Under the pieces are notes generated by a model, which saw only the letters and a program-made list of their open reading frames with translations, made no database searches and was not told the origin of the DNA. From contig NZ_AGBX01000001.1 in assembly GCF_000225825.1 (NCBI RefSeq), positions 496,001 to 560,000 of the forward strand: a DNA stretch of 64,000 nt, read 5' to 3'. Position numbers and translations under genes: made by a program. This document shows, piece after piece, positions 1-64,000 of this stretch; position 1 is the stretch's first letter; each line of letters starts with the position of its first letter. Source of the stretch: Brachybacterium squillarum M-6-3 (GTDB taxonomy: Bacteria; Actinomycetota; Actinomycetes; Actinomycetales; Dermabacteraceae).

Positions 1-92
1 AGGGCCAGGCCCTCGGTGCGCTCGACGCCGACCTCGCGGCGGTCCGCGCCGGCCTCGCCGCGCAGCTGGAGCTGGAGCGCTTCACCCCCTGA
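1..92 (+). CDS. 3' end of an unidentified gene (partial; possibly a prenyl synthase)
   Basis: An open frame enters the window and ends at TGA 90-92. The visible residues are GQALGALDADLAAVRA followed by about 13 more, ending in ERFTP. This is an Ala/Leu-rich amphipathic helix typical of a protein C-terminus. It lies about 165 bases upstream of the mevalonate operon and on the same strand. In the known Streptomyces mevalonate clusters a polyprenyl (GGPP) synthase gene occupies this position, so a prenyl synthase is a reasonable guess. Too little is visible to assign a family, so the identity is inferred from context only. Confidence 0.45.
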   Translation, partial: GQALGALDADLAAVRAGLAAQLELERFTP

Positions 93-259
93 CGGCACGC
101 CCGTCCGGGAACGCCCTGGGGAGCGAACGTGAGGGTTCGGTGAGAATCGACGCGTCCGCATGGTCTGCGCGCCCGCGAGGCCCCATCCTGGGATGGACAC
201 CGATACGCTCTGACCTGCCTCCTCTCCCGCAGGCACCTCCCAGACAGGACCGGACCCGG

Positions 260-1249
260 TTGATCCCCCGAACCCCCCTCGCCCCCGCGGACGCGCCCCC
301 CTCGACCACGCTCGGGACCGGCAGTGCGCACGCCAAGGCGATCCTGCTCGGCGAGCACTCCGTCGTCTACGGCTCCGCGGCCATCGCGGTGCCGGTCGAG
401 ATCCTGCCCACCCACGCCACCCTCCTCGAGGAGGTCCGCGGCGAGCGCGAGCCGCGCATCGTCAGCCGCATCTACGAGGGCCCCTCCGCCGCGGCCCCCG
501 CGAAGCTGGCCCCCGTGCGCGCCGCCTGGCAGGCCGCCTCCGAGCACTTCGGCACCGACCCCCACGGCACCACCCTGGCCATGGAGTCCGCCCTGCCCAT
601 CGCCCGCGGCCTGGGCTCCAGCGCCGCCGTGGCCGCCGCCATCGTCCGCGCCGTGGCCGACGCCGCCGGCGCCCCGCCGCTGGACCCCGGGCTCGAGCAC
701 GCCCTGATCCAGGAGGCCGAGCGCACCGCGCACGGAACCCCCAGCGGCATCGACGCCCGTACCGTGGTCGCCGAGGGGCCCATCCGCTTCGACCACGGCG
801 AGGTGCGGCCCGTCGAGGTCGCCGCCCCCGTCACCCTGGTCATCGCCGACACCGGCATCCCCGGCGCCACCTCCTCCGCCGTCGCCTCCGTGCGCGCCCT
901 GCGGGAGAGCGCCCCGCGCGCCACCGAGGCCGCCCTGGACCGTCTCGGCGCCCTCGCCGAGGGCTCCGTCACCGACCTCGCCACCGGCGACCGCACCACC
1001 CTCGGCGGCCGCCTCACCGAGGCCCACGAGCTGCTGGGCTCCATCGGCGTCTCCAGCCCCGAGCTGGACACCCTGGTCGCCGCCGCCCACGGCGCCGGCG
1101 CGCTGGGCGCGAAGCTCACCGGCGGCGGCCAGGGCGGCTGCGTGATCGCCCTGGCGCCGTCCCTGCCCGAGGCCGGGGAGCTCTCCCGCGCCCTCAGCCG
1201 GGCCGGCGCCGCGCAGGTCTGGACCACCGTGATCGGAGCGACCGCATGA
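260..1249 (+). CDS. mvk: Mevalonate kinase
   Basis: This GHMP-family kinase phosphorylates mevalonate to 5-phosphomevalonate in the cytoplasm. Visible motifs are the N-terminal substrate loop around KAILLGEHSVVYG, the ATP-binding glycine/serine loop GLGSSAAVAAA near residue 117, and the C-terminal GHMP loop KLTGGGQGGC. From TTG 260 the product has about 329 residues, the usual family length, and starts shortly before the conserved core. A GTG at 140 with a GAGGG sequence just upstream is in frame and would add 40 unconserved, Arg/Pro-rich residues, so the start is not settled. It is the first gene of the mevalonate operon and overlaps the decarboxylase gene by four bases (ATGA), which suggests translational coupling. 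Confidence 0.9.
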   Translation: MIPRTPLAPADAPPSTTLGTGSAHAKAILLGEHSVVYGSAAIAVPVEILPTHATLLEEVRGEREPRIVSRIYEGPSAAAPAKLAPVRAAWQAASEHFGTDPHGTTLAMESALPIARGLGSSAAVAAAIVRAVADAAGAPPLDPGLEHALIQEAERTAHGTPSGIDARTVVAEGPIRFDHGEVRPVEVAAPVTLVIADTGIPGATSSAVASVRALRESAPRATEAALDRLGALAEGSVTDLATGDRTTLGGRLTEAHELLGSIGVSSPELDTLVAAAHGAGALGAKLTGGGQGGCVIALAPSLPEAGELSRALSRAGAAQVWTTVIGATA

Positions 1250-2247
1250 CCGCCGCGACGGCCCGCGCCCACCCGAACATCGCCCTGGTGAAGTACTGGG
1301 GCAAGCGCGACGAGCAGCTGATGCTGCCCGCCGCCGGCAGCCTCTCCCTCACCCTGGACGCCTTCGCGACCACCACCACCGTGGAGCTTCGCGGCGAGGA
1401 GCGCGACGCCTTCACCCTGAACGGCGCCGCCGCCACCGAGGGGCAGACCGAGCGGGTCACCGCCTTCCTGGAGCTGGTGCGGCAGTGGGCCGGCGCCTCC
1501 GAGCACGCCGTGGTCCGCTCGGTGAACCTCGCCCCGACCGGGGCGGGCCTGGCCTCCTCCGCCTCCGGCTTCGCCGCCCTGGCGCTGGCCGCCTCCGCCG
1601 CCTACGGCCTGGAGCTGGAGCCCCGCGACCTCAGCCGTCTGGCCCGCCGCGGCTCCGGCTCCGCCTGCCGCTCGATCGTGCCGGAGCTGGCCATCTGGCA
1701 CGCCGGCATCGACGACGCCAGCTCCTTCGCCGAGCCCATCGCCGGGCCCGCGATGGCGATGGTCATCGTCACCATCGACGGCTCCACCAAGGCCGTCTCC
1801 AGCCGTGAGGCGATGCGCCGCACCATCGCCACCTCCCCCTACTACCCGGGCTGGGTGTCCTCCACCGAGCGCACCCTGGCCGAGATGGCCGTCGCCTGTG
1901 GCGCCGGGGACTTCACCCGCGTCGGGGAGCTCACCGAGGTCAGTGCCCTGCGCATGCACGCCTCCATCCAGGCGGCCGAGCCGCCGCTGCGCTACCTGCG
2001 CGCCGCCTCCGTCGCCGTCTTCGACGCCGCCGAGCAGATGCGCGCCGAGGGCCTGGAGGCCTACGCCACCGCCGACGCCGGCCCGAACGTGGTGCTGGTC
2101 TGCCGCCCCGAGGACGCCGCGGCCGTCGCCGCCCGCGTCGAGGGCCTGGGCCAGGTGCGGGTGGTCGGCGCCGGTCCGGGTGCCGCACTGGTCGAGGAGC
2201 CCGTCGAGCCCGTCGAGCCCGCACCCGACGCGGGGGTGCCCGCGTGA
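1246..2247 (+). CDS. mvaD: Diphosphomevalonate decarboxylase
   Basis: This enzyme converts mevalonate 5-diphosphate to isopentenyl diphosphate with ATP hydrolysis and loss of CO2. The 333-residue protein opens with the family signature NIALVKYWGKRDE. It carries the GHMP loop in LAPTGAGLASSASGFAALA and the motif GSGSACRSI that contributes to the active site. The last 25 residues or so contain a short Glu-Pro-Val repeat that looks like a disordered tail. It overlaps the genes on both sides by four bases, so the three GHMP enzymes are probably translationally coupled. The family call is clear, and the diphosphomevalonate-specific assignment fits the presence of a separate phosphomevalonate kinase next door. 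Confidence 0.93.
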   Translation: MTAATARAHPNIALVKYWGKRDEQLMLPAAGSLSLTLDAFATTTTVELRGEERDAFTLNGAAATEGQTERVTAFLELVRQWAGASEHAVVRSVNLAPTGAGLASSASGFAALALAASAAYGLELEPRDLSRLARRGSGSACRSIVPELAIWHAGIDDASSFAEPIAGPAMAMVIVTIDGSTKAVSSREAMRRTIATSPYYPGWVSSTERTLAEMAVACGAGDFTRVGELTEVSALRMHASIQAAEPPLRYLRAASVAVFDAAEQMRAEGLEAYATADAGPNVVLVCRPEDAAAVAARVEGLGQVRVVGAGPGAALVEEPVEPVEPAPDAGVPA

Positions 2248-3410
2248 TCGAGACCCGCGCCCCCGGCAAGCTGTTCATCGCCGGGGAGTACGCGGTGGTC
2301 GAGCCCGGCGAGCCCGCCGTCCTGGTGGCGGTGGACCGCTACCTCACCGTGCGCCTGGTGCCCAGCGACGACGTCGGCAAGGTGCACTCCTCCGAGTACG
2401 GCAAGGCGCCCGTGCTGTGGACCCGCGCCGAGGGTGAGGACGCCGACAGCGGCGCCGTCAGCATCGTCATCGAGCACCAGCCCTACGACTACGTGCTCAG
2501 CGCCATCACCGTGATGGAGCGCCTGCGTGCCGAGCGGGGCCTGCCGGCCCGCTACTTCGACCTGCACATCTCCTCCGAGCTGGACGACTCCTCGGGCCGC
2601 AAGTTCGGCCTGGGCTCCTCCGCGGCCGTCACCGTCGCCGTGATCGCCGCGCTGGACGCGTTCTACGGGACGGGGCTGGGCCGCACCGACCGCTACCGGA
2701 TGGCGCTGCTGGCGACCATCGAGGTGGCGCCCAACGCCTCCGGCGGCGACCTCGCGGCCTCGACCTTCGGCGGCTGGATCCGCTACACCGCCCCCGACCG
2801 GGCCCGTCTGCGCGCTGACCTGGCGCGCCTGTCCGTCACCGACACCCTGGACTCCCCCGGGTGGGAGCCCTTCAGCGTGCGCGCCCTGCCGGAGCCGCCC
2901 GCCCTGCGCCTGCTGGTCGGCTGGACCGGCTCGCCCGCCTCCACCGAGCGCCTGGTGGGCGGGGTGCGTCCCCGCAGCGGCGGCCGCCGCGCAGGCGCCG
3001 GCGCCGAGGAGCCGAGCGCGCAGGGCATCGCCTACGCCGACTTCGTCGCCGCGAGCCGCGAGAGTGTGGACTCCCTGGTGGAGAGCCTGGCCGCCCCCGA
3101 CGGCGGCCGCACCCCCGAGCTGGTGCGCCGCCACCGCCGCCTGCTGCAGGGCCTCGGCATCTCCTCCGGCATCGCCATCGAGACCGACGAGCTGCGCCTG
3201 CTGTGCAACACCGCGGAGGAGCACGGCGCCGCCGGCAAGCCCTCCGGCGCGGGCGGCGGGGACTGCGGGATCGTGCTCGCCCCCGTCACCGCGCCCCAGG
3301 CGGAGCTGCTGGCGGCCTGGGAGGCCACCGGCATCCGTCGCCTCGACCTCGCCGTGCACCCGGCGGTCCCCGCCGCGCTCGCGCCGCAGGAGGCCGCCGC
3401 CGATGCGTGA
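2244..3410 (+). CDS. mvaK2: Phosphomevalonate kinase
   Basis: This GHMP kinase converts 5-phosphomevalonate to 5-diphosphomevalonate. The 388-residue protein begins APGKLFIAGEYAVVEPG, the substrate-binding opening of this family, and has the ATP loop KFGLGSSAAVTVAVIAA and the C-terminal loop PSGAGGGDCGIVL. An internal stretch near residues 235-260 (SGGRRAGAGAEEPSAQG) is low complexity and probably a surface loop. It starts on the ATGA-like overlap (GTGA) with the decarboxylase stop and overlaps the isomerase gene by eight bases. Together with mvk and mvaD it completes the route from mevalonate to IPP. Confidence 0.92.
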   Translation: MIETRAPGKLFIAGEYAVVEPGEPAVLVAVDRYLTVRLVPSDDVGKVHSSEYGKAPVLWTRAEGEDADSGAVSIVIEHQPYDYVLSAITVMERLRAERGLPARYFDLHISSELDDSSGRKFGLGSSAAVTVAVIAALDAFYGTGLGRTDRYRMALLATIEVAPNASGGDLAASTFGGWIRYTAPDRARLRADLARLSVTDTLDSPGWEPFSVRALPEPPALRLLVGWTGSPASTERLVGGVRPRSGGRRAGAGAEEPSAQGIAYADFVAASRESVDSLVESLAAPDGGRTPELVRRHRRLLQGLGISSGIAIETDELRLLCNTAEEHGAAGKPSGAGGGDCGIVLAPVTAPQAELLAAWEATGIRRLDLAVHPAVPAALAPQEAAADA

Positions 3411-4521
3411 GCCCACCACCCTCTCCGGACGCCGCAAGGACGACCACCTGCGCCTGGCCCACGCCCAGCGCGCCGAGGCGCCCCGCCCCACCGACTTCGA
3501 CGCCGTCGAGCTGGTCCACCACGCCCTGGACGGCATCGACGTGGCCGAGGTGTCCCTGGCCACCGCCGTCGACACGCTGAGCTGGGACGCTCCGCTGTAC
3601 ATCAACGGGATGACCGGCGGCACCGATCGCACCGGCACCGTGAACCGTGCCCTCGCGATCGCCGCCCGCGAGACCGGCATCCCGATGGCCTCCGGCTCCG
3701 TCGGCATCGCGCTGGACCACCCCGAGACCGCCGACGGCTTCCGCGTGATCCGCGAGGAGAACCCCGAGGGCTTCGTGATGGCGAACCTCGGCATCGGCCG
3801 CAGCGTCGAGCACGCCCGCCGCGCCGTGGAGCTGCTGGAGGCCGACGCCCTGCAGATCCACCTCAACGCCGTGCAGGAGACCGTGATGCCCGAGGGCGAC
3901 CGCGGCTTCTCCGCCTGGGCCGGGCTGCTCGAGCAGATCGTGGCCGCCGTGGAGGTGCCGGTGATCGTCAAGGAGGTCGGCTTCGGCCTCAGCGGCCGCA
4001 CCCTGACCCGCCTGCACGGGATGGGCGTGCGCGTCGCCGACGTCAGCGGGAAGGGCGGCACGGACTTCCTGCGCATCGAGAACGCCCGCCGGGAGGGCTC
4101 CGCGGCGCCCGACTACGCGGCGCTGACCGGCTTCGGCCTCTCCGCCCCCGCCTGCCTGCTGGACGCCCCCGCGGACTCCCCCGCGCTGCTGGCCTCCGGC
4201 GGGGTCCGCTCCCCGCTGGACGTGATCCGGGCGCTCGCGCTCGGCGCCCGCGCCGTCGGCGTCGCCGGGGCCTTCCTCTCCCCCGCTGTGGAGGGCGGGG
4301 CCGAGGCCGCGACCACCGCGATCGAGGGCTGGCTGACCCAGCTGCGGGAGCTGATGGCCCTGCTGGGAGCCCCCGACCCCGCCGCCCTGCAGCGCACCGA
4401 CGTGCTGCTGCGCGGCCCGCTGGCCGAGTTCACCGCACTGCGCGGCATCGACGCAGCTGCCTACGCCCGCCGCTCCCAGCCGGGCACCGACCATTCGTCC
4501 CGCACGACGAGGAGCCGATAA
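3403..4521 (+). CDS. fni: Type 2 isopentenyl-diphosphate delta-isomerase
   Basis: This FMN- and NAD(P)H-dependent isomerase interconverts IPP and DMAPP and is unrelated to the type 1 enzyme. The 372-residue protein has the TIM-barrel features of the family: SGRRKDDHLRLA at the N-terminus, INGMTGGTDRTG for flavin/substrate binding, QIHLNAVQE, VIVKEVGFGLS, and the phosphate-binding LASGGVRSPLDVI. I start it at ATG 3403, inside the end of the kinase gene, because the conserved protein begins there. An in-frame extension further upstream is only the shadow of the kinase. The stop codon shares a base with the ATG of the HMG-CoA reductase gene (TAATG). Confidence 0.93.
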   Translation: MREPTTLSGRRKDDHLRLAHAQRAEAPRPTDFDAVELVHHALDGIDVAEVSLATAVDTLSWDAPLYINGMTGGTDRTGTVNRALAIAARETGIPMASGSVGIALDHPETADGFRVIREENPEGFVMANLGIGRSVEHARRAVELLEADALQIHLNAVQETVMPEGDRGFSAWAGLLEQIVAAVEVPVIVKEVGFGLSGRTLTRLHGMGVRVADVSGKGGTDFLRIENARREGSAAPDYAALTGFGLSAPACLLDAPADSPALLASGGVRSPLDVIRALALGARAVGVAGAFLSPAVEGGAEAATTAIEGWLTQLRELMALLGAPDPAALQRTDVLLRGPLAEFTALRGIDAAAYARRSQPGTDHSSRTTRSR

Positions 4522-5549
4522 TGAGCGCATCCACCACCCCCATCCCGACCCGCTGGGTGGGCCCGCTGCATCTCAGCGGCAACGCCGTCGAGGGCCCCGT
4601 GGAGGTGCCCCTGGCCACCTACGAGACCCCGCTGTGGCCCTCCGTCGGCCGCGGCGCGAAGATCTCCCGGCTGGTCGAGGGCGGCATCCACGCCCAGGTG
4701 GTCGGCGAGCGCATGACCCGCTCCAGCCTGTTCGTGGCCCGCGACGCCGCCGGCGCCCACCGCGCCGTCACCGCCATCCGCGGCCGCTTCGCCGAGCTGC
4801 AGGAGGTCGTGGCCGGCCAGAGCCGCTTCGCCCGGCTGGAGGAGATCCACGAGGAGATCGTCGGCAACCTGCTGTACCTGCGCTTCGCCCTCACCACCGG
4901 CGACGCCTCCGGCCACAACATGGTCACCCAGGCCGCCGACGCCCTGATGGGCACCATCCTCGGCTGGGACCTGGGGCTGTCCTACGGCTCGGTCTCCGGC
5001 AACTTCTGCTCCGATAAGAAGGCCACCGCCGTCAACGGCATCCTGGGTCGCGGCAAGCACGTCATCGCCGACATCCTCATCCCCCACGACATCGTGGAGA
5101 CGCACCTGCGCACCACCGCCGCGCAGGTCACCGAGCTGGTGGTGCAGAAGAACCTGGTCGGCTCCACCATCGCCGGGGCGCTGCGCTCGGCGAACGCCCA
5201 CTACGCGAACATGCTGCTGGGCATCTACCTGGCCACCGGGCAGGACGCCGCGAACATCGTGGAGGGCTCCCAGGGCATCACCTACGCGGAGACGCGCGAG
5301 GAGGGCCTGTACTTCTCCTGCTCGCTGCCGCACCTGATCGTCGGCACCGTCGGCAACGGCAAGAACCTGCCGGCCGTCGAGGAGGCCATGGTGCGCCTCG
5401 GCTGCCGCGAGGACCGTGAGCCCGGCGGCAACGCCCGTCGCCTGGCCGCCATCACCGCCGCCACCGTGCTCTGCGGGGAGCTGTCCCTGCTGGCGGCCCA
5501 GACCAACCCGGGCGAGCTGATGCGGGCGCACGTCGCCCTCGAACGGTGA
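4521..5549 (+). CDS. mvaA: Hydroxymethylglutaryl-CoA reductase
   Basis: This enzyme reduces HMG-CoA to mevalonate, the committed step of the pathway. The 342-residue protein is the short, soluble form without the membrane anchor of eukaryotic enzymes. Conserved blocks are visible: PLATYETPLWPSVGRGAKIS with the catalytic glutamate, GDASGHNMV, the catalytic lysine in NFCSDKKATAVN near residue 166, and HLIVGTVGNGKNLP. A histidine lies close to the C-terminus (LMRAHVALER), as expected for the general acid. The gene overlaps the isomerase stop by one base and is followed by the synthase, so the last two genes of the operon catalyse the first two steps. Confidence 0.93.
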   Translation: MSASTTPIPTRWVGPLHLSGNAVEGPVEVPLATYETPLWPSVGRGAKISRLVEGGIHAQVVGERMTRSSLFVARDAAGAHRAVTAIRGRFAELQEVVAGQSRFARLEEIHEEIVGNLLYLRFALTTGDASGHNMVTQAADALMGTILGWDLGLSYGSVSGNFCSDKKATAVNGILGRGKHVIADILIPHDIVETHLRTTAAQVTELVVQKNLVGSTIAGALRSANAHYANMLLGIYLATGQDAANIVEGSQGITYAETREEGLYFSCSLPHLIVGTVGNGKNLPAVEEAMVRLGCREDREPGGNARRLAAITAATVLCGELSLLAAQTNPGELMRAHVALER

Positions 5550-5625
5550 GGCGGGCGCGATGACGCAGCCCGGCCCCGCCCCCGCTCCCCTCCACCCCCA
5601 TCCCACCGACTCCCCGGAGGACTCC

Positions 5626-6783
5626 ATGCAGGCGATCGGCATCCACGACCTGGCCCTGGCCACCGCCCATCACGTGCTCGACCTCGGCGACCTCGCCGAG
5701 TCCACCGGCACCGACCCGAACAAGTACCGCATCGGCCTCGGACAGAGCCTGATGAGCGTGCCCGCGCCCGACGAGGACATCGTGACGATGGCCGCCACCG
5801 CCGCGCGCACCCTGCTGGAGCGCACTGGCACCGAGGGCATCCGCACCGTCCTGTTCGCCACCGAGTCCGGCGTGGACCAGTCCAAGTCCGCCGGCCTGTT
5901 CGTGCACAAGCTGCTGGACCTGCCCTCCACCGTGCGCGTGCTCGAGGTGAAGCAGGCCTGCTACGGCGCCACCGCCGCGGTGCAGGCCGCCACCGGTATC
6001 ATCGCCCGCAACCCCGGGGAGAAGGTGCTGGTCATCGCCGCGGACGTGGCGAAGTACGCGCTGGACTCCTCCGGCGAGCCCACCCAGGGTGCCGGCGCCG
6101 TCGCGATGCTGATCGCCGCCGACCCGGACCTGCTGGTCATCGAGCGCGGCTCCGGCCTCAGCAGCGTGGACGTCGACGACTTCTGGCGTCCCAACGACTC
6201 CGCCGTGGCCCTCGTGGACGGCGCCCTGTCGCTCACCGCGTACCTCGACGCCCTCACCTCCGCCTGGGACGACTACCGCGACCAGGGCGGGGTGGCGATC
6301 GAGGAGATCGACCGCTTCACCATGCACCAGCCCTTCACCAAGATGGCCCGCAAGGCGCTGAAGCGCCTGGGCCAGCACACGGGGGCCGAGCTCGGCGACG
6401 AGCTGCAGGAGGTGAGCTTCACCTACAACCGCGACCTCGGCAACACCTACACGGCCTCGATGTGGGCGGGCCTGGCCGCGCTGCTGGACCTCGAGGACGA
6501 CCTCGCGGGCCGCCGCATCGGCCTGTTCTCCTACGGTTCGGGGGCCACCGGCGAGTTCTTCACCGGCATCGTGCAGCCCGGCTACCGGTCCTCGCGCCGC
6601 GCCGCGCAGGTCCAGGAGGCCCTGGAGGCACGGGTGCCGATCGCCCTGCCCGAGTACCGCGAGCTGCACGCCCGCGTGCTGCCCAGCGACACCGACGTGG
6701 AGACCGAGCGCGTCACCAAGGCCCCCTATCGCTTCGCGGGGATCCGCGGCCGGGCGCGGGTCTACGAGGCCACCGGCGCCTGA
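5626..6783 (+). CDS. mvaS: Hydroxymethylglutaryl-CoA synthase
   Basis: This enzyme condenses acetoacetyl-CoA with acetyl-CoA to HMG-CoA. The 385-residue thiolase-fold protein has the nucleophilic cysteine in EVKQACYGATAAVQAAT (about residue 112), the catalytic histidine in RFTMHQPFTKMARKAL, and the C-terminal GLFSYGSGATGEFF block. ATG 5626 is chosen because CCGGAGG ends five bases upstream and the product then begins at the conserved MQAIGIHDLAL. An in-frame ATG at 5560 would add a Pro/His-rich stretch that looks untranslated. It is the last gene of the mevalonate operon, and no strong terminator is evident before the next gene, which is convergent. Confidence 0.93.
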   Translation: MQAIGIHDLALATAHHVLDLGDLAESTGTDPNKYRIGLGQSLMSVPAPDEDIVTMAATAARTLLERTGTEGIRTVLFATESGVDQSKSAGLFVHKLLDLPSTVRVLEVKQACYGATAAVQAATGIIARNPGEKVLVIAADVAKYALDSSGEPTQGAGAVAMLIAADPDLLVIERGSGLSSVDVDDFWRPNDSAVALVDGALSLTAYLDALTSAWDDYRDQGGVAIEEIDRFTMHQPFTKMARKALKRLGQHTGAELGDELQEVSFTYNRDLGNTYTASMWAGLAALLDLEDDLAGRRIGLFSYGSGATGEFFTGIVQPGYRSSRRAAQVQEALEARVPIALPEYRELHARVLPSDTDVETERVTKAPYRFAGIRGRARVYEATGA

Positions 6784-6806
6784 CCGGGACGGGCCTCGCG
6801 GCAGCG

Positions 6807-6912
6807 TCAGGGATGGTGCGCGAGGTGCTTCTTCTGCTCGCGCAGGCTGAGGACGGGCCTGTCGGCGCGCAGGAGGGCGGTCCGCACATCGGCGACGACG
6901 GGCCGGCGGTGA
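6807..6912 (-). pseudogene. Short 3' remnant of an unidentified gene downstream of lacI
   Basis: Read on the minus strand, the frame directly after the LacI stop codes for about 35 residues (...VVADVRTALLRADRPVLSL then REQKKHLAHHP) and ends at TGA 6809-6807. The codon use and amphipathic pattern look protein-like, but there is no start codon and the frame does not extend into a full gene. I read it as the last codons of a deleted gene that once followed the repressor. It fits the erosion of the neighbouring glycosidase genes. The family is not recognised, and a chance open frame cannot be excluded. Confidence 0.3.
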
Positions 6913-7926
6913 TCAGCCGAGGGTCGAAGCGCGCTCCACCAGGGTGGGCCGGAAGCTGACGTGGCGGCGCGGGGAGGCCTGCTCGGCGATCTCCTCCTCC
7001 AGCAGCGCGAGGGCCGTGCGGCCCATCAGGTCCGCGGGCTGGGCCACCGAGGTCAGCGGCACCACCGTGGAGCGGGCGAAGGCGATGTCGTCGTAGCCCA
7101 CCAGGGCGATCTGCTCGGGCACGGCCACCTGGTGGCGGAAGGCGAAGGCCTGCAGGGCGCCGACCGCCAGCAGGTCGTTCACGCAGAACACGGCGTCGGG
7201 GCGCTCGGCCGCGGACCGGGAGACAAGGTGCTCCCCGATGGTGCGGCCGGCCAGCACGGTGAGGTCCTCGGCCTCCAGCACCTCCAGCTCGGCCCCGGCC
7301 TCCGCCGCGGCGGTGCGGGCTCCCCACAGCCGGTCGGCGACCTGGCGCAGCTCGGGCCGCGCCGCGATCACGGCGATCCGGCGCCGCCCGATGCCGGTCA
7401 GGTGCCGCACCGCGATCTCCCCGCCGGCGACGTCGTCCACGCTCACCGAGGAGCCTCCGGCGGCCTCGCGCTCGCGCTCGACCAGCACCACCGGGGTTCC
7501 GCGCTGGCGGATGCGCTCGATCTGCTCCTCGCTGCCTCCCGCGGAGGCCAACAGGATGCCGCGCACCCTCTGCTCTTCGAACAGGGAGAGGTAGAGCTTC
7601 TCGCGGCTGGCCCGGTTGCCGGAGCTGCCGGCGATCACGGCCAGCTCGGAGGCCTCCGCGGCCGCCTCGATCCCGCCGACGAGCTGCGTGTAGAAGGGGT
7701 TGCCGGAGTCCAGCACGATCGCGCCGACCGTGCGCGAGCGGCCGAGCTTGAGCTGGCGGGCGGCGTCGTTGCGCACGTAGCCGAGGGAGACGATTGCCGC
7801 CTCGACCCGTTCGCGGCGGTCGGTGGAGACCACCTCGGGGCGGTTCAGCACGTTGGAGACGGTGCCCACGGAGACCCCGGCCGCCTGGGCGACGTCCTTC
7901 ATGCCCACCGGGCGTCCGCCCGCCAT
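6913..7926 (-). CDS. LacI-family transcriptional regulator
   Basis: This 337-residue DNA-binding repressor has an N-terminal LacI helix-turn-helix with hinge (MKDVAQAAGVSVGTVSNVLN at residues 9-28, NDAARQLKLGRS) and a periplasmic-binding-like sugar-sensing domain (TVGAIVLDSGNPFYTQL, VLVEREREAAG, VGYDDIAFARSTVVPLTSV). ATG 7926 is chosen because GGAAGGGG lies just upstream on the minus strand and the protein then begins right at the HTH. It is divergent from the GH78 rhamnosidase remnant, so that gene was probably its target. The effector is presumably a sugar released from rhamnosides. The regulator itself is intact although the likely target is destroyed. Confidence 0.88.
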   Translation of the reverse strand: MAGGRPVGMKDVAQAAGVSVGTVSNVLNRPEVVSTDRRERVEAAIVSLGYVRNDAARQLKLGRSRTVGAIVLDSGNPFYTQLVGGIEAAAEASELAVIAGSSGNRASREKLYLSLFEEQRVRGILLASAGGSEEQIERIRQRGTPVVLVEREREAAGGSSVSVDDVAGGEIAVRHLTGIGRRRIAVIAARPELRQVADRLWGARTAAAEAGAELEVLEAEDLTVLAGRTIGEHLVSRSAAERPDAVFCVNDLLAVGALQAFAFRHQVAVPEQIALVGYDDIAFARSTVVPLTSVAQPADLMGRTALALLEEEIAEQASPRRHVSFRPTLVERASTLG

Positions 7927-8098
7927 ACCGTTCCCCTTCCGCCCGACAGCTCCGACCGCGGCCGGGCCTGTGCCCGGCCTGCGCCCGCGGCCCACGGCCG
8001 CGGCCCCGGCACTGCCGGTCTGGCGCCGACCCTACCGTGACCTGCGGCGCCGGGGACGCAGGGGCTCAGGAGAGCTGCGCGCTCGCCTCGTCGATCGC

Positions 8099-8694
8099 GG
8101 TCTCGGCGGCGGCCTGTGGGACACCGGCTTCCAGTTCGGCGACTGGCTGGCCCCGGACGCCCCGCCGGACAGCCCTGCGGCCGCCAAAGCCGACACGGGC
8201 GTGGTGGCGACGGCCTGCCTGGTGCGCTCGGCGCGCTTCGCCGCCGAGGCCGCCCGCCTGATCGGGGAGGTCGCCGACGCGGATCGCTGGGAGGCCCTGG
8301 CCGTGCGCACCCTGGCTGCCGCGCGCCTCGCCGAGGTGGTCGGGGAGGCCGGGTACAAGGTCTCCACCGGCTTCGCGGGCACCCCGTTCGTCACCTGGGC
8401 GCTCTCGGAGACCGGGCACGTGGAGGCTGCCTACCGGCTGCTGCTGGAGGAGGGCTGCCCCTCCTGGCTGTACCCCGTCTCGATGGGCGCGACCACCATC
8501 TGGGAGCGCTGGGACTCGATGCTGCTCGACGGCTCGATCAACGCCGGGGGGATGACCGGCTTCAACCACTACGCCCTCGGCGCCGTGGCCGATTGGATCT
8601 ACCAGGTGGTGCTCGGGATCCGGTCCGGGTGGAACTCCCCAGCGGAGAGACCCAGCAGGTCACCGGCACGGGCGAGGCCATGCGCCTCGCCTGA
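8099..8694 (+). pseudogene. Alpha-L-rhamnosidase (GH78) remnant with several deletions
   Basis: The reading frame encodes unmistakable GH78 catalytic-domain pieces: FGDWLAPDAPPDSPAAAKAD, GYKVSTGFAGTPFVTWAL, GCPSWLYPVSMGATTIWERW and DGSINAGGMTGFNHYALGAV. It starts abruptly at the middle of the domain (about residue 500 of a normal 900-residue enzyme). It also lacks the segment expected between VRTLAA and RLAEVVGEAGY. Near position 8640 it loses the C-terminal beta domain: the enzyme's end (VRVELPSGETQQVTGTGEA, stop 8692-8694) is in a different frame directly after IYQVVLGI. So a 5' truncation and two internal deletions, one causing a frameshift, are visible. The gene cannot give active enzyme. 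Confidence 0.85.
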
Positions 8695-8761
8695 CCCATC
8701 CGTCTTCGTCCCCCGGCACCTGGCTCCGACCCCTGGCCCCGCCCCGCCCCGCCCCGCCCCA

Positions 8762-8815
8762 GGCACTTTTTCGCGGCTGACTTCCTCTGGTGGAAGGGAA
8801 CCGCGCAGAAGTGCC
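8762..8815. terminator. Long imperfect hairpin, probable bidirectional terminator
   Basis: Two 15-base arms (8762-8776 and 8801-8815) pair at 13 positions and enclose a second stem CTTCC/GGAAG. The outer arms carry a T-run and the matching A-rich side. It lies between the converging ends of the GH78 remnant and the second LacI gene, where a bidirectional terminator would be expected. The same architecture recurs at 54100, 54174, 59866 and 59981. Confidence 0.55.
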
Positions 8816-8877
8816 CGGGGCGCGGGGGGCAGGGGGCGAGAGGCGACAAGGTGCGGGAGAGGTCTCGGGGCGCGGGC

Positions 8878-9861
8878 TCAGTGGGGGGCGCGGGAGGTGG
8901 TGCCGCGAGGCACGAAGCCGGTCTCGAAGCGCCACTGCATGCCGCAGTCCTCGGGGGCGGCGGGCTCGCCGACCAGGGCATCGATGCCGGCGGCGCCCAT
9001 CTCGTAGCGCGGGACGGTCACGGTGCTGAGCGCAGGGTCGGTGACGGCGGCGAACTCGATGTCGTCCCAGCCCACCACGCTCACGTCGCCCGGCACGCGG
9101 AAGCCGCTGGCGCGGAGCTGGGCGATCAGCCCGAGGGCCATCACGTCGTTGTAGACCATCACCGCGGCGAGCTCGGCGACCAGCAGGGCCTCGGCCGCCT
9201 CGCGGCCGCCAGCGGTGGTGGGGGCGAAGGAGCCGACGTCGACCACCTGCAGCTCCAGCTCCGCGGCGACCTCCCCGATGGCGCGGCGGCGCTCGGCATC
9301 GGACCAGCTGCTGGCGGGACCGCCGACCACGCCGACGCGGCGGTGGCCGAGGGCGCGCAGGTGGCGCAGCGCGGCGCGCACGCCGGTGCGGGCGTCGGCG
9401 GAGACGGCCTCCAGCGCGTAGTGGGTGCGGTTGACCAGCGCGATCCGGGTGAGGCGGGAGGCAGCGTCGAGGCTCGCGGCGTCCATCCGCGGGGAGCACA
9501 GCAGCACCCCGTCGACCTGCGAGGCCAGGGTGCGCACGAGCGGCAGCTCCCCCTCGGGGGTCTCCTCCGCATCGGCCAGCAGGAGCTGCACGCCGTGGTG
9601 GCGGGCACGGGCCTGGGCGCCCTTGAGCACGGCCGGGTAGAAGGGGTTCAGCAGGTCCGGGACGACGACGCCGAGCACGCCGGTCCGGCCCGTGATCAGG
9701 GTGCGGGCGCTGCGGTTGGGGGCGTAGCCGAGCTCGGCGGCGGCGCGCTGCACGGCGTCCCGGGTGGCAGCTTGGACCATCTCGGGGCGGTGGAGGGCTC
9801 GCGAGGCGGTGGCGACGGAGACCCCGGCGCGCGTGGCCACCTCCCTCAGGGTGATCGCCAT
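8878..9861 (-). CDS. LacI-family transcriptional regulator
   Basis: This 327-residue LacI/GalR-type repressor has the HTH TLREVATRAGVSVATASRAL at residues 4-23, the hinge NRSARTLITGRTGVLGVVVPDLLNPF, and a ligand-binding domain ending in VSVVGWDDIEFAAVTDPALSTV. The start at 9861 is supported by GAGAGGAGGA just upstream. Upstream on the same strand lie two LacI-type operator-like sequences (near 10001 and 10344) and the scar of a glycosidase gene that once preceded it. It therefore probably controlled that glycosidase and itself. As with the other LacI gene nearby, the regulator outlived its target. The ligand is unknown. Confidence 0.88.
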   Translation of the reverse strand: MAITLREVATRAGVSVATASRALHRPEMVQAATRDAVQRAAAELGYAPNRSARTLITGRTGVLGVVVPDLLNPFYPAVLKGAQARARHHGVQLLLADAEETPEGELPLVRTLASQVDGVLLCSPRMDAASLDAASRLTRIALVNRTHYALEAVSADARTGVRAALRHLRALGHRRVGVVGGPASSWSDAERRRAIGEVAAELELQVVDVGSFAPTTAGGREAAEALLVAELAAVMVYNDVMALGLIAQLRASGFRVPGDVSVVGWDDIEFAAVTDPALSTVTVPRYEMGAAGIDALVGEPAAPEDCGMQWRFETGFVPRGTTSRAPH

Positions 9862-9998
9862 GGCGTCCTCCTCTCCCCGTCGCGACGGGTCGTGCCTGTG
9901 GGTGCGCCCATCGTGGGGCGCGCACGCCGGAAGTGCAACTCCTGCAGGCCGGGCCGCGATCTCGGACCTCGCGCCGTGAGACCGCTGGTCGCGGGGTC

Positions 9999-10012
9999 GC
10001 AAGCGTTTCCAG
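9999..10012. promoter_or_regulatory. Possible LacI-family operator half-site
   Basis: The bases GCAAGCGTTTCC contain the AAGCG/CGCTT core common to LacI/GalR operators. The site lies about 140 bases upstream of the lacI gene starting at 9861. It could serve autoregulation. It is not a perfect palindrome, so this is only suggestive. Confidence 0.3.
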
Positions 10013-10038
10013 ATGCGGTCCCGGGGACACGGGGGTGC

Positions 10039-10335
10039 GGGTCCCCGACGGGCGATGCGCGCGGCCGCGTGGGAGTCGGCGGGGGCGGTGGTGCCGTGCA
10101 CCGTAATCCGGAGGCGGTGCTCCCCCGGCTCGAGCCGGTCCCCGAGGTCGAGGCGGTAGGGCGGGCGCCAGAGCAGACCGCACGGCTCGCCGTCGAGCTC
10201 GATCTCGGCGACCTCCCGCACCGGGGGATTGACGCCGACGCGGTAGCCCATCCCCGCCCCGGGATCGGCGAGGGGCGCGGTGGGGCCGAGGCCGCGACCC
10301 CGGGGGTCGGAGGGTGCTCCGGTGAGGTGCGGCAC
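10039..10335 (-). pseudogene. Glycoside hydrolase remnant: start joined to C-terminal beta domain
   Basis: On the minus strand a GTG at 10335 opens a frame of about 28 residues that continues directly into REVAEIELDGEPCGLLWRPP and YRLDLGDRLEPGEHRLRITV. This is the jelly-roll beta domain that closes many GH2-like and GH106-like glycosidases (pattern: VNG..aG.LW.PPYrlDlt..l.pGeN.l.i.V). The catalytic part is missing, so most of the gene has been deleted in frame. The promoter-side operator at 10344 survives. After about residue 99 the frame runs on as noise toward the LacI gene. It was probably the structural gene of a small glycosidase-lacI operon. The exact GH family cannot be decided from this domain. 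Confidence 0.6.
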
Positions 10336-10340
10336 ACTCA

Positions 10341-10354
10341 GGAAAGCGCTTCAC
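10341..10354. promoter_or_regulatory. LacI-family operator (AAGCGCTT palindrome)
   Basis: The sequence GGAAAGCGCTTCAC is centred on the perfect 8-base palindrome AAGCGCTT (10344-10351), the classic LacI/GalR/CcpA-type operator core. It sits just upstream of the GTG start of the glycosidase remnant (minus strand). This is where a repressor such as the neighbouring LacI protein would block transcription. Confidence 0.5.
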
Positions 10355-10467
10355 GAAACGTCTGTCAATGACTTCCCGGAACTTTCTGACGCCTCGTTGT
10401 CACCTCGTGATCGTCTTCCGGCCACCCGGCGCGGCTAGCGTCGCAGGGCCCAGGCGGAAGGAGTCCG

Positions 10468-11106
10468 ATGGACGTCACCGCCCTCGCCCTCGCGCTGATG
10501 GAGCGGCTCGGCGGGCCCGGTCTGCTGCTCGTCATCGCCGCCGAGGCCCCGTTCCCACCGGTCCCCGGGGAGGTGCTGCTGCCCTTCGCCGGGGTCGCCG
10601 CCGCGGCCGAGGGGCGCAGCGTGCTGTGGCCGCTGGGCTGGACCACCGCCGGCTCGGTGCTCGGAGGCTGCGCCGTCTACGGCATCGGGCGGGCCCTCGG
10701 GGAGGCCCGCACCCGCGCCCTGGTGCGGCGGGTCCCGCTGCTCGAGGAGACCGACGTGGACCGGGCGATGGCCTTCTTCGCCCGCTGGGGCTTCCCCGCG
10801 GTGGCGCTGGCCCGCTTCGTGCCGATGGTGCGCACCGTGATCTCCGTACCGGCGGGGATCGAACGGATGCCGCTGGGTCTGTTCGCCCTGGCCACAGGCC
10901 TGGGATCCGGCATCTGGAATGCGCTCTTCGTGGGGGCCGGCTACCTGTTCGGCAGCGCCGGGGGCGAGGCGCTGGAGGGCTTCGTGCGGGGGTACTCGCT
11001 GCTGGTCGCCGGGGCGGGCCTGACCGCGGTGGCCGTGGTCACGATCCGACGAGGACGGGCCCGTCGGGCGCGGCGCGACGCCGAGGACCCTAGGCTGGGC
11101 AGGTGA
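10468..11106 (+). CDS. DedA/VTT-domain membrane protein
   Basis: This 212-residue integral membrane protein belongs to the DedA (SNARE-associated, VTT) family, whose members are linked to lipid flipping and membrane homeostasis. Visible features are the re-entrant loop region EAPFPPVPGEVLLPFAG (residues 26-42), the FARWGFPAVALARFVPMVRTVISVPAGIERM block with the family's conserved arginines, and two or three hydrophobic C-terminal helices followed by a basic tail (RRGRARRARRD). A strong GGAAGGAG precedes the ATG. The last codons overlap the sirtuin gene start (GTGA), so the two may be co-transcribed. The substrate is unknown. Confidence 0.85.
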   Translation: MDVTALALALMERLGGPGLLLVIAAEAPFPPVPGEVLLPFAGVAAAAEGRSVLWPLGWTTAGSVLGGCAVYGIGRALGEARTRALVRRVPLLEETDVDRAMAFFARWGFPAVALARFVPMVRTVISVPAGIERMPLGLFALATGLGSGIWNALFVGAGYLFGSAGGEALEGFVRGYSLLVAGAGLTAVAVVTIRRGRARRARRDAEDPRLGR

Positions 11107-12290
11107 GCACCGCGCCGACTCCCCCGCCTCCCGGATCGGGGTCCTCGGCCGCCCCGCAGCACCCGGCGGCCACCGCCCCGGACCGCACGGCGGGCCGCGC
11201 AGGACCGGCGGCGGACGTCGGCCGCTGGTTCTCCAGCACCCCCGGTACCCGTCCCGCCGCCGAGTCCCCGCAGGCCGCCCCCACCACCCTCGGGCGACGC
11301 CGCGGCCTGCCCCGCACCCCGGAATGGGGGCCGCTGACCAGCGAGGACTACGGACACCGCAGTCCCGCCGAGGAGGTCACCGCGGCGCTCGAGCTGCTGA
11401 CTCCGGGCCCCGTCGCGGTCCTCACCGGTGCCGGCATGTCCACCGGCTCGGGCCTGCCGGACTACCGTGGCCCGCAGGCGGTGCCGCGTTCCCCCATGAC
11501 CGCCCAGGAGTTCCTCGGCTCCGACCTGGCCCGCCGTCGCTACTGGGCCCGCTCCACCGTGGGGTGGGCGCAGTTCCGCCGGGCCGAGCCCAATGAGGCG
11601 CACCGGCACCTCGCCGCCCTCGGGCGGGGCGCGCTGCCGGTCACCGCCGTCATCACCCAGAACGTGGACGGGCTGCACCAGCAGGCCGGCTCCCACCCCG
11701 TGATCGACCTGCACGGCCGACTGGACCGGGTGCGCTGCCGCAGCTGCGACGCGCTCAGCTCCCGCGCCGCCCTGCACCAGCGGATGCTGGCGATGAACCC
11801 CGAGCTGGCCGCGCGCCTGCCGGAGCTGGCCGCCGATGCCGCCCAGGCCCCCGACGGCGACGCCGAGGTGGACCGCACCAGCAGCTTCCGCTACCCGCCG
11901 TGCCCGCTGTGCGGCGGCATCCTCAAGCCCGACGTGGTGTTCTTCGGGGAGGCCGCCCGGCCCGAGGTGGTGGCCGTCGCCCGTGAGGCCGTGGCCGCCG
12001 CCCGCGCCCTGCTGGTGCTCGGCTCCAGCCTCACCGTGCAGTCGGGGCTGCGCTTCGTGCGCGCCGCCCGCACCGCGGGCCTGCCCGTGGTGGTGGTCAA
12101 CGACGGGCCCACCCGCGCCGACGAGGTCGCTACGATCCGCCTGCACGGCCGGCTGGAGGAGGTGCTGGGCGCCTGGGCCGAGCTGACCGCCTGGCCGGCC
12201 CCGCCGCGCACCGGCCGCCACCGCGCCGCCGGCCCCGACCGCGCAGAGGCAGCCGCCCCCGCCGCCGTGCGCCAGCAGGAGACCGCATGA
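11103..12290 (+). CDS. SIR2-family NAD-dependent protein deacylase
   Basis: Sirtuin that removes acyl groups from lysines using NAD. The 395-residue protein has the NAD-binding motif LTGAGMSTGSGLPDYRG, the catalytic histidine and ribose motif TQNVDGLHQQAG, a zinc site from two CxxC pairs (CRSC and CPLC), and LGSSLTVQSGLRFV. The first 90 residues or so are rich in Pro, Ala and Ser and precede the conserved core, which is longer than usual. They may be a disordered tail, or the true start may lie downstream. The gene starts with GTG overlapping the dedA stop and ends overlapping the pxpA start. The reason for its link with 5-oxoproline genes is not evident. Confidence 0.9.
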   Translation: MSTAPTPPPPGSGSSAAPQHPAATAPDRTAGRAGPAADVGRWFSSTPGTRPAAESPQAAPTTLGRRRGLPRTPEWGPLTSEDYGHRSPAEEVTAALELLTPGPVAVLTGAGMSTGSGLPDYRGPQAVPRSPMTAQEFLGSDLARRRYWARSTVGWAQFRRAEPNEAHRHLAALGRGALPVTAVITQNVDGLHQQAGSHPVIDLHGRLDRVRCRSCDALSSRAALHQRMLAMNPELAARLPELAADAAQAPDGDAEVDRTSSFRYPPCPLCGGILKPDVVFFGEAARPEVVAVAREAVAAARALLVLGSSLTVQSGLRFVRAARTAGLPVVVVNDGPTRADEVATIRLHGRLEEVLGAWAELTAWPAPPRTGRHRAAGPDRAEAAAPAAVRQQETA

Positions 12291-13048
12291 GCCAAGTTCG
12301 GATCGATCTCAACGCGGATCTCGGCGAGGGCTACGGCTCCTGGCCGATGGGTGACGATGACGCCATGCTCGCGGTCGTGACCACGGCGAACATCGCCTGC
12401 GGCGGCCACGCCGGGGACCCCACGACCATGCGCGCCGCCCTGGCCGCGGCCGCCGCCCGCGGCGTCGCGGTCACCGCGCACGTGGCCTACCCGGACCTGC
12501 TCGGCTTCGGCCGTCGCTTCCTGGACATCGCCCCTGCCGAGCTCACCGACCAGGTGATCGCGCAGACCGGGGTGCTGCAGGCGATGGCCCGGGTGGAGGG
12601 AGCCCGGGTGGGGGGCGTGAAGCCGCACGGCGCGCTGTACACCGCGCTCGCCCACCACGAGACGCAGGCCGCGGCCGTGGTGGAGGCGCTGCGCCTGCTC
12701 GGCGACCTGCCGCTGGTGGCCGCGCCGGGATCCGTCGTCGCCGACCGCGCCGCCGGCGAAGGTATCGAGGTGGTGCTCGAGGGCTTCGCCGACCGCGCCT
12801 ACACCGCAGACGGCACGCTGGTCCCGCGCCGGGAGCCGGGCGCCGTGCTGGCCGGCGCCGAGCAGGTCGCCGCGCAGGCCCTGTCGATCGCGACCGAAGG
12901 CCGGGTGCGCACCCGCGACGGTGAGCAGATCCCGCTGGAGGTCGCCTCGATCTGCCTGCACGGGGACACCCCGGGGGCGGTGGAGCTGGCCCGGGCGGTC
13001 CGTGCCCGCCTGGAAGGCGCAGGGGTCGAGGTGACGGCCGCCCGATGA
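12287..13048 (+). CDS. pxpA: 5-oxoprolinase subunit A (LamB/YcsF family)
   Basis: PxpA works with PxpB and PxpC to hydrolyse 5-oxoproline to glutamate using ATP, clearing a cyclised glutamate by-product. The 253-residue protein shows the family opening IDLNADLGEGYGSWPMGDD, followed by NIACGGHAGDPTTM, KPHGALYTALAHHE, EGFADRAYTADGTLVPR and the terminal ICLHGDTPGAVELARAVR. Length and all conserved blocks are normal. It overlaps the sirtuin upstream and the fused pxpB/C gene downstream by four bases each, giving a tightly coupled operon. Confidence 0.93.
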   Translation: MSQVRIDLNADLGEGYGSWPMGDDDAMLAVVTTANIACGGHAGDPTTMRAALAAAAARGVAVTAHVAYPDLLGFGRRFLDIAPAELTDQVIAQTGVLQAMARVEGARVGGVKPHGALYTALAHHETQAAAVVEALRLLGDLPLVAAPGSVVADRAAGEGIEVVLEGFADRAYTADGTLVPRREPGAVLAGAEQVAAQALSIATEGRVRTRDGEQIPLEVASICLHGDTPGAVELARAVRARLEGAGVEVTAAR

Positions 13049-14796
13049 GCCCACGGAGCCCGAAGAGCCCACGCCGATCCGCCCCCGTCGAGCCCGGCCC
13101 GCCGCTGGAGGCGCCCCTGGCCCAGCACCGGGTGGGCGAGACGGCCCTGCTCGCCGACTACCCGTCCACCGCCGCGGTGCTGACCGCCGCGGCAGCGCTG
13201 GATGCCCTGGCCCCGGGGCACCTGGTGGACGTCGTGCCCGCCGAGCGCAGCCTGCTGCTGGTCGCCGCCGACGCCCGCGACCTGCCCGCCCTGGCGGGCC
13301 TGCTGTCCGCGCTGCCCGCCGCGCCCGCCGCCGCGGCCGCGGCCGCCGAGGTGAGGATCCCCCTGATCGCCGACGGCCCGGACCTCGCGGAGGCGGCCGA
13401 GCTGCTGGGCCTCGGCGAGCAGGCGCTGCTGGAGGCGCACCGGGCGACGACCTGGGTGGCGGCCTTCGGCGGCTTCGCCCCGGGCTTCGCCTACCTGGTG
13501 CCGCTGGAGCCCTCCGGCCTCCCCGGCGGCCCGCCCTGGGAGGTGCCGCGCCGCGCCGAGTCCCGCACCGCGGTGCCGCCCGGCTCCGTGGGCCTGGCCT
13601 CCCGCTACTGCGGCATCTATCCCCGCTCCTCCCCCGGCGGCTGGCAGCTCATCGGCCGCACCGAGGCCACCCTGTTCGACCCCGCCGCCGACCCGCCGGC
13701 GCTGCTGGCCCCCGGCACCCGGGTGCGCTTCGAGCCCGCCCGGGAGCGCGCCGCCGTCCGCCGCGAGCACGGGACCGGACGACGCCGCCCCGCGGCCGAT
13801 CCGGCCCCCGCCGGGCGACCCGTGCTGGAGGTCCTCGAGCCGGGCCCGGCCACCCTGGTCCAGGACGCGGGCCGCAGCGGACGCGCCGCCATCGGCGTGG
13901 GCACCTCCGGCGCCTTCGACCGCTCCGCCCTGGTGGCGGCGAACCTGGCCGTCGGCAATCCGCCGCACGCCGCGGCGCTGGAGATCCTGCTGGGGCCGCT
14001 CCGGATGCGGGCGGTGGCGCGCACTGTGGTGGCGCTGGCCGGGGCCGAGGCGCCCCTGTCCGTGCTGCGCGCGGAGGAGGTCACCGCCGCGGAGGGCGCG
14101 AGCACGGACGAGACCAGGCACGACGCCCCGCCCCGGTCGTCGCCGCGGGGACAGTCTGTCGGACCCCTGCTCGCCCTGGACCCCGGGGACGAGCTGCGGG
14201 TGGGACCCGCCGCCACGGGCCTGCGGCCGGTGCTCGCGGTCCGGGGCGGGCTGGTGCCCACGGAGGTGCTCGGGTCCCGCTCCCGCGACACCCTCTCCGC
14301 GCTCGGCCCGGCCCCGCTCGCGGCCGGGAACCTCCTGCGCGCCGGGAGCACCGAGCACCTCGGCGCGGTGCAGGACCCCACCGACGCCCCCGCCGCGGGC
14401 TCGGAGGTCACGGTGCCGCTGGTCCCGGGGCCGCGCGAGGGGCTGCTCGGGGCGGAGGCCCTGGACGCGCTGCTCGATGCCGCCTGGACGGTGCGGCCGG
14501 ACTCGGACCGGGTGGGGGTGCGCCTGGACGGCGACCCCCTGCCGGTCCCGAAGGATCTCTCGGGCCGGGCCAGCGAGCCGATGACGCCCGGGGCGATCCA
14601 GGTGCCACCCTCGGGGCTGCCCGTCGTCTTCGGCCCCGACCACCCCACCACCGGCGGCTACCCGGTGATCGGCGTCGTCACCCGCGCCGGGCTGGACGCC
14701 CTGGCCCAGGCCGTGCCGGGCACGACGGTGCGCTTCGCCGCGGTCACCCAGCTCCCCCCGCTCGCCGCCGACCCCGGCTCCCCGGACCCCGACTGA
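13045..14796 (+). CDS. pxpBC: 5-oxoprolinase subunits B and C, fused
   Basis: A single 583-residue polypeptide carries both carboxyltransferase-like subunits. Residues about 25-245 are the KipI/PxpB domain: TWVAAFGGFAPGFAYLVPL, EVPRRAESRTAVPPGSVGLA and CGIYPRSSPGGWQLIGRT. Residues about 258-575 are the KipA/PxpC domain: VLEVLEPGPATLVQDAGRSG, GTSGAFDRSALVAANLAVGN, PMTPGAIQVPPSGLPVV and HPTTGGYPVIGVVTR. The linker and the stretch around residues 350-375 are low complexity. In many bacteria these are two genes; fusion is common in actinobacteria. It overlaps pxpA and is the last member of that set. Confidence 0.92.
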   Translation: MSPRSPKSPRRSAPVEPGPPLEAPLAQHRVGETALLADYPSTAAVLTAAAALDALAPGHLVDVVPAERSLLLVAADARDLPALAGLLSALPAAPAAAAAAAEVRIPLIADGPDLAEAAELLGLGEQALLEAHRATTWVAAFGGFAPGFAYLVPLEPSGLPGGPPWEVPRRAESRTAVPPGSVGLASRYCGIYPRSSPGGWQLIGRTEATLFDPAADPPALLAPGTRVRFEPARERAAVRREHGTGRRRPAADPAPAGRPVLEVLEPGPATLVQDAGRSGRAAIGVGTSGAFDRSALVAANLAVGNPPHAAALEILLGPLRMRAVARTVVALAGAEAPLSVLRAEEVTAAEGASTDETRHDAPPRSSPRGQSVGPLLALDPGDELRVGPAATGLRPVLAVRGGLVPTEVLGSRSRDTLSALGPAPLAAGNLLRAGSTEHLGAVQDPTDAPAAGSEVTVPLVPGPREGLLGAEALDALLDAAWTVRPDSDRVGVRLDGDPLPVPKDLSGRASEPMTPGAIQVPPSGLPVVFGPDHPTTGGYPVIGVVTRAGLDALAQAVPGTTVRFAAVTQLPPLAADPGSPDPD

Positions 14797-14863
14797 GCAT
14801 GCGGCGCCGTCCGCTGCGCAGGGCACACCGAGGAGCATCCGATCCACGTGCCAGGATGGCGCC

Positions 14864-15358
14864 ATGCCCTCCCTGCTGCCCGACCCGGCCTACTTCGCGA
14901 CCCTGCCGAAGGTGATGGCCTTCTCCGCCGTGATCCTGCGCGACGAGACCGGCCGGGTGCTGGTGGAGGACCCGAACTACCGCGATCACTGGCTGCTGCC
15001 CGGCGGCGGGGTGGACCCCGGGGAGGACCCCCGGCAGGCCGCACAGCGCGAGGTCCGCGAGGAGCTGGGCCTGGACATCGAGGTGGGCCGCCTGCTCACC
15101 ATCTATTGGGTGGGCTCCCGGGTGGAGATCGGCGCCCCGATGGGCATGCACCTGATCTTCGACGGCGGCGTGATCCCCCGCGCCGAGCTGGAGGCCCGGG
15201 TGGTGCCGCAGGAGGCGGAACTCGACGACTGGGCGCTCATTGAGGAGTCCGAGCTGGAGATCCTCTCCCCCTGGGGCGCGGAGCGGGTGCGCCACGCCCT
15301 CGCCGTCCTGCGCGGCGAGGAGCAGCCGGACCTCTACACGACCCCCGGGCGGCGCTGA
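14864..15358 (+). CDS. Nudix hydrolase
   Basis: This 164-residue protein has a complete Nudix box, GGGVDPGEDPRQAAQREVREELG (residues 46-68 roughly, pattern Gx5Ex7REUxEExGU), which binds metal and hydrolyses nucleoside-diphosphate-X compounds. N-terminal KVMAFSAVILRDETGRVLV is the usual first strand pair. The substrate cannot be predicted. It starts 67 bases after the pxpBC stop. Its 3' half (15131-15367) is present again at 16635-16871, on the far side of an inserted segment, so this copy is the complete one and the other a fragment. Confidence 0.9.
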   Translation: MPSLLPDPAYFATLPKVMAFSAVILRDETGRVLVEDPNYRDHWLLPGGGVDPGEDPRQAAQREVREELGLDIEVGRLLTIYWVGSRVEIGAPMGMHLIFDGGVIPRAELEARVVPQEAELDDWALIEESELEILSPWGAERVRHALAVLRGEEQPDLYTTPGRR

Positions 15359-15367
15359 GCCCGGGCG
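15131..15367 (+). repeat. Direct repeat copy 1 (3' end of the Nudix gene)
   Basis: This 237-base stretch matches 16635-16871 at a constant offset of 1504 bases. The few mismatches all fall in the first 70 bases or so, and the rest is identical. The match extends a few bases past the Nudix stop (through GAGCCCGGGCG). The two copies frame a 1.27-kb low-GC insertion. Confidence 0.9.
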
Positions 15368-15395
15368 CGCCAGCCCCGAGGAGGGGTCGAGACCG

Positions 15396-15470
15396 CCAAA
15401 CCCCGACAGAAGCCTTCACACGGCTACTGGCCGGCGAGCCCCATGTTACTTCCACGCCTTGACACCACCA
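15396..15470 (+). mobile_element. IS30-family right-end scar (transposase tail plus terminal repeat)
   Basis: In frame, the sequence encodes QTPTEAFTRLLAGEPHVTST and then P and TGA (15460-15462). This is the C-terminus of an IS30-type transposase, nearly identical to the end of the damaged IS30 transposase at 21280-21320. The following bases, ending in TTGACACCACC, match the reverse complement of the left terminal repeat found at 20367-20394. So this is the right end of an IS30 element whose body is missing here. It lies 28 bases after the first Nudix repeat copy, inside the inserted segment. Confidence 0.7.
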
Positions 15471-15529
15471 CCCACACATGCACTAGCTTCTCCGATAGAG
15501 CTTCCGAAAACGCCAAGAAAAGTGGAACC

Positions 15530-15831
15530 ATGATGAAAACTAAAGTACTGAGCGCCCTCCTCGCACTCATGGTCACCCTTAGCCCCGCCGTCGGCGCGAC
15601 AGGCGAGGTCCGCCAACCCATCTCCACCTCATCGACGCCAGACACACAGAGTCCGAGCCCCGATGCGCCCGAACTTGTCAAGACCGTGCCGATGATCTGG
15701 AGCAAGGTCATCAGAGTCGCCACAAGCCGGGGGCATGCGAGGCCATCCGCGACGCCCTGAACAGGAACAAAGAACTACCTCCTGTCAAATGCAAGAAGCT
15801 TGGCAAGGTCTGGGTGGTAATCCCTAAATGA
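15530..15831 (+). pseudogene. Small secreted protein, frameshifted in a G-run
   Basis: ATG 15530 or 15533 opens a protein with a clear signal peptide: MMKTK, then the hydrophobic VLSALLALMVTLSPAVGA, then a Ser/Pro/Thr-rich mature start. At the run of five G at 15729-15733 the frame breaks and ends early at about 15760. The alternative frame reads through as ACEAIRDALNRNKELPPVKC followed by KKLGKVWVVIPK and stops at TGA 15829-15831, exactly overlapping the next start (ATGA). One extra G would restore a secreted protein of about 101 residues. This may be a real mutation, a base-call error in the homopolymer, or a programmed slip. Lower GC than the flanks. Function unknown. Confidence 0.55.
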
Positions 15832-16262
15832 TCGAACCTAATTTTGATCTTCCAGCATGGGCTTCGCACTGCCGAGATATTGCATCGGAGTTCGCGGCGC
15901 CCGGGCCCCTAAAGTACGTCGATCCAGAGGCTCCCTGGAGCAAGTTTTCTCTAAACTCGACGGAGACTCACATGCTCTCCACCTGGCGTAACGCCGAGTC
16001 CATCCCCGCCGCACAACTCCGCCAGTACGAAGCCTACCTAGGGGAAGGATTGTTGCGCGAGTTTTCGGGGAGGTGGGTTATCGTTGACCCTAAAGACGTT
16101 GGCCAACCCTCCCCTCCATCGACCCGAAGCCTAGGTATTGAGTATCCAGATAGCGGTTCGATCGACGTGGTGTCAAATTTTGTTCAGCACGCGTATCTGG
16201 CAAAAGTCGGAAACTTCTGGTCGCAGTACTTCGATATTAACAGAATGTTAATTTCATCCTAG
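15828..16262 (+). CDS. Hypothetical protein coupled to the secreted protein
   Basis: This 144-residue acidic, probably cytoplasmic protein has no signal peptide or membrane segment. It starts on the ATGA overlap with the restored frame of the preceding secreted protein, so the two are probably translated together. Recognisable stretches are LRQYEAYLGEGLLREFSGRW and VVSNFVQHAYLAKVGNFWSQ. I do not recognise a family. Pairing of a small exported protein with a small cytosolic one resembles effector/immunity or toxin/antidote arrangements, but that is inference from layout only. Codon use is clearly more AT-rich than in neighbouring core genes, which indicates recent acquisition with the insert. 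Confidence 0.6.
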   Translation: MIEPNFDLPAWASHCRDIASEFAAPGPLKYVDPEAPWSKFSLNSTETHMLSTWRNAESIPAAQLRQYEAYLGEGLLREFSGRWVIVDPKDVGQPSPPSTRSLGIEYPDSGSIDVVSNFVQHAYLAKVGNFWSQYFDINRMLISS

Positions 16263-16550
16263 TTTGTGATGAGTACCCGCAGGCACCGGCAGCTTCGTGG
16301 GACCTGCACCTGGCCTGACAACCAGCCGGCTCTGCGGCAACCAGATATATAGACCTTTTCCCTCGCAGTGGTATCCCCCGATAGGCTCGCCGTAACACCC
16401 CAGTCTTACACTGCCCGAAAGAGCCATTTTTGCTCCACTACTGCAAAATTCCGCGATACATAATCTGGCCACACGGAGATCACTGCCGCCTCTATCGACA
16501 GAAGCCACATCGTAACTTCGATGGTTGAACCCCGACGACGAGTCGATCAA
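16254..16550 (-). other. Doubtful minus-strand open frame in the inserted segment
   Basis: A TTG-started frame of 98 codons runs through the rest of the insert (IDSSSGFNHRSYDVASVDRG, later CYGEPIGGYHCEGKGLYIWL). It has several cysteines and a plausible mix of residues but no ribosome-binding site, no ATG and no recognised family. It may be part of a decayed gene. Apart from this I see nothing in 16263-16634. Confidence 0.2.
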
Positions 16551-16634
16551 CTCATAGCCACGCGAAAAAACGCTACTGGACCCAGATCACCCGAATGAAC
16601 GGGCGGTGGGCGACGTTTAGGCACGCCATTCGAT

Positions 16635-16871
16635 GGCGCCCCGATGGGCACGCACCTGATCTTCGACGGCGGCGTCATCCCCCGCGCCGACCTGGAGGCC
16701 CGCGTGGTGCCGCAGGAGGCGGAACTCGACGACTGGGCGCTCATTGAGGAGTCCGAGCTGGAGATCCTCTCCCCCTGGGGCGCGGAGCGGGTGCGCCACG
16801 CCCTCGCCGTCCTGCGCGGCGAGGAGCAGCCGGACCTCTACACGACCCCCGGGCGGCGCTGAGCCCGGGCG
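16635..16871 (+). pseudogene. Duplicated 3' fragment of the Nudix gene (direct repeat copy 2)
   Basis: This second copy encodes only the last 76 or so residues of the Nudix hydrolase (HLIFDGGVIPRADLEARVVP to the end PDLYTTPGRR) and lacks the Nudix box, so it cannot be active. It ends at 16871, one base before the stop codon of the XRE regulator. The ancestral order was therefore probably the Nudix gene directly followed by the regulator, with this copy marking the original 3' junction. The intact gene upstream has received or kept the same 3' end. Confidence 0.85.
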
Positions 16872-17705
16872 TCAGCGCGTTGTGGCTCCCGCCGTCGTGA
16901 TCTGCGCGAGCGCATCGGCCGAGGCCTCGTCGGCGGCGGTGTAGACGAACAGCGTCTGCCCCGCGTCGTCGGGCACCCCGAAGGCCTCCCAGTCGATGCG
17001 GAGGAACCCCGCCTCGGGGTGGTCGAAGCGCTTGGTGCCGCAGGTCCGGCCCTGCGGCCGGGGCCGCTCCCAGAGCCGGGCGAAGGCGGGGCTGGAGTCC
17101 TGCAGCTCGGCGACGAGCGCACGGATGCGGGGGTCGGCCGGGGCGGCGGAGGCCTCCAGCTGCAGCACCCCCACCAGGTCGGCGAGGATCTCCTCCCAGT
17201 CGAGGTAGAGGTCCCGCGCGGCCGGGTCGGTGGCGACCCAGCGCAGCAGGTTGCGGTCGTGCTCGGGGCGGGCGGGGAAGTCCGTCAGCAGCGCCCAGGC
17301 GGCGGTGTTGCCCGTCAGCACCTCCATCCGGGGGCCCAGCACGAAGGCGGGCTGGTGCTCGAAGGCCTCGACCATGCGGGCGATCCCCGGGCGCACGGTC
17401 GGCCGGTCGGGGCCCTGCGGCGCCGCGGTCCCCGCCTGGGCGAGGTTCCTCAGGTAGTCGTGCTCGGGGCCGTCCAGCCGCAGCACGCGGGCCAGGGCAT
17501 CGAGCACGGAGCGGGAGGGGGTCACGTCCCGGCCCTGCTCGAGGCGGGTGTACCAGTCGGTGCTGACGCCGGCCAGCATCGCCACCTCCTCGCGGCGGAG
17601 CCCCGGCACGCGGCGGGCGCCGCTGCTGGACAGACCCGCCTGCTCGGGCGTGATCGCGGCACGCTTCGCGGTGAGGAAGTCCTGCAGGGCCTGGTTCTTG
17701 GGCAT
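16872..17705 (-). CDS. XRE-family regulator with MmyB-like ligand domain
   Basis: This 277-residue transcription factor has an N-terminal XRE helix-turn-helix (RRVPGLRREEVAMLAGVSTD then WYTRLEQGRDVTPSRSVLDAL, residues about 30-72). Its C-terminal MmyB-like PAS-type pocket (HQPAFVLGPRMEVLTGNTAA, NLLRWVATDPAARDLYLDWE, RTCGTKRFDHPEAGFLRIDW) is thought to bind fatty-acid-like ligands. It is divergent from the SDR gene starting at 17856, with 150 bases between the starts. MmyB-like regulators are known to sit next to SDR genes, so it most likely controls that oxidoreductase and itself. Confidence 0.9.
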   Translation of the reverse strand: MPKNQALQDFLTAKRAAITPEQAGLSSSGARRVPGLRREEVAMLAGVSTDWYTRLEQGRDVTPSRSVLDALARVLRLDGPEHDYLRNLAQAGTAAPQGPDRPTVRPGIARMVEAFEHQPAFVLGPRMEVLTGNTAAWALLTDFPARPEHDRNLLRWVATDPAARDLYLDWEEILADLVGVLQLEASAAPADPRIRALVAELQDSSPAFARLWERPRPQGRTCGTKRFDHPEAGFLRIDWEAFGVPDDAGQTLFVYTAADEASADALAQITTAGATTR

Positions 17706-17855
17706 GGCCCTTCATCCCGCCTCGCGGGACCGGTGGAGGCTGGGGCCGGCGGAGGGTGGGACCGGCAGTCCTACGATCGAGCGACCCTGGCGCCGCACCG
17801 TCCCCCGGGTGTCGGGTGGGATGGTTCCGCGCCCGAGATCGAAAGGACTGCGCAG

Positions 17856-18629
17856 ATGAGCATGCTGGCACTGGTGACCGGAGCCTCTTCCGGGATCGGC
17901 TTCCGCCTCGCCGAGGGGCTCGCCGCCCGCGGCTACGACGTGATCGGCGTCGGCACCAGCGAACGGGTCGAGGGCCTGCCCGAGCGGCTGCCCGGGGCGC
18001 GGGTGATCCCGGTGCGCGCCGACCTCACCACCCCGGAGGGCATCGACCAGGTCTGGGCGACGGTGGAGGCCGAGGGGCGCCCGCTGGACGTCGCCGCCCT
18101 GAACGCGGGGGCGAGCCTCGGCGGCGCCTTCCTGGACACGGACCTGGAGGACGAGCTGCACCTGCTGGACCTGAACGTCGTCTCCCAGGTGCGGCTCGCC
18201 AAGCGCGTGGTGCGGCAGATGGCGGATCGGCGCTCCGGCCGCATCCTCATCACCAGCTCGCTCTCGGCGACCACCCCGACGCCCTACGAGTCGATCTACG
18301 GCCCCACCCGCGCCTTCATGTACAGCTTCGCGCAGGGTCTGCGCGAGGAGATGCGCGAGTACGGCGTCAGCGTGACGGCGCTGCTGCCGGGGGCGACGGC
18401 CACCGAGTTCCACGACCGCGCCGGGATGCAGGCCACGAAGTTCGGCGACAACTCCTGGAAGAACGATCCGGCGCTGGTCGCCTCCCGCGGCCTCGAGGGG
18501 ATGTTCGAGGGCCGGGACCACGTGGTCGGCGGCGATGCGGGCACGCGCCGCGCCGCCCTGGTCAACAAGCTGCTGCCCGAGGAGCGCAAGGCGCGCCGCT
18601 TCGCCCGCGGCGCCAAGCCAACCCGCTGA
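17856..18629 (+). CDS. SDR-family NAD(P)-dependent oxidoreductase
   Basis: Classical short-chain dehydrogenase of 257 residues. The cofactor motif is VTGASSGIGFRLAEGLA, with ALNAGAS in place of the usual NNAG. The catalytic serine lies in ILITSSLSATTPTP, and the YxxxK region reads YESIYGPTRAFMYSF, where the usual lysine appears to be an arginine (YGPTR), so activity should be checked. ATG 17856 follows AAAGGAC. It diverges from the MmyB-like regulator, its probable controller. Substrate unknown. The altered catalytic lysine is the unusual point. Confidence 0.85.
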   Translation: MSMLALVTGASSGIGFRLAEGLAARGYDVIGVGTSERVEGLPERLPGARVIPVRADLTTPEGIDQVWATVEAEGRPLDVAALNAGASLGGAFLDTDLEDELHLLDLNVVSQVRLAKRVVRQMADRRSGRILITSSLSATTPTPYESIYGPTRAFMYSFAQGLREEMREYGVSVTALLPGATATEFHDRAGMQATKFGDNSWKNDPALVASRGLEGMFEGRDHVVGGDAGTRRAALVNKLLPEERKARRFARGAKPTR

Positions 18630-18633
18630 CGGC

Positions 18634-20316
18634 TCAGCCCAGGTAGCGGCGGGCGGCGCGGCGCAGGGAGCGGCCCGGCCCGGCGCCCGCCGCGAGGTAG
18701 GCGCCGAGCAGCCCGGCCGCGCCGCCGGCGGCGATCATCAGCGGGTCCCGCAGCCGCCCGGCCCGCCCGTCGGCCGCCGAGATCACCGTGCCGAGGCTGA
18801 CCAGCAGGGCGCTCATCGTAACCCCGGCGATCACCCGGTCGCCGGTGGACTCGATACGCTGCACGAGCGGTTCGAGGTCGGCGGGGTCCAGGCGGGCCCG
18901 CACGCCCTCCTCCTCGTAGTCCTCCAGCAGGGCCAGCAGCCGCTCGGGCAGCCCGGCGGCCGTGCGGGCGACGCTGCGCACCTCCCCCGCGGCGTGCTCG
19001 GCCAGGGCCTTCGGGCCCCAGCGGTCCAGCAGCGCCGAGTACCCCACCTCCTGCAGCACCCGGCCCAGGTGGAAGTCCGGGTCGAGCACGGCGGCGGAGG
19101 CCTCCAGCAGCACCAGCATCCGCAGCAGCAGCGCCACCGAGGACGGCAGCTGCAGCCGGTGGCGCTGCACCAGGGCCATGAGCTGCGAGAAGAAGGCACT
19201 CATCGACATCTCGGCGAAGGAGGTCCCCGAGACGGTGTCCAGCAGGGCGGCCACGTCCTCGTGCAGCCGCCGATGGCTCACCCGGCCGCGCGGCGGAGCC
19301 AGCTGCAGCAGACGCCGGGAGACCGTGTCCGGGTCCTTCGAGGCCAGCGACAGCACCAGCCACAGCAGCTGGGTGCGGGTGGCCTCGTCCAGCTCCCCGA
19401 CCATGCCGAAGTCGATCAGCCACAGCCCGCCGTCCTCGCGCACGAAGAGGTTGCCGGGGTGCGGGTCGGCGTGGAAGAAGCCGTCCACCAGCACCATGTG
19501 CACGACGGTGCGGGAGGCGGCGTCGGCGAGCGCGGGCCGGTCGATGCCGCGCGCGTCCAGCGCCGCGGTGTCGGTGATGCGGACCCCGGCCACGCGCTCC
19601 TCGGTGAGCACCTGCGCGGTGCACAGCGCCCGGAACACGGCGGGGATGTGCACGGCGGGGTCGGTGGCGAGGTTCGCGCGGAAGCGCTCGGCGGAATCGG
19701 CCTCCACCGTGTAGTCCAGCTCGCGGCGCAGGGAGGTCTCGAAGGCCGTGACGATGTCCAGCAGGCCCAGGTCGCGCAGCGTGGTGGACTCGCGGACGGC
19801 GATCTCGGCCATCTCGTGCATCAGCTCGAGGTCGACCTCGACCTCCTCGGCGACGCCGGGACGGCGCACCTTGACCACCACGGCGGTGCCGTCGTGCAGG
19901 GTCGCACGGTGGGTCTGGCCCAGGGACGCGGCGGCCAGCGCGGTCGCCTCGAAGCTGCCGAACAGCTCCTCGACCCCGGCGCCGAGCTGCTCGCGGATCA
20001 CCGCCTCGACCTGCTCCCCCGGGATCGGCGCGGTGCCGTCCTGCAGCCGCGCGAGCTCCTGCGCGTAGGCCGGGGGCAGCACGTCCTCGCGGGTGGCGAG
20101 CATCTGGCCGAGCTTGATGTACGTCGGGCCGAGGTCCTCGAAGGTGCGGCGCAGCCTCACGGGGCCGCTCTCGCGCTGGGCGGCGGTGCGTCCCGGCCGG
20201 TGCGGCAGGCGCAGGGCGGGCAGGTGGCCCCCGAGCAGCTGCCCGGCCGACTCCCATCCGTAGCGGGCGAGCACCTCGCCGATCTGCCTCAGCCGTTCCC
20301 GTCTGCTCAGCGTCAT
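18634..20316 (-). CDS. ABC1/UbiB/AarF-family atypical kinase
   Basis: This 560-residue protein belongs to the ABC1 (ADCK/UbiB) family linked to isoprenoid-quinone metabolism. It shows the family's KxGQ-type element (IKLGQMLATREDVLPPAYAQ, residues about 66-85), the Ala-rich loop ALAAASLGQTHRATL, the HADPHPGNLFV catalytic region and the metal-binding LIDFGM. Two hydrophobic segments at the C-terminus (about 490-545) probably anchor it in the membrane. It stands alone, convergent with the SDR gene. Its start is 50 bases from the IS30 left end, so the insertion-sequence cluster entered just upstream of it and may have removed or changed its promoter. Confidence 0.9.
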   Translation of the reverse strand: MTLSRRERLRQIGEVLARYGWESAGQLLGGHLPALRLPHRPGRTAAQRESGPVRLRRTFEDLGPTYIKLGQMLATREDVLPPAYAQELARLQDGTAPIPGEQVEAVIREQLGAGVEELFGSFEATALAAASLGQTHRATLHDGTAVVVKVRRPGVAEEVEVDLELMHEMAEIAVRESTTLRDLGLLDIVTAFETSLRRELDYTVEADSAERFRANLATDPAVHIPAVFRALCTAQVLTEERVAGVRITDTAALDARGIDRPALADAASRTVVHMVLVDGFFHADPHPGNLFVREDGGLWLIDFGMVGELDEATRTQLLWLVLSLASKDPDTVSRRLLQLAPPRGRVSHRRLHEDVAALLDTVSGTSFAEMSMSAFFSQLMALVQRHRLQLPSSVALLLRMLVLLEASAAVLDPDFHLGRVLQEVGYSALLDRWGPKALAEHAAGEVRSVARTAAGLPERLLALLEDYEEEGVRARLDPADLEPLVQRIESTGDRVIAGVTMSALLVSLGTVISAADGRAGRLRDPLMIAAGGAAGLLGAYLAAGAGPGRSLRRAARRYLG

Positions 20317-20366
20317 GGCGCCAGGGTATCCAGGCGATCCGGGCTCAGAAGGTCGAAGGAGACCCC

Positions 20367-20394
20367 GGTGGTGTCATTGCGTCGTAGCAACACT
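20367..20394 (+). repeat. IS30-family left terminal inverted repeat
   Basis: This 28-base stretch, beginning GGTGGTGTCATTGCG, is the approximate reverse complement of the sequence just after the IS30 transposase tail at 15443-15470. Both ends carry GGTGTCA...AACA. It marks the left end of the IS30 element upstream of the damaged transposase. It also marks the left edge of the insertion-sequence and defence island. Confidence 0.65.
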
Positions 20395-20415
20395 CCCGGT
20401 CGGCGGGGGTTCTGC

Positions 20416-21337
20416 ATGAGGGGTGCTCGGGTGGTGCGGGCGGGGTTGTCGTTCTCGGATCGGTCGGAGATCTCCACCGCTTCGAAGGCGGGCTGGGGAG
20501 TGCGGACCGCCAGGTACGGAAGTCGCCGCCGATCCGGTGCTGCAAGCTCGCGTGGAGGCGGACCTGGTGGCGTCGTGGACGCCGAATGAGATCGCGGGCC
20601 GCTTGCGTCTGGAGGCTGCAGACCCGACCGTGGAGCGCATGGGCAACTCTCCCGACGCTGCGGGCCCGACCGTCTCTGGTGAGGCGATCTACCAGTACAT
20701 CTACGCGATCCCCCGGGGCGAACTCGTCCGCCGCGGGAACTTCTTGCAGTCCAAGCGGACCACGCGGAGGCCCCGAACGACGGGCCGGTCCCGGGGCGGG
20801 CCGATCATCGGGATGGTCCCCCTCTCGGGGCGGGGCGAAGACGCCGCCGAGCGCCGCGTTCCCAGGCATTGGGAAGGGGACCTGATCATCGGGAAGAACG
20901 GTGCCTCCTGCGCGGCGACGCTGGTGGAGAGGATGAGTGGCTTCACCGGCCTGCTCGCCCTGCCCTCCAAGCACGCCGAACACGCGGCGGGTGCGGTGAT
21001 CGAGTACTTCAACGTTCTGCCCGAGATGATGCGTGGCTCGTTGGCCTGGGACCAGGGCTCTGAGATGGACCAGCACGCGAGAGTCTCCCTGGCCACGGAG
21101 ATGCCGGTCTACTTCGCCGACCCGCACTCGCCCTGGCAGCGACCCAGCAACGAGAACACCAACCGGCTCTACCGGGAGTACCAGCCCAAGGGCACAAAGA
21201 TCCCCGACCACCAGCCCTACCTGACAGCGATCGCGGAGGAGATCAACAACCGGCCCCGCCGCCGACTGGGATACCTCACCCCCACCGAGGCCTTCACCCG
21301 GCTACTGGCCGGCGAGCCTCAGAATCTCCTATGTTTG
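20416..21337 (+). pseudogene. IS30-family transposase, internally deleted and 3'-truncated
   Basis: The N-terminal helix-turn-helix part is in one frame from ATG 20416 (GLSFSDRSEISTASKAGWGV). From about 20515 the protein continues in another frame (AADPVLQARVEADLVASWTP), so roughly 50 residues have been lost with a frameshift. The catalytic DDE core is otherwise present: PRHWEGDLIIGKNGA (first D), SLAWDQGSEMDQHA (second D) and WQRPSNENTNRLYREY (E region). The tail stops matching IS30 after LLAGEP (about 21320), where the IS110 element begins, and the right terminal repeat is absent. The element cannot move by itself. Confidence 0.8.
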
Positions 21338-22408
21338 TCAAGCGGCGAGTTGGGCGCGGGCTGCGGTGGTGAGGTGGCGGTAGATCTCGCGGGCGAGGTA
21401 TCGCTTCAGGCAGCGACGAATTTCGCGGAGGGTGCGTCCTTCAGCAGTGCGGCGCTCGACGTAGGCGCGAGTTCTTGGGTCCATGCGCATGCGAGTGACG
21501 ATGGCCATGTGGAGGGCGCGGTTCAGACGGCGGTCACCTCCGCGGTTGATGCGGTGCCGCACGGTGTTGCCCGAGGACGCGGGGATCGGGCTGGCGCCGG
21601 CGAGGCTGGCGAACGCAGCCTCGGATCTGATCCGACCTAGATGCGACCAGGACGTCAACGCGACGGCGGCGGTGACCGGGCCGATGCCGGGCTGGTCGAG
21701 CAGGCCACCAGCGGGGCTCTGGCGAACAAGGTCTGTGATGCGCTTGGTGATGTCCTTGAGCTCCTTGTCGAGCGCGGCGACCCGTTTGCCGAGCCTGGTG
21801 GCCTCGCCACGTGCGGTCGCCGTGGCGAGGGCTTCATCGCGGGCCCGCCATGCGGCAGTTGCGTCGATTTGGGCCTGGGTGAGCGGGCGGCGAGCGTCGA
21901 TGCCGAGGTCGACGACGCGCAGCAGCGCGGTAAGCGCGTTGATCGTCGCGGTGCGCTCGGTGCTCATGTGGTCGCGGGAGGCGAGCAGCACCTTGACTGC
22001 CGCGCGGACCCCATCGTCGGCGCGCGGTTCGCGCAGCTGCGTCTCGTGCAGCGGGAGGGCTGCAGCAGCGATACGGCGTGCATCGAGCGGGTCAGACTTG
22101 CCGATCGCGCGGTTCGCGCGGGCGTTCATCCGCGGAGCCTCGACGACCGTGTATCCGTTGTCCGCGGCTACTGCGCGCAGACGAGCACCGTAGGTACCGG
22201 TGCCCTCGATCACCCAGAGCACAGTGACGTCACCGCCGGTGCGGCGCCCGGCCCACGTCACGGCCCGGGACAGGCCAGCGGCGGTGGCTGGAAACTGGGC
22301 CTCATCAACGATCTCGCCGGTCGGGCAAGCGAGTATTGAGACGGCGTGGTTGCGGGCGTGGGTGTCCACGCCGATGACGAACGGACGAGCATGCGCGACG
22401 ATAGCCAT
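21338..22408 (-). CDS. IS110-family transposase (recombinase)
   Basis: This 356-residue IS110-type recombinase has an N-terminal RuvC-like DEDD domain (VIGVDTHARNHAVSILACPT, WVIEGTGTYGARLRAVA, IGKSDPLDARRIAAAAL). Its C-terminal Tnp_20 domain contains LDQPGIGPVTAAVALTSW and the conserved serine region SPIPASSGNTVRHRINRGGD. ATG 22408 is preceded by GAGGAGAGGAG. The protein is full length and the only apparently intact transposase in this cluster. Its 3' end abuts the truncated IS30 element, and its 5' side leads into a non-coding stretch next to the truncated ISL3 gene. IS110 recombinases act with an element-encoded bridge RNA. Confidence 0.92.
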   Translation of the reverse strand: MAIVAHARPFVIGVDTHARNHAVSILACPTGEIVDEAQFPATAAGLSRAVTWAGRRTGGDVTVLWVIEGTGTYGARLRAVAADNGYTVVEAPRMNARANRAIGKSDPLDARRIAAAALPLHETQLREPRADDGVRAAVKVLLASRDHMSTERTATINALTALLRVVDLGIDARRPLTQAQIDATAAWRARDEALATATARGEATRLGKRVAALDKELKDITKRITDLVRQSPAGGLLDQPGIGPVTAAVALTSWSHLGRIRSEAAFASLAGASPIPASSGNTVRHRINRGGDRRLNRALHMAIVTRMRMDPRTRAYVERRTAEGRTLREIRRCLKRYLAREIYRHLTTAARAQLAA

Positions 22409-22600
22409 GGCGATCGACGCTCCTCTCCTCGAGACGGACATGGTCACGGTCGCTGAACGGCCGGCGCCGGTCCGGGAAGAGGTCACTTCGGGGCGAATCT
22501 GTGATGGGCCACGACCCGAGGGTCGGGCAGTCTCCTGATGAGGTCACCGAGGTGGGCCGGACGGCGCCGGCTGCGCCGCACCGAGCGGACAATTCAACGG
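22409..22600 (-). ncRNA. Likely IS110 left-end non-coding region with bridge RNA
   Basis: IS110-group elements carry a non-coding stretch of roughly 150-300 bases upstream of the recombinase that is transcribed as a structured bridge (seek) RNA selecting target and donor DNA. Here the only candidate is the gene-free sequence directly upstream of the recombinase start. It contains repeated GC-rich complementary blocks (for example CGGCGCCGG near 22465 and GGCGCCGGC near 22565). Exact ends and loops cannot be fixed by eye. The assignment rests on family knowledge and position. Confidence 0.35.
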
Positions 22601-22688
22601 GAAGACACCGCAAGCTGCGGGCCAATTGCTTCGAGAGTCACACCCGGTTCGACACGACCGGTATCCATCCTGACCAGCCGATCCCAGA

Positions 22689-23915
22689 TCAGCCAGAGCC
22701 AGACTCACAGACGGCCTCGGTGCCGCCGTTGCTCGCGCCGTCGGTTTCGAAGTAGGCCAGGAACGCTGTCCGCCAGCGGCGCAGGGTCTTCCCGAGTCTG
22801 GCGATCTCGGGGATCGGGCAGGACGGCAGGGAGGCGATGAGCCTCTCGGCGAGCTGTCGCCCTCGTGCGGGTGTGGGCTGGTGGAAGACGTCGCGGAGGT
22901 CTTGGGAGCAGTGGTAGGCGACCTCGACCGCGACATGATCGGGATGCGCCGCGAACGCGCTGGCCAGCCGAGTCTGCTGGCGCGGGGTGAGGCGTTCGCG
23001 CCCCGCGCGGAGGATGTGGCGGATGCCGTAGAGGGGATCTCCCTTGCGGCCGCGGTGGCCGAGGGTCTCCTGCTGGATCCGGCGGCGAACGTCATCGACC
23101 GCCGCCCCGCCGAGCTTGACGATGTGGAAGGCGTCCAGCACGCAGGTCGCATCTTCGAGCTGGTCATCGATCGCGTTCTTATATCCCTGGAACGGGTCCA
23201 GCGTCGCGATCTCGACCTTCCGGCGGAACGTCTCGCCCCGCTTGTCCAGCCAGTCTCGGTAGGCCTTGCCGGATCGGCCGGGGACCAGGTCCAGCAGCCT
23301 GGCGGTGGGGTGGGGTCCTCGGGTCAGGTCGACCATCCCGGTGAGCTCCTTCGGGCCGCGCCGGCGCGGGTCCCGGTGGTGCCAGATGTGCTCGTCCACG
23401 CCCAGGACCTGCACTCCCTCGAACCGGGACGGGTCGTTCGCAGCCTCGATCAGGAGTGGTCGGACCTGGGACCAGACCGTGTTCCACGTCGTGCCGAGCT
23501 GGCGAGCAAGGCCCTGGATCGTCGCTCCCTCGCGGCGGAGCTGACCGATCGCCCAGCGGATCGCGCGCGTGCTCAGCAGGCCCCGCGGAGCGCAGACCTC
23601 CGGGTCCTGCTCCACGAACGAGACCACCTCGCAGATGCCCTCGTGGCAGATCCAGCGGCGCTTGCGCCACCGGATCCGCACTGGACGGCCCGCCCAGGGC
23701 GCATCGATCACCTCGACCATCACTCGGCCGTGACCAGCGGCGATGACTCCGCAACCCGGGCATCCGGCCACTGGATCGCAGGACTCGACCTCGAGCACCA
23801 GGCCCGTACGGCCCTTCACCACCGAGGCCAGATGGAGGCTGGGGAAATCGAGGAGAAGATCGCAACGGTCGCAGCGGCCGAGCGCGTCAGAGCAGGCGCA
23901 CGTAGAGTTGGGCAT
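22689..23915 (-). CDS. ISL3-family transposase, C-terminally truncated
   Basis: This 408-residue ISL3 transposase has the zinc-ribbon-like N-terminus (CDPVAGCPGCGVIA), the HTH region, and a DDE core with LGVDEHIWHHRDPRRRG, EIATLDPFQGYKNAI and VLDAFHIVKLGGAAV. The conserved closing motif appears only as ASNGGTEAV and then turns into an unrelated CESGSG stop. The final 30 or so residues (normally NG.IE..RR.A.GFRN...) and the element's right end are lost at about 22710. The start at 23915 follows AAGGACC. The break faces the IS110 left end, so a deletion there is likely. Probably inactive. Confidence 0.85.
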   Translation of the reverse strand: MPNSTCACSDALGRCDRCDLLLDFPSLHLASVVKGRTGLVLEVESCDPVAGCPGCGVIAAGHGRVMVEVIDAPWAGRPVRIRWRKRRWICHEGICEVVSFVEQDPEVCAPRGLLSTRAIRWAIGQLRREGATIQGLARQLGTTWNTVWSQVRPLLIEAANDPSRFEGVQVLGVDEHIWHHRDPRRRGPKELTGMVDLTRGPHPTARLLDLVPGRSGKAYRDWLDKRGETFRRKVEIATLDPFQGYKNAIDDQLEDATCVLDAFHIVKLGGAAVDDVRRRIQQETLGHRGRKGDPLYGIRHILRAGRERLTPRQQTRLASAFAAHPDHVAVEVAYHCSQDLRDVFHQPTPARGRQLAERLIASLPSCPIPEIARLGKTLRRWRTAFLAYFETDGASNGGTEAVCESGSG

Positions 23916-24437
23916 TGTCGAGGTCCTTGAGATCAGCGGGGGTAGAAGTCCGCTCATCATCGAGGACCTCGACGTCTATCCCCAGCGACCCGACGCCACC
24001 GGCGCGCCCACACTCAACTCTGAAGAGCCCGATAAGCGGACGGTGAGACGGATGAAGGGTGTTCAAGCAGTTCAACGTCGCCGATTTCCCTCTGAGACAC
24101 GTCGGATCCCCATTCCCCAGGTACGTCACGCCAGCGCTTTCAACGCGCCACCGGCCTTCCGCAATGCCCGCCGTCGATGTAGAAGGCCCATTGGCTACCC
24201 TCTCGGCCCGACTTCCACGCCGTTGAGCACGAACCAAAGCACAGAGCGGTCGCCACAGTCCCGACGGATCAACAGGCTTCAGATCATGTCGTGAAGAGGC
24301 CCAGCCTGCGCAGATCCAGGTAGAGTGCAAGACACTGCACGCCAGGAGCTCACCAGGGGGAGCTCACTCTCGCCACTCGGCGGCAGCGAACCGGGCTGGC
24401 TCGCCGCAACTTCGCATCGCAGAAGGAAAGATGCCGC
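23916..24437. other. Gene-free stretch upstream of the defence operon
   Basis: This 520-base region lies between the ISL3 element and the helicase gene. I find no convincing gene. It should hold the ISL3 left end and the promoter of the defence operon, but no clear terminal repeat or promoter stands out. A short direct repeat, GGAGCTCAC, occurs at 24346-24354 and 24360-24368, about 70 bases before the helicase start, and could be a regulator site. AGAAGGAAAG at 24421-24430 is the ribosome-binding site of the helicase gene. Confidence 0.4.
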
Positions 24438-27400
24438 ATGGAGGTGTTCGACAACGTCTCTCAGCTGTGGGGCGACGATCTTCGCTCGGAGCTGAAGCGT
24501 TCTTCGAAGGTGCGCATCGCCGCGAGCGCCTTCTCGATCTTCGCGTTCGACGCTCTTCGCCAGGAGCTGGAGGGCGTCGACGAGGTTCAGTTCCTCTTCA
24601 CATCACCGGCGTTCCCGGGAGAGGCATCGGCCGGCAAGGAGAGGCGCCGATTCGGGGTTGACCACTTGAACACGACGGAGTCCCAGCTACTCGGCACCGA
24701 GTTCGAGCTCCGGCTCCGTAACGCTATGACCCAGCGATCGATCGCGCGCGAGTGCGCAGAGTGGATACGGCGCACCGCCCGATTCCATGCCAGCACCACT
24801 CCCGGCGAGCAGGAGACCCTCACCCTCGACGATTCAGTGCTCTACACGGGGTTCAGCGGCTTCACCGCCCCTGACCTGGGATACGGGGGCAGTGGCCGAG
24901 CCTCGCGCTACATCATCAAGGATGATTTCCCGCAGAACACCGCACGTTTCCTCGATCGCTTCGAGCAGCTGTGGGCAGATCCGGAACGATCTCGCGACGT
25001 CACCAAGGAGATCACGGACCTCGTCGCGACGGTGTTCGCCGAGAACTCACCTCGGCACATCTACTTCGTGATCCTCTACAACATCTTCGCGGAGTTCCTC
25101 GAGGATGTGCTCACCGATGCGATGCCTGACGACCGCACCGGGTACCGGGACTCCGTCATCTGGAAGGCGCTCTACAACTTCCAGGAGGACGCTGCAACAG
25201 GAATCATCAACAAGCTCGAGCGCTATAACGGGTGCATCCTCGCCGACAGCGTGGGACTCGGGAAGACGTTCACTGCACTCGCGGTCATCCGGTACTACGA
25301 GCTGCGCAACAAGGATGTCCTCGTCCTCGCGCCGAAGAAGCTGAGCGACAACTGGACCACGTTCACCCAGAATCGGCGCTCGAACCCCTTCGCCGGCGAG
25401 CGGTTCCGGTACGACGTGCTCGCACACACAGACCTGCAGCGCGAGCGCGGCTCCTCGAACGGCATCACCCTGGATGATTTCAACTGGGGCGCCTACGACC
25501 TGGTCGTCATCGACGAGTCCCACAACTTCCGCAACGCCGTCCACCACGAGGACCGCGAGACCCGCTACGACGCCCTCCTGCGCAAGGTGATCCGGGAGGG
25601 AGTGCGCACGAAGGTCCTCATGCTCTCGGCCACCCCGGTCAACAACCGGTTCACGGATCTCCGTAACCAGCTGGCGCTCGCCTATGAGGGAGACACGGAG
25701 CGGTTCACCGCGAACCTCCCGATCGACACGTCGCTCGACGAGGTGTTCCGCGACGCGCAGGCCGCGTTCTCAGCCTGGTCGAAGCTGCCTGCCGAGGAGC
25801 GCACCTCGGCAGCGATCCTGGAACGTCTTGACCTGGACTTCTTCTCACTACTGGATGCCGTGACGATCGCCCGCTCGCGCAAGCAGGTCGCGAGGTTCTA
25901 CGACACGAGTGCGATCGGAGCGTTCCCTGAGCGTCGGCCACCGGTCTCGGTCTCGGCGCCATTGTCGCTACGCGAGGATGCCCCGGGCTTCGAGCACATC
26001 GCCGCCCAGCTCGATACCCTCACGCTCGCGACCTACACCCCACTCGGGTACGTGCTCGCGAGTCGCAGGCTGAAGTACGAGGAGCTGTACGGCAATGTCG
26101 GTGCCGGCCAGAACCGCCGCAGCGGAAGCGTTGCAAATCTTGGCGCGCACTCGCGCGAGCTCGGCATACGGCGGCTCATGACCACAAACCTCCTCAAGCG
26201 CCTGGAGAGTTCGATCGAGGCCTTCAGGTTGACGCTCCGAACGGTTGCACGGCGTATCGACGAAGATCTGACCGCCCTGGAGCAGGGCCGCGCCGTGGAA
26301 GACGACTCCGAGGCGATCGAGAACTGGGACGACGAGAGCGAGGAGACGGAGCTGACCGCCACCGTCGGTTCGACCGTCGCCATCGACATCGCAGATCTCG
26401 ACGTGATCTCCTTCCGCCGCGACCTCGAGACGGACCGTGACGTGATCCGCGACCTGCTCGCTGCTCTCGAACCGATCGACGCCGACGGCGACGAGAAGCT
26501 GCGTGAGCTGATGCGGGTGATCGATCAGAAGGTGAAGGAGCCGCTGAACGAGGGCAACCGCAAGGTGCTGGTGTTCTCCGCCTTCGCGGATACTGCGGAG
26601 TATCTGTATCAGCACGTTGCTCCAGCACTCGAACGCGGAGGATTGAACACCGCGCTGGTCACGGGAACGCGAGCCCCGAAGAACACCCTCGGGCCCGGCC
26701 TGGACTTCTCCTCGACTCTCACGCTGTTCTCCCCTCGTTCGAAGAAGCGCGACGTGCTCATGCCGGAGGAGACGCGGGAGATCGACGTGCTCATCGCGAC
26801 GGACTGCATCAGCGAGGGGCAGAACCTGCAGGACTGCGACATGGTGGTCAACTACGACATCCACTGGAACCCGGTGCGGATCGTGCAGCGCTTCGGGCGT
26901 GTGGACCGCATCGGGTCGACGAACTCGACGATCCAGTTGGTGAACTTCTGGCCCGATGTCGACCTCGATCAGTACATCCATCTGGTGGAGCGGGTCGAGA
27001 ACCGGATGCGGATCACGGACATCACCGCGACCGGTGACGACAACGTCCTGGAGCCCGCTGACAGCGAGGACGTCGCGTATCGTCACGAGCAGCTGCGCCG
27101 TTTGAAAGACGAGGTCATCGATCTCGAGGATGTGCGTGGCGGCGTCTCGATCACGGATCTCGGGCTCAACGATGTGCACCTGGATCTCCAGGCCAGGCTC
27201 CGCGAGGACCCCTCGATCGCTGACGCACCCAAGGGGCTGCACGCGGTGGTGCCCGCCGATCCCGCCTCCGGACTCGTCCCCGGGGTGATCTTCGCGCTGC
27301 GCAATGTCCGAGCCGATGGGACGTTCCAGCGGGGCAACCGACTGCACCCGCACTACCTGGTCTACCTCGATGAGCAGGGGAACGTCGTCACCGCGCACAC

Positions 27401-27707
27401 CGAGGTGAGGAGGCTGCTCGATCTACTGCGCTCCGCGTGCCGGCGGTACGACGATCCGCTGCCCGAGGCTTTCGAGCCCTTCAACGAGGCGACTGCTGAC
27501 GGCGCCGAGATGGACGGGTACTCGCAGCTCCTCACTGCCGCGATCGACTCCATGGCGCACCGCGAGGAGGAGGACCTGATCGGCAGCCTCTTCACCGCGG
27601 GGCCGACGGCACAGCCCACGCCAAGCCTCGGCGGACTCGACGACTTCGAGCTGACGGCGTTCGTCGCGGTCGTCGACCCGGTACAAGGAGGCAGCGACGC
27701 ACGATGA
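24438..27707 (+). CDS. PLD-like/SNF2-type DEAD/DEAH helicase, defence operon gene 1
   Basis: A 1089-residue superfamily 2 helicase/translocase. Residues about 1-190 resemble the phospholipase-D-like domain found at the front of such helicases (KVRIAASAFSIFAFDALRQE, ARECAEWIRRTARFHAS, LYTGFSGFTAPDLGYGGSG). I cannot find the catalytic HxK motif, so this domain may only bind. The motor has Walker A ILADSVGLGKTFTALAVI (near residue 268), DEAH box VVIDESHNFRNAV (near 358), LMLSATPVNNR, and motifs V and VI in IATDCISEGQNLQ and IVQRFGRVDRIGS (to residue about 826). A 260-residue C-terminal region follows. It heads the six-gene run and overlaps the DUF4391 gene (ATGA). A role in sensing or translocating on invading DNA is inferred. 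Confidence 0.9.
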   Translation: MEVFDNVSQLWGDDLRSELKRSSKVRIAASAFSIFAFDALRQELEGVDEVQFLFTSPAFPGEASAGKERRRFGVDHLNTTESQLLGTEFELRLRNAMTQRSIARECAEWIRRTARFHASTTPGEQETLTLDDSVLYTGFSGFTAPDLGYGGSGRASRYIIKDDFPQNTARFLDRFEQLWADPERSRDVTKEITDLVATVFAENSPRHIYFVILYNIFAEFLEDVLTDAMPDDRTGYRDSVIWKALYNFQEDAATGIINKLERYNGCILADSVGLGKTFTALAVIRYYELRNKDVLVLAPKKLSDNWTTFTQNRRSNPFAGERFRYDVLAHTDLQRERGSSNGITLDDFNWGAYDLVVIDESHNFRNAVHHEDRETRYDALLRKVIREGVRTKVLMLSATPVNNRFTDLRNQLALAYEGDTERFTANLPIDTSLDEVFRDAQAAFSAWSKLPAEERTSAAILERLDLDFFSLLDAVTIARSRKQVARFYDTSAIGAFPERRPPVSVSAPLSLREDAPGFEHIAAQLDTLTLATYTPLGYVLASRRLKYEELYGNVGAGQNRRSGSVANLGAHSRELGIRRLMTTNLLKRLESSIEAFRLTLRTVARRIDEDLTALEQGRAVEDDSEAIENWDDESEETELTATVGSTVAIDIADLDVISFRRDLETDRDVIRDLLAALEPIDADGDEKLRELMRVIDQKVKEPLNEGNRKVLVFSAFADTAEYLYQHVAPALERGGLNTALVTGTRAPKNTLGPGLDFSSTLTLFSPRSKKRDVLMPEETREIDVLIATDCISEGQNLQDCDMVVNYDIHWNPVRIVQRFGRVDRIGSTNSTIQLVNFWPDVDLDQYIHLVERVENRMRITDITATGDDNVLEPADSEDVAYRHEQLRRLKDEVIDLEDVRGGVSITDLGLNDVHLDLQARLREDPSIADAPKGLHAVVPADPASGLVPGVIFALRNVRADGTFQRGNRLHPHYLVYLDEQGNVVTAHTEVRRLLDLLRSACRRYDDPLPEAFEPFNEATADGAEMDGYSQLLTAAIDSMAHREEEDLIGSLFTAGPTAQPTPSLGGLDDFELTAFVAVVDPVQGGSDAR

Positions 27708-28387
27708 GCGATGCTCGCCCCACGGCACCCGGCCAGGCGTTGGTCCGCTGGCCCGTTTCTGCACGTATCGACCGGGTGGTCCCGAAGCGTACGCTCGCCT
27801 CCGCTGCGTCGACTCCGGCGGCAGTGCGCCAGAAGTTGACGGACGATGTGGAGCACGTGCGCTGGCTGTTCACCTTCTCGCCCGCGCTCACGACTCTTCC
27901 CGGCACACCGGAGGTGCCGGAGTTCGTCGTCATCGGGATCGAGCTGCGAGCAGGCGACCTCGACGCCGGCACGTTGGAGGTGCTGGACCGATCGATGCCG
28001 AGACGAGTGATCTTCGAGCTGTCCCGCACGGCCAGAGAAGGTCAGGAGCACCGCATGGCGGCATTCCTCAGCGCACGCGGGCCAGGAGGTCGAGGCCAGT
28101 ACGTGACCTCCGCGTGGGTCCCGGCCGAAGCGCCCCGGGCTCCCCTGCCCGCAGCGATCGATCTCGAGGCGCTGTACTTGGCGGTTCTCGAGCCGCTGCT
28201 GCCCGCCCCGCGCGTCCCTGGCTCTCGCGTGTCAGAGGTGGCTGAGAGAATCGAAGCCATTGCGACGCTCGATCGCAGGATCACCGCTCTAGAGCGCAAG
28301 ATCCAGCGTGAGGTGCAGTTCAACCGACAAGTCGCACTGCGCCAGGAGCTGCGTGAGCTGCAGCGCGAACGCGATGCACTGTCCTGA
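27704..28387 (+). CDS. DUF4391-type protein, defence operon gene 2
   Basis: This 227-residue soluble protein matches my recollection of DUF4391 in layout. It has a VKWPVSARIDRVVPKRTL-like opening, the VEHVRWLFTFSPALTTLP strand, VPEFVVIGIELRAGDLDAGT, LDRSMPRRVIFELSRTAREG, and a charged coiled-coil end (DRRITALERKIQREVQFNRQ). Function is not established. In other genomes DUF4391 genes sit between a helicase gene and type III restriction-modification genes, as here. The start overlaps the helicase stop by four bases, so the two are probably made in balanced amounts and may form a complex. The coiled coil is a likely interaction surface. Confidence 0.75.
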   Translation: MSDARPTAPGQALVRWPVSARIDRVVPKRTLASAASTPAAVRQKLTDDVEHVRWLFTFSPALTTLPGTPEVPEFVVIGIELRAGDLDAGTLEVLDRSMPRRVIFELSRTAREGQEHRMAAFLSARGPGGRGQYVTSAWVPAEAPRAPLPAAIDLEALYLAVLEPLLPAPRVPGSRVSEVAERIEAIATLDRRITALERKIQREVQFNRQVALRQELRELQRERDALS

Positions 28388-28421
28388 TCACTCCCCCGTC
28401 CGCTCCCACCGAAGGAAACGC

Positions 28422-30419
28422 ATGGACCACTTGAGAATGCACTCAGCAGACCTCACGGCGCGCAACATCGACCAACTGGCCGAGCTTTTCCCAGCCGTGG
28501 TCACGGAGACCCGGGACGAGCTTGGCGAGGTGAAGCGAGCGATCGACTTCGACCTGCTGCGTCAGGAGCTCTCCGATCATGTGGTGGAGGGGCCCCAGGA
28601 GCGGTACCAGCTGGACTGGCCTGGGAAGCGGGAGGCGCTGTTCGCGGCGAACGCCCCGATCGCGAAGACCCTGCGGCCGCAGCGCGAGGAGTCGGTCGAC
28701 TTCGACTCCACGAAGAACCTCTTCATCGAGGGCGACAACCTGGAGGCTCTCAAGCTCCTCCAGGAGAGCTACCTGGGCAAGGTCAAGCTCATCTACATCG
28801 ATCCTCCGTACAACACAGGTCATGACTTCGTATACAACGACAGCTTCGCCCAGAGTAGTTCGGAGTATCTCGAGCGGTCCGGCCAGAAGGACGAGTCTGG
28901 CGCGGGCCTCAAGTCCAACCCCGAGTCCAATGGCCGCTTTCACTCGGACTGGCTGAGCATGATGTATCCACGCCTCAAGTTGGCGAGAAACCTTCTGCGA
29001 GATGACGGCGTTCTGGTCGTTTCGATCGACGAGAATGAGCATGCGCACCTCGTGGAGCTCGGTCAACAGATTTTTGGGCTCGACTCCTACGTAGGGGAGA
29101 TCGTTCTCAAAAATTCCAGCAAAAACGACCAACGCTTCATTTCTATTCAACACGAATATATCGTGTTCTTCGTGAAAAGCAGGTCAGTAAACGGCGGACA
29201 ATGGACCGAGCGAAAGGGTGGACTCGAGGACATATATCGCGCATTCGCCAATCTTCGCGCCAGACATGGCGACGACTGGGATGCCATCCACAAGGGTGCG
29301 CAGGCATGGTATAAGCAATTCTCTCCGAGCGACCCCATCTACGGAAGTAAGCACTACTCCTGGATGGATGAACGAGGAGTGTATTTCCCGGCCGACATTT
29401 CCGGACCAAACGACGGTCAGTACGTCTACCCGGTCATCCATCCAGTAACCGGGGTGCCCGTCAAGGAGCCCAGTCGAGGCTGGGCATTCCCCGAGTCGAC
29501 AATGGACAGAATGATCGCCGAGGGCAGGGTGCATTTTGGCCCCGATCACCACGGGGTACCGAAGCTTAAGACATATCTCAGCGGAACAGAGGATCAGAGC
29601 CTCACAAGTGTACGCTTCGTGGACGGACGTGCGGCCTCTAAGCGACTTAGGCAACTATTCGGCAATAAGGTATTCACGAACCCCAAAGACGAAATCCTGC
29701 TTTCCGACATCTATGCCGCCCTCGGGGTTGGCGATTCGGATATTATTCTGGACATGTTCTCTGGGTCGGGATCTGCGCTCCATGCCGCATGGGAATTCGG
29801 CAAGAAGAATGGGCGACATCCGCGATTTATTGGAATTCAGATTGCAGAGCATCTGCACGACTCCCTAAAGACGGCTCAGGGTGCGGCGCGACAAATCACA
29901 GCAAACGCAATAAATATGCTCGAGGAGCTCGAGAAACCTGCCGTCGTTAGTGAGATAGCAAAACAAAGACTTCGTGTCGCAGGAAGGCAAATTGGTATTG
30001 ACTCGCAAGTCGACACTGGATTCCGGTCTATGAAAATAGATACGACGAACATGGCAGACACACTCCGGGTACCAGATTCGCTCGCCCAAGGCGAGCTCAC
30101 CGGACTGGTAGACAATGTGAAGCCCGGCCGCAGTGGCGAGGACCTGTTGTTCCAGGTCATGCTCGACTGGGGGCTCGAGCTCAGCCTTCCCATCGCCCGG
30201 GAAGAGATCGACGGCCGCGAAGTGCTCAGCGTGGACGACGACGCGTTGCTCGCCTGCTTCGCACAAGACGTCATCCCTACGCTGATCACCTCGTTGGCAG
30301 CACGGAAGCCACTGCGCGTGGTGTTCCGCGACTCTGCTTTCGTGACCGACTCCGCACGGATCAACGCAGAACAGGTGTTCGCCGAGGTCTCCCCCAGCAC
30401 TGACGTCAAGGTCATCTGA
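28422..30419 (+). CDS. Type III-like DNA methyltransferase (Mod), defence operon gene 3
   Basis: A 665-residue beta-class N6-adenine methyltransferase. Motif IV LIYIDPPYNTGHDF (about residue 125) precedes the SAM-binding motif I LDMFSGSGSALHAAWEFG (about 443), the order expected for type III Mod proteins. The target-recognition region lies between and after them. ATG 28422 is supported by GAAGGAAA seven bases upstream and by the conserved DLTARNIDQLAELFPAV opening. The stretch from about 29100 to 30080 is visibly richer in A/T and in AT-ending codons than either side, which suggests that the specificity region was exchanged by recombination. It should methylate host DNA and set the recognition site for Res. 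Confidence 0.93.
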   Translation: MDHLRMHSADLTARNIDQLAELFPAVVTETRDELGEVKRAIDFDLLRQELSDHVVEGPQERYQLDWPGKREALFAANAPIAKTLRPQREESVDFDSTKNLFIEGDNLEALKLLQESYLGKVKLIYIDPPYNTGHDFVYNDSFAQSSSEYLERSGQKDESGAGLKSNPESNGRFHSDWLSMMYPRLKLARNLLRDDGVLVVSIDENEHAHLVELGQQIFGLDSYVGEIVLKNSSKNDQRFISIQHEYIVFFVKSRSVNGGQWTERKGGLEDIYRAFANLRARHGDDWDAIHKGAQAWYKQFSPSDPIYGSKHYSWMDERGVYFPADISGPNDGQYVYPVIHPVTGVPVKEPSRGWAFPESTMDRMIAEGRVHFGPDHHGVPKLKTYLSGTEDQSLTSVRFVDGRAASKRLRQLFGNKVFTNPKDEILLSDIYAALGVGDSDIILDMFSGSGSALHAAWEFGKKNGRHPRFIGIQIAEHLHDSLKTAQGAARQITANAINMLEELEKPAVVSEIAKQRLRVAGRQIGIDSQVDTGFRSMKIDTTNMADTLRVPDSLAQGELTGLVDNVKPGRSGEDLLFQVMLDWGLELSLPIAREEIDGREVLSVDDDALLACFAQDVIPTLITSLAARKPLRVVFRDSAFVTDSARINAEQVFAEVSPSTDVKVI

Positions 30420-30422
30420 GCT

Positions 30423-32117
30423 ATGTCCGCATCCGACACTTCCTCCTCCCCGCGCCCCGAGGACCTCCTGGACGGGCTTCTCGTGGCGTGGGAGGGTGAG
30501 GTGCTCGAGTGCAAGCACGCTGAGAACTCATACGACCTGGACAAGCTCGGTAAGTACTTCTCCGCGCTCAGCAACGAGGCCGCCTTGCACGGCATCCAGA
30601 GTGCATGGATGCTGCTGGGAATCGACGACCGCTCCCGCAGCGTCGTTGGAACCCGTGCGTTCTCTCGGCCAGGACAGAGCAACGACCTCAAGCAGAAAAT
30701 CGCCGAGCACACCAGCACAAAGGGCACGTTCCGTGGCATCCACGAAGTACACCACCCAAAGGGTCGTGTACTGATGCTCGAGATCCCCGCAGCACCACGG
30801 GGTCAAGCCGTTGCCTGGAAGGGTCACGCCTACGGCCGTTCCGGAGAGAGCCTCGGTGCGCTTCCACTCGACAAGTTCGACGAGCTGCGTGGCCACGACC
30901 CTCGCGGTGACTGGACCGCTCAGACAGTCCCTGACGCCACCATCGCGGACCTCGACCCCGCCGCTCTCGCAGCAGCCCGGGAAGGCTTCTCCAGCCAGCA
31001 CTCCATCCCTCGAGAAGAGATCGATGACTGGTCAGACGACGAGTTCCTGGCACGCGCCCATCTCACTCAGCAAGGGAAGCTCACGCGCTCCGCGTTGCTC
31101 CTTCTCGGAGCCCCGTCGAGTGCAGGCCTTCTCACCGGCGTCTCTGTGCAGATCAGTTGGGTGCTCGACGCCGAGGAGCGCGCCTACGAGCATTTCGGCC
31201 CACCGTTCCTGCTCAACACCACGAAAGCCTACGAACGCATCCGCAACTTCCAGGTGCGAATGCTTCAACCCGGCACCCTGATCCAGACGGAGGTGCCCAA
31301 GTACGACAGAGACGCTGTCCTCGAAGCGATCCACAACTGCGTCGCCCACGCGGACTGGGCGTCCGGCGCACGCATCGCGCTGCGCGAGCATTCGGACCGC
31401 ATCGTGCTCGAGAACGCCGGCAGCTTCATCGAGGGGGCCAGCGTCGAGGATTACGTGATAGGTCAACGAGTCCCGAGCAGGTACCGCAATCCGCATCTCG
31501 TCGAGGCTATGGTCTCGCTGAACATGATCGACAGCATCGGATACGGGCTTCGCCGCATCCACGACTCACAGCGCAAACGGTTCCTCCCGCTGCCCGATTA
31601 CGAGTTCCCGCGTGACAACGAGGTGCGGACTACGATTTACAGCCGCGTCATCGACCAGAACTACAGCGAACAGCTAATGGCCCACACGGACCTCGACCTC
31701 GCTGACGTACTCGCACTGGACAGGGTGCAGAAGGGGCTTCAGATAGCCACCGAGGCCCGCGCTCGGCTCCGTCGCGCACGGCTCATCGAGGGGCGGGCAC
31801 CCCACGTCCGCGTCAGTTCGACAGTAGCGGTCGCCGCAGGCACCGAGGCGGAGTACGTTCAGGCACGCGCCACTGAGAACGCGCACCTGGCCCAACTGGT
31901 CAAGAACCTGATCACGCAGTTCGGGCCCGCCTCACGAAAGCAGATCGATCGCGTGCTGGACAGGTACGTCGACGAGAACCTCACCGAGAGTCAGCGCCGC
32001 GCTCGCGTCTCCAATCTCCTGACACGCATGCGCAAGGCGGGCACGATCCACAACGCTGGTTCGCAGCAGCAACCTCGCTGGGTCCTCGGTCCTGAGCCGC
32101 CGGACACTCAAACATGA
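30423..32117 (+). CDS. AlbA_2 (Schlafen-type) and HATPase-domain protein, defence operon gene 4
   Basis: This 564-residue protein begins with an AlbA_2/Schlafen-like nucleic-acid-binding domain (VAWEGEVLECKHAENSYDLD, SNEAALHGIQSAWMLLGIDD, HAYGRSGESLGALPLDKFDE; residues about 20-155). A middle region carries RSALLLLGAPSSAGLL. A GHKL-type ATPase fold follows (AVLEAIHNCVAHADWASGAR, DRIVLENAGSF, residues about 300-360), then winged-helix-like segments at the C-terminus. Such proteins recur beside restriction-modification genes, where they may sense or regulate. It starts four bases after the mod stop and lies between mod and res. It could instead be a transcriptional regulator of the operon. Confidence 0.85.
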   Translation: MSASDTSSSPRPEDLLDGLLVAWEGEVLECKHAENSYDLDKLGKYFSALSNEAALHGIQSAWMLLGIDDRSRSVVGTRAFSRPGQSNDLKQKIAEHTSTKGTFRGIHEVHHPKGRVLMLEIPAAPRGQAVAWKGHAYGRSGESLGALPLDKFDELRGHDPRGDWTAQTVPDATIADLDPAALAAAREGFSSQHSIPREEIDDWSDDEFLARAHLTQQGKLTRSALLLLGAPSSAGLLTGVSVQISWVLDAEERAYEHFGPPFLLNTTKAYERIRNFQVRMLQPGTLIQTEVPKYDRDAVLEAIHNCVAHADWASGARIALREHSDRIVLENAGSFIEGASVEDYVIGQRVPSRYRNPHLVEAMVSLNMIDSIGYGLRRIHDSQRKRFLPLPDYEFPRDNEVRTTIYSRVIDQNYSEQLMAHTDLDLADVLALDRVQKGLQIATEARARLRRARLIEGRAPHVRVSSTVAVAAGTEAEYVQARATENAHLAQLVKNLITQFGPASRKQIDRVLDRYVDENLTESQRRARVSNLLTRMRKAGTIHNAGSQQQPRWVLGPEPPDTQT

Positions 32118-32125
32118 GGAAAACA

Positions 32126-32142
32126 AGAAGGCACCTCCTTCT
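32126..32142 (+). terminator. Small hairpin after the AlbA_2 gene
   Basis: AGAAGG and CCTTCT pair around a five-base loop directly after the AlbA_2-protein stop. There is no T-run. It lies in the only sizeable gap (151 bases) of the defence operon and could attenuate or process the message before res. Confidence 0.3.
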
Positions 32143-32268
32143 CACTGGCCCTCCTGCATCACCCCAGGTCAGCATGTTTTCACCCTTGCGCTGACGCAAA
32201 CATCCACCGCTACGCAAGGCGGTGTGACCCACGTTCCTCACCGCCGCTCCCACGCTCCAAGGATCCCC

Positions 32269-35200
32269 GTGAAGCTCCAGTTCAAGCACCAGCAGTACCA
32301 GACCGATGCGGTCGACGCTGTCGTCGACTGCTTCGCCGGGCAGCCCCGCAGCGACGGCGTCAGCTACCGCATTGACCCCGGCGTGCGCCGCCAGCAGCGC
32401 ACCGGCGACGACTCCGGATTCCGCAACGAGAAGATCGCGCTGAGCGACCGGGAGCTCCTGGAGAACATCCAGGCCGTTCAGCTCGACCCGCGCCGCAACC
32501 TACCTACGAGCAAGAAGCTCGAGTACAGCCCCGCCGCACCGAGCGCACCGAACCTCGACATCGAGATGGAGACAGGGACCGGCAAGACCTACGTCTACAT
32601 CAAGACGATCATGGAGCTGCACCGGCGGTACGGGTGGAGCAAGTACATCGTCGTCGTCCCCTCCGTCGCGATCCGCGAAGGCGTCATGAAGACGTTCCAG
32701 ATCACCGGCGACCACTTCCAGCAGGAGTATGGCACCAAGCCCCGTGCCTTCGTCTACGACTCCAGCCGGTTGCACGAGCTCGAGGCCTACAGCTCCGACG
32801 CCGGAGTGCAGGTCATGATCATCAACATCCAGGCCTTCAACGCAACCGGCAAGGACAACCGGCGGATCTACGACGTGCTGGACGATTTCCAGTCCCGCCG
32901 GCCGATCGACGTGATCTCCGCGAACCGCCCCATCGTCATCATCGACGAGCCGCAGCGTCTCGAAGGCACGGGCAAGAAGGTCTCCAAGTCACTCGAGGCG
33001 CTCTCCCGGTTCAATGCGCTGTTCGTGCTGAGGTACTCCGCCACCCACAAGGTGCAGCGCACCCTTGTGCACCGGCTCGACGCCGTGGATGCCTACAACC
33101 AGAAGCTCGTCAAGCGCATCGCCGTACGAGGTATCACCGTGAAAGGCCTCGCCGGAACGGACGCGTACCTGTACCTCGACTCGATCCAGATCGCCGCCGG
33201 GAAGAACCCTCGGGCGCGGCTGGAGCTCGAAGTCCAGTCGAAGTCCGGTGCGATCACTCGCAAGGTCAGGCTCCTGGACTACGGCAGCAACCTGCACGAC
33301 GTCTCCGGCGGGCTGGAGGCATACTGGGGGCTTTTCATTCGGAGCATCGACGCTGTCCACGACACCGTGGAACTCAGCAACGGCGATGTGCTCGAAGCAG
33401 GTCAGCTCTCCGACCGCGACAGTAACGAGGGGGCAAAGCGCCGCATCCAGATCCGAGAGGTCATCGCCGCTCACCTTGCCAAGGAGCGGATGCTCCACCC
33501 TCAGGGCGTTAAGGTCCTCTCCCTGTTCTTCATCGACGAGGTCGCGAAGTACCGCGACTACACCAGGGAGGACACCCTCGGGGAGTACGCACGCATCTTC
33601 GAGGAGGAGTACGTGGCCGCCGTGTCCGAGCTGCGCGAGCAACTGGCTTTGGACGGCTCCGAAGCGGGGTACCTCTCCTTCCTCGATCGAGATGAGGCCG
33701 ACGATGTTCACGCCGGGTACTTCTCCGTCGACAAGAGGACCAGTCGCCTGATCGATCCAAAGGTTGCTGGGCGCGGCGAGGACAAGGGCCTCGCGACCGA
33801 CTGCGACGCCTACGACCTCATTCTGCGGGACAAGGAGCGGCTGCTCTCCCAGACCGAGCCCGTCCGCTTTCTGTTCAGCCACTCGGCTCTGCGAGAGGGC
33901 TGGGACAACCCCAACGTCTTCACGATGGGGATGCTCAAGAAGTCGGACAACACCGTCTCCCGCCGCCAGGAGATCGGCCGCGGGCTCCGCTTGGCGGTCG
34001 ATCAGACCGGCGAGAGGATCGACCATCCCTCCATCGTGCATGACGTCAACGAGCTCACCGTCGTCTCCGATGAGTCATACACCGACTTCGTCAACGGACT
34101 GCAGAAGGAGATCTCCGAGTCCCTGACAGCACGCCCACGCAAGGCCACCGCCGCCTACTTCGCCGGGAAGGCGTTGTTGCACTCGAAGACGAACGAAGAG
34201 AAGGTCATTACGGAGCAGGATGCGAACCTCATCCACCGCTGGTTGATCCGCCACGACGTCATCGACGAGAACGATCACCTCACCGAGAACTGGCACACGC
34301 GCGATAAACTCGATCCGATGCCCTCCCTGCCCGAGGGACTCGACGAGTACCACTACCAGATCGCTGACCTCATCGATGCCCTGCACCGTGACGTCCCGGT
34401 CGCAGAGAACAGTCGCCGCACCAAGCAGATCCCTCTGAACGAGTCCCTCTTCCGCGGAGAACAGTTCCAGGGGCTCTGGCAGAGGATTCGACGACGCGCC
34501 GCCTACCAGGTCGACTTCGACTCCAGAGCACTCATCGACTCCTCGGTCACGGCATTGAACTCCTCCCTGCACGTCACCCGGATGAGCTACACCGTGAACA
34601 CTGGTGCGCAGAAGGAACAGCTCGAGGTCGAGGACGTCGACAGCGGTCGCAGCTTCACCGCAGGTCGTCATCGCACCCTCCTCGAGACGGCCACCGTCGC
34701 GTCCCAGGTGCAATACGACGTCATCGGAGAGATTGCCGAGCGCACCCAGCTCACACGCCGCACCGTCGGATCGATCCTCTCCCGGATCGAGGCCTCCATC
34801 TTCGCGAAGCTGCGCCAGAACCCGGAGCAGTTCCTCAGCGAAGCAGCCCGTCTCATCAACGAGCGCAAGGCGGAGCTGATCCTGCAGAACCTCAGCTACT
34901 CCCTGCTCGAGGACGAGTTCGGGGATGAGATCTTCACCGCCGACACCACCAAGCACGATTTCTCGAAGGCGACGCCGCTCACCCGGCACGTCTACGAGTA
35001 CGCCGTCACGGATTCGCAGGTCGAGAGGGACTTCTTCACTCAGCTCGAGCAGAGCGACGAGGTCGCGGTCTACGCCAAACTCCCCCATGGCTTCCTTATC
35101 CCCACCCCGATGGGTGACTACAACCCGGACTGGGCGATCGTGTTCCAGGACGGCGCCGTGAAGCACGTGTATTTTGTCGCGGAGACGAAGTCGACGCATG

Positions 35201-35346
35201 CCGGGGACCAGCGGCGCGTGCTCGAGAACTCGAAGATCACCGCCGCAAGGAAGTTCTTCCGGACCCTGAATGCTGTCTCCGGCTCCGAGGTCACGTACGA
35301 CGTGGTGACCGACTACGACGACCTCATCGCCCGGGCAGCGGTCTGA
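32269..35346 (+). CDS. Type III-like restriction subunit (Res), defence operon gene 5
   Basis: A 1025-residue ATP-dependent restriction subunit. It has an SF2 helicase core with Walker A IEMETGTGKTYVYIKTIM (about residue 100), DExx motif VIIDEPQRLEGTG (about 223), RYSATHKV, and motif VI SRRQEIGRGLRLAVDQ (about 565). A C-terminal PD-(D/E)XK nuclease reads DYNPDWAIVFQDG and VYFVAETKSTHAGD (about 950-975). GTG 32269 is preferred: AAGGA lies upstream and the protein begins VKLQFKHQQYQTDAV, the usual Res opening. A GTG at 32224 would add 15 residues. It should form a complex with Mod and cut unmodified DNA after translocation or sliding. Confidence 0.93.
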   Translation: MKLQFKHQQYQTDAVDAVVDCFAGQPRSDGVSYRIDPGVRRQQRTGDDSGFRNEKIALSDRELLENIQAVQLDPRRNLPTSKKLEYSPAAPSAPNLDIEMETGTGKTYVYIKTIMELHRRYGWSKYIVVVPSVAIREGVMKTFQITGDHFQQEYGTKPRAFVYDSSRLHELEAYSSDAGVQVMIINIQAFNATGKDNRRIYDVLDDFQSRRPIDVISANRPIVIIDEPQRLEGTGKKVSKSLEALSRFNALFVLRYSATHKVQRTLVHRLDAVDAYNQKLVKRIAVRGITVKGLAGTDAYLYLDSIQIAAGKNPRARLELEVQSKSGAITRKVRLLDYGSNLHDVSGGLEAYWGLFIRSIDAVHDTVELSNGDVLEAGQLSDRDSNEGAKRRIQIREVIAAHLAKERMLHPQGVKVLSLFFIDEVAKYRDYTREDTLGEYARIFEEEYVAAVSELREQLALDGSEAGYLSFLDRDEADDVHAGYFSVDKRTSRLIDPKVAGRGEDKGLATDCDAYDLILRDKERLLSQTEPVRFLFSHSALREGWDNPNVFTMGMLKKSDNTVSRRQEIGRGLRLAVDQTGERIDHPSIVHDVNELTVVSDESYTDFVNGLQKEISESLTARPRKATAAYFAGKALLHSKTNEEKVITEQDANLIHRWLIRHDVIDENDHLTENWHTRDKLDPMPSLPEGLDEYHYQIADLIDALHRDVPVAENSRRTKQIPLNESLFRGEQFQGLWQRIRRRAAYQVDFDSRALIDSSVTALNSSLHVTRMSYTVNTGAQKEQLEVEDVDSGRSFTAGRHRTLLETATVASQVQYDVIGEIAERTQLTRRTVGSILSRIEASIFAKLRQNPEQFLSEAARLINERKAELILQNLSYSLLEDEFGDEIFTADTTKHDFSKATPLTRHVYEYAVTDSQVERDFFTQLEQSDEVAVYAKLPHGFLIPTPMGDYNPDWAIVFQDGAVKHVYFVAETKSTHAGDQRRVLENSKITAARKFFRTLNAVSGSEVTYDVVTDYDDLIARAAV

Positions 35347-35359
35347 GGAGATCTAGGTG

Positions 35360-36826
35360 ATGCTGCGACACAGTCATCCCGATGCGCATGACGTTCTGCG
35401 GTCCCTGCGCCGGGACATCGAGGAAGAGCATCCCTCTGAGAAAGCGCGTGTGCCTGCACCAAAGCCAGCCCGGCCCGGCCGGACACCACCGAGCCCTGGT
35501 CGGGAGCCTCTGCGCGAGCGGCCATCCCGGAGCCAGGACCTTCCCAGCTCGCAGACGAGGCATCCCGAGAAGGCGCTCGAGGCCAGCGGAACCACCTCGC
35601 GCATTGCGGCGCCCAGGCCCACGCAGACTTCCAGGGCCGCGAAAAGGCCAGCACTTCGCCCCCGCACTGGCGATCGGCCTCTCACCGCCGAGCAGAAGAA
35701 GGCCCAAGCGCAGCTGGCTGCAGAGACACGTCGCGCTGAAGCATCCGTACCCTCTGACCTGCTCGCGTACATCGACCTGAAGCTGCGCACCAAGAAGAAC
35801 CGCCTGGCGGGAGTATCCGTTACCGTCGCCCGGGAGGCGCTGCTCCGCGTCGTCGCCGCAACGCACACCCGAAAAGTCCCCTACTCCGAGATCCCTGTAC
35901 TGCTGCGACGGGAACTGCGCAGAGAGCTTCCGAGCCAGACGGCGACGCGTACGGCAGAGCGAGTCCTCACGATCGTCGAGCCCTATCAGCTCATCCCCCA
36001 GCGCCCTTCATCGACTCCTTGGCAGAAGGCGAAGGCGGTCCCGTGCCGGAATGACATTCCCGCTCCCCCGAGGTCCAAACCCGCGACGAGGGCAACAAAC
36101 ACGACCCTGGATATTTCCGAGCACGAGCTCCCGAAGGATCCCTCCACGCTCTATCGAATGCTACGCGAGACCGACCTGGCTCGAGACTTCGGATACGGCG
36201 TCATGGTCCTCACTGATGTCTTCCGGGCACTCCATGCCGGGCAACAGCCACATGTCACCGGCGTGTTCCTCGACGCTTTGGCGAACAGGTTCGCGCTCGT
36301 CGTCACCCCTGAAGGGCTGCGGGAGAGTCGGAAGGACTTCGACCGTGCCAATGCTGCGCTGGAGGACGTCCAGAACCTTCCCACCACCAAAGGCATCGTC
36401 CTCACGGACCGAGGCAATCGACTGATGGCCTGGCGGATGGATCACGCCACCGCTGAATGCGCGAGCATCGAGATCAACGCCCTCAGCTCGTATCTGACCA
36501 AGGGTCTGCTGCCCTCCGTGAAGTACGAGGTCGCAGGAAGGCGCGACGGCTCGGCAGGGGCTGGCCTTCGGGACCTTGCCGGATTCGCCCGGAACCTCCG
36601 CACGCGAGAGTCCCGGTTGCGCCCGCTGGCAGTGGACGGCTCCGGGAGCACCACGCGCGAGTGGACGGGGAAGCAGTTGCGGCGCATGGGCCACAAGAAT
36701 GCCCACCGCGTCCGTGAGCATCTGCGTCTGATCCCGACCACCGGCGAGAGGACCGTCGTCAGCGAGCACTCCCGATACGGGGTACCGGGCTGGACGGAGA
36801 CGACGCTGAAGATCCGGTTGCTGTGA
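35360..36826 (+). CDS. Unrecognised 489-residue protein, defence operon gene 6
   Basis: This gene starts 13 bases after the res stop, with GAGGAG at 35345-35350 and either GTG 35357 or ATG 35360, so it belongs to the same transcript. Residues about 20-110 are Pro/Arg/Ser-rich and probably disordered. A charged helical segment (LTAEQKKAQAQLAAETRRAE) precedes a folded part with IVEPYQLIPQRPSSTPWQKA. The C-terminal half (about 255-489) reads like a globular domain: STLYRMLRETDLARDFGYGV, VVTPEGLRESRKDFDRANAA, KGIVLTDRGNRLMAWRMDHA. I do not recognise a family, nuclease motif, Walker motif or membrane segment. Operon membership is the only clue to function, and it is the best candidate for a novel subunit. 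Confidence 0.75.
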   Translation: MLRHSHPDAHDVLRSLRRDIEEEHPSEKARVPAPKPARPGRTPPSPGREPLRERPSRSQDLPSSQTRHPEKALEASGTTSRIAAPRPTQTSRAAKRPALRPRTGDRPLTAEQKKAQAQLAAETRRAEASVPSDLLAYIDLKLRTKKNRLAGVSVTVAREALLRVVAATHTRKVPYSEIPVLLRRELRRELPSQTATRTAERVLTIVEPYQLIPQRPSSTPWQKAKAVPCRNDIPAPPRSKPATRATNTTLDISEHELPKDPSTLYRMLRETDLARDFGYGVMVLTDVFRALHAGQQPHVTGVFLDALANRFALVVTPEGLRESRKDFDRANAALEDVQNLPTTKGIVLTDRGNRLMAWRMDHATAECASIEINALSSYLTKGLLPSVKYEVAGRRDGSAGAGLRDLAGFARNLRTRESRLRPLAVDGSGSTTREWTGKQLRRMGHKNAHRVREHLRLIPTTGERTVVSEHSRYGVPGWTETTLKIRLL

Positions 36827-36854
36827 CCTCACGCCCCGAAGCTCTCGATGCCGA

Positions 36855-37775
36855 TCACTCGAAGAAGTCCTCGTCCACGTCGACGATATGCACAGTACGA
36901 CGCACCTGCACGCCCACGCCGTAGCGGATCATCAGTCGAGCGAGTTTCGCCCCGTCGACCAGGACGACCCGCGCCTGCACCTGGTCGGCGTACTTCTCCG
37001 CATCGGCGCTGAAGCGGCTAGTGGTGAGGAAGACCCCCTGGTTCGCAGCGTTGCCGGCGAGCGCGCCCACGAACTCCTGGATCGCGGGACGGCCCACCGT
37101 GTTCTCCTTCGCGTAGCGCTTGGCCTGGACGTAGATGCGCGAGAGACCGAGGGCGTCCTGGTCGATGATCCCGTCGATGCCACCGTCTCGGGAGAGCTGC
37201 GTGCGGGTCGCGGAGCCCTCGGCACCGCCGTACCCCATTGCCATGAGGAGATCCAGCACGGCCTTCTCGAAGAACTCCGGCTCCTGCGCCTGGATCCGGG
37301 TGAGCAGTTGGTCGGCGACGTCGGCGTGGATGCGCGAGATGCCGTCCTCGATCTGCTCGTCCGGGTCGAGCGCGGTGCTCTCGTCGGCGGCGGGCGCTAT
37401 GGAGATCGGTGCCGCGCCGGAGGCAGCAGGCTTCGGCGCTGACCGTGGCGACTCGTACCCGGGGACGCTGCGCAGGTCCTTCTCGGTCAGACCGTCCGGG
37501 TACGTCGTGAGTAAGCCGCGGCCCACGTCGGTGATCTGGTAGCGACCGCGCGAGGGCCGTTCCACTGCTCCGGCCCGCGCCAGGTAGGAGAGCGCCCAGT
37601 TGCCTCGGTTCACCCACTGCTCCTGCCCGGAGGGGATCACCACCGCGCGGTCCGCCTCACTGAGTCGGAGGTGATCGGCGGCGGCCGCGACGACATCCCG
37701 ACCTCGCCGTACATCGCCGTCAGCGAGGACTCTCAGCGACGGGATCATGTACTGGTCCCAGGTGGGGGCGGGCAT
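36855..37775 (-). CDS. mrr: Mrr-type restriction endonuclease
   Basis: A 306-residue type IV-like restriction enzyme. The N-terminal Mrr_N winged-helix domain (residues about 1-90) includes PSGQEQWVNRGNWALSYLAR, AGAVERPSRGRYQITDVGRG and LLTTYP. A linker follows, and then a C-terminal PD-(D/E)XK domain: FFEKAVLDLLMAMGYGGAEG, DGGIDGIIDQDALGLSRIYV with the metal-binding aspartate, and QAKRYAKENTVGRPAIQEFV with the Q-x-K signature. Mrr enzymes cut DNA carrying foreign methylation. It is transcribed opposite to the defence operon and ends 29 bases after it, so it is a separate unit. Start 37775 gives the family's MPxPxWxxYMxPxL opening. Confidence 0.9.
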   Translation of the reverse strand: MPAPTWDQYMIPSLRVLADGDVRRGRDVVAAAADHLRLSEADRAVVIPSGQEQWVNRGNWALSYLARAGAVERPSRGRYQITDVGRGLLTTYPDGLTEKDLRSVPGYESPRSAPKPAASGAAPISIAPAADESTALDPDEQIEDGISRIHADVADQLLTRIQAQEPEFFEKAVLDLLMAMGYGGAEGSATRTQLSRDGGIDGIIDQDALGLSRIYVQAKRYAKENTVGRPAIQEFVGALAGNAANQGVFLTTSRFSADAEKYADQVQARVVLVDGAKLARLMIRYGVGVQVRRTVHIVDVDEDFFE

Positions 37776-38296
37776 GCGGCCTCCTCTGTCCGGTGCGGCG
37801 TGTTCGCACTGGACCTGCGGCGATGCGAGCTGGCACAGGGCGCGGGTTCCCGAGACTTCGGCTGTCCACAATCCCCCTCAAGGGCAGTGCGATCTGTTTG
37901 CCCCCTTCGGCACACTGGCCGTCATCCCCAGCATCCCGCGGCAAGGAGCGGCGGTAATCGTCGATCGCCGTGCGCTTCAGCCGGACCAGCGTCAGCCGCG
38001 CCCCCTCCCCCAGGCTCATCCTGTCGCCGATGGCCCGCATCGTGACCATCAGACGACCACGCCCTGCGAGCGGCGGAGCGGCCCCGTGCGGCCGGTGCCG
38101 TCGCGCTCCGAACGAGTGCGGTCACCGGCGTCCTGCGACTGCACTCGCGGGTCGTGCGCAATGCTCATCTCGGGATGCTACGACGCAGTGCGGACAGGCC
38201 GAAGGGAACGCTGGCGAGCTCACCCACGACGACGCGCAGCCGGGACCGACCGAGAACGACAGCACTCGGAAGCAGCCACGCGGCTACTCTCGATCC
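37776..38296. other. Divergent promoter region between mrr and a PD-(D/E)XK gene
   Basis: This 521-base gap separates two divergent gene starts, so it should hold both promoters. A minus-strand frame from about 38049 (MRAIGDRMSLGEGARLTLVR, then LKRTAIDDYRRSL) looks somewhat protein-like for 50 codons but then degenerates. It may be a small gene or a remnant. I see no clear promoter boxes, terminal repeats or RNA gene here. Confidence 0.3.
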
Positions 38297-39484
38297 ATGG
38301 TCGGCTCTCCCGTCATCGCCCCCGAGCTCGTGACAGCGCTGGTGCCGTCACTCTCTCGGAGCCTCGCCGAGCAGTTCAACGTGTTCCGGGTGATGCACCA
38401 CGGCACCCACGAGAAGCAGCTCTCCAACGTCTTCGCCTGGCTGCTCAACGAACAGGGAACCCATCAGCTCGGAGACGCACCCCAGCGCATCTTCCTCGAT
38501 CTCGTCAACGCTGCGCTCCCCGAAGGAACCGCACTCCCCGTGACGGGATACGCAGTCGCCCAGGAGGTCGTCACTCCCGGGCACGAGGGGATGCTCGATC
38601 AGGAGTCCGCGGACATCGCCGACATCGTGCTCTCCTCGCCGGAGGCGGCTGTCGTCGTGGAGAACTTCGGAACGTCCGACGGGCACGGCCACGACTACCG
38701 CAGGTATCTCGCGCTCGGCACGGCAGGTGGACGTGCTGCTGCGGTCGTGCTCCTGTGCGAGCGCCGCGCCCCTCACCTCCAGCGCGACGGGTGGGAACAG
38801 GCAGTCGTGGTCACCGATGCCGAGTACCTGAACGCCCTCCGCGCGCACGTCGCCGACGATCGCTCATGGACCCGTCGGCACCCGGACCAACACCTCTTCA
38901 TCCGTCAGCTGTTCGAGCACTTCGTGGAAGGACCCGCAGCGATGAACACCGAGGACACCCTCGCTTTCCTCACCGCGATGTGCGAGACGGGGGAATCGGC
39001 ACGGTACGGGCAGCGACCTCGCGACCGCGTGGCGCAGGAGTTCGGCGACCTCATCGCCGCCCGGGCCCGCCGTCAGCTCGAGGACAGCCGTACGCTTCTC
39101 GCCTCGACGAAGCGGGCGCTGCGGGGCTACGCGAGCACTGTGCTCATTGATCAAGTGAACGAACGGATCACCGCGGGCCCGATCGAGAAGGTCGTGACAC
39201 GCTTCGTCGGCCAGTGGGAGTGGTGCGTCGAGCTGCAACGCGCTGACAAGCATCCGACAGTCTTCGTCGAGTACGGTCCTACGGCGGTCGTGGAGCGGGA
39301 GCGGGTCCCGCAGCAGACCGAGAACCCCGACTACTCGCAGGTGTTCGTCACGCTGAAGGACGCCAAGGTCGGAGGGATCTCGCGCATCGCGCATACCGGT
39401 GTACGTCTCACCGAGGTCCTGGACGGTCTAACGGCCGACGACGTACGGCTGCGAGATGCGGTGCTGGAGATCGCCGGCGAGTAG
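38297..39484 (+). CDS. PD-(D/E)XK-superfamily-like protein with altered active site
   Basis: A 395-residue protein. The N-terminal 150 residues follow the layout of the PD-(D/E)XK nuclease family often annotated PDDEXK_4: HEKQLSNVFAWLLN (residues 38-51), a glutamate in AVAQEVVTPG (about 90), ADIADIVLSS with aspartates 106 and 109, and AAVVVENFGTSDGHGHDYRR (from 118). In active relatives the last motif reads ENK; here Phe124 replaces the lysine, and the following TSDGHGHDY seems to be a conserved alternative. It may be an inactive sensor or use other residues. The C-terminal 240 residues are unassigned. It is convergent with the next gene, which carries a canonical D...EVK set. Confidence 0.6.
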   Translation: MVGSPVIAPELVTALVPSLSRSLAEQFNVFRVMHHGTHEKQLSNVFAWLLNEQGTHQLGDAPQRIFLDLVNAALPEGTALPVTGYAVAQEVVTPGHEGMLDQESADIADIVLSSPEAAVVVENFGTSDGHGHDYRRYLALGTAGGRAAAVVLLCERRAPHLQRDGWEQAVVVTDAEYLNALRAHVADDRSWTRRHPDQHLFIRQLFEHFVEGPAAMNTEDTLAFLTAMCETGESARYGQRPRDRVAQEFGDLIAARARRQLEDSRTLLASTKRALRGYASTVLIDQVNERITAGPIEKVVTRFVGQWEWCVELQRADKHPTVFVEYGPTAVVERERVPQQTENPDYSQVFVTLKDAKVGGISRIAHTGVRLTEVLDGLTADDVRLRDAVLEIAGE

Positions 39485-39603
39485 CGTCGCTCAACGGTGC
39501 ATGTCACGGAAGTCCTCAGCCCGCAGCCAGGCCGTCGTGTGTCTTCCGTGTCCGCCCCGGAAGACCGCTCAAGACAACACCCGCAGCCGTCGGAGGCGGG
39601 CGA

Positions 39604-40695
39604 TCACGAACTGCGCAGCGGCCAGCTCTCCGTAAGGTAGTCCAGCGCATGGCCGAGCAGAGCCACGATGTCCGGTCCCGTCGCCTGCGTGGTGTCGATC
39701 CGCACGGACGCCTCGAAGCGCGTGTCGCCATCACGTCGGAAGCCCGGGTTGTAGCGCGAAGCATCGCCGCGTTCGAATCCCTTCTCGACGATCTCCGCCC
39801 AGTCCCCTTTCGCTGAGGGACGCCCGGACCCCTTATCAGTAAGGAGCAGACCAGCGCGGTCCGGATCGGTCTCCCGGAGGTAGTCGGAGAAGCTGTCGAT
39901 TCGGATGGCTTCATCGAGAGTCGTCGCGAGGTGCCACGCAGCTTCTCTCTCAGCTCGCCCGTCCGGGAGTACATGGACCCCGAAGCGGAAATCCATCTTC
40001 CTAGCAGCCGGCTGCCACCGCACCTCTGCAATGGCGTTCTGCCCCTCTTGTCTCTGCGGGAAAGCACGCCACGACTGGAGCAGTGCATTGCCTCCTCCCG
40101 AGGTGACGCCGGGGTACGCCCGGTCCGCGCCTGCCTTGACGACGGCAGGCTTCAGGGCGCGGGTCAGGACGCGTCCCAGGAACGGGTCGGAGATCGACGA
40201 AAGCGACTCCGCCTCCCTGCCGTCGACCCCGACGCTCACAGCGGTGATCAGTGCCGACCACGACTCGAGGACCCTCGTCGCGGCCGCAGCAAGTACCGCA
40301 ACTTCAGAGTTCGTGGACTCCATCCAGCGGCCTACGAGCGACGGGAGGGGAGCCACGGTCCATTGGGGGTCCAAGGCTGAGTCATGTGGGTCCTCCTGGT
40401 CCAGGGACGTGAGGAGCAGCGGGACGTCGGCGGCGAATGTCGACAAGTACCAGTCGGACTGCGCCTCGCTGAGGTGGTGACCGAGCTTCACCTCCACTGC
40501 ACCGATCGTGTCACCGGCTGCGTCCATAAGAAGGAGGTCCGCACGCTTCTCGGTGCTCGCCCGTCCTTCTCGGATCGCTCGAGCGGGCAGCGCTCCGAGA
40601 AGGTCCGACCATGGCGTCGGGTCTTCCTCGGTGAAGTAGGCCAGCAGATCGCTGACGTTCGTCTCGCTCGCGAGAATCCTGCCCAGTCCGTTCAT
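39604..40695 (-). CDS. PD-(D/E)XK-like protein of unknown function
   Basis: This 363-residue protein opens with a compact PD-(D/E)XK-type motif set: EKRADLLLMDAAGDTIGAVE and VKLGHHLSEAQSDWYLS, giving Asp53, Glu68 and Lys70 plus a downstream Gln. That fits a nuclease-like core near the N-terminus. The remaining 270 residues are unassigned, with WRAFPQRQEGQNAIAEVRWQ as a beta-rich stretch. It is convergent with the other PD-(D/E)XK-like gene (120 bases between stops), and its start faces the IS256 element. The neighbourhood suggests DNA defence, but no partner or specificity is visible, and an antirestriction or repair role is possible. Confidence 0.6.
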   Translation of the reverse strand: MNGLGRILASETNVSDLLAYFTEEDPTPWSDLLGALPARAIREGRASTEKRADLLLMDAAGDTIGAVEVKLGHHLSEAQSDWYLSTFAADVPLLLTSLDQEDPHDSALDPQWTVAPLPSLVGRWMESTNSEVAVLAAAATRVLESWSALITAVSVGVDGREAESLSSISDPFLGRVLTRALKPAVVKAGADRAYPGVTSGGGNALLQSWRAFPQRQEGQNAIAEVRWQPAARKMDFRFGVHVLPDGRAEREAAWHLATTLDEAIRIDSFSDYLRETDPDRAGLLLTDKGSGRPSAKGDWAEIVEKGFERGDASRYNPGFRRDGDTRFEASVRIDTTQATGPDIVALLGHALDYLTESWPLRSS

Positions 40696-40815
40696 CGTCG
40701 ATCCCCCGCTCAGTAGTGGTCCGCTTCAGGCTCAAAGAATGCCCGAGTCGCCAGACATTCGCTGGAGCTTCTCGCGCACTCCGCCTCGTCTGTCGCGACT
40801 GGCGCGTCCGCCGAC

Positions 40816-40884
40816 CTACCCCCGCATGCTCCGATACGGCGTCCGCCCATCGAGCTCGACGAGGACGAGGTCAAGTCCCTGGAA
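40816..40884 (-). pseudogene. Gene end cut off by the IS256 element
   Basis: On the minus strand the last codons of a gene remain: FQGLDLVLVELDGRTPYRSM, then RG and stop TAG 40818-40816. The frame runs backwards straight into the IS256 terminal repeat at 40885, so the rest was removed or separated by the insertion. The residues are too few for a family call. Confidence 0.35.
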
Positions 40885-42266
40885 GTGGTGTAGCGATCCT
40901 TCGCTGAGAGGTCAGGCGGCCAGAGCGGGCAGAGAGCTGGTGGCGACCTCCCCGGTGCTGGTGTCGGGGACGAGGTTGAGGCGGCATCGGGCGAGGACGT
41001 CGAGGCCGAGGTAACGGCGTCCTTCGGCCCACTCATCGGTCTGTTCGGCCAGGACCGCGCCGACGAGACGGACGATCGCCTCGCGGGTGGGGAAGATGCC
41101 CACGGAGTCGGTGCGGCGACGGATCTCCTTGTTCAAACGCTCGGTGGGATTGTTCGACCAGATCTGCCCCCACACATCCTTGGGGAACGCGGTGAACGCG
41201 AGGAGGTCCGCACGGGCGGCGTCGAGGTGCTCGGCCACGGCCCGGAGCCTCTCGCTCACGTAGTCCAGCAGCCGCTCGAACTGCGCGTTCACCGCTTGTG
41301 CGTCGGGCTGGTCATAGACGCTGTGCAGCATCGCCTTCACCGCCGGCCACATGCCCTTGGGGCAGATGCTCATCAGGTTCGCCGCGTAGTGGGTGCGACA
41401 GCGTTGCCAGGCCGCGCCGGGCAGGTGCGCAGCGATCGCTTCGACCAGCCCCGCATGCGCATCGGAGGTCACCAGGCGAACGCCGGCGAGGCCGCGGGCG
41501 ACGAGGTCGGCGAAGAAGCCGTTCCACGCAGCTCCCGTCTCGGAGGTGGCGACCCGCATGCTGAGCACTTCGCGGTGCCCATCCCCGTTGACGCCGGTGG
41601 CGAGCAGGACGACGGCGTTGATCACCCGCCCACCCTCACGGACCTTCATCGTCAGCGCGTCGGCGGAGACGAACGTGAACGGCCCGGCCTCGTCCAGCGG
41701 GCGGTGGCGGAACTGCTCGACGTGCTCGTCCAACGACTCCGCCATCCTGCTGACCTGCGACTTCGAAAGCGAGTTGATGCCAAGGGTCTTCACGAGCTTA
41801 TCCATGCGGCGGGTAGAGACACCGGCGAGATAGCAGTCCGCGACGACCGTGATCAGCGCAGACTCGGCGCGCTTGCGGCGCTCGAGCAGCCAGTCCGGGG
41901 AAGTAGGTGCCGGTGCGGAGCTTGGGGATCGCGACGTCGATCGTGCCGACGCGGGTGTCGAGGTCGCGGTGGCGGTAGCCGTTGCGCTGAGCGACCCGGT
42001 CGCTGCTGGGCCGGCCGTACTCCGCGCCGGCGACGGCGTCCGCGTCCGCGGAGAGCAGGGTGTTGATCCCGTCTTGGAGCAGGCTGCGCATCAGATCCGG
42101 GGATGCTTCGGACAGGGCTTCACCGAGCAGGCCGTAAGGGTCGACAATGCGGGGAGCGGTCATCGTGATGACTCCGTTCGAGAGTGCTGTGGAAGGTTGT
42201 CTCGAAGGATCACACGGTGGCCGCGCCCACGTCCGAGACGATCACGGGGCCACCGCGCTACACCAC
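40885..42266 (-). mobile_element. IS256-family insertion sequence
   Basis: The element is bounded by inverted repeats GTGGTGTAGCG (40885-40895) and its complement CGCTACACCAC (42256-42266). That gives a size of about 1.38 kb, typical for IS256. It contains one transposase gene, which is frameshifted. I do not see matching 8-9-base target duplications at the two sides, so flanking DNA may have been deleted or rearranged after insertion. It forms the right edge of the defence island. Confidence 0.8.
40912..42163 (-). pseudogene. IS256-family transposase with a single-base frameshift
   Basis: The first part (from ATG 42163, MTAPRIVDPYGLLGEALSEA) holds the DNA-binding region and reads to KLRTGTYFP. 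A run of four C followed by GG (about 41894-41899) then shifts the frame. With one base fewer, the sequence continues as DWLLERRKRAESALITVVAD into MDKLVKTLGINSLSKSQVSR. The downstream part carries all three catalytic acids: FVSADALTMKV, LVTSDAHAGL and WSNNPTERLNKEIRRRTD. So the gene is complete except for one extra base. It is either inactive or affected by a base-call error in the homopolymer. Confidence 0.85.
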
Positions 42267-42642
42267 TATGCGGGACTCAACTGGTCGCGGATCACTACGA
42301 CCCGCCAATCCACGCTTTGCCAGGGGCGCGGACGTCGAGCCGCTCCCCCTTCCTTCGCAGGAGCACTCCGGCACACCGGTCGCGTTGCCGGCCCCATGCT
42401 GCTGCTCGGGGCCGGAAAGGACCTGGCCTTAGCCCCGCTGACGACCTTCGGCATCGCCGGCGCGAGCAGCGCCGGGGTCATAGAGGCGGAATGGGAGCTG
42501 CTGAGGCCTGCTGCGCACACCGGGCACGACTGGCATCCTGCCTGGTCATGACGTTCGCGGGACGATGCGCACCTCGGAATGCGGCCCGCGATAGGGCAAG
42601 ATGTGTCGCTGTCTCGTCCCCTCCCTCCTCGAGGAGCCCCCG
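42267..42642. other. Gene-poor stretch right of IS256
   Basis: I find no convincing gene in these 376 bases. A plus-strand frame ending at 42549 (MLLLGAGKDLALAPLTTFGI, then AGASSAGVIEAEWELL) resembles a protein tail but has no recognisable start or family. It may be a remnant of the gene the island displaced. GAGGAG at 42631-42636 is the ribosome-binding site of the MFS gene. Confidence 0.3.
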
Positions 42643-43989
42643 ATGACCGCCACCCCGCCCGCGCAGGAGCTCGCCCCCACCCGCTCCGAGCGCCTCGACC
42701 GCCTCCCCTTCACCCGCCGCCACGGCAAGCTGCTGGGCGCCTCCGGCATCGGCTGGGCACTGGACGCGATGGACGTCGGCCTGGTGTCCTTCGTGATCGC
42801 CGCGCTCAGCGTGCACTGGGGCATCTCCAAGGGCGACGGCTCGCTGCTGGCCTCGGCCGGCTTCGTCGGGATGGCGATCGGCGCCACCGTGGGCGGGCTG
42901 CTGGCCGACCGCATCGGCCGCCGCAGCGTCTTCGCCCTCACCCTGCTGGTCTACGGCCTGGCCACCGGGGCCTCCGCCCTCGCCGGAGGCCTGGCGGTGC
43001 TGATCACGCTGCGTTTCGTCGTCGGCCTGGGGCTCGGGGCGGAGCTGCCGGTCGCCTCGACCCTGGTCAGCGAGTTCGCCCCGAAGCGGATCCGCGGCCG
43101 GGTGGTGGTGTGGCTGGAGGCATTCTGGGCGCTGGGATGGATCCTCGCCGCCCTTATCGGCACCTTCGTGGCCGCCTCCGGGCCGAACGGCTGGCGCTGG
43201 GCGCTCGCGATCGGCGTGGTGCCCGCGCTGTACTCGCTGGTGATCCGCCTGTCCCTGCCCGAGTCGGTGCGCTACCTGGAGAGCAGGGGCCGCTACGAGG
43301 AGGCGGAGGCCGCGGTGCGGCAGTTCGAGGAGTCCGCCGACGTGCCCCCACCCGCCGACCCCGACGCCCGCCACGGCGAGTCCGCCGCGACGGAGCACAC
43401 CCGGGAGAGCATCTGGTCCCCCGGGCTGCGGGCGCGCACCGCGGGCCTGTGGGTGGTGTGGTTCTGCATCAACCTGTCCTACTACGGCGCCTTCATCTGG
43501 ATCCCGACGCTGCTGGTGGACCGCGGCTTCGACCTCACCCGCTCCTTCACCTTCACCCTGATCATCACGCTCGCGCAGATCCCCGGCTACGCGGTCTCCG
43601 CCTGGCTGATCGAGGTGCTCGGCCGCCGGTGGACGCTCACGATCTTCCTGGCCGGCTCCGCCGCGGCCGCGACGGCCTACGGGCTCGCGGACTCGGCCAC
43701 GGCGATCATCGTGGCCGGCTGCCTGCTGAGCTTCTTCAACCTCGGCGCCTGGGGCGCCCTGTACGCGATCGGCCCCGAGCTGTACCCCACCCCCGTGCGC
43801 GGCACCGGCACCGGGGCCGCGGCGGGCTTCGGCCGCATCGCCTCCCTGCTGGCCCCGTTCATGGTGCCGGTGCTGGTGGCGAGCGGCGGCGAGATCCTCG
43901 CCTTCGGCATCTTCGCCCTGGCCTTCGCCCTGGCGGCGGTCGCAGCCTTCACCCTGCCCGAGCAGCGCGGCCGCGCCCTCGAGGCCTGA
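42643..43989 (+). CDS. MFS metabolite transporter (sugar porter/NiaP-like)
   Basis: This 448-residue twelve-helix major facilitator begins after a good GAGGAG site. Signature loops are visible: ADRIGRRSVFALTLLVYGLA between helices 2 and 3, RFVVGLGLGAELPVASTLVS, and the mid-protein LPESVRYLESRGRYEEAEAA typical of the sugar-porter and aromatic-acid/niacin-type subfamilies. The second half has IEVLGRRWTLTIF and GPELYPTPVRGTGTGAAAGF. Substrate is uncertain: small organic acids, niacin-like compounds or sugars are possible. It is a single gene, convergent with the kinase gene downstream, and marks the return to core-like high GC to the right of the island. Confidence 0.85.
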   Translation: MTATPPAQELAPTRSERLDRLPFTRRHGKLLGASGIGWALDAMDVGLVSFVIAALSVHWGISKGDGSLLASAGFVGMAIGATVGGLLADRIGRRSVFALTLLVYGLATGASALAGGLAVLITLRFVVGLGLGAELPVASTLVSEFAPKRIRGRVVVWLEAFWALGWILAALIGTFVAASGPNGWRWALAIGVVPALYSLVIRLSLPESVRYLESRGRYEEAEAAVRQFEESADVPPPADPDARHGESAATEHTRESIWSPGLRARTAGLWVVWFCINLSYYGAFIWIPTLLVDRGFDLTRSFTFTLIITLAQIPGYAVSAWLIEVLGRRWTLTIFLAGSAAAATAYGLADSATAIIVAGCLLSFFNLGAWGALYAIGPELYPTPVRGTGTGAAAGFGRIASLLAPFMVPVLVASGGEILAFGIFALAFALAAVAAFTLPEQRGRALEA

Positions 43990-44079
43990 ACCCCGAGACG
44001 TCGGGACGATGCCTGGGGTTCCCCGCCCCGGATGCGCATCCGGGGCCCCGTGCCCGACCCCCCTCGGGCACGGGCGCTC

Positions 44080-45780
44080 TCAGCCCAGCAGCTCCCCCAC
44101 CCGGGTGACGATCCGCGCGAAGGAGATCGCCCCGGGGTCCGGGGTGCCCTGGGACTTGTCGCCGTGGGTGCGGGCGCGGCCCTTGGAGGCGACCAGGTCC
44201 GCGGTGCCCCGGGCGGCCTCGGTGGCCTGCTCGGCGGCGGAGGCCACGGCCGCGGCGGCCTCCCCCTCGGCGGAGGCCAGGGACTCGCGGAAGGGCACCA
44301 TGGCGTCCACCATCGTCTTGTCCCCCACCTGGGCTCCGCCCAGCCGCTCCACGGCCTCGACCGCGCCGATCATACCGGCCAGCAGCTGCGCGTCGGTCAC
44401 CGCCTGCTGGTCGTCCAGGGCGCTGCCGAGGCTGGTCAGGGCCGCGCCCCACAGCGCGCCGGAAGTGCCGCCGGCCTCGGCGGACCAGGCGGCCCCGGCC
44501 TGCACCAGCACGGTGCGGGCCCCGGCGCCGCCGTCGATCGCCCGGCGTCCGGCGCGGTCCGCGGCGCGGATGCCGATGAGCATCCCCTGGCCGTGGTCGC
44601 CGTCCCCGGCGATCTGGTCCATCCGGCCCAGCTCGGGCTCCAGCTCCTCCAGCAGGGCGGACAGCTCGGCGAGAACCTCCCCGACGCGGGCGGCCGAGGC
44701 GCGGGAGTCCTCCGAGGCCTCCGGGATCGGGTCCTCCCCGGGGGCGTAGACCTCGCCGCGCTCCTCTCCGAGCTCGCCCTCGACGGTGCCGCCGCGACGG
44801 AAGGCGGGGGCGTCGGCCGGGGCCAGCCAGTACCGCTCCAGCTCCGTGTCCAGGCGCGTCACGGTCAGCGACAGCCCGGCCATGTCGAGGCTGGTCACGT
44901 GCTCGCCCACCTCGGGCCGCACGACGGTCAGGCCGCGCTCAGCGAGCAGCTCGGACACGTGCGCCCAGAGCACGAACATCTCCTCGTACTTCACGGTGCC
45001 CAGGCCGTTCAGCACCACGGCGACCCGCGCGGAGTCGAGCTCCGGGGTCTCGGCCAGTGCGCCCTCCACCAGGCGCTCGGCCAGCTCGCGGGCACGCGGC
45101 ATGGGCACCTCGTCGATGCCGGGCTCACCGTGGATGCCGAGGCCCACGGCCATCGCGCCCTCGGGCACGTGGAACAGGGCGTCCTCGGCGCCGGGCAGGG
45201 TGCAGCCGTCGAAGGCGACGCCGATCGAGCGGGTCGCGTCGTTGGCCTTCCACGCCACGGCCTCGGCCTCCTCCAGGGAGGCCCCGGCCTGGATCGCGGC
45301 GCCGGCGACCTTGAAGACCACGAGGTCCCCGGCGATGCCGCGGCGGTCGCGGTGCTGGTCCTCGGAGTTGGAGGCGACGTCGTCGCTGACCTTCACGATG
45401 CGGGTGTCGATGCCCTCGGCGCGAAGCTTCTCGGCGGCGACCCCGAAGTGGAGGACGTCCCCGGCGTAGTTGCCGAAGCCGAGGATCACGCCGCCGCCGT
45501 TCTCGGCGTTGCGGGCCACGGCGTAGACCTGGTCCGCGGAGGGCGAGGCGAAGATGTTGCCGCAGGGGGCGCCGTGGGCGAAGCCGGGACCCACCCAGCC
45601 GGCGAAGGCCGGGTAGTGGCCGGAGCCGCCGCCCACCACCAGGGCGGGCTGCCCGGCAGGGGTGGCGGCGGCGCGCACCACCCCGCCGTGCACCCCCAGC
45701 AGCTCCTCGGGGTATGCCGCGACCAGGCCGCGGACGGCGTCGGCGGGAAAGGAGCTCGGATCGTCGTACAGGTAGGTCAT
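44080..45780 (-). CDS. DhaK-DhaL fused kinase, probable tetrulose kinase
   Basis: This 566-residue kinase of the dihydroxyacetone kinase family has both parts in one chain. DhaK (residues 1 to about 330) has VVGGGSGHYPAFAGWVG and the substrate-binding histidine in LGIHGEPGIDEV (His217). DhaL (about 360-566) has QIAGDGDHGQGML and GGTSGALWGAALTSLG, which bind ATP and metal. Within this operon (tetritol dehydrogenase, polyol permease, SDR) the natural substrate is more likely D- or L-erythrulose than dihydroxyacetone, as in the mycobacterial threitol and erythritol pathways. That is inference from context. It is the last gene of the operon and follows a hairpin after the SDR stop. Confidence 0.88.
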   Translation of the reverse strand: MTYLYDDPSSFPADAVRGLVAAYPEELLGVHGGVVRAAATPAGQPALVVGGGSGHYPAFAGWVGPGFAHGAPCGNIFASPSADQVYAVARNAENGGGVILGFGNYAGDVLHFGVAAEKLRAEGIDTRIVKVSDDVASNSEDQHRDRRGIAGDLVVFKVAGAAIQAGASLEEAEAVAWKANDATRSIGVAFDGCTLPGAEDALFHVPEGAMAVGLGIHGEPGIDEVPMPRARELAERLVEGALAETPELDSARVAVVLNGLGTVKYEEMFVLWAHVSELLAERGLTVVRPEVGEHVTSLDMAGLSLTVTRLDTELERYWLAPADAPAFRRGGTVEGELGEERGEVYAPGEDPIPEASEDSRASAARVGEVLAELSALLEELEPELGRMDQIAGDGDHGQGMLIGIRAADRAGRRAIDGGAGARTVLVQAGAAWSAEAGGTSGALWGAALTSLGSALDDQQAVTDAQLLAGMIGAVEAVERLGGAQVGDKTMVDAMVPFRESLASAEGEAAAAVASAAEQATEAARGTADLVASKGRARTHGDKSQGTPDPGAISFARIVTRVGELLG

Positions 45781-45835
45781 CACGGCCTCCGGGGCTCGGA
45801 TCAGGGGGCTGGCGAGGACGGACGGAACACGGACG

Positions 45836-45869
45836 GGGCGGGCCGGCCCCATGGGGAGCCGGCCCGCCC
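45836..45869 (-). terminator. GC-rich hairpin after the SDR stop
   Basis: Perfect 12-base arms GGGCGGGCCGGC (45836-45847) and its complement (45858-45869) begin about 7 bases after the SDR stop codon on the transcribed strand. There is no U-run. It probably reduces or processes transcription into the kinase gene. Confidence 0.5.
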
Positions 45870-45875
45870 GGTCGC

Positions 45876-46658
45876 TCAGGCGGCGGTGTAGCCGCCGTCG
45901 ATGGACATGATCGAGCCGGTCACGAAGGAGCTCGCGTCGGAGGCGAGGTACACCGCGGCGCCGGCCAGCTCGTGGGGCTCCCCGGGGCGCTTCATCGGGG
46001 TCATCAGCATCCACTGGTCGATCTGCGGACCGCCCTCCTCGAAGAACTCGCGGGTCAGCTCCGTCTTCATGTAGCCCGGGGCGATGGCGTTGACGCGCAC
46101 GCCCTGCTCGGCCCACTCGCAGGCGGCGCTGCGGGTCAGGTTGTGCACCGCGGACTTGGAGGCGTTGTAGCTGGCCTGGGCCTGCGGGATGTTCGCGATC
46201 AGGCCGCTCATGGAGCCGGTGTTGATGATGCTGCCGGAGCCGCGACCGATCATGTGGCGGCCCACGGCGCGCAGCACGTAGAACACGCCGTCCAGGTTCA
46301 GCGCCATCACCTTGCGCCAGTTCTCGTCGGGCACGTCCTCGATGCCCTGGTGGATGACCATGCCGGCGTTGTTCAGCAGGATGTCGATCCCGCCGAACTC
46401 GGCGGCGACGTCGGCGACGACGGCGTCCACGGCCGCGGAGTCGGTGACGTCCAGGTGGCGGTAGCCGGTGCGGACACCCGTGGCGGAGGCCAGCTCCTGG
46501 GCGGCGGCCTCGCCGGGGGCGTCGTCGATGTCGACCAGGACGATGTTCGCGCCGTGGTCGGCGAGGCCGCGGGCCATGGCCAGGCCCAGGCCCTTGGCGC
46601 CGCCGGTGACGAGGGCGGTCTTCCCGCTGAGGTCGAAGAGATCGGTGGTGGTGCTCAT
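45876..46658 (-). CDS. SDR-family polyol dehydrogenase (tetritol operon)
   Basis: A 260-residue classical short-chain dehydrogenase. Visible motifs are the cofactor loop VTGGAKGLGLAMARGLADHG, VLVDIDDA (the acidic end of strand 2 suggests NAD preference), NNAGM, the catalytic serine in SIINTGSMSG, YNASKSAVHNL with the YxxxK pair, and C-terminal GSIMSIDGGYTAA. All catalytic residues are present. In the tetritol operon it is a candidate D-threitol (or related polyol) dehydrogenase, the SDR type known from mycobacterial threitol use. Gluconate-type activity is the main alternative. It lies between the permease and kinase genes with hairpins on both sides. Confidence 0.85.
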   Translation of the reverse strand: MSTTTDLFDLSGKTALVTGGAKGLGLAMARGLADHGANIVLVDIDDAPGEAAAQELASATGVRTGYRHLDVTDSAAVDAVVADVAAEFGGIDILLNNAGMVIHQGIEDVPDENWRKVMALNLDGVFYVLRAVGRHMIGRGSGSIINTGSMSGLIANIPQAQASYNASKSAVHNLTRSAACEWAEQGVRVNAIAPGYMKTELTREFFEEGGPQIDQWMLMTPMKRPGEPHELAGAAVYLASDASSFVTGSIMSIDGGYTAA

Positions 46659-46701
46659 GGGGTGTCCTTCCGGAGCAGGGGCGTCGGGTGGGAGTGCAGG
46701 G

Positions 46702-46736
46702 GGCCGGGCGGCGGGAAGGGGTCCTGCCGCCCGGCC
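46702..46736 (-). terminator. GC-rich hairpin after the polyol permease stop
   Basis: Perfect 11-base arms GGCCGGGCGGC (46702-46712) and complement (46726-46736) lie about 7 bases after the permease stop on the transcribed strand. There is no U-run. It matches the placement of the hairpin after the SDR gene. Confidence 0.5.
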
Positions 46737-46743
46737 GGGGGCA

Positions 46744-48114
46744 TCAGGCGGTGGCGCCGTGGTGCTCGTGGTGGTCGTCGGCCTCGATGGTCTTGCCGTG
46801 GGCCCGGGGCTGGTCGACCTTGAGGAAGAAGGTCATCACGAAGGCGCAGCCGTACAGCAGGACGAAGGCCCAGACCACGCCCACGTCGCCGCCCCAGGGC
46901 CGCACCAGCGCCACCACGGCCGAGCCGAGGAAGGTCGCACCGCCCGCGGCGGTGGTGTACATGGCCATCGCGGCGCCCTTGTGGTCGGGGGCGAGCGCCG
47001 GCATGATCGCGCCGAGCGGCACGAAGCCGGCCAGCATGATGCCGAAGATGGTGCCCGCGGCAACGGCCACGAAGTAGCCCCAGTCGGAGCCGGCCGGCAC
47101 CCAGTGCGGCACGTACCACCAGGCCAGCAGGCCGATGGCGGAGCCGACGATGCCGAACCAGCGCACGGTGGTGGTCCAGCCGATGCGGTCGCCCAGCGCC
47201 CCGAAGGCGGCGTTGAACAGGATGTTGCCGGCGAAGATCACCGAGGTCATCACCAGCCAGCGGGACTCGCCCCAGCCCAGGGTCTGGGCGATCACGGTGG
47301 GCAGGATGATGAACATGCCGAACTGCGGGGCGGTGTTGATCAGGCGGGTCAGGAAGCCCATCAGCACACGCTTGTTGGTGGCGGCCAGCCGCACGCCGGA
47401 GAAGATGACCCGCGAGCTGCTCTCGCCCTCGGGGGCCAGGCGGCGGTAGCCGTGGGGCTCCCGCACGCCCAGCCGTGCCACCAGGAAGCCGGTGATGACG
47501 ATCGCGGTGGAGGCGACCATGGTCCAGCGCTGGCCGGTGAAGCCGCCGCCGAAGGTCGGGATCAGCACCACGGCCACCAGGGAGCCGATGGTCGGCATGC
47601 CGCCGGTGAACATCACGTAGAACCAGCCCACGGCCGCGCCGTTGCGCTGCTTGTTGACCACCGCGTTGATCCACACCAGGAAGGCGAAGGCGAACAGCGG
47701 GAAGCCGAAGCCGCGCAGCGCGTAGCTCAGGAAGATCAGCGGCACCGACTCGGTGGCCAGCGAGCCGACGAAGGCCGCCTGGAAGACCACCCAGACGACG
47801 ACGCCCAGCAGCATCACCCTCCGGGGGCCCCACAGGTCCGAGAGCGCCCCGGCCAGGTAGGAGCCGATCAGCGCGGAGAGGCTGTAGAAGGTGATGATCG
47901 TGGCGGCGAGGTTGATCTTCTCGTCGCCGCCGCCGAACACGTTGGCGAGGTGCGGGGAGACGAAGTTGGTCTCCACGCCGTTGCCGGTCATGAAGATCAG
48001 CACGCCGAGGAAGCCCCAGCGCAGGGCGTGGGGGATGCCGAGCCGGTCCAGGAAGGTCTCCTGGGCGGCGCCGGGCTGCGGCTGGGCGCCGGCGGTCCGG
48101 GGGACGGAGCTCAT
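46744..48114 (-). CDS. MFS polyol permease (RbtT/DalT/CsbX-like)
   Basis: This 456-residue major facilitator is of the polyol permease type. It opens FLDRLGIPHALRWGFLGVLI and FMTGNGVETNFVSPHL, then FYSLSALIGSYLAGALSDLW GPRRVML, FAFLVWINAVVNKQRNGAAV and WFYVMFTGGMPTIGS, all characteristic of ribitol/arabitol-type transporters. The C-terminus ends in a His-rich tail (DDHHEHHG). It should import the tetritol or pentitol oxidised by the dehydrogenase encoded just upstream (43 bases between the genes). Confidence 0.88.
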   Translation of the reverse strand: MSSVPRTAGAQPQPGAAQETFLDRLGIPHALRWGFLGVLIFMTGNGVETNFVSPHLANVFGGGDEKINLAATIITFYSLSALIGSYLAGALSDLWGPRRVMLLGVVVWVVFQAAFVGSLATESVPLIFLSYALRGFGFPLFAFAFLVWINAVVNKQRNGAAVGWFYVMFTGGMPTIGSLVAVVLIPTFGGGFTGQRWTMVASTAIVITGFLVARLGVREPHGYRRLAPEGESSSRVIFSGVRLAATNKRVLMGFLTRLINTAPQFGMFIILPTVIAQTLGWGESRWLVMTSVIFAGNILFNAAFGALGDRIGWTTTVRWFGIVGSAIGLLAWWYVPHWVPAGSDWGYFVAVAAGTIFGIMLAGFVPLGAIMPALAPDHKGAAMAMYTTAAGGATFLGSAVVALVRPWGGDVGVVWAFVLLYGCAFVMTFFLKVDQPRAHGKTIEADDHHEHHGATA

Positions 48115-48157
48115 GCGAGCACTCCTTCGTGCAGGGAGAGGGGGATGGGGACCGCGC

Positions 48158-49246
48158 TCAGCGACCGGGGAGGATGGAGACCTTGACGGAGGCGCCGGAG
48201 GAGTCGCCCACGGTGTCCAGGGCGGTCTGGACCTCGCCCAGGCCGAACTGGTGGGTGCAGATCTCGTCCATCGGCAGGGTGCCGGACTCGATGATCTTGA
48301 TGGCCGCGGGCCAGCAGTTCGGGCCCAGGTGGGCGCCGAGCACGTCGAGCTCCTTGTCGTCGGAGATGATCGACCAGTCCACGGTGACGTCGTCCTTGAA
48401 CACCGAGTACTCGACGAAGCGGCCGAGCTTGCGCAGCAGGTTCAGGCCCTGGGAGACGGCGCTGGGGTGGCCGGTGCACTCGATGTACACGTCGGCGCCG
48501 TAGCCGCCGGTCAGCTCGCGGACCTTCTCGAACACGTCGACCGTCGAGGGGTTCAGGGTGAGGTCGGCGCCGCACTTCGCGGCCAGGGCGAGCTTGTCGT
48601 CGTCGAAGTCGAGGGCGATGACCAGTTTCGGGTTCTTGTGGGAGGCGCCGATGATCGCGCCGAGGCCGATGGGGCCGCAGCCGGCCACGACCACCACGTC
48701 GTCGAAGGTGAGCTGGGCGCGCTCCACGGCGTGCAGCGAGCAGGACAGCGGCTCGGAGAAGGCCGCGTGGTGCGGGGGGATCTCGGAGGAGACCTTGTGG
48801 GCGCGGGCCAGGGCCGGGACGACCATGTACTCGGCCATCGCGCCGTCGTAGTGCTTGAAGCCGAACATGTCGTGCGGGCCGCACATCCAGTACCAGCCGC
48901 GCTGGCAGTACATGCATTCGCCGCAGGGCACGATCTGCTCGCAGGCGATGCGGTCGCCGAGGGAGACTCCGTGGTGGGCCAGGGCCTCCTCGCTGCCGGC
49001 GACGACCTTCCCGACCAGCTCGTGGCCGGGGGTGATGCCGGGCTGCACCCAGCGATCGCGGTTCTCGTCGCCCCAGAACTTCGCGGCGCCGTGGTAGCAC
49101 TTCAGGTCGCTGGCGCAGACGCCGACCGCCTCCACCTGGATCAGCAGCTCGTCGTCGGCGGGCGTCGGGACCGCCACCTCCTCGAGCCGGTAGTCCTCGG
49201 GGGCGTGCATGACCACGGCCTGCATGGTGTCGGGGATCGAGCTCAT
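48158..49246 (-). CDS. eltD: Zinc-dependent polyol dehydrogenase, erythritol/L-threitol type
   Basis: A 362-residue medium-chain zinc alcohol dehydrogenase. Visible features are the catalytic zinc ligands (VGVCASDLKCYHGAAKFW, TPGHELVGKV), part of the structural zinc loop in PCGECMYCQRGWYWMC, the Rossmann motif VVVAGCGPIGLGAI, and ECTGHPSAVSQGLNLLRKLG. The block VEYSVFKDDVTVDWSIISDD and the HLGPNCWP segment closely resemble the erythritol/L-threitol dehydrogenase EltD as I remember it. It is the first gene of the operon, with a promoter and operator about 100 bases upstream. It should oxidise a four-carbon polyol to erythrulose with NAD. Confidence 0.85.
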   Translation of the reverse strand: MSSIPDTMQAVVMHAPEDYRLEEVAVPTPADDELLIQVEAVGVCASDLKCYHGAAKFWGDENRDRWVQPGITPGHELVGKVVAGSEEALAHHGVSLGDRIACEQIVPCGECMYCQRGWYWMCGPHDMFGFKHYDGAMAEYMVVPALARAHKVSSEIPPHHAAFSEPLSCSLHAVERAQLTFDDVVVVAGCGPIGLGAIIGASHKNPKLVIALDFDDDKLALAAKCGADLTLNPSTVDVFEKVRELTGGYGADVYIECTGHPSAVSQGLNLLRKLGRFVEYSVFKDDVTVDWSIISDDKELDVLGAHLGPNCWPAAIKIIESGTLPMDEICTHQFGLGEVQTALDTVGDSSGASVKVSILPGR

Positions 49247-49343
49247 CGGACCACATCTCCTTCGATACGTCACGGGCGCCCCGGGTGGGGCTCGGTGCGG
49301 CAGGGAGGGCCATCCGGGCGGGCCGTCCTCGACGCCGCGACCC

Positions 49344-49372
49344 ACCGTAGGGAGACCTAGAACATCGGTCAA
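49344..49372 (-). promoter_or_regulatory. Promoter of the tetritol operon
   Basis: On the minus strand TTGACC (49372-49367) is followed after exactly 17 bases by TACGGT (49349-49344), close to sigma-70 -35 and -10 boxes. The dehydrogenase start lies about 98 bases downstream. The -35 box is inside the palindromic operator at 49360-49384. Confidence 0.55.
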
Positions 49373-49384
49373 GCACAAATGTTC
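49360..49384. promoter_or_regulatory. Palindromic operator of the tetritol operon
   Basis: GAACAT at 49360-49365 and ATGTTC at 49379-49384 form a perfect inverted repeat with centre-to-centre spacing of 19 bases, overlapping the -35 box. Such a site fits binding of the SorC-type regulator encoded next door at 49540-50496. Confidence 0.55.
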
Positions 49385-49539
49385 CGACCCAGCACACGAC
49401 AGGGAATCGGACGTATCGGTCGGGTGTGTCGGCGCAGCCGGGGCGCACGGGACGTGCCGGACGGCGGGACGGGGCCGCCCCCGGAAGCGGGACGGGGTCG
49501 CGCCAGGAAGCGGGAGGGGGCCGCGCGGCGTCGGCGGGC

Positions 49540-50496
49540 TCAGGCCACGGCGGCCGCGGCCTCGCCCTCGGCGAGCACCGCCCGGGCGGTGGGGGCGTCG
49601 GTGATCAGGCTGGTGAACAGCCCCGCATTGGCGCCCGCCAGGATCGAGGGCACCTTCTCGGTGCCCGCGGCGAGGGCCAGGATGTGCGGGATCCGGTGCA
49701 GCAGCTCCAGGGACGGGCGCAGCAGCCGGTCCGAGCCGGGGTACTCGATCGGGCGGCCGCGGTCGTCGTAGAAGTGCAGGCAGATGTCCCCCGCCGCGGC
49801 GTCCAGCGCCGGCTCCTGCCGGGGCACCACGCTGGTCAGGGACTCACGGCCGCGGTACGGGGCGCCGATGCCGATGATCATCGCCCGCGCCCGCTCCCAC
49901 AGCCCGGTGATCTCCCGGAAGCTCGGGTCCGCCTGCAGGGACTCCCACAGGCTGGGGCTCGGCAGCGCCGGCGCGAAGATGTAGCGCGCCTCGGCGCCCG
50001 TGCGGGAGGCCAGGCGGCCCGCGGTCTCGTTGGTCTGGTAGGCACGGTCCGGCTCCTGCAGGCCGCCCACGGTCGGGGCCACGATCACCCCGGGCAGGGC
50101 GGGCAGCGAGTCCATGCCGCTGACCGCGTAGGTGGTGCGGCCGGAGGACACCATCAGCACGTCCCCCCGGCGCAGCTGCAGCACCCGCAGCTCCTGGGTC
50201 AGCAGCTCCCCCAGGCCCCGGCATCCCCGTTCGATCTGGTCGCCGGGAGCGATGCGCACCTGCGCGATCCCCAGCAGCTCCCGCAGCCGGTCCTCGAGCG
50301 CGGGCAGGTCCTCGGCGGGCAGGTCCAGCACCTCGAAGCGCACCATGCCGATGCGGCGCGCCTCGGTGAGCAGTTTGGAGACGGTGGGACGCGAGACCCC
50401 GAGGCGCTCGGCCACCTCCGCCTGGCGCAGGTCGTCCAGGTAGTACGCGGAGGCGGCGCGGTGCAGCAGCTGCAGGTCCATCGTGGTCTCGAGCAC
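49540..50496 (-). CDS. SorC/DeoR-type sugar-responsive regulator of the tetritol operon
   Basis: This 318-residue SorC-family regulator has an N-terminal HTH (AYYLDDLRQAEVAERLGVSR, PTVSKLLTEARRIGMV) and a C-terminal sugar-phosphate sensing domain (GDVLMVSSGRTTYAVSGMDS, PTVGGLQEPDRAYQTNETAG, GIGAPYRG, HILALAAGTEKVPSILAGAN). GTG 50496 is preferred because AGGAG ends five bases before it. An ATG at 50481 has no such site. It is encoded upstream of, and on the same strand as, the tetritol operon, with the promoter and palindrome between. The inducer is probably a phosphorylated tetrulose. Confidence 0.88.
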   Translation of the reverse strand: MLETTMDLQLLHRAASAYYLDDLRQAEVAERLGVSRPTVSKLLTEARRIGMVRFEVLDLPAEDLPALEDRLRELLGIAQVRIAPGDQIERGCRGLGELLTQELRVLQLRRGDVLMVSSGRTTYAVSGMDSLPALPGVIVAPTVGGLQEPDRAYQTNETAGRLASRTGAEARYIFAPALPSPSLWESLQADPSFREITGLWERARAMIIGIGAPYRGRESLTSVVPRQEPALDAAAGDICLHFYDDRGRPIEYPGSDRLLRPSLELLHRIPHILALAAGTEKVPSILAGANAGLFTSLITDAPTARAVLAEGEAAAAVA

Positions 50497-50688
50497 CGGG
50501 TCTCCTCTCGCGGTCGCATCGCAGGCGACCCGCATCGCGCCTGGCCACCGGCTCGTCGGGCGGCAGCGCCGGACGGCGGGCGGGCCGGATCCCCGGAATC
50601 CTACCGATCCGGCCGGGGGGCGCACCGGGACCCGGGCGCACCGTGACCACACCGGGACCACACCCGGACCGCCCCGGCTGTCCACCGG

Positions 50689-50745
50689 ATGGATCCAGGG
50701 AGACACTGCCCTGCCTATGGCGGGCGAGTGTCTCCCTGGATCCAT
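50689..50745. repeat. Large perfect inverted repeat
   Basis: The 19-base arms ATGGATCCAGGGAGACACT (50689-50707) and the exact complement (50727-50745) enclose a 19-base loop that itself holds GCC...GGC. There is no T-run. It lies between the end of the ketosynthase module and the start region of the SorC gene. It could be a terminator for the module or a protein-binding site. Confidence 0.6.
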
Positions 50746-50780
50746 CTCATGGACATGGCCGGGCGGACGGACCGCGCCCC

Positions 50781-51365
50781 TCACCCCACGCCCAGGGTGC
50801 GGCGCAGGTGGGCATGGGCGTACTCGCAGACCAGGGCGTGGCGGTAGACCATCTGCGGCACGTCCACGTTGGAGTCCATCCACAGGCTCACCCCGTCCAC
50901 CTTCCAGTGCCGGAAGGCCTCGTCCCCGGTGATGGCGGCGACAATCTCCAGCAGGGAGTCGTCGAAGCGCAGCGAGTGCACGGCGCGGCGGAACTCCTCG
51001 AGGTCCAGCGCCATGGCGAAGGGGATGTTCATCAGGCACAGCGCGGTCTGGATGTCCAGGCGCAGCAGCAGCTCCATGGCGTCGGGGGCGACGAAGCGGC
51101 GCAGGAACCACAGGCACAGGGCGTCCATGGTCGTCAGCCGCATCCAGCGCCGCGGCACCAGGCGCTTGGCCAGGCTGATCCACCACACCAGGATGCGGGA
51201 GGCGGGCCGCGCGAGGGGGTAGAGCCAGTGGCGAGAGGGGCGCCGCTGGTCCTTCGCGATCATCGCGACGAGCTCGCGGTCCAGGGGGATCGAGGGGTCG
51301 GCCAGCACGGCCTCCCACATGCTGGGGTCGCCGAGCGGCGCGGAGCGGTGCGCGGGGGTCGCCAT
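50781..51365 (-). CDS. Uncharacterised partner of the ketosynthase fusion
   Basis: This 194-residue protein starts one base after the ketosynthase stop (TGAGATG), so translation is probably coupled. It is rich in Leu, Trp and Arg with amphipathic helices: SRILVWWISLAKRLVPRRWM, TTMDALCLWFLRRFVAPDAM, ELLLRLDIQTALCLMNIPFA. It ends in a helical DVPQMVYRHALVCEYAHAHL. No signal peptide, metal motif or catalytic motif is recognised; it may be membrane-associated. Tight coupling implies that it acts with the ketosynthase-oxygenase protein, perhaps in handling a lipid-like product. I cannot assign a family. Confidence 0.75.
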   Translation of the reverse strand: MATPAHRSAPLGDPSMWEAVLADPSIPLDRELVAMIAKDQRRPSRHWLYPLARPASRILVWWISLAKRLVPRRWMRLTTMDALCLWFLRRFVAPDAMELLLRLDIQTALCLMNIPFAMALDLEEFRRAVHSLRFDDSLLEIVAAITGDEAFRHWKVDGVSLWMDSNVDVPQMVYRHALVCEYAHAHLRRTLGVG

Positions 51366-51366
51366 C

Positions 51367-53022
51367 TCAGCACCGGTCCAGCTCGGTGAGCTGCAGGGCG
51401 TACAGCCGTGCCACCACCCGCGCACAGGAGACGATCTCGTCGTGGGCGGCGGCGTCGAGCCGGTCGGAGGAGAGGATCGCGTCCAGCGCCCCGGTGTGCT
51501 CGGCGTCGGCGTCGTGGTGGTAGCGCATGAAGTGCACCTGAGCGTCGGCCAGGCCCAGCACCTCCTGGAAGCGCTCCGCCCAGCCCAGCGCCTTCTGCGC
51601 GCCCAGGCCCTCGATGATGACCATCGCGCCGAGGCAGGCCACGGGATTGGGCCGTCCGGCCTGGTGGAACATGTATACGGTCAGGGCCTGGGTGCCGATG
51701 TTGGGACGGCCGGCCCGGAGCTCCTCGCGGGAGCCGCCGACGGCGACGTAGTCGTGCTCGAGCATCAGGTGGTCGCGGTGCTCCTCGACGGCGTGGTGCA
51801 TCGCGGCGGAGCGCAGCTCGAAGTGGTCCATGTCGAAGCCGGAGGCGGCCAGGGCGATCCAGCGGGAGCCGTCAACCACCTGCTGACGGAGGTTCCGCAG
51901 CAGCCGCAGGTAGTCCTCGATCTCCACCTCCCCCGCCTCGAGGGCGAGGAGGATCGGCACCTGCGCGAGCTGCTCCTCGACCTCGGACCAGACCTCGGCC
52001 AGGCGGGCTGCGAGATCGTCGGGGTCGGCGGCGGTCGGGGCGGCGCCGGTGTTTCCGCGGGTGGCGAGGTTCGAGTACCAGCGGGACTCGTCCAGGCCCG
52101 GGATGCGGGCGGCGAGGGCGTCGAACACCAGGTCGCGGAAGGCGTGGGTGCTGTAGTGGCAGATCACGTGGTCGAGGCGGCGCAGGTCCACGAGGCCGTG
52201 GTCGACGAGCCGCTCGAACTCGGCCAGGCCCATCTCGGTCAGCCGCGGCAGCATCGCGGTGTCCTGGCGGATCTGCAGCATCCCGGCGCGCTCGGCGGCG
52301 GCGAGGTCCTCCTGGTCCTGCCAGGTGCGGCCGGCCTCGGCGACGGGCCCGGCGAGCCCGGCGCGCATGCACACGGGCTGCTCGTGGGCGTGGGAGACCA
52401 AGCGCACCCAGTCCACCCGCAGGCTGGGGGCGTCCCGGCGCGGCTGGAACTCGACCACGGCGGCCCCGGCCCCGTCGGAGAGCATCCAGCGCAGGAAGTG
52501 GGCGTCGCCGCGGCCGGCGGTGCCGGTGAAGCGGCGTTCGTGCAGCCAGCGGCTGGAGAGCTCGGAGCCGACGACGGCGGCGCGGGCGTGGTCGCCGAGG
52601 CGCACCTTGGCGACGGCGGCGTCGAGCGCGGCGATCGAGGAGGCGCAGACCCCCTGGGCGGTGAGCAGCTGCATCGGGCCGCCGCCGAGCCGGCCGTGCA
52701 CCATCGAGGCGAAGCCCGGCACCAGCAGGTCGCCCTGGGTGGTGGCGCAGGCGAGCATCCCGAGGTCCTCGGGGCCGAGGCCGCGGTCGGCGAGGGCCGC
52801 GCGCAGGGCGTGCGCGGCGAGCTCCTCGTTCAGGGCGGTGGTGCGGCCCTCGGTGTCCATCGCGTAGTGGCGGGTGCGGATGCCGTTGGCCTGCTGGATC
52901 GAGGCGCGCAGGCGGGCGGTGACCCGGTCGGTGCCGCCGAGGATGTCCGCCACCTCGTCATTGGCGATGGGAGGCCCGGGCAGGTGGCTGCCGAGTCCGG
53001 TGATGTACGCGCTGGCCGTCAT
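51367..53022 (-). CDS. KAS III ketosynthase fused to a haem-oxygenase-like diiron-type domain
   Basis: A 551-residue two-domain enzyme. Residues 1 to about 335 are a KAS III (StlD/DarB-like) thiolase fold with the Cys-His-Asn set: Cys126 in LLTAQGVCASSIAALDA, His289/293 in HVICHYSTHAFRDL, Asn324 in TRGNTGAAPT. Residues about 345-540 are helical and His/Glu-rich in the manner of haem-oxygenase-like diiron enzymes: RSAAMHHAVEEHRDHLMLEH, YMFHQAGRP, VIIEGLG, HFMRYHHDADAEHTG. A decarboxylating condensation followed by oxidation of the product is a reasonable inference. The start at 53022 begins at the conserved SAYITGLGSHLPG. Its partner gene follows by one base. Confidence 0.8.
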   Translation of the reverse strand: MTASAYITGLGSHLPGPPIANDEVADILGGTDRVTARLRASIQQANGIRTRHYAMDTEGRTTALNEELAAHALRAALADRGLGPEDLGMLACATTQGDLLVPGFASMVHGRLGGGPMQLLTAQGVCASSIAALDAAVAKVRLGDHARAAVVGSELSSRWLHERRFTGTAGRGDAHFLRWMLSDGAGAAVVEFQPRRDAPSLRVDWVRLVSHAHEQPVCMRAGLAGPVAEAGRTWQDQEDLAAAERAGMLQIRQDTAMLPRLTEMGLAEFERLVDHGLVDLRRLDHVICHYSTHAFRDLVFDALAARIPGLDESRWYSNLATRGNTGAAPTAADPDDLAARLAEVWSEVEEQLAQVPILLALEAGEVEIEDYLRLLRNLRQQVVDGSRWIALAASGFDMDHFELRSAAMHHAVEEHRDHLMLEHDYVAVGGSREELRAGRPNIGTQALTVYMFHQAGRPNPVACLGAMVIIEGLGAQKALGWAERFQEVLGLADAQVHFMRYHHDADAEHTGALDAILSSDRLDAAAHDEIVSCARVVARLYALQLTELDRC

Positions 53023-53145
53023 CCGGTCATTTATCCACGGCGACGCACGATGACCCAGGGGTAGGACTCCCCACGCGGCTACGGTGGGACCAGCCCGGCC
53101 GGCCCGCTGCGAGGGTCGGCGCCCCGTCCCCGCCCCGGAGGTCCC

Positions 53146-53997
53146 ATGCGCGCCGAGCGTCTCACCGACTCGATCTGCTACCACGGCGAGGGTCCCAGCT
53201 GGTCACCCACCTGGGGCGGGCTGCGCTGGGTGGACATGCTGGCCGGGGACGTCCTGCAGCGCGGCGAGGACGGCGCGATCACCCGGATCCCCACCCCGAG
53301 CCGGGTCGTGGCCTGCGTGCGCCCGGCCGCGGACGGCGGCGCGGTGATGGCCCTCGAGAAGGGCTTCGGACGGGAGGACGCCGACGGGACGATCACGGCC
53401 CTCCCGCCGCTGTGGAGCGAGCCGGTGCGGATGAACGAGGGCGCCGTCGCCCCGGACGGCTCCTTCCTGTGCGGCTCGATGGCCTACGACCAGCGGCGGG
53501 GCGCGGCAGCCATGTGGCGCCTGCACCCCGACGGCCGCAGCGAGCGGCTGTTCGGCGGGCTCACCATCTCCAACGGCCTCGCCTTCACCGCCGACGGTGC
53601 CCGCGCGTTCTTCGTCGACACCCCGAGCGGCCGGGTCGACCTCTTCGACTGGGACGACGAGGCGGGCCTCGTCGAGCGCCGCCCCTTCGTCGACCTGGCG
53701 ACCGAGGACGGCCACCCCGACGGGCTGTGCCTGGACGCGGAGGGGAACGTCTGGGTGGCGATGAACGGCGGCGGGCAGGTGCTGGGCCTGGACGCCGCCG
53801 AGGCCGTCGCGGAGCGCATCGAGGTGGGGGCGCGGCAGGTCACGGCCTGCACCTTCGGCGGGGAGGACCTGGCGACGCTGTTCATCACCACCAGCCGGGA
53901 GAACCTGCCGGCCGAGGAGGACCCCGCCGCCGGCTCCCTCTTCGCCGCCACCCCAGGCGTCACCGGCGACCCGACCCTCCGCCTCTACGGCGCCTGA
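53146..53997 (+). CDS. SMP-30/gluconolactonase/LRE-family protein
   Basis: This 283-residue six-bladed propeller is of the SMP-30 type. It begins CYHGEGPSWSPTWGGLRWVD, the usual first blade with the metal-binding glutamate. It also has VRMNEGAVAPDGSFLCGSMA, TISNGLAFTADGARAFFVDT with the metal-binding asparagine, and GHPDGLCLDAEGNVWVAMNG with the metal-binding aspartate. These fit a calcium- or zinc-dependent sugar lactonase. It is a single gene transcribed away from the ketosynthase module; substrate unknown. Confidence 0.9.
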   Translation: MRAERLTDSICYHGEGPSWSPTWGGLRWVDMLAGDVLQRGEDGAITRIPTPSRVVACVRPAADGGAVMALEKGFGREDADGTITALPPLWSEPVRMNEGAVAPDGSFLCGSMAYDQRRGAAAMWRLHPDGRSERLFGGLTISNGLAFTADGARAFFVDTPSGRVDLFDWDDEAGLVERRPFVDLATEDGHPDGLCLDAEGNVWVAMNGGGQVLGLDAAEAVAERIEVGARQVTACTFGGEDLATLFITTSRENLPAEEDPAAGSLFAATPGVTGDPTLRLYGA

Positions 53998-54099
53998 CCC
54001 GCGGCACCGAGGCGCCGAGGCGTCCCAGGGCCCTGCCCCGTCCCGGCCCCCGCGGACCGGAGCCAGTACCGCCTGCTCCCCATGCTCACGCCCCGCCAT

Positions 54100-54137
54100 G
54101 TCCGGGAAACTTCCACCCACGCGGAAGATTTTCGGAC
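54100..54137. terminator. Imperfect hairpin downstream of the SMP-30 gene
   Basis: Arms at 54100-54114 and 54123-54137 pair at about 12 of 15 positions (GTCCGGGAAACTTCC with GGAAGATTTTCGGAC). It resembles the hairpins at 8762 and 59981, which also contain a CTTCC/GGAAG stem and a T-run. Confidence 0.4.
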
Positions 54138-54173
54138 GCCGCGCCCCACTCCCCGCCCCCACCCACGACGAAG

Positions 54174-54228
54174 CCCCGCTTTTCGACGTTTCCTGCCAGA
54201 TCGTGGCAGCAAACGTCGAAAAACGGGG
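54174..54228. terminator. Long hairpin between convergent SMP-30 and glpK genes
   Basis: Eighteen-base arms (54174-54191 and 54211-54228) pair at 17 positions and contain TTTT/AAAA blocks. An inner stem GCCA/TGGC continues the structure. Placed between the ends of converging genes, it is a likely bidirectional terminator. Confidence 0.6.
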
Positions 54229-54248
54229 CGGTAAAGGGCCCGTACCAC

Positions 54249-54360
54249 TCAGGCTCTACCGGACTGCCTGATCTCCTGCCGCTCGCAGGCTCACAGCACG
54301 TCGATCAGGCTCTACCGGACTGCCTGATCTCCTGCCGCTCGCAGGCTCGCAGCACGTCGA
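54249..54360. repeat. Two tandem copies of a 56-base unit after glpK
   Basis: The unit at 54249-54304 is repeated at 54305-54360 with one mismatch, and its first bases (TCAGGC) recur at the glpK stop. Each unit can fold through CCTGC/GCAGG and GCCTGAT/ATCAGGC. It is probably a duplicated terminator for the glycerol operon. Confidence 0.75.
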
Positions 54361-55896
54361 TCAGGCGGTGGCGGCCTCGGTGTCGTCGTCGACCCAGTCG
54401 AAGGTGCGCTCGACGGCCTTCTTCCACAGTCGCATCGACCGCTCGCGGGTCTCCTCGTCCATGTTCGGCTCCCAGCGCTTGTCCTCGGCCCAGTTGTCGA
54501 TGACGTCCTGCTCGCCGGACCAGAAGCCCACCGCGATGCCGGCCGCGTAGGCGGCGCCCAGCGCAGTGGTCTCGATGACCTTCGGGCGCACCACGGGCAC
54601 GCCGAGGATGTCGGCCTGGAACTGCATCAGGGTCTCGTTCTTCACCATGCCGCCGTCGACCTTGAGCTCGGTGAGCTCCACGCCCGAGTCGGCGTTCATC
54701 GCGTCGAGCACCTCGGCGGACTGGAAGGCCGTGGACTCGAGGGTGGCGCGGGCGATGTGGTTCTTGGTGATGTACCGGGTCAGGCCCACGATCGCGCCGC
54801 GGGCGTCGGACTTCCAGTACGGGGCGAACAGGCCCGAGAAGGCCGGTACCACGTAGCAGCCGCCGTTGTTCTCGACCTGCTTGGCGAGGTCCTCGATCTG
54901 CGGGGCGTCCGAGATCAGGCCGAGGTTGTCGCGCACCCACTGCACCAGCGAGCCGGTGACGGCCACGGAGCCCTCGAGCGCGTAGACCGGCTTGTTGTCG
55001 CCGATCTGGTAGCAGACGGTGGTGAGCAGGCCGTTGTCGCTGCGCACCAGCTCCTCACCGGTGTTGACCAGCATGAAGTTGCCGGTGCCGTAGGTGTTCT
55101 TGCCCATGCCGACCTCGAAGCAGGCCTGGCCGAAGGTGGCGGCCTGCTGGTCGCCGAGGATGCCGGCGATCGGGGTGTCGATGAGCAGGCCCTGCTTGCG
55201 GCCGTGGCCGTACACCTCGGAGGAGGACTTGATCTCCGGCAGCATGGACAGGGGGATGCCCATGTCGGCGGCGATGTCCGCGTTCCAGTCCAGGGTGTCG
55301 ATGTTCATCAGCATCGTGCGGGAGGCGTTGGTGACGTCGGTGACGTGCACGCCGCCGTTGGTGCCGCCGGTCAGGTTCCACACCAGCCAGGCGTCGGTGT
55401 TGCCGAACAGCAGGTCACCGGCCTCGGCCTTCTCCTTGGCGCCCTCGACGTTCTCGAGGATCCAGGCCACCTTGGGGCCGGAGAAGTAGGTGGCCAGGGG
55501 CAGGCCGACGCGCTCCTTGTACTTGTCGGCGCCCTCCTCGCCGCCCAGGCGGTCGCAGATCTTCTGGGTGCGGGTGTCCTGCCAGACGATGGCGTTGTAG
55601 ACGGGCTCGCCGGTGTTCTTGTCCCACACCACGGCGGTCTCGCGCTGGTTGGTGATGCCGACGGCGGCGAGCTGGTGACGGTTGATCTCCGCCTGCTGCA
55701 GGGCGTCGGCGACGACGGCACGGGTGTTGCGCCAGATCTCCTGCGGATCGTGCTCGACCCAGCCCGACTTCGGGAAGATCTGCTCGTGCTCCTTCTGACC
55801 GGTGGAGACGATCTGGCCGTCGTGGTCGAAGACGATCGCGCGGGTCGAGGTGGTGCCCTGGTCGATCGAGAGGATGTACTGCTGGTCGTCGTTCAT
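54361..55896 (-). CDS. glpK: Glycerol kinase
   Basis: This 511-residue FGGY kinase phosphorylates glycerol to sn-glycerol 3-phosphate. It opens [20 protein letters not shown], followed by [50 protein letters not shown], and later [20 protein letters not shown] and the FGGY signature region [17 protein letters not shown]. Length and motifs are those of an active enzyme. It is the last gene of glpD-glpF-glpK on the minus strand, 140 bases after glpF, and ends at a tandem terminator-like repeat. Confidence 0.95.
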
Positions 55897-56001
55897 CGTG
55901 ACTCCTTCGTGGTGATGAGCGGGAGGATCAGGTGCTGCAGGGAGAAGGGCGGGACGAGGGGGCAGGGGTGCTGTCCACGGCGCCGCCCGGGGACGGGGCG
56001 G

Positions 56002-56027
56002 CCCGGCCGGCGGGGATGCCGGCCGGG
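56002..56027 (-). terminator. Hairpin after the glpF stop
   Basis: Perfect 10-base arms CCCGGCCGGC (56002-56011) and complement (56018-56027) lie about 9 bases after the glpF stop on the transcribed strand. There is no U-run. It is placed like the hairpins after glpD and in the tetritol operon. Confidence 0.45.
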
Positions 56028-56036
56028 ACGAGGGGA

Positions 56037-56765
56037 TCAGAAGACCATCGAGACCAGACCGGCGAGGACACCGCCGATGATGGGGCCGAGGATCGGGACC
56101 CAGGAGTAGCTCCAGTCGGAGCCGCCCTTGTTCTTGATCGGCAGGATCGCGTGGGCGAGGCGGGGGCCGAGGTCACGCGCCGGGTTGATGGCGTAGCCGG
56201 TGGGCCCGCCGAGGGAGGCCCCGATCGCGATCACCAGCAGGGACACGGCCAGCGGGCCGAGCTCGTGGGGGGTGTTGCCGAACATGATGATCACGAAGAC
56301 CAGGACGAAGGTGCCGATGATCTCGGTGACCAGGTTCCAGCCGTAGGAGCGGATCTCCGGGCCGGTGGAGAAGGTGCCCAGGATCTTTCCGGGGTCGGTC
56401 TCCGCGTCGTAGTGGGTCTTGTAGGTCAGCCAGGCGAGGACGGCACCCAGGAAGGCACCGATCAGCTCGGCGACCAGGTAGGCGATGGTGGTGCCCGCGC
56501 CGATGGTGATGCCGGGGGCGAACTCGTCGGCGCCGCTGGCCATCAGGCCGAAGGTGACTGCCGGGTTCAGGTGCGCGCCGGAGGCGAAGGCGACCCACAC
56601 GCCGGAGAAGACCGCGAGGCCCCAGCCGACGTTGATGAGCAGCCAGCCGCCGTCGAAGCCCTTGGTCTTCGTCAGTACGACGTTGGCGACCACGCCGCCA
56701 CCCAGCAGGGTGAGCATGGCGGTGCCGGCGATCTCCGAGAGGAAGATCGTTGCGATGGTTCCCAT
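56037..56765 (-). CDS. glpF: Glycerol uptake facilitator (aquaglyceroporin)
   Basis: This 242-residue MIP-family channel has six membrane helices and both pore motifs: NPA in [18 protein letters not shown] and in [19 protein letters not shown]. The aspartate after the second NPA motif is the marker of glycerol-conducting members. ATG 56765 gives the natural start [16 protein letters not shown]. It lies between glpD and glpK and admits glycerol for the kinase. Confidence 0.94.
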
Positions 56766-56890
56766 GTGTTCTCCTCGTTGAGACCGGATCCGCGGGGCAC
56801 GGATCCGTCGTCCCGGCACGGGGCCGGGGCACGATGCGCCACCATCGGCGCGACGTGTCGGGGGCGAGCACGGTGCTCGTCACCCACAGG

Positions 56891-56918
56891 GACGCCCCGG
56901 GACCATTCCCGGGGCGTC
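56891..56918 (-). terminator. Hairpin after the glpD stop
   Basis: Perfect 11-base arms GACGCCCCGGG (56891-56901) and complement (56908-56918) begin about 8 bases after the glpD stop. There is no U-run. It may attenuate or protect the glpD message before glpF. Confidence 0.5.
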
Positions 56919-56925
56919 GGACCGG

Positions 56926-58674
56926 TCAGTTCCGGGTGGGAACCTCCGGGGCAGCCTCGATCGCCGCGGCCACTGCGGCGTCGCTGTCGGTCGCCTCACC
57001 GGCGAGGCGCGCATCGATGAAGGCCCGGTAGGTCTCCACCTCCGCCCGGCGCGTCTCGTCGTCCCATCCCAGCTCACGGCCGATCAGGGTGGCGATCTCA
57101 TCCGCCGCGGCGGTGCCGCGGTCGGAGGTCTCGTAGTCCAGCCGGGTGCGGCGCAGCAGCACGTCGGCCAGGTGGCGGACGCCCTCGGCGCGGGCGGCGT
57201 AGACGATCTCCGCGCGCAGGTAGCGCGGAGCGTGCTCGAGCGGGGTGCCCAGCGAGGCGTCCTCGTCGATCAGGGCCAGCACGTCGGTCAGCAGCGAGCC
57301 GTAGCGGAACAGCAGGCGGTCGGTGCGGACCTCGTCGAAACCGTAGCGGCGGGCCAGCTCTGCGCGGCCGCGGCGCAGCTCCTCGTAGCCCTGGGCGCCG
57401 ATCACGGGCACCGAGGTGGTCAGGCTGGTGCGGCCCGGGGCGGTGTCCTTGATGGCGAAGTCGACGACGTCCTCGGCCATCACCCGGTAGGTGGTGTACT
57501 TGCCGCCGGCGATCGCGGTCAGGCCCGGCTCGACCTCCATCACGGTGTGCTCGCGGGAGACCTTGGTGGAGGCCCCGGAGCCCTTCTTGACGGGCTGCAG
57601 CAGCGGGCGCAGGCCCGAGTACACGCCGATCACGTCGGAGCGGTCGAGGTCGTCGGCGAGCACCGCGTTGGCGTGCTCGAGCACGTAGTCGATGTCGGAG
57701 CTGGTGGCGCCGACGGCGGCGGGCTCCTCGGTCCACTTCGTGTCGGTGGTGCCGATGACCCAGTACTCGTCCCAGGGGATGATGAACAGGACGGACTTCT
57801 CGGTCTGGGTGATGATGCCGGTGTCGGGCACCGCGGGGATGCGGTCGCGGGCCACGGTGATGTGGATGCCCTTGGAGGCGAGCACCTCGAGGCCGGCGTC
57901 GGCCCCGGCGAGCTCCTGCTGCTCCTGGGTCCAGACGCCGCCGGCCAGGATGGTCTCGCGGGCGTGGACGTCGAACTCCTCGCCGGTCTCCTCGTCGCGC
58001 ACCCGGGCGCCGATCACGCGCTTGCCCTCGTGGAGGTAGTCCACGACGGTGGTGTAGTTGGCGACGGCGGCGTCGTGCTGGGCGGCGGAGCGCACCAGCA
58101 TCATCACGAAGCGGGCGTCGTCCATCTGCGCGTCGTAGTACTCCAGGGCGCCGACGGCCTCGTCCCCGTCCAGGGCCGGGAACACCTCGAGCATCTTGTC
58201 GTGCAGCAGATGACGGTGGAAGGGCACGGCGCGCTTGCGGCCCACGGACTGCATGGCGTCGTACAGCATCACGCCGGAGCCGATGAAGGCGCGGTCGACG
58301 ACCTTCTTGAAGAAGGGGAAGACGAACTTGATGGGCCGCACCAGGTGGGGGGCGGTGTGCTCGAGCAGCAGGTCGCGCTCGCGCAGGGCCTCGGCGACGA
58401 GCTTGAAGTCGAGCATCTGCAGGTAGCGCAGGCCGCCGTGCATGAGCTTGGAGGACTTCGAGGAGGTGCCGGAGGCCCAGTCCTCGCGCTCGACGAGGCC
58501 GACGGAGAGGCCGCGGGTGGCGGCGTCGAAGGCGGCGCCGGCGCCGTTCACGCCGCCGCCGACGACGAGGACGTCCAGGGGGGCGTCCACGGTGGCAGAG
58601 CGGAGGCGGGCCAGGTGCTCGTCGCGGGTGGCGGGGGCCAGGACGGACCGCTGCGTGGCAGGCGTGACAGACAC
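56926..58674 (-). CDS. glpD: Glycerol-3-phosphate dehydrogenase (FAD)
   Basis: This 582-residue membrane-associated flavoenzyme oxidises glycerol 3-phosphate to dihydroxyacetone phosphate and passes electrons to quinone. It shows the FAD motif VLVVGGGVNGAGAAFDAATR, RGLSVGLVEREDWASGTSSK, SSKLMHGGLRYLQ, and later DEYWVIGTTDTKWTEEP and AIAGGKYTTYRVMAEDVVDF. The C-terminal cap domain is present. GTG 58674 is chosen because AAAGGAG lies nine bases upstream and the extension before it is not conserved. It is the first gene of the glycerol operon, divergent from the SorC-type regulator. Confidence 0.93.
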   Translation of the reverse strand: MSVTPATQRSVLAPATRDEHLARLRSATVDAPLDVLVVGGGVNGAGAAFDAATRGLSVGLVEREDWASGTSSKSSKLMHGGLRYLQMLDFKLVAEALRERDLLLEHTAPHLVRPIKFVFPFFKKVVDRAFIGSGVMLYDAMQSVGRKRAVPFHRHLLHDKMLEVFPALDGDEAVGALEYYDAQMDDARFVMMLVRSAAQHDAAVANYTTVVDYLHEGKRVIGARVRDEETGEEFDVHARETILAGGVWTQEQQELAGADAGLEVLASKGIHITVARDRIPAVPDTGIITQTEKSVLFIIPWDEYWVIGTTDTKWTEEPAAVGATSSDIDYVLEHANAVLADDLDRSDVIGVYSGLRPLLQPVKKGSGASTKVSREHTVMEVEPGLTAIAGGKYTTYRVMAEDVVDFAIKDTAPGRTSLTTSVPVIGAQGYEELRRGRAELARRYGFDEVRTDRLLFRYGSLLTDVLALIDEDASLGTPLEHAPRYLRAEIVYAARAEGVRHLADVLLRRTRLDYETSDRGTAAADEIATLIGRELGWDDETRRAEVETYRAFIDARLAGEATDSDAAVAAAIEAAPEVPTRN

Positions 58675-58746
58675 GGGATAGAGCTCCTTTGCTGTGACCG
58701 GAATCGCCTCATCGTGAACCTGACGTGCAGCGGGGCGCAAGTCGGC

Positions 58747-58760
58747 TGCACGAACGTGCA
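58747..58760. promoter_or_regulatory. Palindromic operator between glpD and the SorC-type regulator
   Basis: TGCACGAACGTGCA has perfect 6-base arms around a 2-base centre. A related half-site, ACGTGCA, lies about 30 bases toward glpD. The position in the 97-base divergent gap suits control of both promoters by the regulator encoded at 58772. Confidence 0.55.
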
Positions 58761-58771
58761 AGACTGGGCGG

Positions 58772-59731
58772 ATGAGCACCCCGGATCGTCTCCATCACGC
58801 CTTCGAGGCTGCACGGATGTACTACGACGAGGGCCGCACCATGGAGGCCATCGCCCAGCAGCTCGAGGTGTCCCGCTCCACCGTGTCCCGGATGCTGCGG
58901 GACGCCCGCGAGGAGGGCCTGGTGGAGATCACCCTGCGCCCGCCGGGTGCCTACCGGTTGCGGGAGCTGCGGCGACGGGTCTCCGAGCGCTTCGGCCTGC
59001 AGGCCCACGTGGTCGGCGCCGGCCCCGAGGCCGGGGAGCGCGCCCGGCTGCAGGCCGTCGCCGCGGCCGGGGCGGAGCTGCTGCAGGGGATGCTGGTGCC
59101 GGACATGACTGTCGGCGTCGCCTGGGGCACCACCACCTCCGCGCTGGTGGGGCACCTGCGCCCCTCCCCCACCCCGGGCCTGCGGATCGTGCAGCTCAAC
59201 GGGGCGATCAACACCGAGGGCTCGGGCCTGACCTACGTCTCCACGGTGCTCGCGAAGGCCGCCTCCCTGTGGGACGCCACCGTGCACCACTTCCCCGTGC
59301 CCGCCTTCTTCGACTACGCCTCCACCCGCGACGCGATGTGGAAGGAGCGCTCCGTGCAGCGGGTGCTGGAGGTGCAGCGGCAGTGCACCCTGGCCGTGTT
59401 CGGGGTGGGCGCCTTCGACGCGGAGGTGCCCAGCCACGTGTACACGAACAACTACCTCTCCGACGCGAACCGGCGCGAGCTGGAGCGCGACGGCGCCGTG
59501 GGCGACGTCTGCACCGTATTCCTGCGGGCCGACGGCAGCTGGCGGGACGTGGCCATGAACGCCCGCAGCACCGGGCCGCAGCCCACCCAGCTGGCGCGGA
59601 TCCCCCGCCGCCTGTTGCTCGCCGCCGGGCCCCGCAAGGCCGTGCCCCTGCGGGCGGCCCTCCGCGCCGGGGTGGCGACGGACCTGGTGGTCGACGAGGT
59701 CACCGCCACGAGCCTCCTCGCCCTGCGCTGA
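58772..59731 (+). CDS. SorC-type regulator of the glycerol operon
   Basis: A 319-residue regulator. The N-terminal HTH reads MYYDEGRTMEAIAQQLEVSR and STVSRMLRDAREEGLVEITL. The C-terminal SorC-type effector domain has MTVGVAWGTTTSALVGHLRP, VQLNGAINTEGSGLTYVSTV, AVFGVGAFDAEVPSHVY and a truncated-looking but normal-length end. It is divergent from glpD, with a palindromic operator in the short gap. It most likely responds to glycerol 3-phosphate or dihydroxyacetone phosphate and controls glpDFK. That role is inferred from position. Confidence 0.88.
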   Translation: MSTPDRLHHAFEAARMYYDEGRTMEAIAQQLEVSRSTVSRMLRDAREEGLVEITLRPPGAYRLRELRRRVSERFGLQAHVVGAGPEAGERARLQAVAAAGAELLQGMLVPDMTVGVAWGTTTSALVGHLRPSPTPGLRIVQLNGAINTEGSGLTYVSTVLAKAASLWDATVHHFPVPAFFDYASTRDAMWKERSVQRVLEVQRQCTLAVFGVGAFDAEVPSHVYTNNYLSDANRRELERDGAVGDVCTVFLRADGSWRDVAMNARSTGPQPTQLARIPRRLLLAAGPRKAVPLRAALRAGVATDLVVDEVTATSLLALR

Positions 59732-59865
59732 GCGGGGCGCGACCGGGGCGGCGGATCTGCCCGCCCAGGTCGACCCGGGCGGGCGCGTCCGAGCCGGTCC
59801 GGACCCGGTCAGGCCGTGCAGGGCCGGCTCAGACCCGCGGAGCGACGTCAGCGCAGGCCAAGGCC

Positions 59866-59912
59866 ACTTTTGTGCGCTCCCGAACCACAGGTGGCTCGTC
59901 AACGCACAAAAG
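59866..59912. terminator. Hairpin downstream of the SorC-type regulator
   Basis: Ten-base perfect arms CTTTTGTGCG (59866-59875) and CGCACAAAAG (59903-59912) enclose an inner CCAC/GTGG stem. With T- and A-runs in the arms it can act in both directions. It lies between converging genes. Confidence 0.6.
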
Positions 59913-59980
59913 CTGGTGACCCTCACCCTGCCGCGACCTCCACACCGGCGCCCACGTGCCCCGCCCCCGCACCGTCGAAC

Positions 59981-60024
59981 TTTTCCGCGCCTCCCTTCCA
60001 CCCGTGGAAGTGAGGCGGACAAAA
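59981..60024. terminator. Second hairpin in the same gap
   Basis: TTTTCCGCGCCTC pairs imperfectly with GAGGCGGACAAAA around an inner perfect CTTCCAC/GTGGAAG stem. It probably terminates the ASCH gene transcript coming from the other side. Apart from these two hairpins I see nothing in 59732-60062. Confidence 0.6.
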
Positions 60025-60062
60025 CCGTGAGGGACAGGCGGGGATAGGTCAGGCGGGGCGGA

Positions 60063-60524
60063 TCAGGCGGGCGGGGCGGGGTGGATCAGGCGGAAGCGCT
60101 CGCAGACCACGGGCATGTCCGGGGCGAAGCCGCGGGCGCCGAACTCCCCCCAGAAGGCCTCGTGCCCGCGGCGCCAATCCTCCAGCGTGCGGTCGCCCTC
60201 CCCCTCCGCGTGGGCGTGCTCGGCGCCGACCTGGTCGAAGGGCAGGATCCGGACCGCGGTGGTCTCGAGGACGGCGCGGGGCCGGCCGCGACCGTCGAGC
60301 ACGATCGAGAGGTCCCCGACCTGCGGGACGGGCTCACCGTCGTCCTCGTGGTCCCACAGCGAGGCGGCGGTGCCGGTCTTCGTTCCGGCCAGGACCAGGG
60401 CCAGCAGCTCCTCGGCGTGCTCGGCGGTGGCGCTGAAGGCCCAGGCCGGGGGCGGTGCGGCCGGGAGCCCGGGGACCTGCTCCCGCACCCGTCCCCAGAA
60501 CTCCGTGTGGTCCTCGCTCGTCAT
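60063..60524 (-). CDS. ASCH-domain protein
   Basis: This 153-residue protein has an ASCH fold, a PUA-like RNA- or nucleotide-binding domain. Residues about 28-150 contain FSATAEHAEELLALVLAGTK and TGTASLW-like TGTAASLWDHEDDGEPVPQV, then GDLSIVLDGRGRPRAVLETT and the closing GFAPDMPVVCERFRLIHP. The lysine in GTKTGTAA and the C-terminal basic residue match reported hydrolase-type ASCH proteins. No partner gene is obvious; its function in this organism is unknown. Confidence 0.85.
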   Translation of the reverse strand: MTSEDHTEFWGRVREQVPGLPAAPPPAWAFSATAEHAEELLALVLAGTKTGTAASLWDHEDDGEPVPQVGDLSIVLDGRGRPRAVLETTAVRILPFDQVGAEHAHAEGEGDRTLEDWRRGHEAFWGEFGARGFAPDMPVVCERFRLIHPAPPA

Positions 60525-60604
60525 GGACCGAGCCTACGGGCGGCGACGGCGTGTCTCCGCCCGGGACCCCTCCCGCCGGTCATGCCTGCCGACGGAGCGC
60601 GTAC

Positions 60605-61477
60605 TCAGCCCTCGGCGGCGGAGAGGTCGAGGCGCTCGGGGTGGGTGTAGAGGTTCATCCGGCCGTCGCCGTCCTCGGCCGCGCGGGTGAAGCCGACCAG
60701 GGTCATGCCGAGCTCGCGGGCGGTGTCGACGGCGAGGGAGCTGGCGGCGGAGACACAGGCCAGCAGGGGAATGCCGGCCATCGCGGCCTTCTGGGCGATC
60801 TCGAAGCTCGCACGGGAGGAGACCAGCAGGAAGCAGTCGCTCAGCGGCAGCCGGTCCTCCAGCAGGGCCCAGCCGATCACCTTGTCCACCGCGTTGTGGC
60901 GGCCCACGTCCTCCCGCACCGTCAGGATCTCCCCGTCGCGACCGACCAGGGCGGCGGCGTGCACCCCTCCGGTGCGGGCGAAGACGGGCTGGCGGGCGGC
61001 CAGGTCGCGGGAGGCCTGCAGGATCACCCGCGGGTCCAGGGACCACGTGCGCTCCAGCCGGTGGCGGCTGCGATGGCGGACGTCGTCGATGCTCTCCGCA
61101 CCGCACACCCCGCAAGCGGACGAGGTGGTGAAGGAGCGCGTGACCAAAGGGTTCAGCCGGGGCCGGGCGGAGGTGAACTCCATGACGTTGTAGGTGTTGC
61201 GCGGCAGGCCGGTGTCGTCCTCGACCACGGCGCCGTCGCAGTAGCGGGCCTCGGCGACGTCCTCGCGGCTCTCGATCAGCCCCTCCGCGTGCAGGAAGCC
61301 GTGGATCAGCTCCAGGTCGTGCCCCGGGGTGCGCATGGTGAGCGAGAGCCGCTGCCCGTCCAGCCGGATGTCGAGCGGTTCCTCGACGGCGACGTGGTCG
61401 CCCTTGCGCCCGGCGTACAGGCGCCCCTCGCGGACGCGGACGGTGCGCACGCGCGCCTGCTCGGTGACCCTGCCCAT
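60605..61477 (-). CDS. fdhD: Formate dehydrogenase accessory sulfurtransferase FdhD
   Basis: This 290-residue protein delivers sulfur to the molybdenum cofactor of formate dehydrogenase. It has EPLDIRLDGQRLSLTMRTPG near the start, the sulfur-transfer CxxC in SSACGVCGAESIDDV, FARTGGVHAAALV and EDVGRHNAVDKVIGWAL, and VSSRASFEIAQKAAMAGIPL. All conserved blocks are present. No formate dehydrogenase gene is visible in this window, so its client must be encoded elsewhere. Confidence 0.95.
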   Translation of the reverse strand: MGRVTEQARVRTVRVREGRLYAGRKGDHVAVEEPLDIRLDGQRLSLTMRTPGHDLELIHGFLHAEGLIESREDVAEARYCDGAVVEDDTGLPRNTYNVMEFTSARPRLNPLVTRSFTTSSACGVCGAESIDDVRHRSRHRLERTWSLDPRVILQASRDLAARQPVFARTGGVHAAALVGRDGEILTVREDVGRHNAVDKVIGWALLEDRLPLSDCFLLVSSRASFEIAQKAAMAGIPLLACVSAASSLAVDTARELGMTLVGFTRAAEDGDGRMNLYTHPERLDLSAAEG

Positions 61478-61499
61478 CCTCCGAGGGTAGTCCCGCTGG

Positions 61500-62021
61500 T
61501 CAGCGGGCGCGGGCCTCGCAGACGGTGCGGGCCACCTCGAGCTCCTGCTCCCAGCCCTCGAGGTTGTCGAGGTGGCGCTGCTCGCGCACGGCGGGGTCCT
61601 CGCTGATGCCGGCGACGCCGCGTTCGCGGACCGTCAGCAGGGTGCCGCCGTCCTCCTCCTGGAGGGTGAACTCGACGGTGGTGCTCGGGAAGTCCTCGAG
61701 CGGGCCGACCTCCCCGCCGAGCCAGCGGAAGCCGGCGCGGTGCGGCGGGTCCAGGTGCTCGGTGGCGATGGTGAACTCGCCGTGCACGGGGTCGGTGACG
61801 GTGGCGACGTCGCCGGTGCGGACGATGGCGTGCTCGCGGTACTCGCCGTCGTTGATGTACCAGCCGGGCTCGGTGATCAGGGCCCAGACGGTCTCCCGGG
61901 GCGCGGCGATGCGCACGGAGCGGCTGATCTCGTCGGGCACCTGGCCGGTCTCCGGGGTGGACACCTCCGGCGCCGGGAAGGGGTCCTCCCCGGTGGCCGG
62001 GGCGTCCTCGTGCTCGGTCAT
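61500..62021 (-). CDS. SRPBCC-domain protein (AHSA1-like)
   Basis: This 173-residue protein has a 30-residue acidic, Pro/Glu-rich N-terminus followed by a Bet v 1-like START fold: ISRSVRIAAPRETVWALITE, PGWYINDGEYREHAIVR, GFRWLGGEVGPLEDFPSTTV and EFTLQEEDGGTLLTVRERGV. Such proteins bind hydrophobic ligands or partner proteins; no ligand can be inferred. Its start lies seven bases after the stop of a second SRPBCC gene on the same strand, so they form an operon. Confidence 0.85.
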   Translation of the reverse strand: MTEHEDAPATGEDPFPAPEVSTPETGQVPDEISRSVRIAAPRETVWALITEPGWYINDGEYREHAIVRTGDVATVTDPVHGEFTIATEHLDPPHRAGFRWLGGEVGPLEDFPSTTVEFTLQEEDGGTLLTVRERGVAGISEDPAVREQRHLDNLEGWEQELEVARTVCEARAR

Positions 62022-62028
62022 CGCGGGG

Positions 62029-62499
62029 TCAGCTCCCGGAGACGGCGCCCGCGAGGAGGTTCAGGGACTGCTCCAGGTCCTCCTCCGCGACCAGCGGGAA
62101 GATCGGCAGCAGGTCCTTGTCGGTGACGTCGGACCAGTCGTAGGTGAGGGTGACGCGGGTGGCGTCGGCGCCCTCGGACTCCAGCGTGTAGAGCCACTCC
62201 CAGCCCTTGGGCTCGTCCTTGGCGTCCTCGTTGGCCGGCTTCCAGCCGATCATCTTGTTCTCGTCGAAGGCGGTGACGTGGTTGTACATCCGGTACTCGC
62301 CACCCATGTGGTCGCCCTCCATGTTCATCACGAACTGCTCGCCGGCCTTCGTGATGCGCTCGGTGTCCTCGGCGCCCCGGACGAATCCGGAGCCGTCGAA
62401 CTCGCGGTGGCGGGCCGGCAGCGAGAGCAGCGAGAACACCTCCTTGGCGGGGACGTCGATGGTGCGGGAGACGGTGATGGACGTATCGGTGTGGGTCAT
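62029..62499 (-). CDS. SRPBCC-domain protein
   Basis: A 156-residue Bet v 1-like (polyketide-cyclase/dehydrase type) protein. It shows ITVSRTIDVPAKEVFSLLSL, PARHREFDGSGFVRGAED, GEYRMYNHVTAFDENKMIGW and TRVTLTYDWSDVTDKDLLP. ATG 62499 gives the natural start MTHTDTSITV; longer in-frame extensions are Arg/Pro-rich and not conserved. It precedes the other SRPBCC gene by seven bases. Function unknown. Confidence 0.85.
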   Translation of the reverse strand: MTHTDTSITVSRTIDVPAKEVFSLLSLPARHREFDGSGFVRGAEDTERITKAGEQFVMNMEGDHMGGEYRMYNHVTAFDENKMIGWKPANEDAKDEPKGWEWLYTLESEGADATRVTLTYDWSDVTDKDLLPIFPLVAEEDLEQSLNLLAGAVSGS

Positions 62500-62671
62500 G
62501 CCCCCACCGTGCCATCGCGGCGGACGCCTGGCCAGCCCCCGGGCCCGACCGTGCGGTCGCCGGGACGGCATCGAGCCTGCTCCTCGTGCCTGCTCGCAGC
62601 CCGGCATCTCCGCGGACCTCCCGGACGCTCCCGCTGCGCCGGATTCCGGGGGGCCGTCCGCGACGGGGCGC

Positions 62672-63565
62672 TCAGTACTCGGCGGCCAGCACGTCCTCGA
62701 GGCGCAGCGGCTCCCGCCCCAGCACGGCGCGCACGTCGCCGCTGACCTCGCCCAGGGCCCCCGAAGCGATGGCCGTGTAGGTGCTGATCCAGGCGGCGAC
62801 CTCCCAGTCGGGGGCGCCGTAGGGCGCGCGGGAGGCGCGAGCCTCCTCCATCGTCTCGTCGACGTAGGTGACCTCGCGGCCGAGCGCCGCCCCCATCCGC
62901 GCGGCGACCTCCTCCAGGCTCAGCGCCTCGCCCCCGGTCAGCTCCAGCACCCGCTCGTCCGCGGGGGCCGGCCCCGTGAGCACCGCGGCGGCGACCTGGG
63001 CGACGTCCTCGCGGGCCACGAAGGCGCAGCGGCCGTCGCGGGCGGGTCCGCGCAGGGTGAGGCCCTCCCCCGCCCAGGGCCGCAGCACGTCGAGGTAGAA
63101 GTCGTCGCGCAGCAGGGTGACGCGCATGCCGCTGCGGGCGGCGGCCTCACGGATGGCGTCCTCGGTGGCGCCGTGGTCTCGGGCCAGGGTGAACTCGGCG
63201 TCCGCGGAGGCGCCGGTGAAGGAGGTGTACACCAGGTGGCCCACCCCGGCTTCGGCGGCGGCCGCCACGGCGGTGCGGTGCTGCGCGACCCGGTCGGCGG
63301 ACTCCCCGGCCGAGACCAGCAGCAGCGCGTCCATCCCGGCGAAGGCCTCCTTGCAGGCGGCGGCGTCGCCGAAGCTCGCCTCGGCGACTTCCGCGCCCTC
63401 GATCCGCGGGGCCCGGGCGGCGGAGCGCACGATCAGCCGCAGCCGCTCCGCGAGGCCGCGCTCGCCCAGCAGGGCGGCGACGCGGCCGCCGAGCTGCCCG
63501 GTGGCGCCCGTGATGCCGAGGCGTCCCGTGTCCGCTGCGGTGGTGTCGTCGTCCGTGGTGCTCAT
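62672..63565 (-). CDS. NmrA-like NAD(P)-binding oxidoreductase
   Basis: This 297-residue atypical short-chain dehydrogenase has the motif LGITGATGQLGGRVAALLGE and lacks the usual YxxxK pair. It continues with VRSAARAPRIEGAEVAEASF, MDALLLVSAGESADRVAQHR, GVGHLVYTSFTGASADAEFT, LARDHGATEDAIR and LTGGEALSLEEVAARMG. This matches the NmrA/quinone oxidoreductase-2-like group, whose members either reduce quinones or act as redox sensors. It is a single gene; 170 bases separate it from the SRPBCC pair. Confidence 0.88.
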   Translation of the reverse strand: MSTTDDDTTAADTGRLGITGATGQLGGRVAALLGERGLAERLRLIVRSAARAPRIEGAEVAEASFGDAAACKEAFAGMDALLLVSAGESADRVAQHRTAVAAAAEAGVGHLVYTSFTGASADAEFTLARDHGATEDAIREAAARSGMRVTLLRDDFYLDVLRPWAGEGLTLRGPARDGRCAFVAREDVAQVAAAVLTGPAPADERVLELTGGEALSLEEVAARMGAALGREVTYVDETMEEARASRAPYGAPDWEVAAWISTYTAIASGALGEVSGDVRAVLGREPLRLEDVLAAEY

Positions 63566-63612
63566 GCCACCAGTATTCCCGCCGGTGTCTCTGCCAGCAG
63601 CCGGACGAAGGC

Positions 63613-64000
63613 TCAGCCCAGCAGACCCTTCGCGGTCAGCCAGTCCGAGGCGATGGTCGCGGAGTCGAGCTGCTCGTCGACGCTGCGGGTGTTCAGGGAG
63701 ATCAGCTCCCCGGTGGTCAGCGCCTCGGTGACGCCGGCGATCGCGGCGGCGGCGTCCTCGTCGATCCGCTCGGAGGCGATCGGCACCACGTTCTGCGGCA
63801 GGATCATCGAGGCCGGGTCCTCGAGGGTGACCAGGTCGTTCGCGGCGATCGAGGGGTCGGCGGTGTAGATGTCGGCGAGCTGCACGGTGCCGTCCAGCAG
63901 GGCCTGCACGGTCAGCGGGCCGCCGGAGTCGGAGACCGGCACCACGGTGACCTGCACGTCGTAGACCTCCTCGGCGCCCTGGGGGCCGTAGGGGCGCTCC
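63613..64000 (-). CDS. Glycine-betaine/choline-type ABC transporter binding protein, C-terminal part
   Basis: A minus-strand gene ends at 63613 and runs off the right edge of the window. The visible 129 residues include the OpuAC-type signature: VVPVSDSGGPLTVQALLDGT, VQLADIYTADPSIAANDLVT, LEDPASMILPQNVVPIASER and SDWLTAKGLLG at the end. These are typical of osmoprotectant (glycine betaine, choline, proline) substrate-binding proteins. The signal peptide and N-terminal lobe are outside the window, as are presumably the permease and ATPase genes. Confidence 0.88.
   Translation of the reverse strand, partial: ERPYGPQGAEEVYDVQVTVVPVSDSGGPLTVQALLDGTVQLADIYTADPSIAANDLVTLEDPASMILPQNVVPIASERIDEDAAAAIAGVTEALTTGELISLNTRSVDEQLDSATIASDWLTAKGLLG

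Follow-up and report, generated by a model that had tools for sequence, protein, structure and literature searches.

A type III restriction-modification locus with a recurrent helicase-DUF4391 gene pair in Brachybacterium squillarum

Introduction

Classical type III restriction-modification (R-M) comprises two genes only, mod and res. EcoP1I/EcoP15I and LlaFI represent this layout, their Mod and Res bearing the usual catalytic motifs that are also present in the locus described here. The closest published case to this locus is Eco86II, a member of the Eco86II/BspHIV group, in which the type III genes mod and res are preceded by one more helicase-like gene, of superfamily 2 (SF2), immediately 5′ of mod (Murray et al. 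2021; PMC8259958). There, the arrangement is reported from more than 500 genomes and the role of the helicase is left open; an Eco86II preparation partly cut DNA, with peptides of the extra helicase going undetected, and in BspHIV ~140 bp of non-coding sequence lie between helicase and mod (PMC8259958).

Here, we analyse a type III locus within a 64,000-nt stretch of the B. squillarum M-6-3 genome (the window). For type III genes plus a helicase-DUF4391 pair as one four-gene system, we could not find an earlier description.

Results

The original prediction had placed six co-directional genes with overlaps or short gaps in this part of the window and, indeed, ORF and family scans recovered all six on the + strand where they had been placed. 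For Mod (28422..30419), the start was placed at residue 39 of an ORF opening at 28308, the first residue covered by the type III methyltransferase match, and for Res (32269..35346) near the start of its family match, which runs from residue 17 of an ORF opening at 32224 (both PADLOC). With the starts thus assigned, a 4-base overlap between the first two genes is followed by gaps of 34, 3, 151 and 13 bases. Binned at 2 kb, the G+C content is 58-66% between 24 and 36 kb, versus 67-79% in every other bin of the window, and transposase genes flank the locus on both sides. Scanning the locus for promoters and terminators returned 1 and 4 sites, respectively, as compared to 1.5 and 7.1 in shuffled sequence, i.e. 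no excess.

PADLOC and Pfam matches upheld the predicted identities of Mod, Res, the helicase, the DUF4391 protein and the HATPase protein. Mod (PADLOC MTase_III, 4.5e-194; Pfam N6_N4_Mtase) is a beta-class amino-methyltransferase with motifs I and IV (DPPYNTG and FSGSG), and Res (PADLOC REase_III, 3.4e-301; Pfam RE_endonuc, 4.6e-31) combines an SF2 motor with a PD-(D/E)XK nuclease (GTGKT, IIDEP and PD...ETK), as expected of type III enzymes.

The first gene of the locus (24438..27707; 1089 aa) encodes an SNF2/SF2-type helicase whose best family is PADLOC C3a139 (7.4e-112); 'HKD+Snf2' is the label of that model, of which the window protein covers positions 162-924 of 948 and not the first part. 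Identity was 48-61% to 38 of 41 homologues and 41-43% to the other three, with a mean column identity of 63% over the 42 sequences. While the predicted 'SNF2/PLD-like' character held with regard to the SNF2 motor and the PLD-like N-terminal domain, none of the 42 aligned helicases carries HxK at the expected place, defined as the strand equated with HxK by inference from the downstream GFT..DLG motif; mostly, F[KR]S stands there instead. The pattern HxKx(3-5)[DN] occurred between residues 60 and 260 in just four of 90 helicases, at scattered places. An active PLD nuclease is thus not supported. The AlphaFold2 model of the helicase was weak (mean pLDDT 73, pTM 0.51).

Overlapping the helicase gene by those four bases, the second gene (27704..28387; 227 aa) encodes the DUF4391 protein (PF14335, 2.1e-31), which matched no PADLOC family and, above the Pfam cut-off, DUF4391 alone. 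AlphaFold2 predicted a compact alpha/beta domain followed by two long C-terminal helices (pLDDT 92), a model that found no fold match in PDB or BFVD at E<=0.001. Residues P17, P27, K28, E73 and Q205 are invariant across 59 sequences. Neither family nor fold searches support a nuclease or a known fold.

The statement that helicase-DUF4391-type III neighbourhoods exist in other genomes was borne out widely. Among 80 loci ascertained by helicase similarity, 72, a count that takes in a few with split Mod or split Res, keep the order helicase-DUF4391-Mod-Res; five of the eight exceptions lie at a contig edge, two have Mod-Res upstream and one retains a Mod fragment but lacks Res. Loci ascertained by DUF4391 gave a similar picture. 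In the window's own phylum, the helicase adjoins DUF4391 in 12 of 13 genomes, and in the 13th its last 21 residues remain beside DUF4391. Helicase adjacency was found in 18/22 loci of a second sample, the remaining four lying at contig edges, and in 9/12 loci of a third. Conversely, in the 396-genome sample of the window's phylum, full-length helicase was confined to DUF4391 genomes (11 genomes at >=355 bits plus one contig-cut copy; one-by-one inspection was limited to C3a139 matches above 262 bits).

DUF4391 itself is present in ~3-6% of sampled genomes from three phyla (13/396, 22/378 and 10/198). Among the genomes sampled are the window's own and two picked for carrying DUF4391, and two of the last ten are weak partial matches. 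The loci compared for gene neighbourhood were those of all match rows except G449 (the same as L049) and G604 (a 51-position fragment) in the 378-genome sample and G450 (the same as L105) in the 198-genome sample. Where present in these samples, DUF4391 nearly always occurs in the four-gene setting. The first DUF4391 profile was blind to L023-L025, where Pfam detects the domain. The 69 loci with a complete set of four span nine phyla, including one candidate division. Since the core order recurs across phyla, the arrangement is not due to chance, and helicase, DUF4391, Mod and Res almost certainly constitute one four-gene unit. The pair can lie elsewhere: on the opposite side of Mod-Res in L102 and L105 (Bacteroidota) and downstream of Res in L225. 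L228 has a full-length helicase homologue beside a PD-(D/E)XK protein and an IIG-like methyltransferase, with no convincing DUF4391; a candidate DUF4391-like domain in that methyltransferase was rejected (hhalign probability 15%).

Beyond the four, the proposed six-gene system did not hold up across homologous loci. Between mod and res, the window has a 564-aa protein (30423..32117) with HATPase_c_4 (3.1e-12). The claim of an AlbA_2/HATPase protein in this position was correct as to place and HATPase domain; in a 17-row alignment, Pfam detected SLFN_AlbA_2 in all members (16) except the window protein, to which it is assigned through these relatives. Of the 91 loci compared, 16 carry the gene. 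Ten inserts at the Mod/Res slot, scanned singly, gave RhuM (four), Abi_2, Fic, Bro-N and an AbiEii-type ATPase (one each) and no family (two); a joint scan covered 50 of 52 insert ORFs, with the best 25 of 36 families listed, one of which was DUF4391 itself. The AlbA_2/HATPase gene is therefore an optional occupant of this position, which in other loci is taken by genes resembling RhuM, Abi or Fic.

The last gene (35357/35360..36826) encodes a lineage-specific 489-residue protein that, as originally noted, is unrecognised: PADLOC, Pfam, NCBIfam and further searches gave no family or solved relative, and no relative was found among plasmids or, at that scan's sensitivity, genome contigs. The one relative detected across 57 other genomes, 54% identical and interrupted by two stops, adjoins a different type III locus. 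The protein is thus nearly orphan and its membership of the system doubtful. With one gene optional and another nearly orphan, a six-gene unit is ruled out; what does hold across homologous loci is the predicted pairing of Mod and Res with a further motor protein and DUF4391.

As had been suspected, family scans and the literature searched tied the set to no named system. For all sequence comparisons with Eco86II, we equate it by inference with the helicase-Mod-Res locus of NCTC86. Like the window, it has Mod, Res and an extra SF2 helicase-like gene 5′ of mod. However, an Eco86II-type locus is defined by a DrmD-like helicase directly 5′ of mod with nothing between; the Eco86II helicase indeed is DrmD-like (PDLC02619, 663.5 bits) and resembles the window helicase, a member of another subfamily, in its motor motifs only (28-33%), unlike in the window no DUF4391 gene separates it from mod, and its Res aligns with the window Res over just 45 residues.

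Helicases of BREX, DISARM, Dpd and Hma/BREX-related systems share related SNF2-type motor domains with the window helicase, but its NCBIfam scores lie far under the curated cut-offs of these models (DrmD: 142 bits, cut-off 610) and none of their defining partner genes was seen among the six proteins of the locus. DISARM requires DrmA, DrmB and DrmC with DrmD; the DrmA model scored 69 bits on the helicase, a motor-domain match only, and neither DrmB nor DrmC was among the PADLOC matches listed (best 25 of 49 families for the helicase, 25 of 29 for Mod). With respect to BREX/Hma, solely helicase models matched (BrxHI 97 bits, HmaA 85 bits), and PglZ, BrxC and DUF499 were absent from the PADLOC, Pfam and NCBIfam matches listed. 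Hachiman (HamAB) likewise places a helicase beside a small DUF protein; it is defined, however, by the DUF1837 nuclease HamA with the helicase HamB, while the DUF4391 protein has neither a PADLOC match nor a match to a nuclease by family or fold. On the matches listed, DISARM, BREX, Hma and Hachiman were thus rejected as the identity of the locus.

Across the 69 of 92 loci with all four proteins full-length, Mantel correlation of protein distances was highest for helicase-Res (r = 0.922) and helicase-DUF4391 (0.909) and lower for Mod-Res (0.728), the last falling to 0.19 in a partial test given the helicase. Inter-phylum pairs alone gave 0.937, 0.852 and 0.677, respectively (63 loci, 1338 pairs; five loci with two Mod calls and one without phylum excluded). 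Restricted to its 343 conserved columns, Mod reached 0.785 versus the helicase and 0.748 versus Res, and its lower correlation may partly reflect fast Mod change. We read such distance correlation as co-inheritance, not physical contact.

Four E. coli loci, chosen from 10 records because their BLAST alignments to the query had gaps in coverage or divergent stretches, share 98.7-99.5% identity in the helicase, 99.6-99.8% in Res and 90.8-99.1% in DUF4391, as opposed to 66-73% in Mod, where identity is 0-46% per 30 residues over residues 211-390. Judged from these alignments, the middle region of Mod is replaced in E. coli, with the other three proteins nearly constant. Four other records, one being the query's own, were 99.6-100% identical throughout.

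Discussion

The explanation we favour, with moderate confidence, is that helicase and DUF4391 form a sequence-independent translocase module serving the type III restriction arm. That the pair acts together with Mod and Res, not independently, is likely; that its effect is to enhance restriction, as opposed to host protection, is a more tentative proposal. Mod2Res would recognise an unmethylated asymmetric site and cut like other type III enzymes. DUF4391 would be a non-catalytic adapter bound to the helicase, a putative sequence-independent double-stranded DNA translocase that would act on the restriction arm by pushing, clearing or remodelling Mod-Res complexes bound to DNA. More efficient cutting, or less dependence on head-to-head sites, would result. 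The AlbA_2/HATPase protein would probably serve as a backup effector, firing when restriction is blocked. It is rather unlikely that the pair is a general motor module altering the type III reaction, of which L228 would illustrate helicase relatives serving other R-M chemistries; Mod-Res might then cut, for example, DNA with all sites facing one way, or protein-crowded DNA.

Alternatively, helicase and DUF4391 could be a host-protection module, an SNF2-type remover that strips Res/Mod complexes from the host chromosome or alleviates restriction during replication. SNF2-family proteins can remove DNA-bound proteins, and a helicase that is target-independent and tracks Res more than Mod would suit such host protection. 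However, daughter DNA is already protected under type III modification, given that all unmodified sites face the same way, and Mod-Res loci without the pair persist. Such loci reside on small plasmids of Lactococcus and Staphylococcus, where Res falls within the helicase-associated clade, and on an Aeromonas plasmid (all genomes with a Res match except G173 were inspected, 22 of 23). The helicase-DUF4391 label needs five changes on the Res tree and hence does not mark one unbroken lineage, and the pair-free loci show that Mod-Res can be maintained without the pair. These observations also count against the favoured reading, as do L228 and the partial cutting by Eco86II with its helicase undetected. 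Loss of the pair would be too frequent for a required protector, and we regard this role as improbable.

Helicase and DUF4391 might also constitute a separate two-gene defence, a Hachiman-like sensor helicase with its partner, that has come to be closely linked with type III loci. The displaced pairs of L102, L105 and L225 and the non-type-III partners of the L228 homologue would fit. Against this, nothing in the family or fold searches points to a nuclease in DUF4391, whereas HamA is the nuclease of Hachiman (PMC12278908). In addition, the helicase-Res distance correlation is 0.92, and Mod stands beside DUF4391 in 20/22 and 9/12 loci of the second and third DUF4391-ascertained samples, so that the pair is hardly ever seen alone; independent defence is accordingly doubtful.

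In other type III systems, Mod and Res function with no comparable pair, as they would if helicase and DUF4391 hitch-hiked neutrally on a common plasmid or island cassette with no restriction role. Partial cutting by Eco86II with its extra helicase undetectable agrees with this (PMC8259958), yet the presence of all four genes together in nine phyla and the conservation of the helicase, read here as purifying selection, render it very improbable.

With a translocase module serving restriction as the favoured reading, the extra-helicase question of Murray et al. (PMC8259958) recurs with another helicase subfamily in a similar position. Here, the helicase is accompanied by a partner of no known fold and follows Res, not the specificity subunit. 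For annotation tools, we suggest a four-gene rule: the PADLOC models matching the locus were mainly those for Mod, Res and the helicase, and DUF4391 was matched by none. Given compact natural E. coli loci with differing Mod proteins, the role of the extra helicase is testable in E. coli.

Gene composition and surroundings of the operon

The locus (24438-36826, forward strand) carries, all on one strand and with the overlaps and short gaps originally predicted, genes for a helicase (P0001), a DUF4391 protein, Mod, an AlbA_2/HATPase protein, Res (P0005) and a 489-residue protein. Mod and Res proved typical of type III systems, their motifs being complete, and their starts were placed at 28422 and 32269, respectively, because the family matches begin at these positions. 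The helicase is of the SNF2 type, with C3a139 'HKD+Snf2' as its top PADLOC family; its DrmD, DpdE and BrxH model scores derive from motor-domain stretches. The second gene clearly encodes a DUF4391 protein, and the 489-residue product was, as first described, unrecognised, lacking matches in PADLOC, Pfam, NCBIfam, PHROGs or PDB (the latter searched by sequence). The AlbA_2/HATPase assignment of the fourth gene held in part: the window protein itself contains a HATPase_c_4 domain, whereas SLFN_AlbA_2 was matched in the 16 other members of its 17-row alignment.

The G+C content of the locus region is 58-66%, versus 67-79% in the rest of the window, and an ISL3-type transposase gene lies upstream (22692-23960) and a Mutator-type one downstream (40915-41805). 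Given this low G+C and the transposase genes on both sides, the locus looks like an acquired island; the transposase genes, together with a sub-cut-off rve integrase-core match (20423-21640), agree with its being mobile. Beside the operon lies an ORF (37970-39484) matching the PDDEXK_4 nuclease family (1.3e-6), which may be another defence gene of the island.

A four-gene core shared across phyla

Helicase relatives numbered at least 581 in genome_contigs, of which the best 80 were taken for locus comparison. DUF4391 was present in 78 of these 80 (the two exceptions lie on contigs that terminate with the helicase), and 72 showed the order helicase-DUF4391-Mod-Res, including one locus with a split Mod (L103) and three with a split Res (L058, L065 and L071). 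Among the remaining eight, five are cut off by a contig edge (L060, L069, L089, L093 and L100), two from Bacteroidota (L102 and L105) carry Mod-Res or Mod-AlbA-Res upstream of the helicase-DUF4391 pair, and one (L079) retains a Mod fragment without Res. Five loci (L016, L027, L031, L085 and L098) have two tandem Mod genes with one helicase, DUF4391 and Res; these are possibly dual-specificity type III systems in which two specificities share one Res. In one genome (G346), helicase-DUF4391-Mod (L182:9933-13388) are separated by ~130 kb from Res and a Mod fragment (L183:1139-2953), a split of the operon that looks like the outcome of an insertion or rearrangement disrupting mod.

A second sampling route, by DUF4391 alone in three phylum samples, gave a similar picture. 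In the window's phylum, DUF4391 occurred in 13 of 396 genomes and was adjoined by the helicase in 12; in the thirteenth (G380), the last 21 helicase residues alone remain, directly 5′ of DUF4391. Full-length helicase in this sample was confined to DUF4391 genomes (11 genomes at ≥355 bits plus one copy cut by a contig end). In the phylum of a Stenotrophomonas genome (22 of 378 genomes), the helicase lay immediately upstream at 18 of 22 loci, truncated by the contig end in L197, and the remaining four run into a contig edge there; Mod was found at 20 and Res at 17, the absences reflecting contig ends except at L202. In the phylum of a Bacteroidia genome (10 of 198 genomes, 12 loci), helicase, Mod and Res were present at nine, nine and seven loci, respectively. 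The other three loci have the weakest DUF4391 matches: nothing was found at L226, at L227 Mod and Res accompany a fragment of DUF4391, and the third is L228.

Of the six genes predicted to form one system, helicase, DUF4391, Mod and Res thus stay together across homologous loci, whereas the AlbA_2/HATPase gene is optional and the 489-residue protein falls outside. Relatives of the latter were absent from plasmids and, at that scan's sensitivity, from genome_contigs; among 57 other genomes, one of the same genus encodes a relative (54% identity) with two internal stops (L186:9210-11434), 364 bases from an Eco86II-type helicase-Mod-Res locus in divergent orientation. The protein therefore occurs near a type III locus twice, yet outside the conserved system, and was rejected as a member on the grounds of this single broken relative beside a different type of type III locus.

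Of 91 loci, 16 have the AlbA_2/HATPase gene between Mod and Res (a fragment in L065), as do two of 34 loci sampled later. Insert ORFs in core-gene gaps (n = 52) lay between Mod and Res in 19 cases and between DUF4391 and Mod in 18. Ten longer Mod/Res inserts, scanned individually, matched RhuM (four), Abi_2, Fic, Bro-N and an AbiEii-type ATPase (one each), with two giving no match; across 50 inserts from all gaps, further families among the matches listed were IVP (four), GmrSD and PIN (two each), and AbiJ, OLD, SIR2 and DUF2130 (one each). This distribution is typical of accessory or backup genes that are interchangeable, for which prrC inside a type IC locus, mentioned in a review (PMC12707154), offers an analogy. 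The locus is, in sum, a real and widely distributed four-gene type III restriction-modification variant with an optional effector-like insert.

Co-evolution of the core and a putative role for the helicase-DUF4391 pair

Distance matrices from 69 complete loci correlated most strongly for helicase-Res (0.922), helicase-DUF4391 (0.909) and DUF4391-Res (0.864), followed by helicase-Mod (0.735), Mod-Res (0.728) and DUF4391-Mod (0.681); none of 999 permutations reached any of the six values. Inter-phylum pairs alone gave 0.937 for helicase-Res and 0.677 for Mod-Res, and Mod cut to 343 conserved columns gave 0.785 with the helicase and 0.748 with Res. In four E. coli loci, picked from ten records because they differ, divergence stays within 1.3% for helicase and Res and within 9.2% for DUF4391; the two ends of Mod retain 80-100% identity, which drops to 0-46% per 30 residues across positions 211-390. 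The recognition region of type III Mods is their middle. The simplest reading of these sequences would be target switching, with the Mod recognition region swapped on a constant helicase-DUF4391-Res chassis.

Helicase motor motifs were invariant in 42 sequences of many phyla (mean column identity 63%). The N-terminal domain is PLD-like by the motif GFT..DLG (compare GSSNFT..GLG in L228), and since the expected HxK site mostly reads F[KR]S, it is probably not a nuclease. The confident AlphaFold2 model of the DUF4391 protein (pLDDT 92) comprises a small alpha/beta domain and two long C-terminal helices. P17, P27, K28, E73 and Q205 are invariant, and neither PDB nor BFVD yielded a similar fold at E≤0.001; the protein may serve as an adapter or in dimerisation. 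Our best estimate is that helicase and DUF4391 would form a target-independent translocase module assisting Res. The pair might instead protect the host or constitute an independent paired system.

The pair is not essential for Mod-Res. Res of the window's family occurred in 23 of the 396 genomes; the 22 considered, all but G173, comprised 12 with DUF4391, three (G298, G374 and G076) with an Eco86II-like helicase and without DUF4391, and seven with no helicase detected within the stretch fetched, three of these on contigs below 8 kb. Small Lactococcus and Staphylococcus plasmids carry Mod-Res alone, as does an Aeromonas plasmid. The Lactococcus and Staphylococcus Res proteins nest inside the helicase-associated clade, that of Lactococcus being nearly identical to Res of a helicase-bearing Listeria plasmid locus, whose intervening gene, hypothetical in the annotation, carries the DUF4391 label by virtue of its position between helicase and Mod. 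The helicase+DUF4391 label requires five changes on the Res tree, a quick tree with long branches in the outgroup rows.

Relation to described systems

Type III systems with an additional helicase-like gene 5′ of mod are described by Murray et al. 2021 (PMC8259958). A helicase-Mod-Res locus found in the NCTC86 genome, taken to be Eco86II, has a DrmD-type helicase sharing only motor motifs with P0001 and, unlike the window, no DUF4391 gene between helicase and mod. The four-gene set was not found in the literature searched, a limited library, which is not to say that it is unpublished; the accessible parts of a BREX survey (PMC12839542), a YprA/ARMADA preprint (PMC12458937), a WYL regulator paper (PMC9122601), a phosphorothioation survey (PMC10853773) and the restriction-modification review (PMC12707154) held no description of it. 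In the library searched, the term DUF4391 appeared solely in PMC7784981, in a table of domains enriched in bacterial strains that are nonpermissive towards the epibiont TM7x (3/3 versus 1/10 and 1/10), small numbers that hint that the system might matter there.

L228 (5172-13481) encodes a helicase homologue that shares 36% identity with P0001 across almost all of its length and is followed by a PD-(D/E)XK protein (PADLOC PDC-S02, PD_DExK) and a IIG-like methyltransferase, without Mod or Res. It is a possible sister system with the same motor family, and suggests that this family also serves other restriction-modification chemistries.
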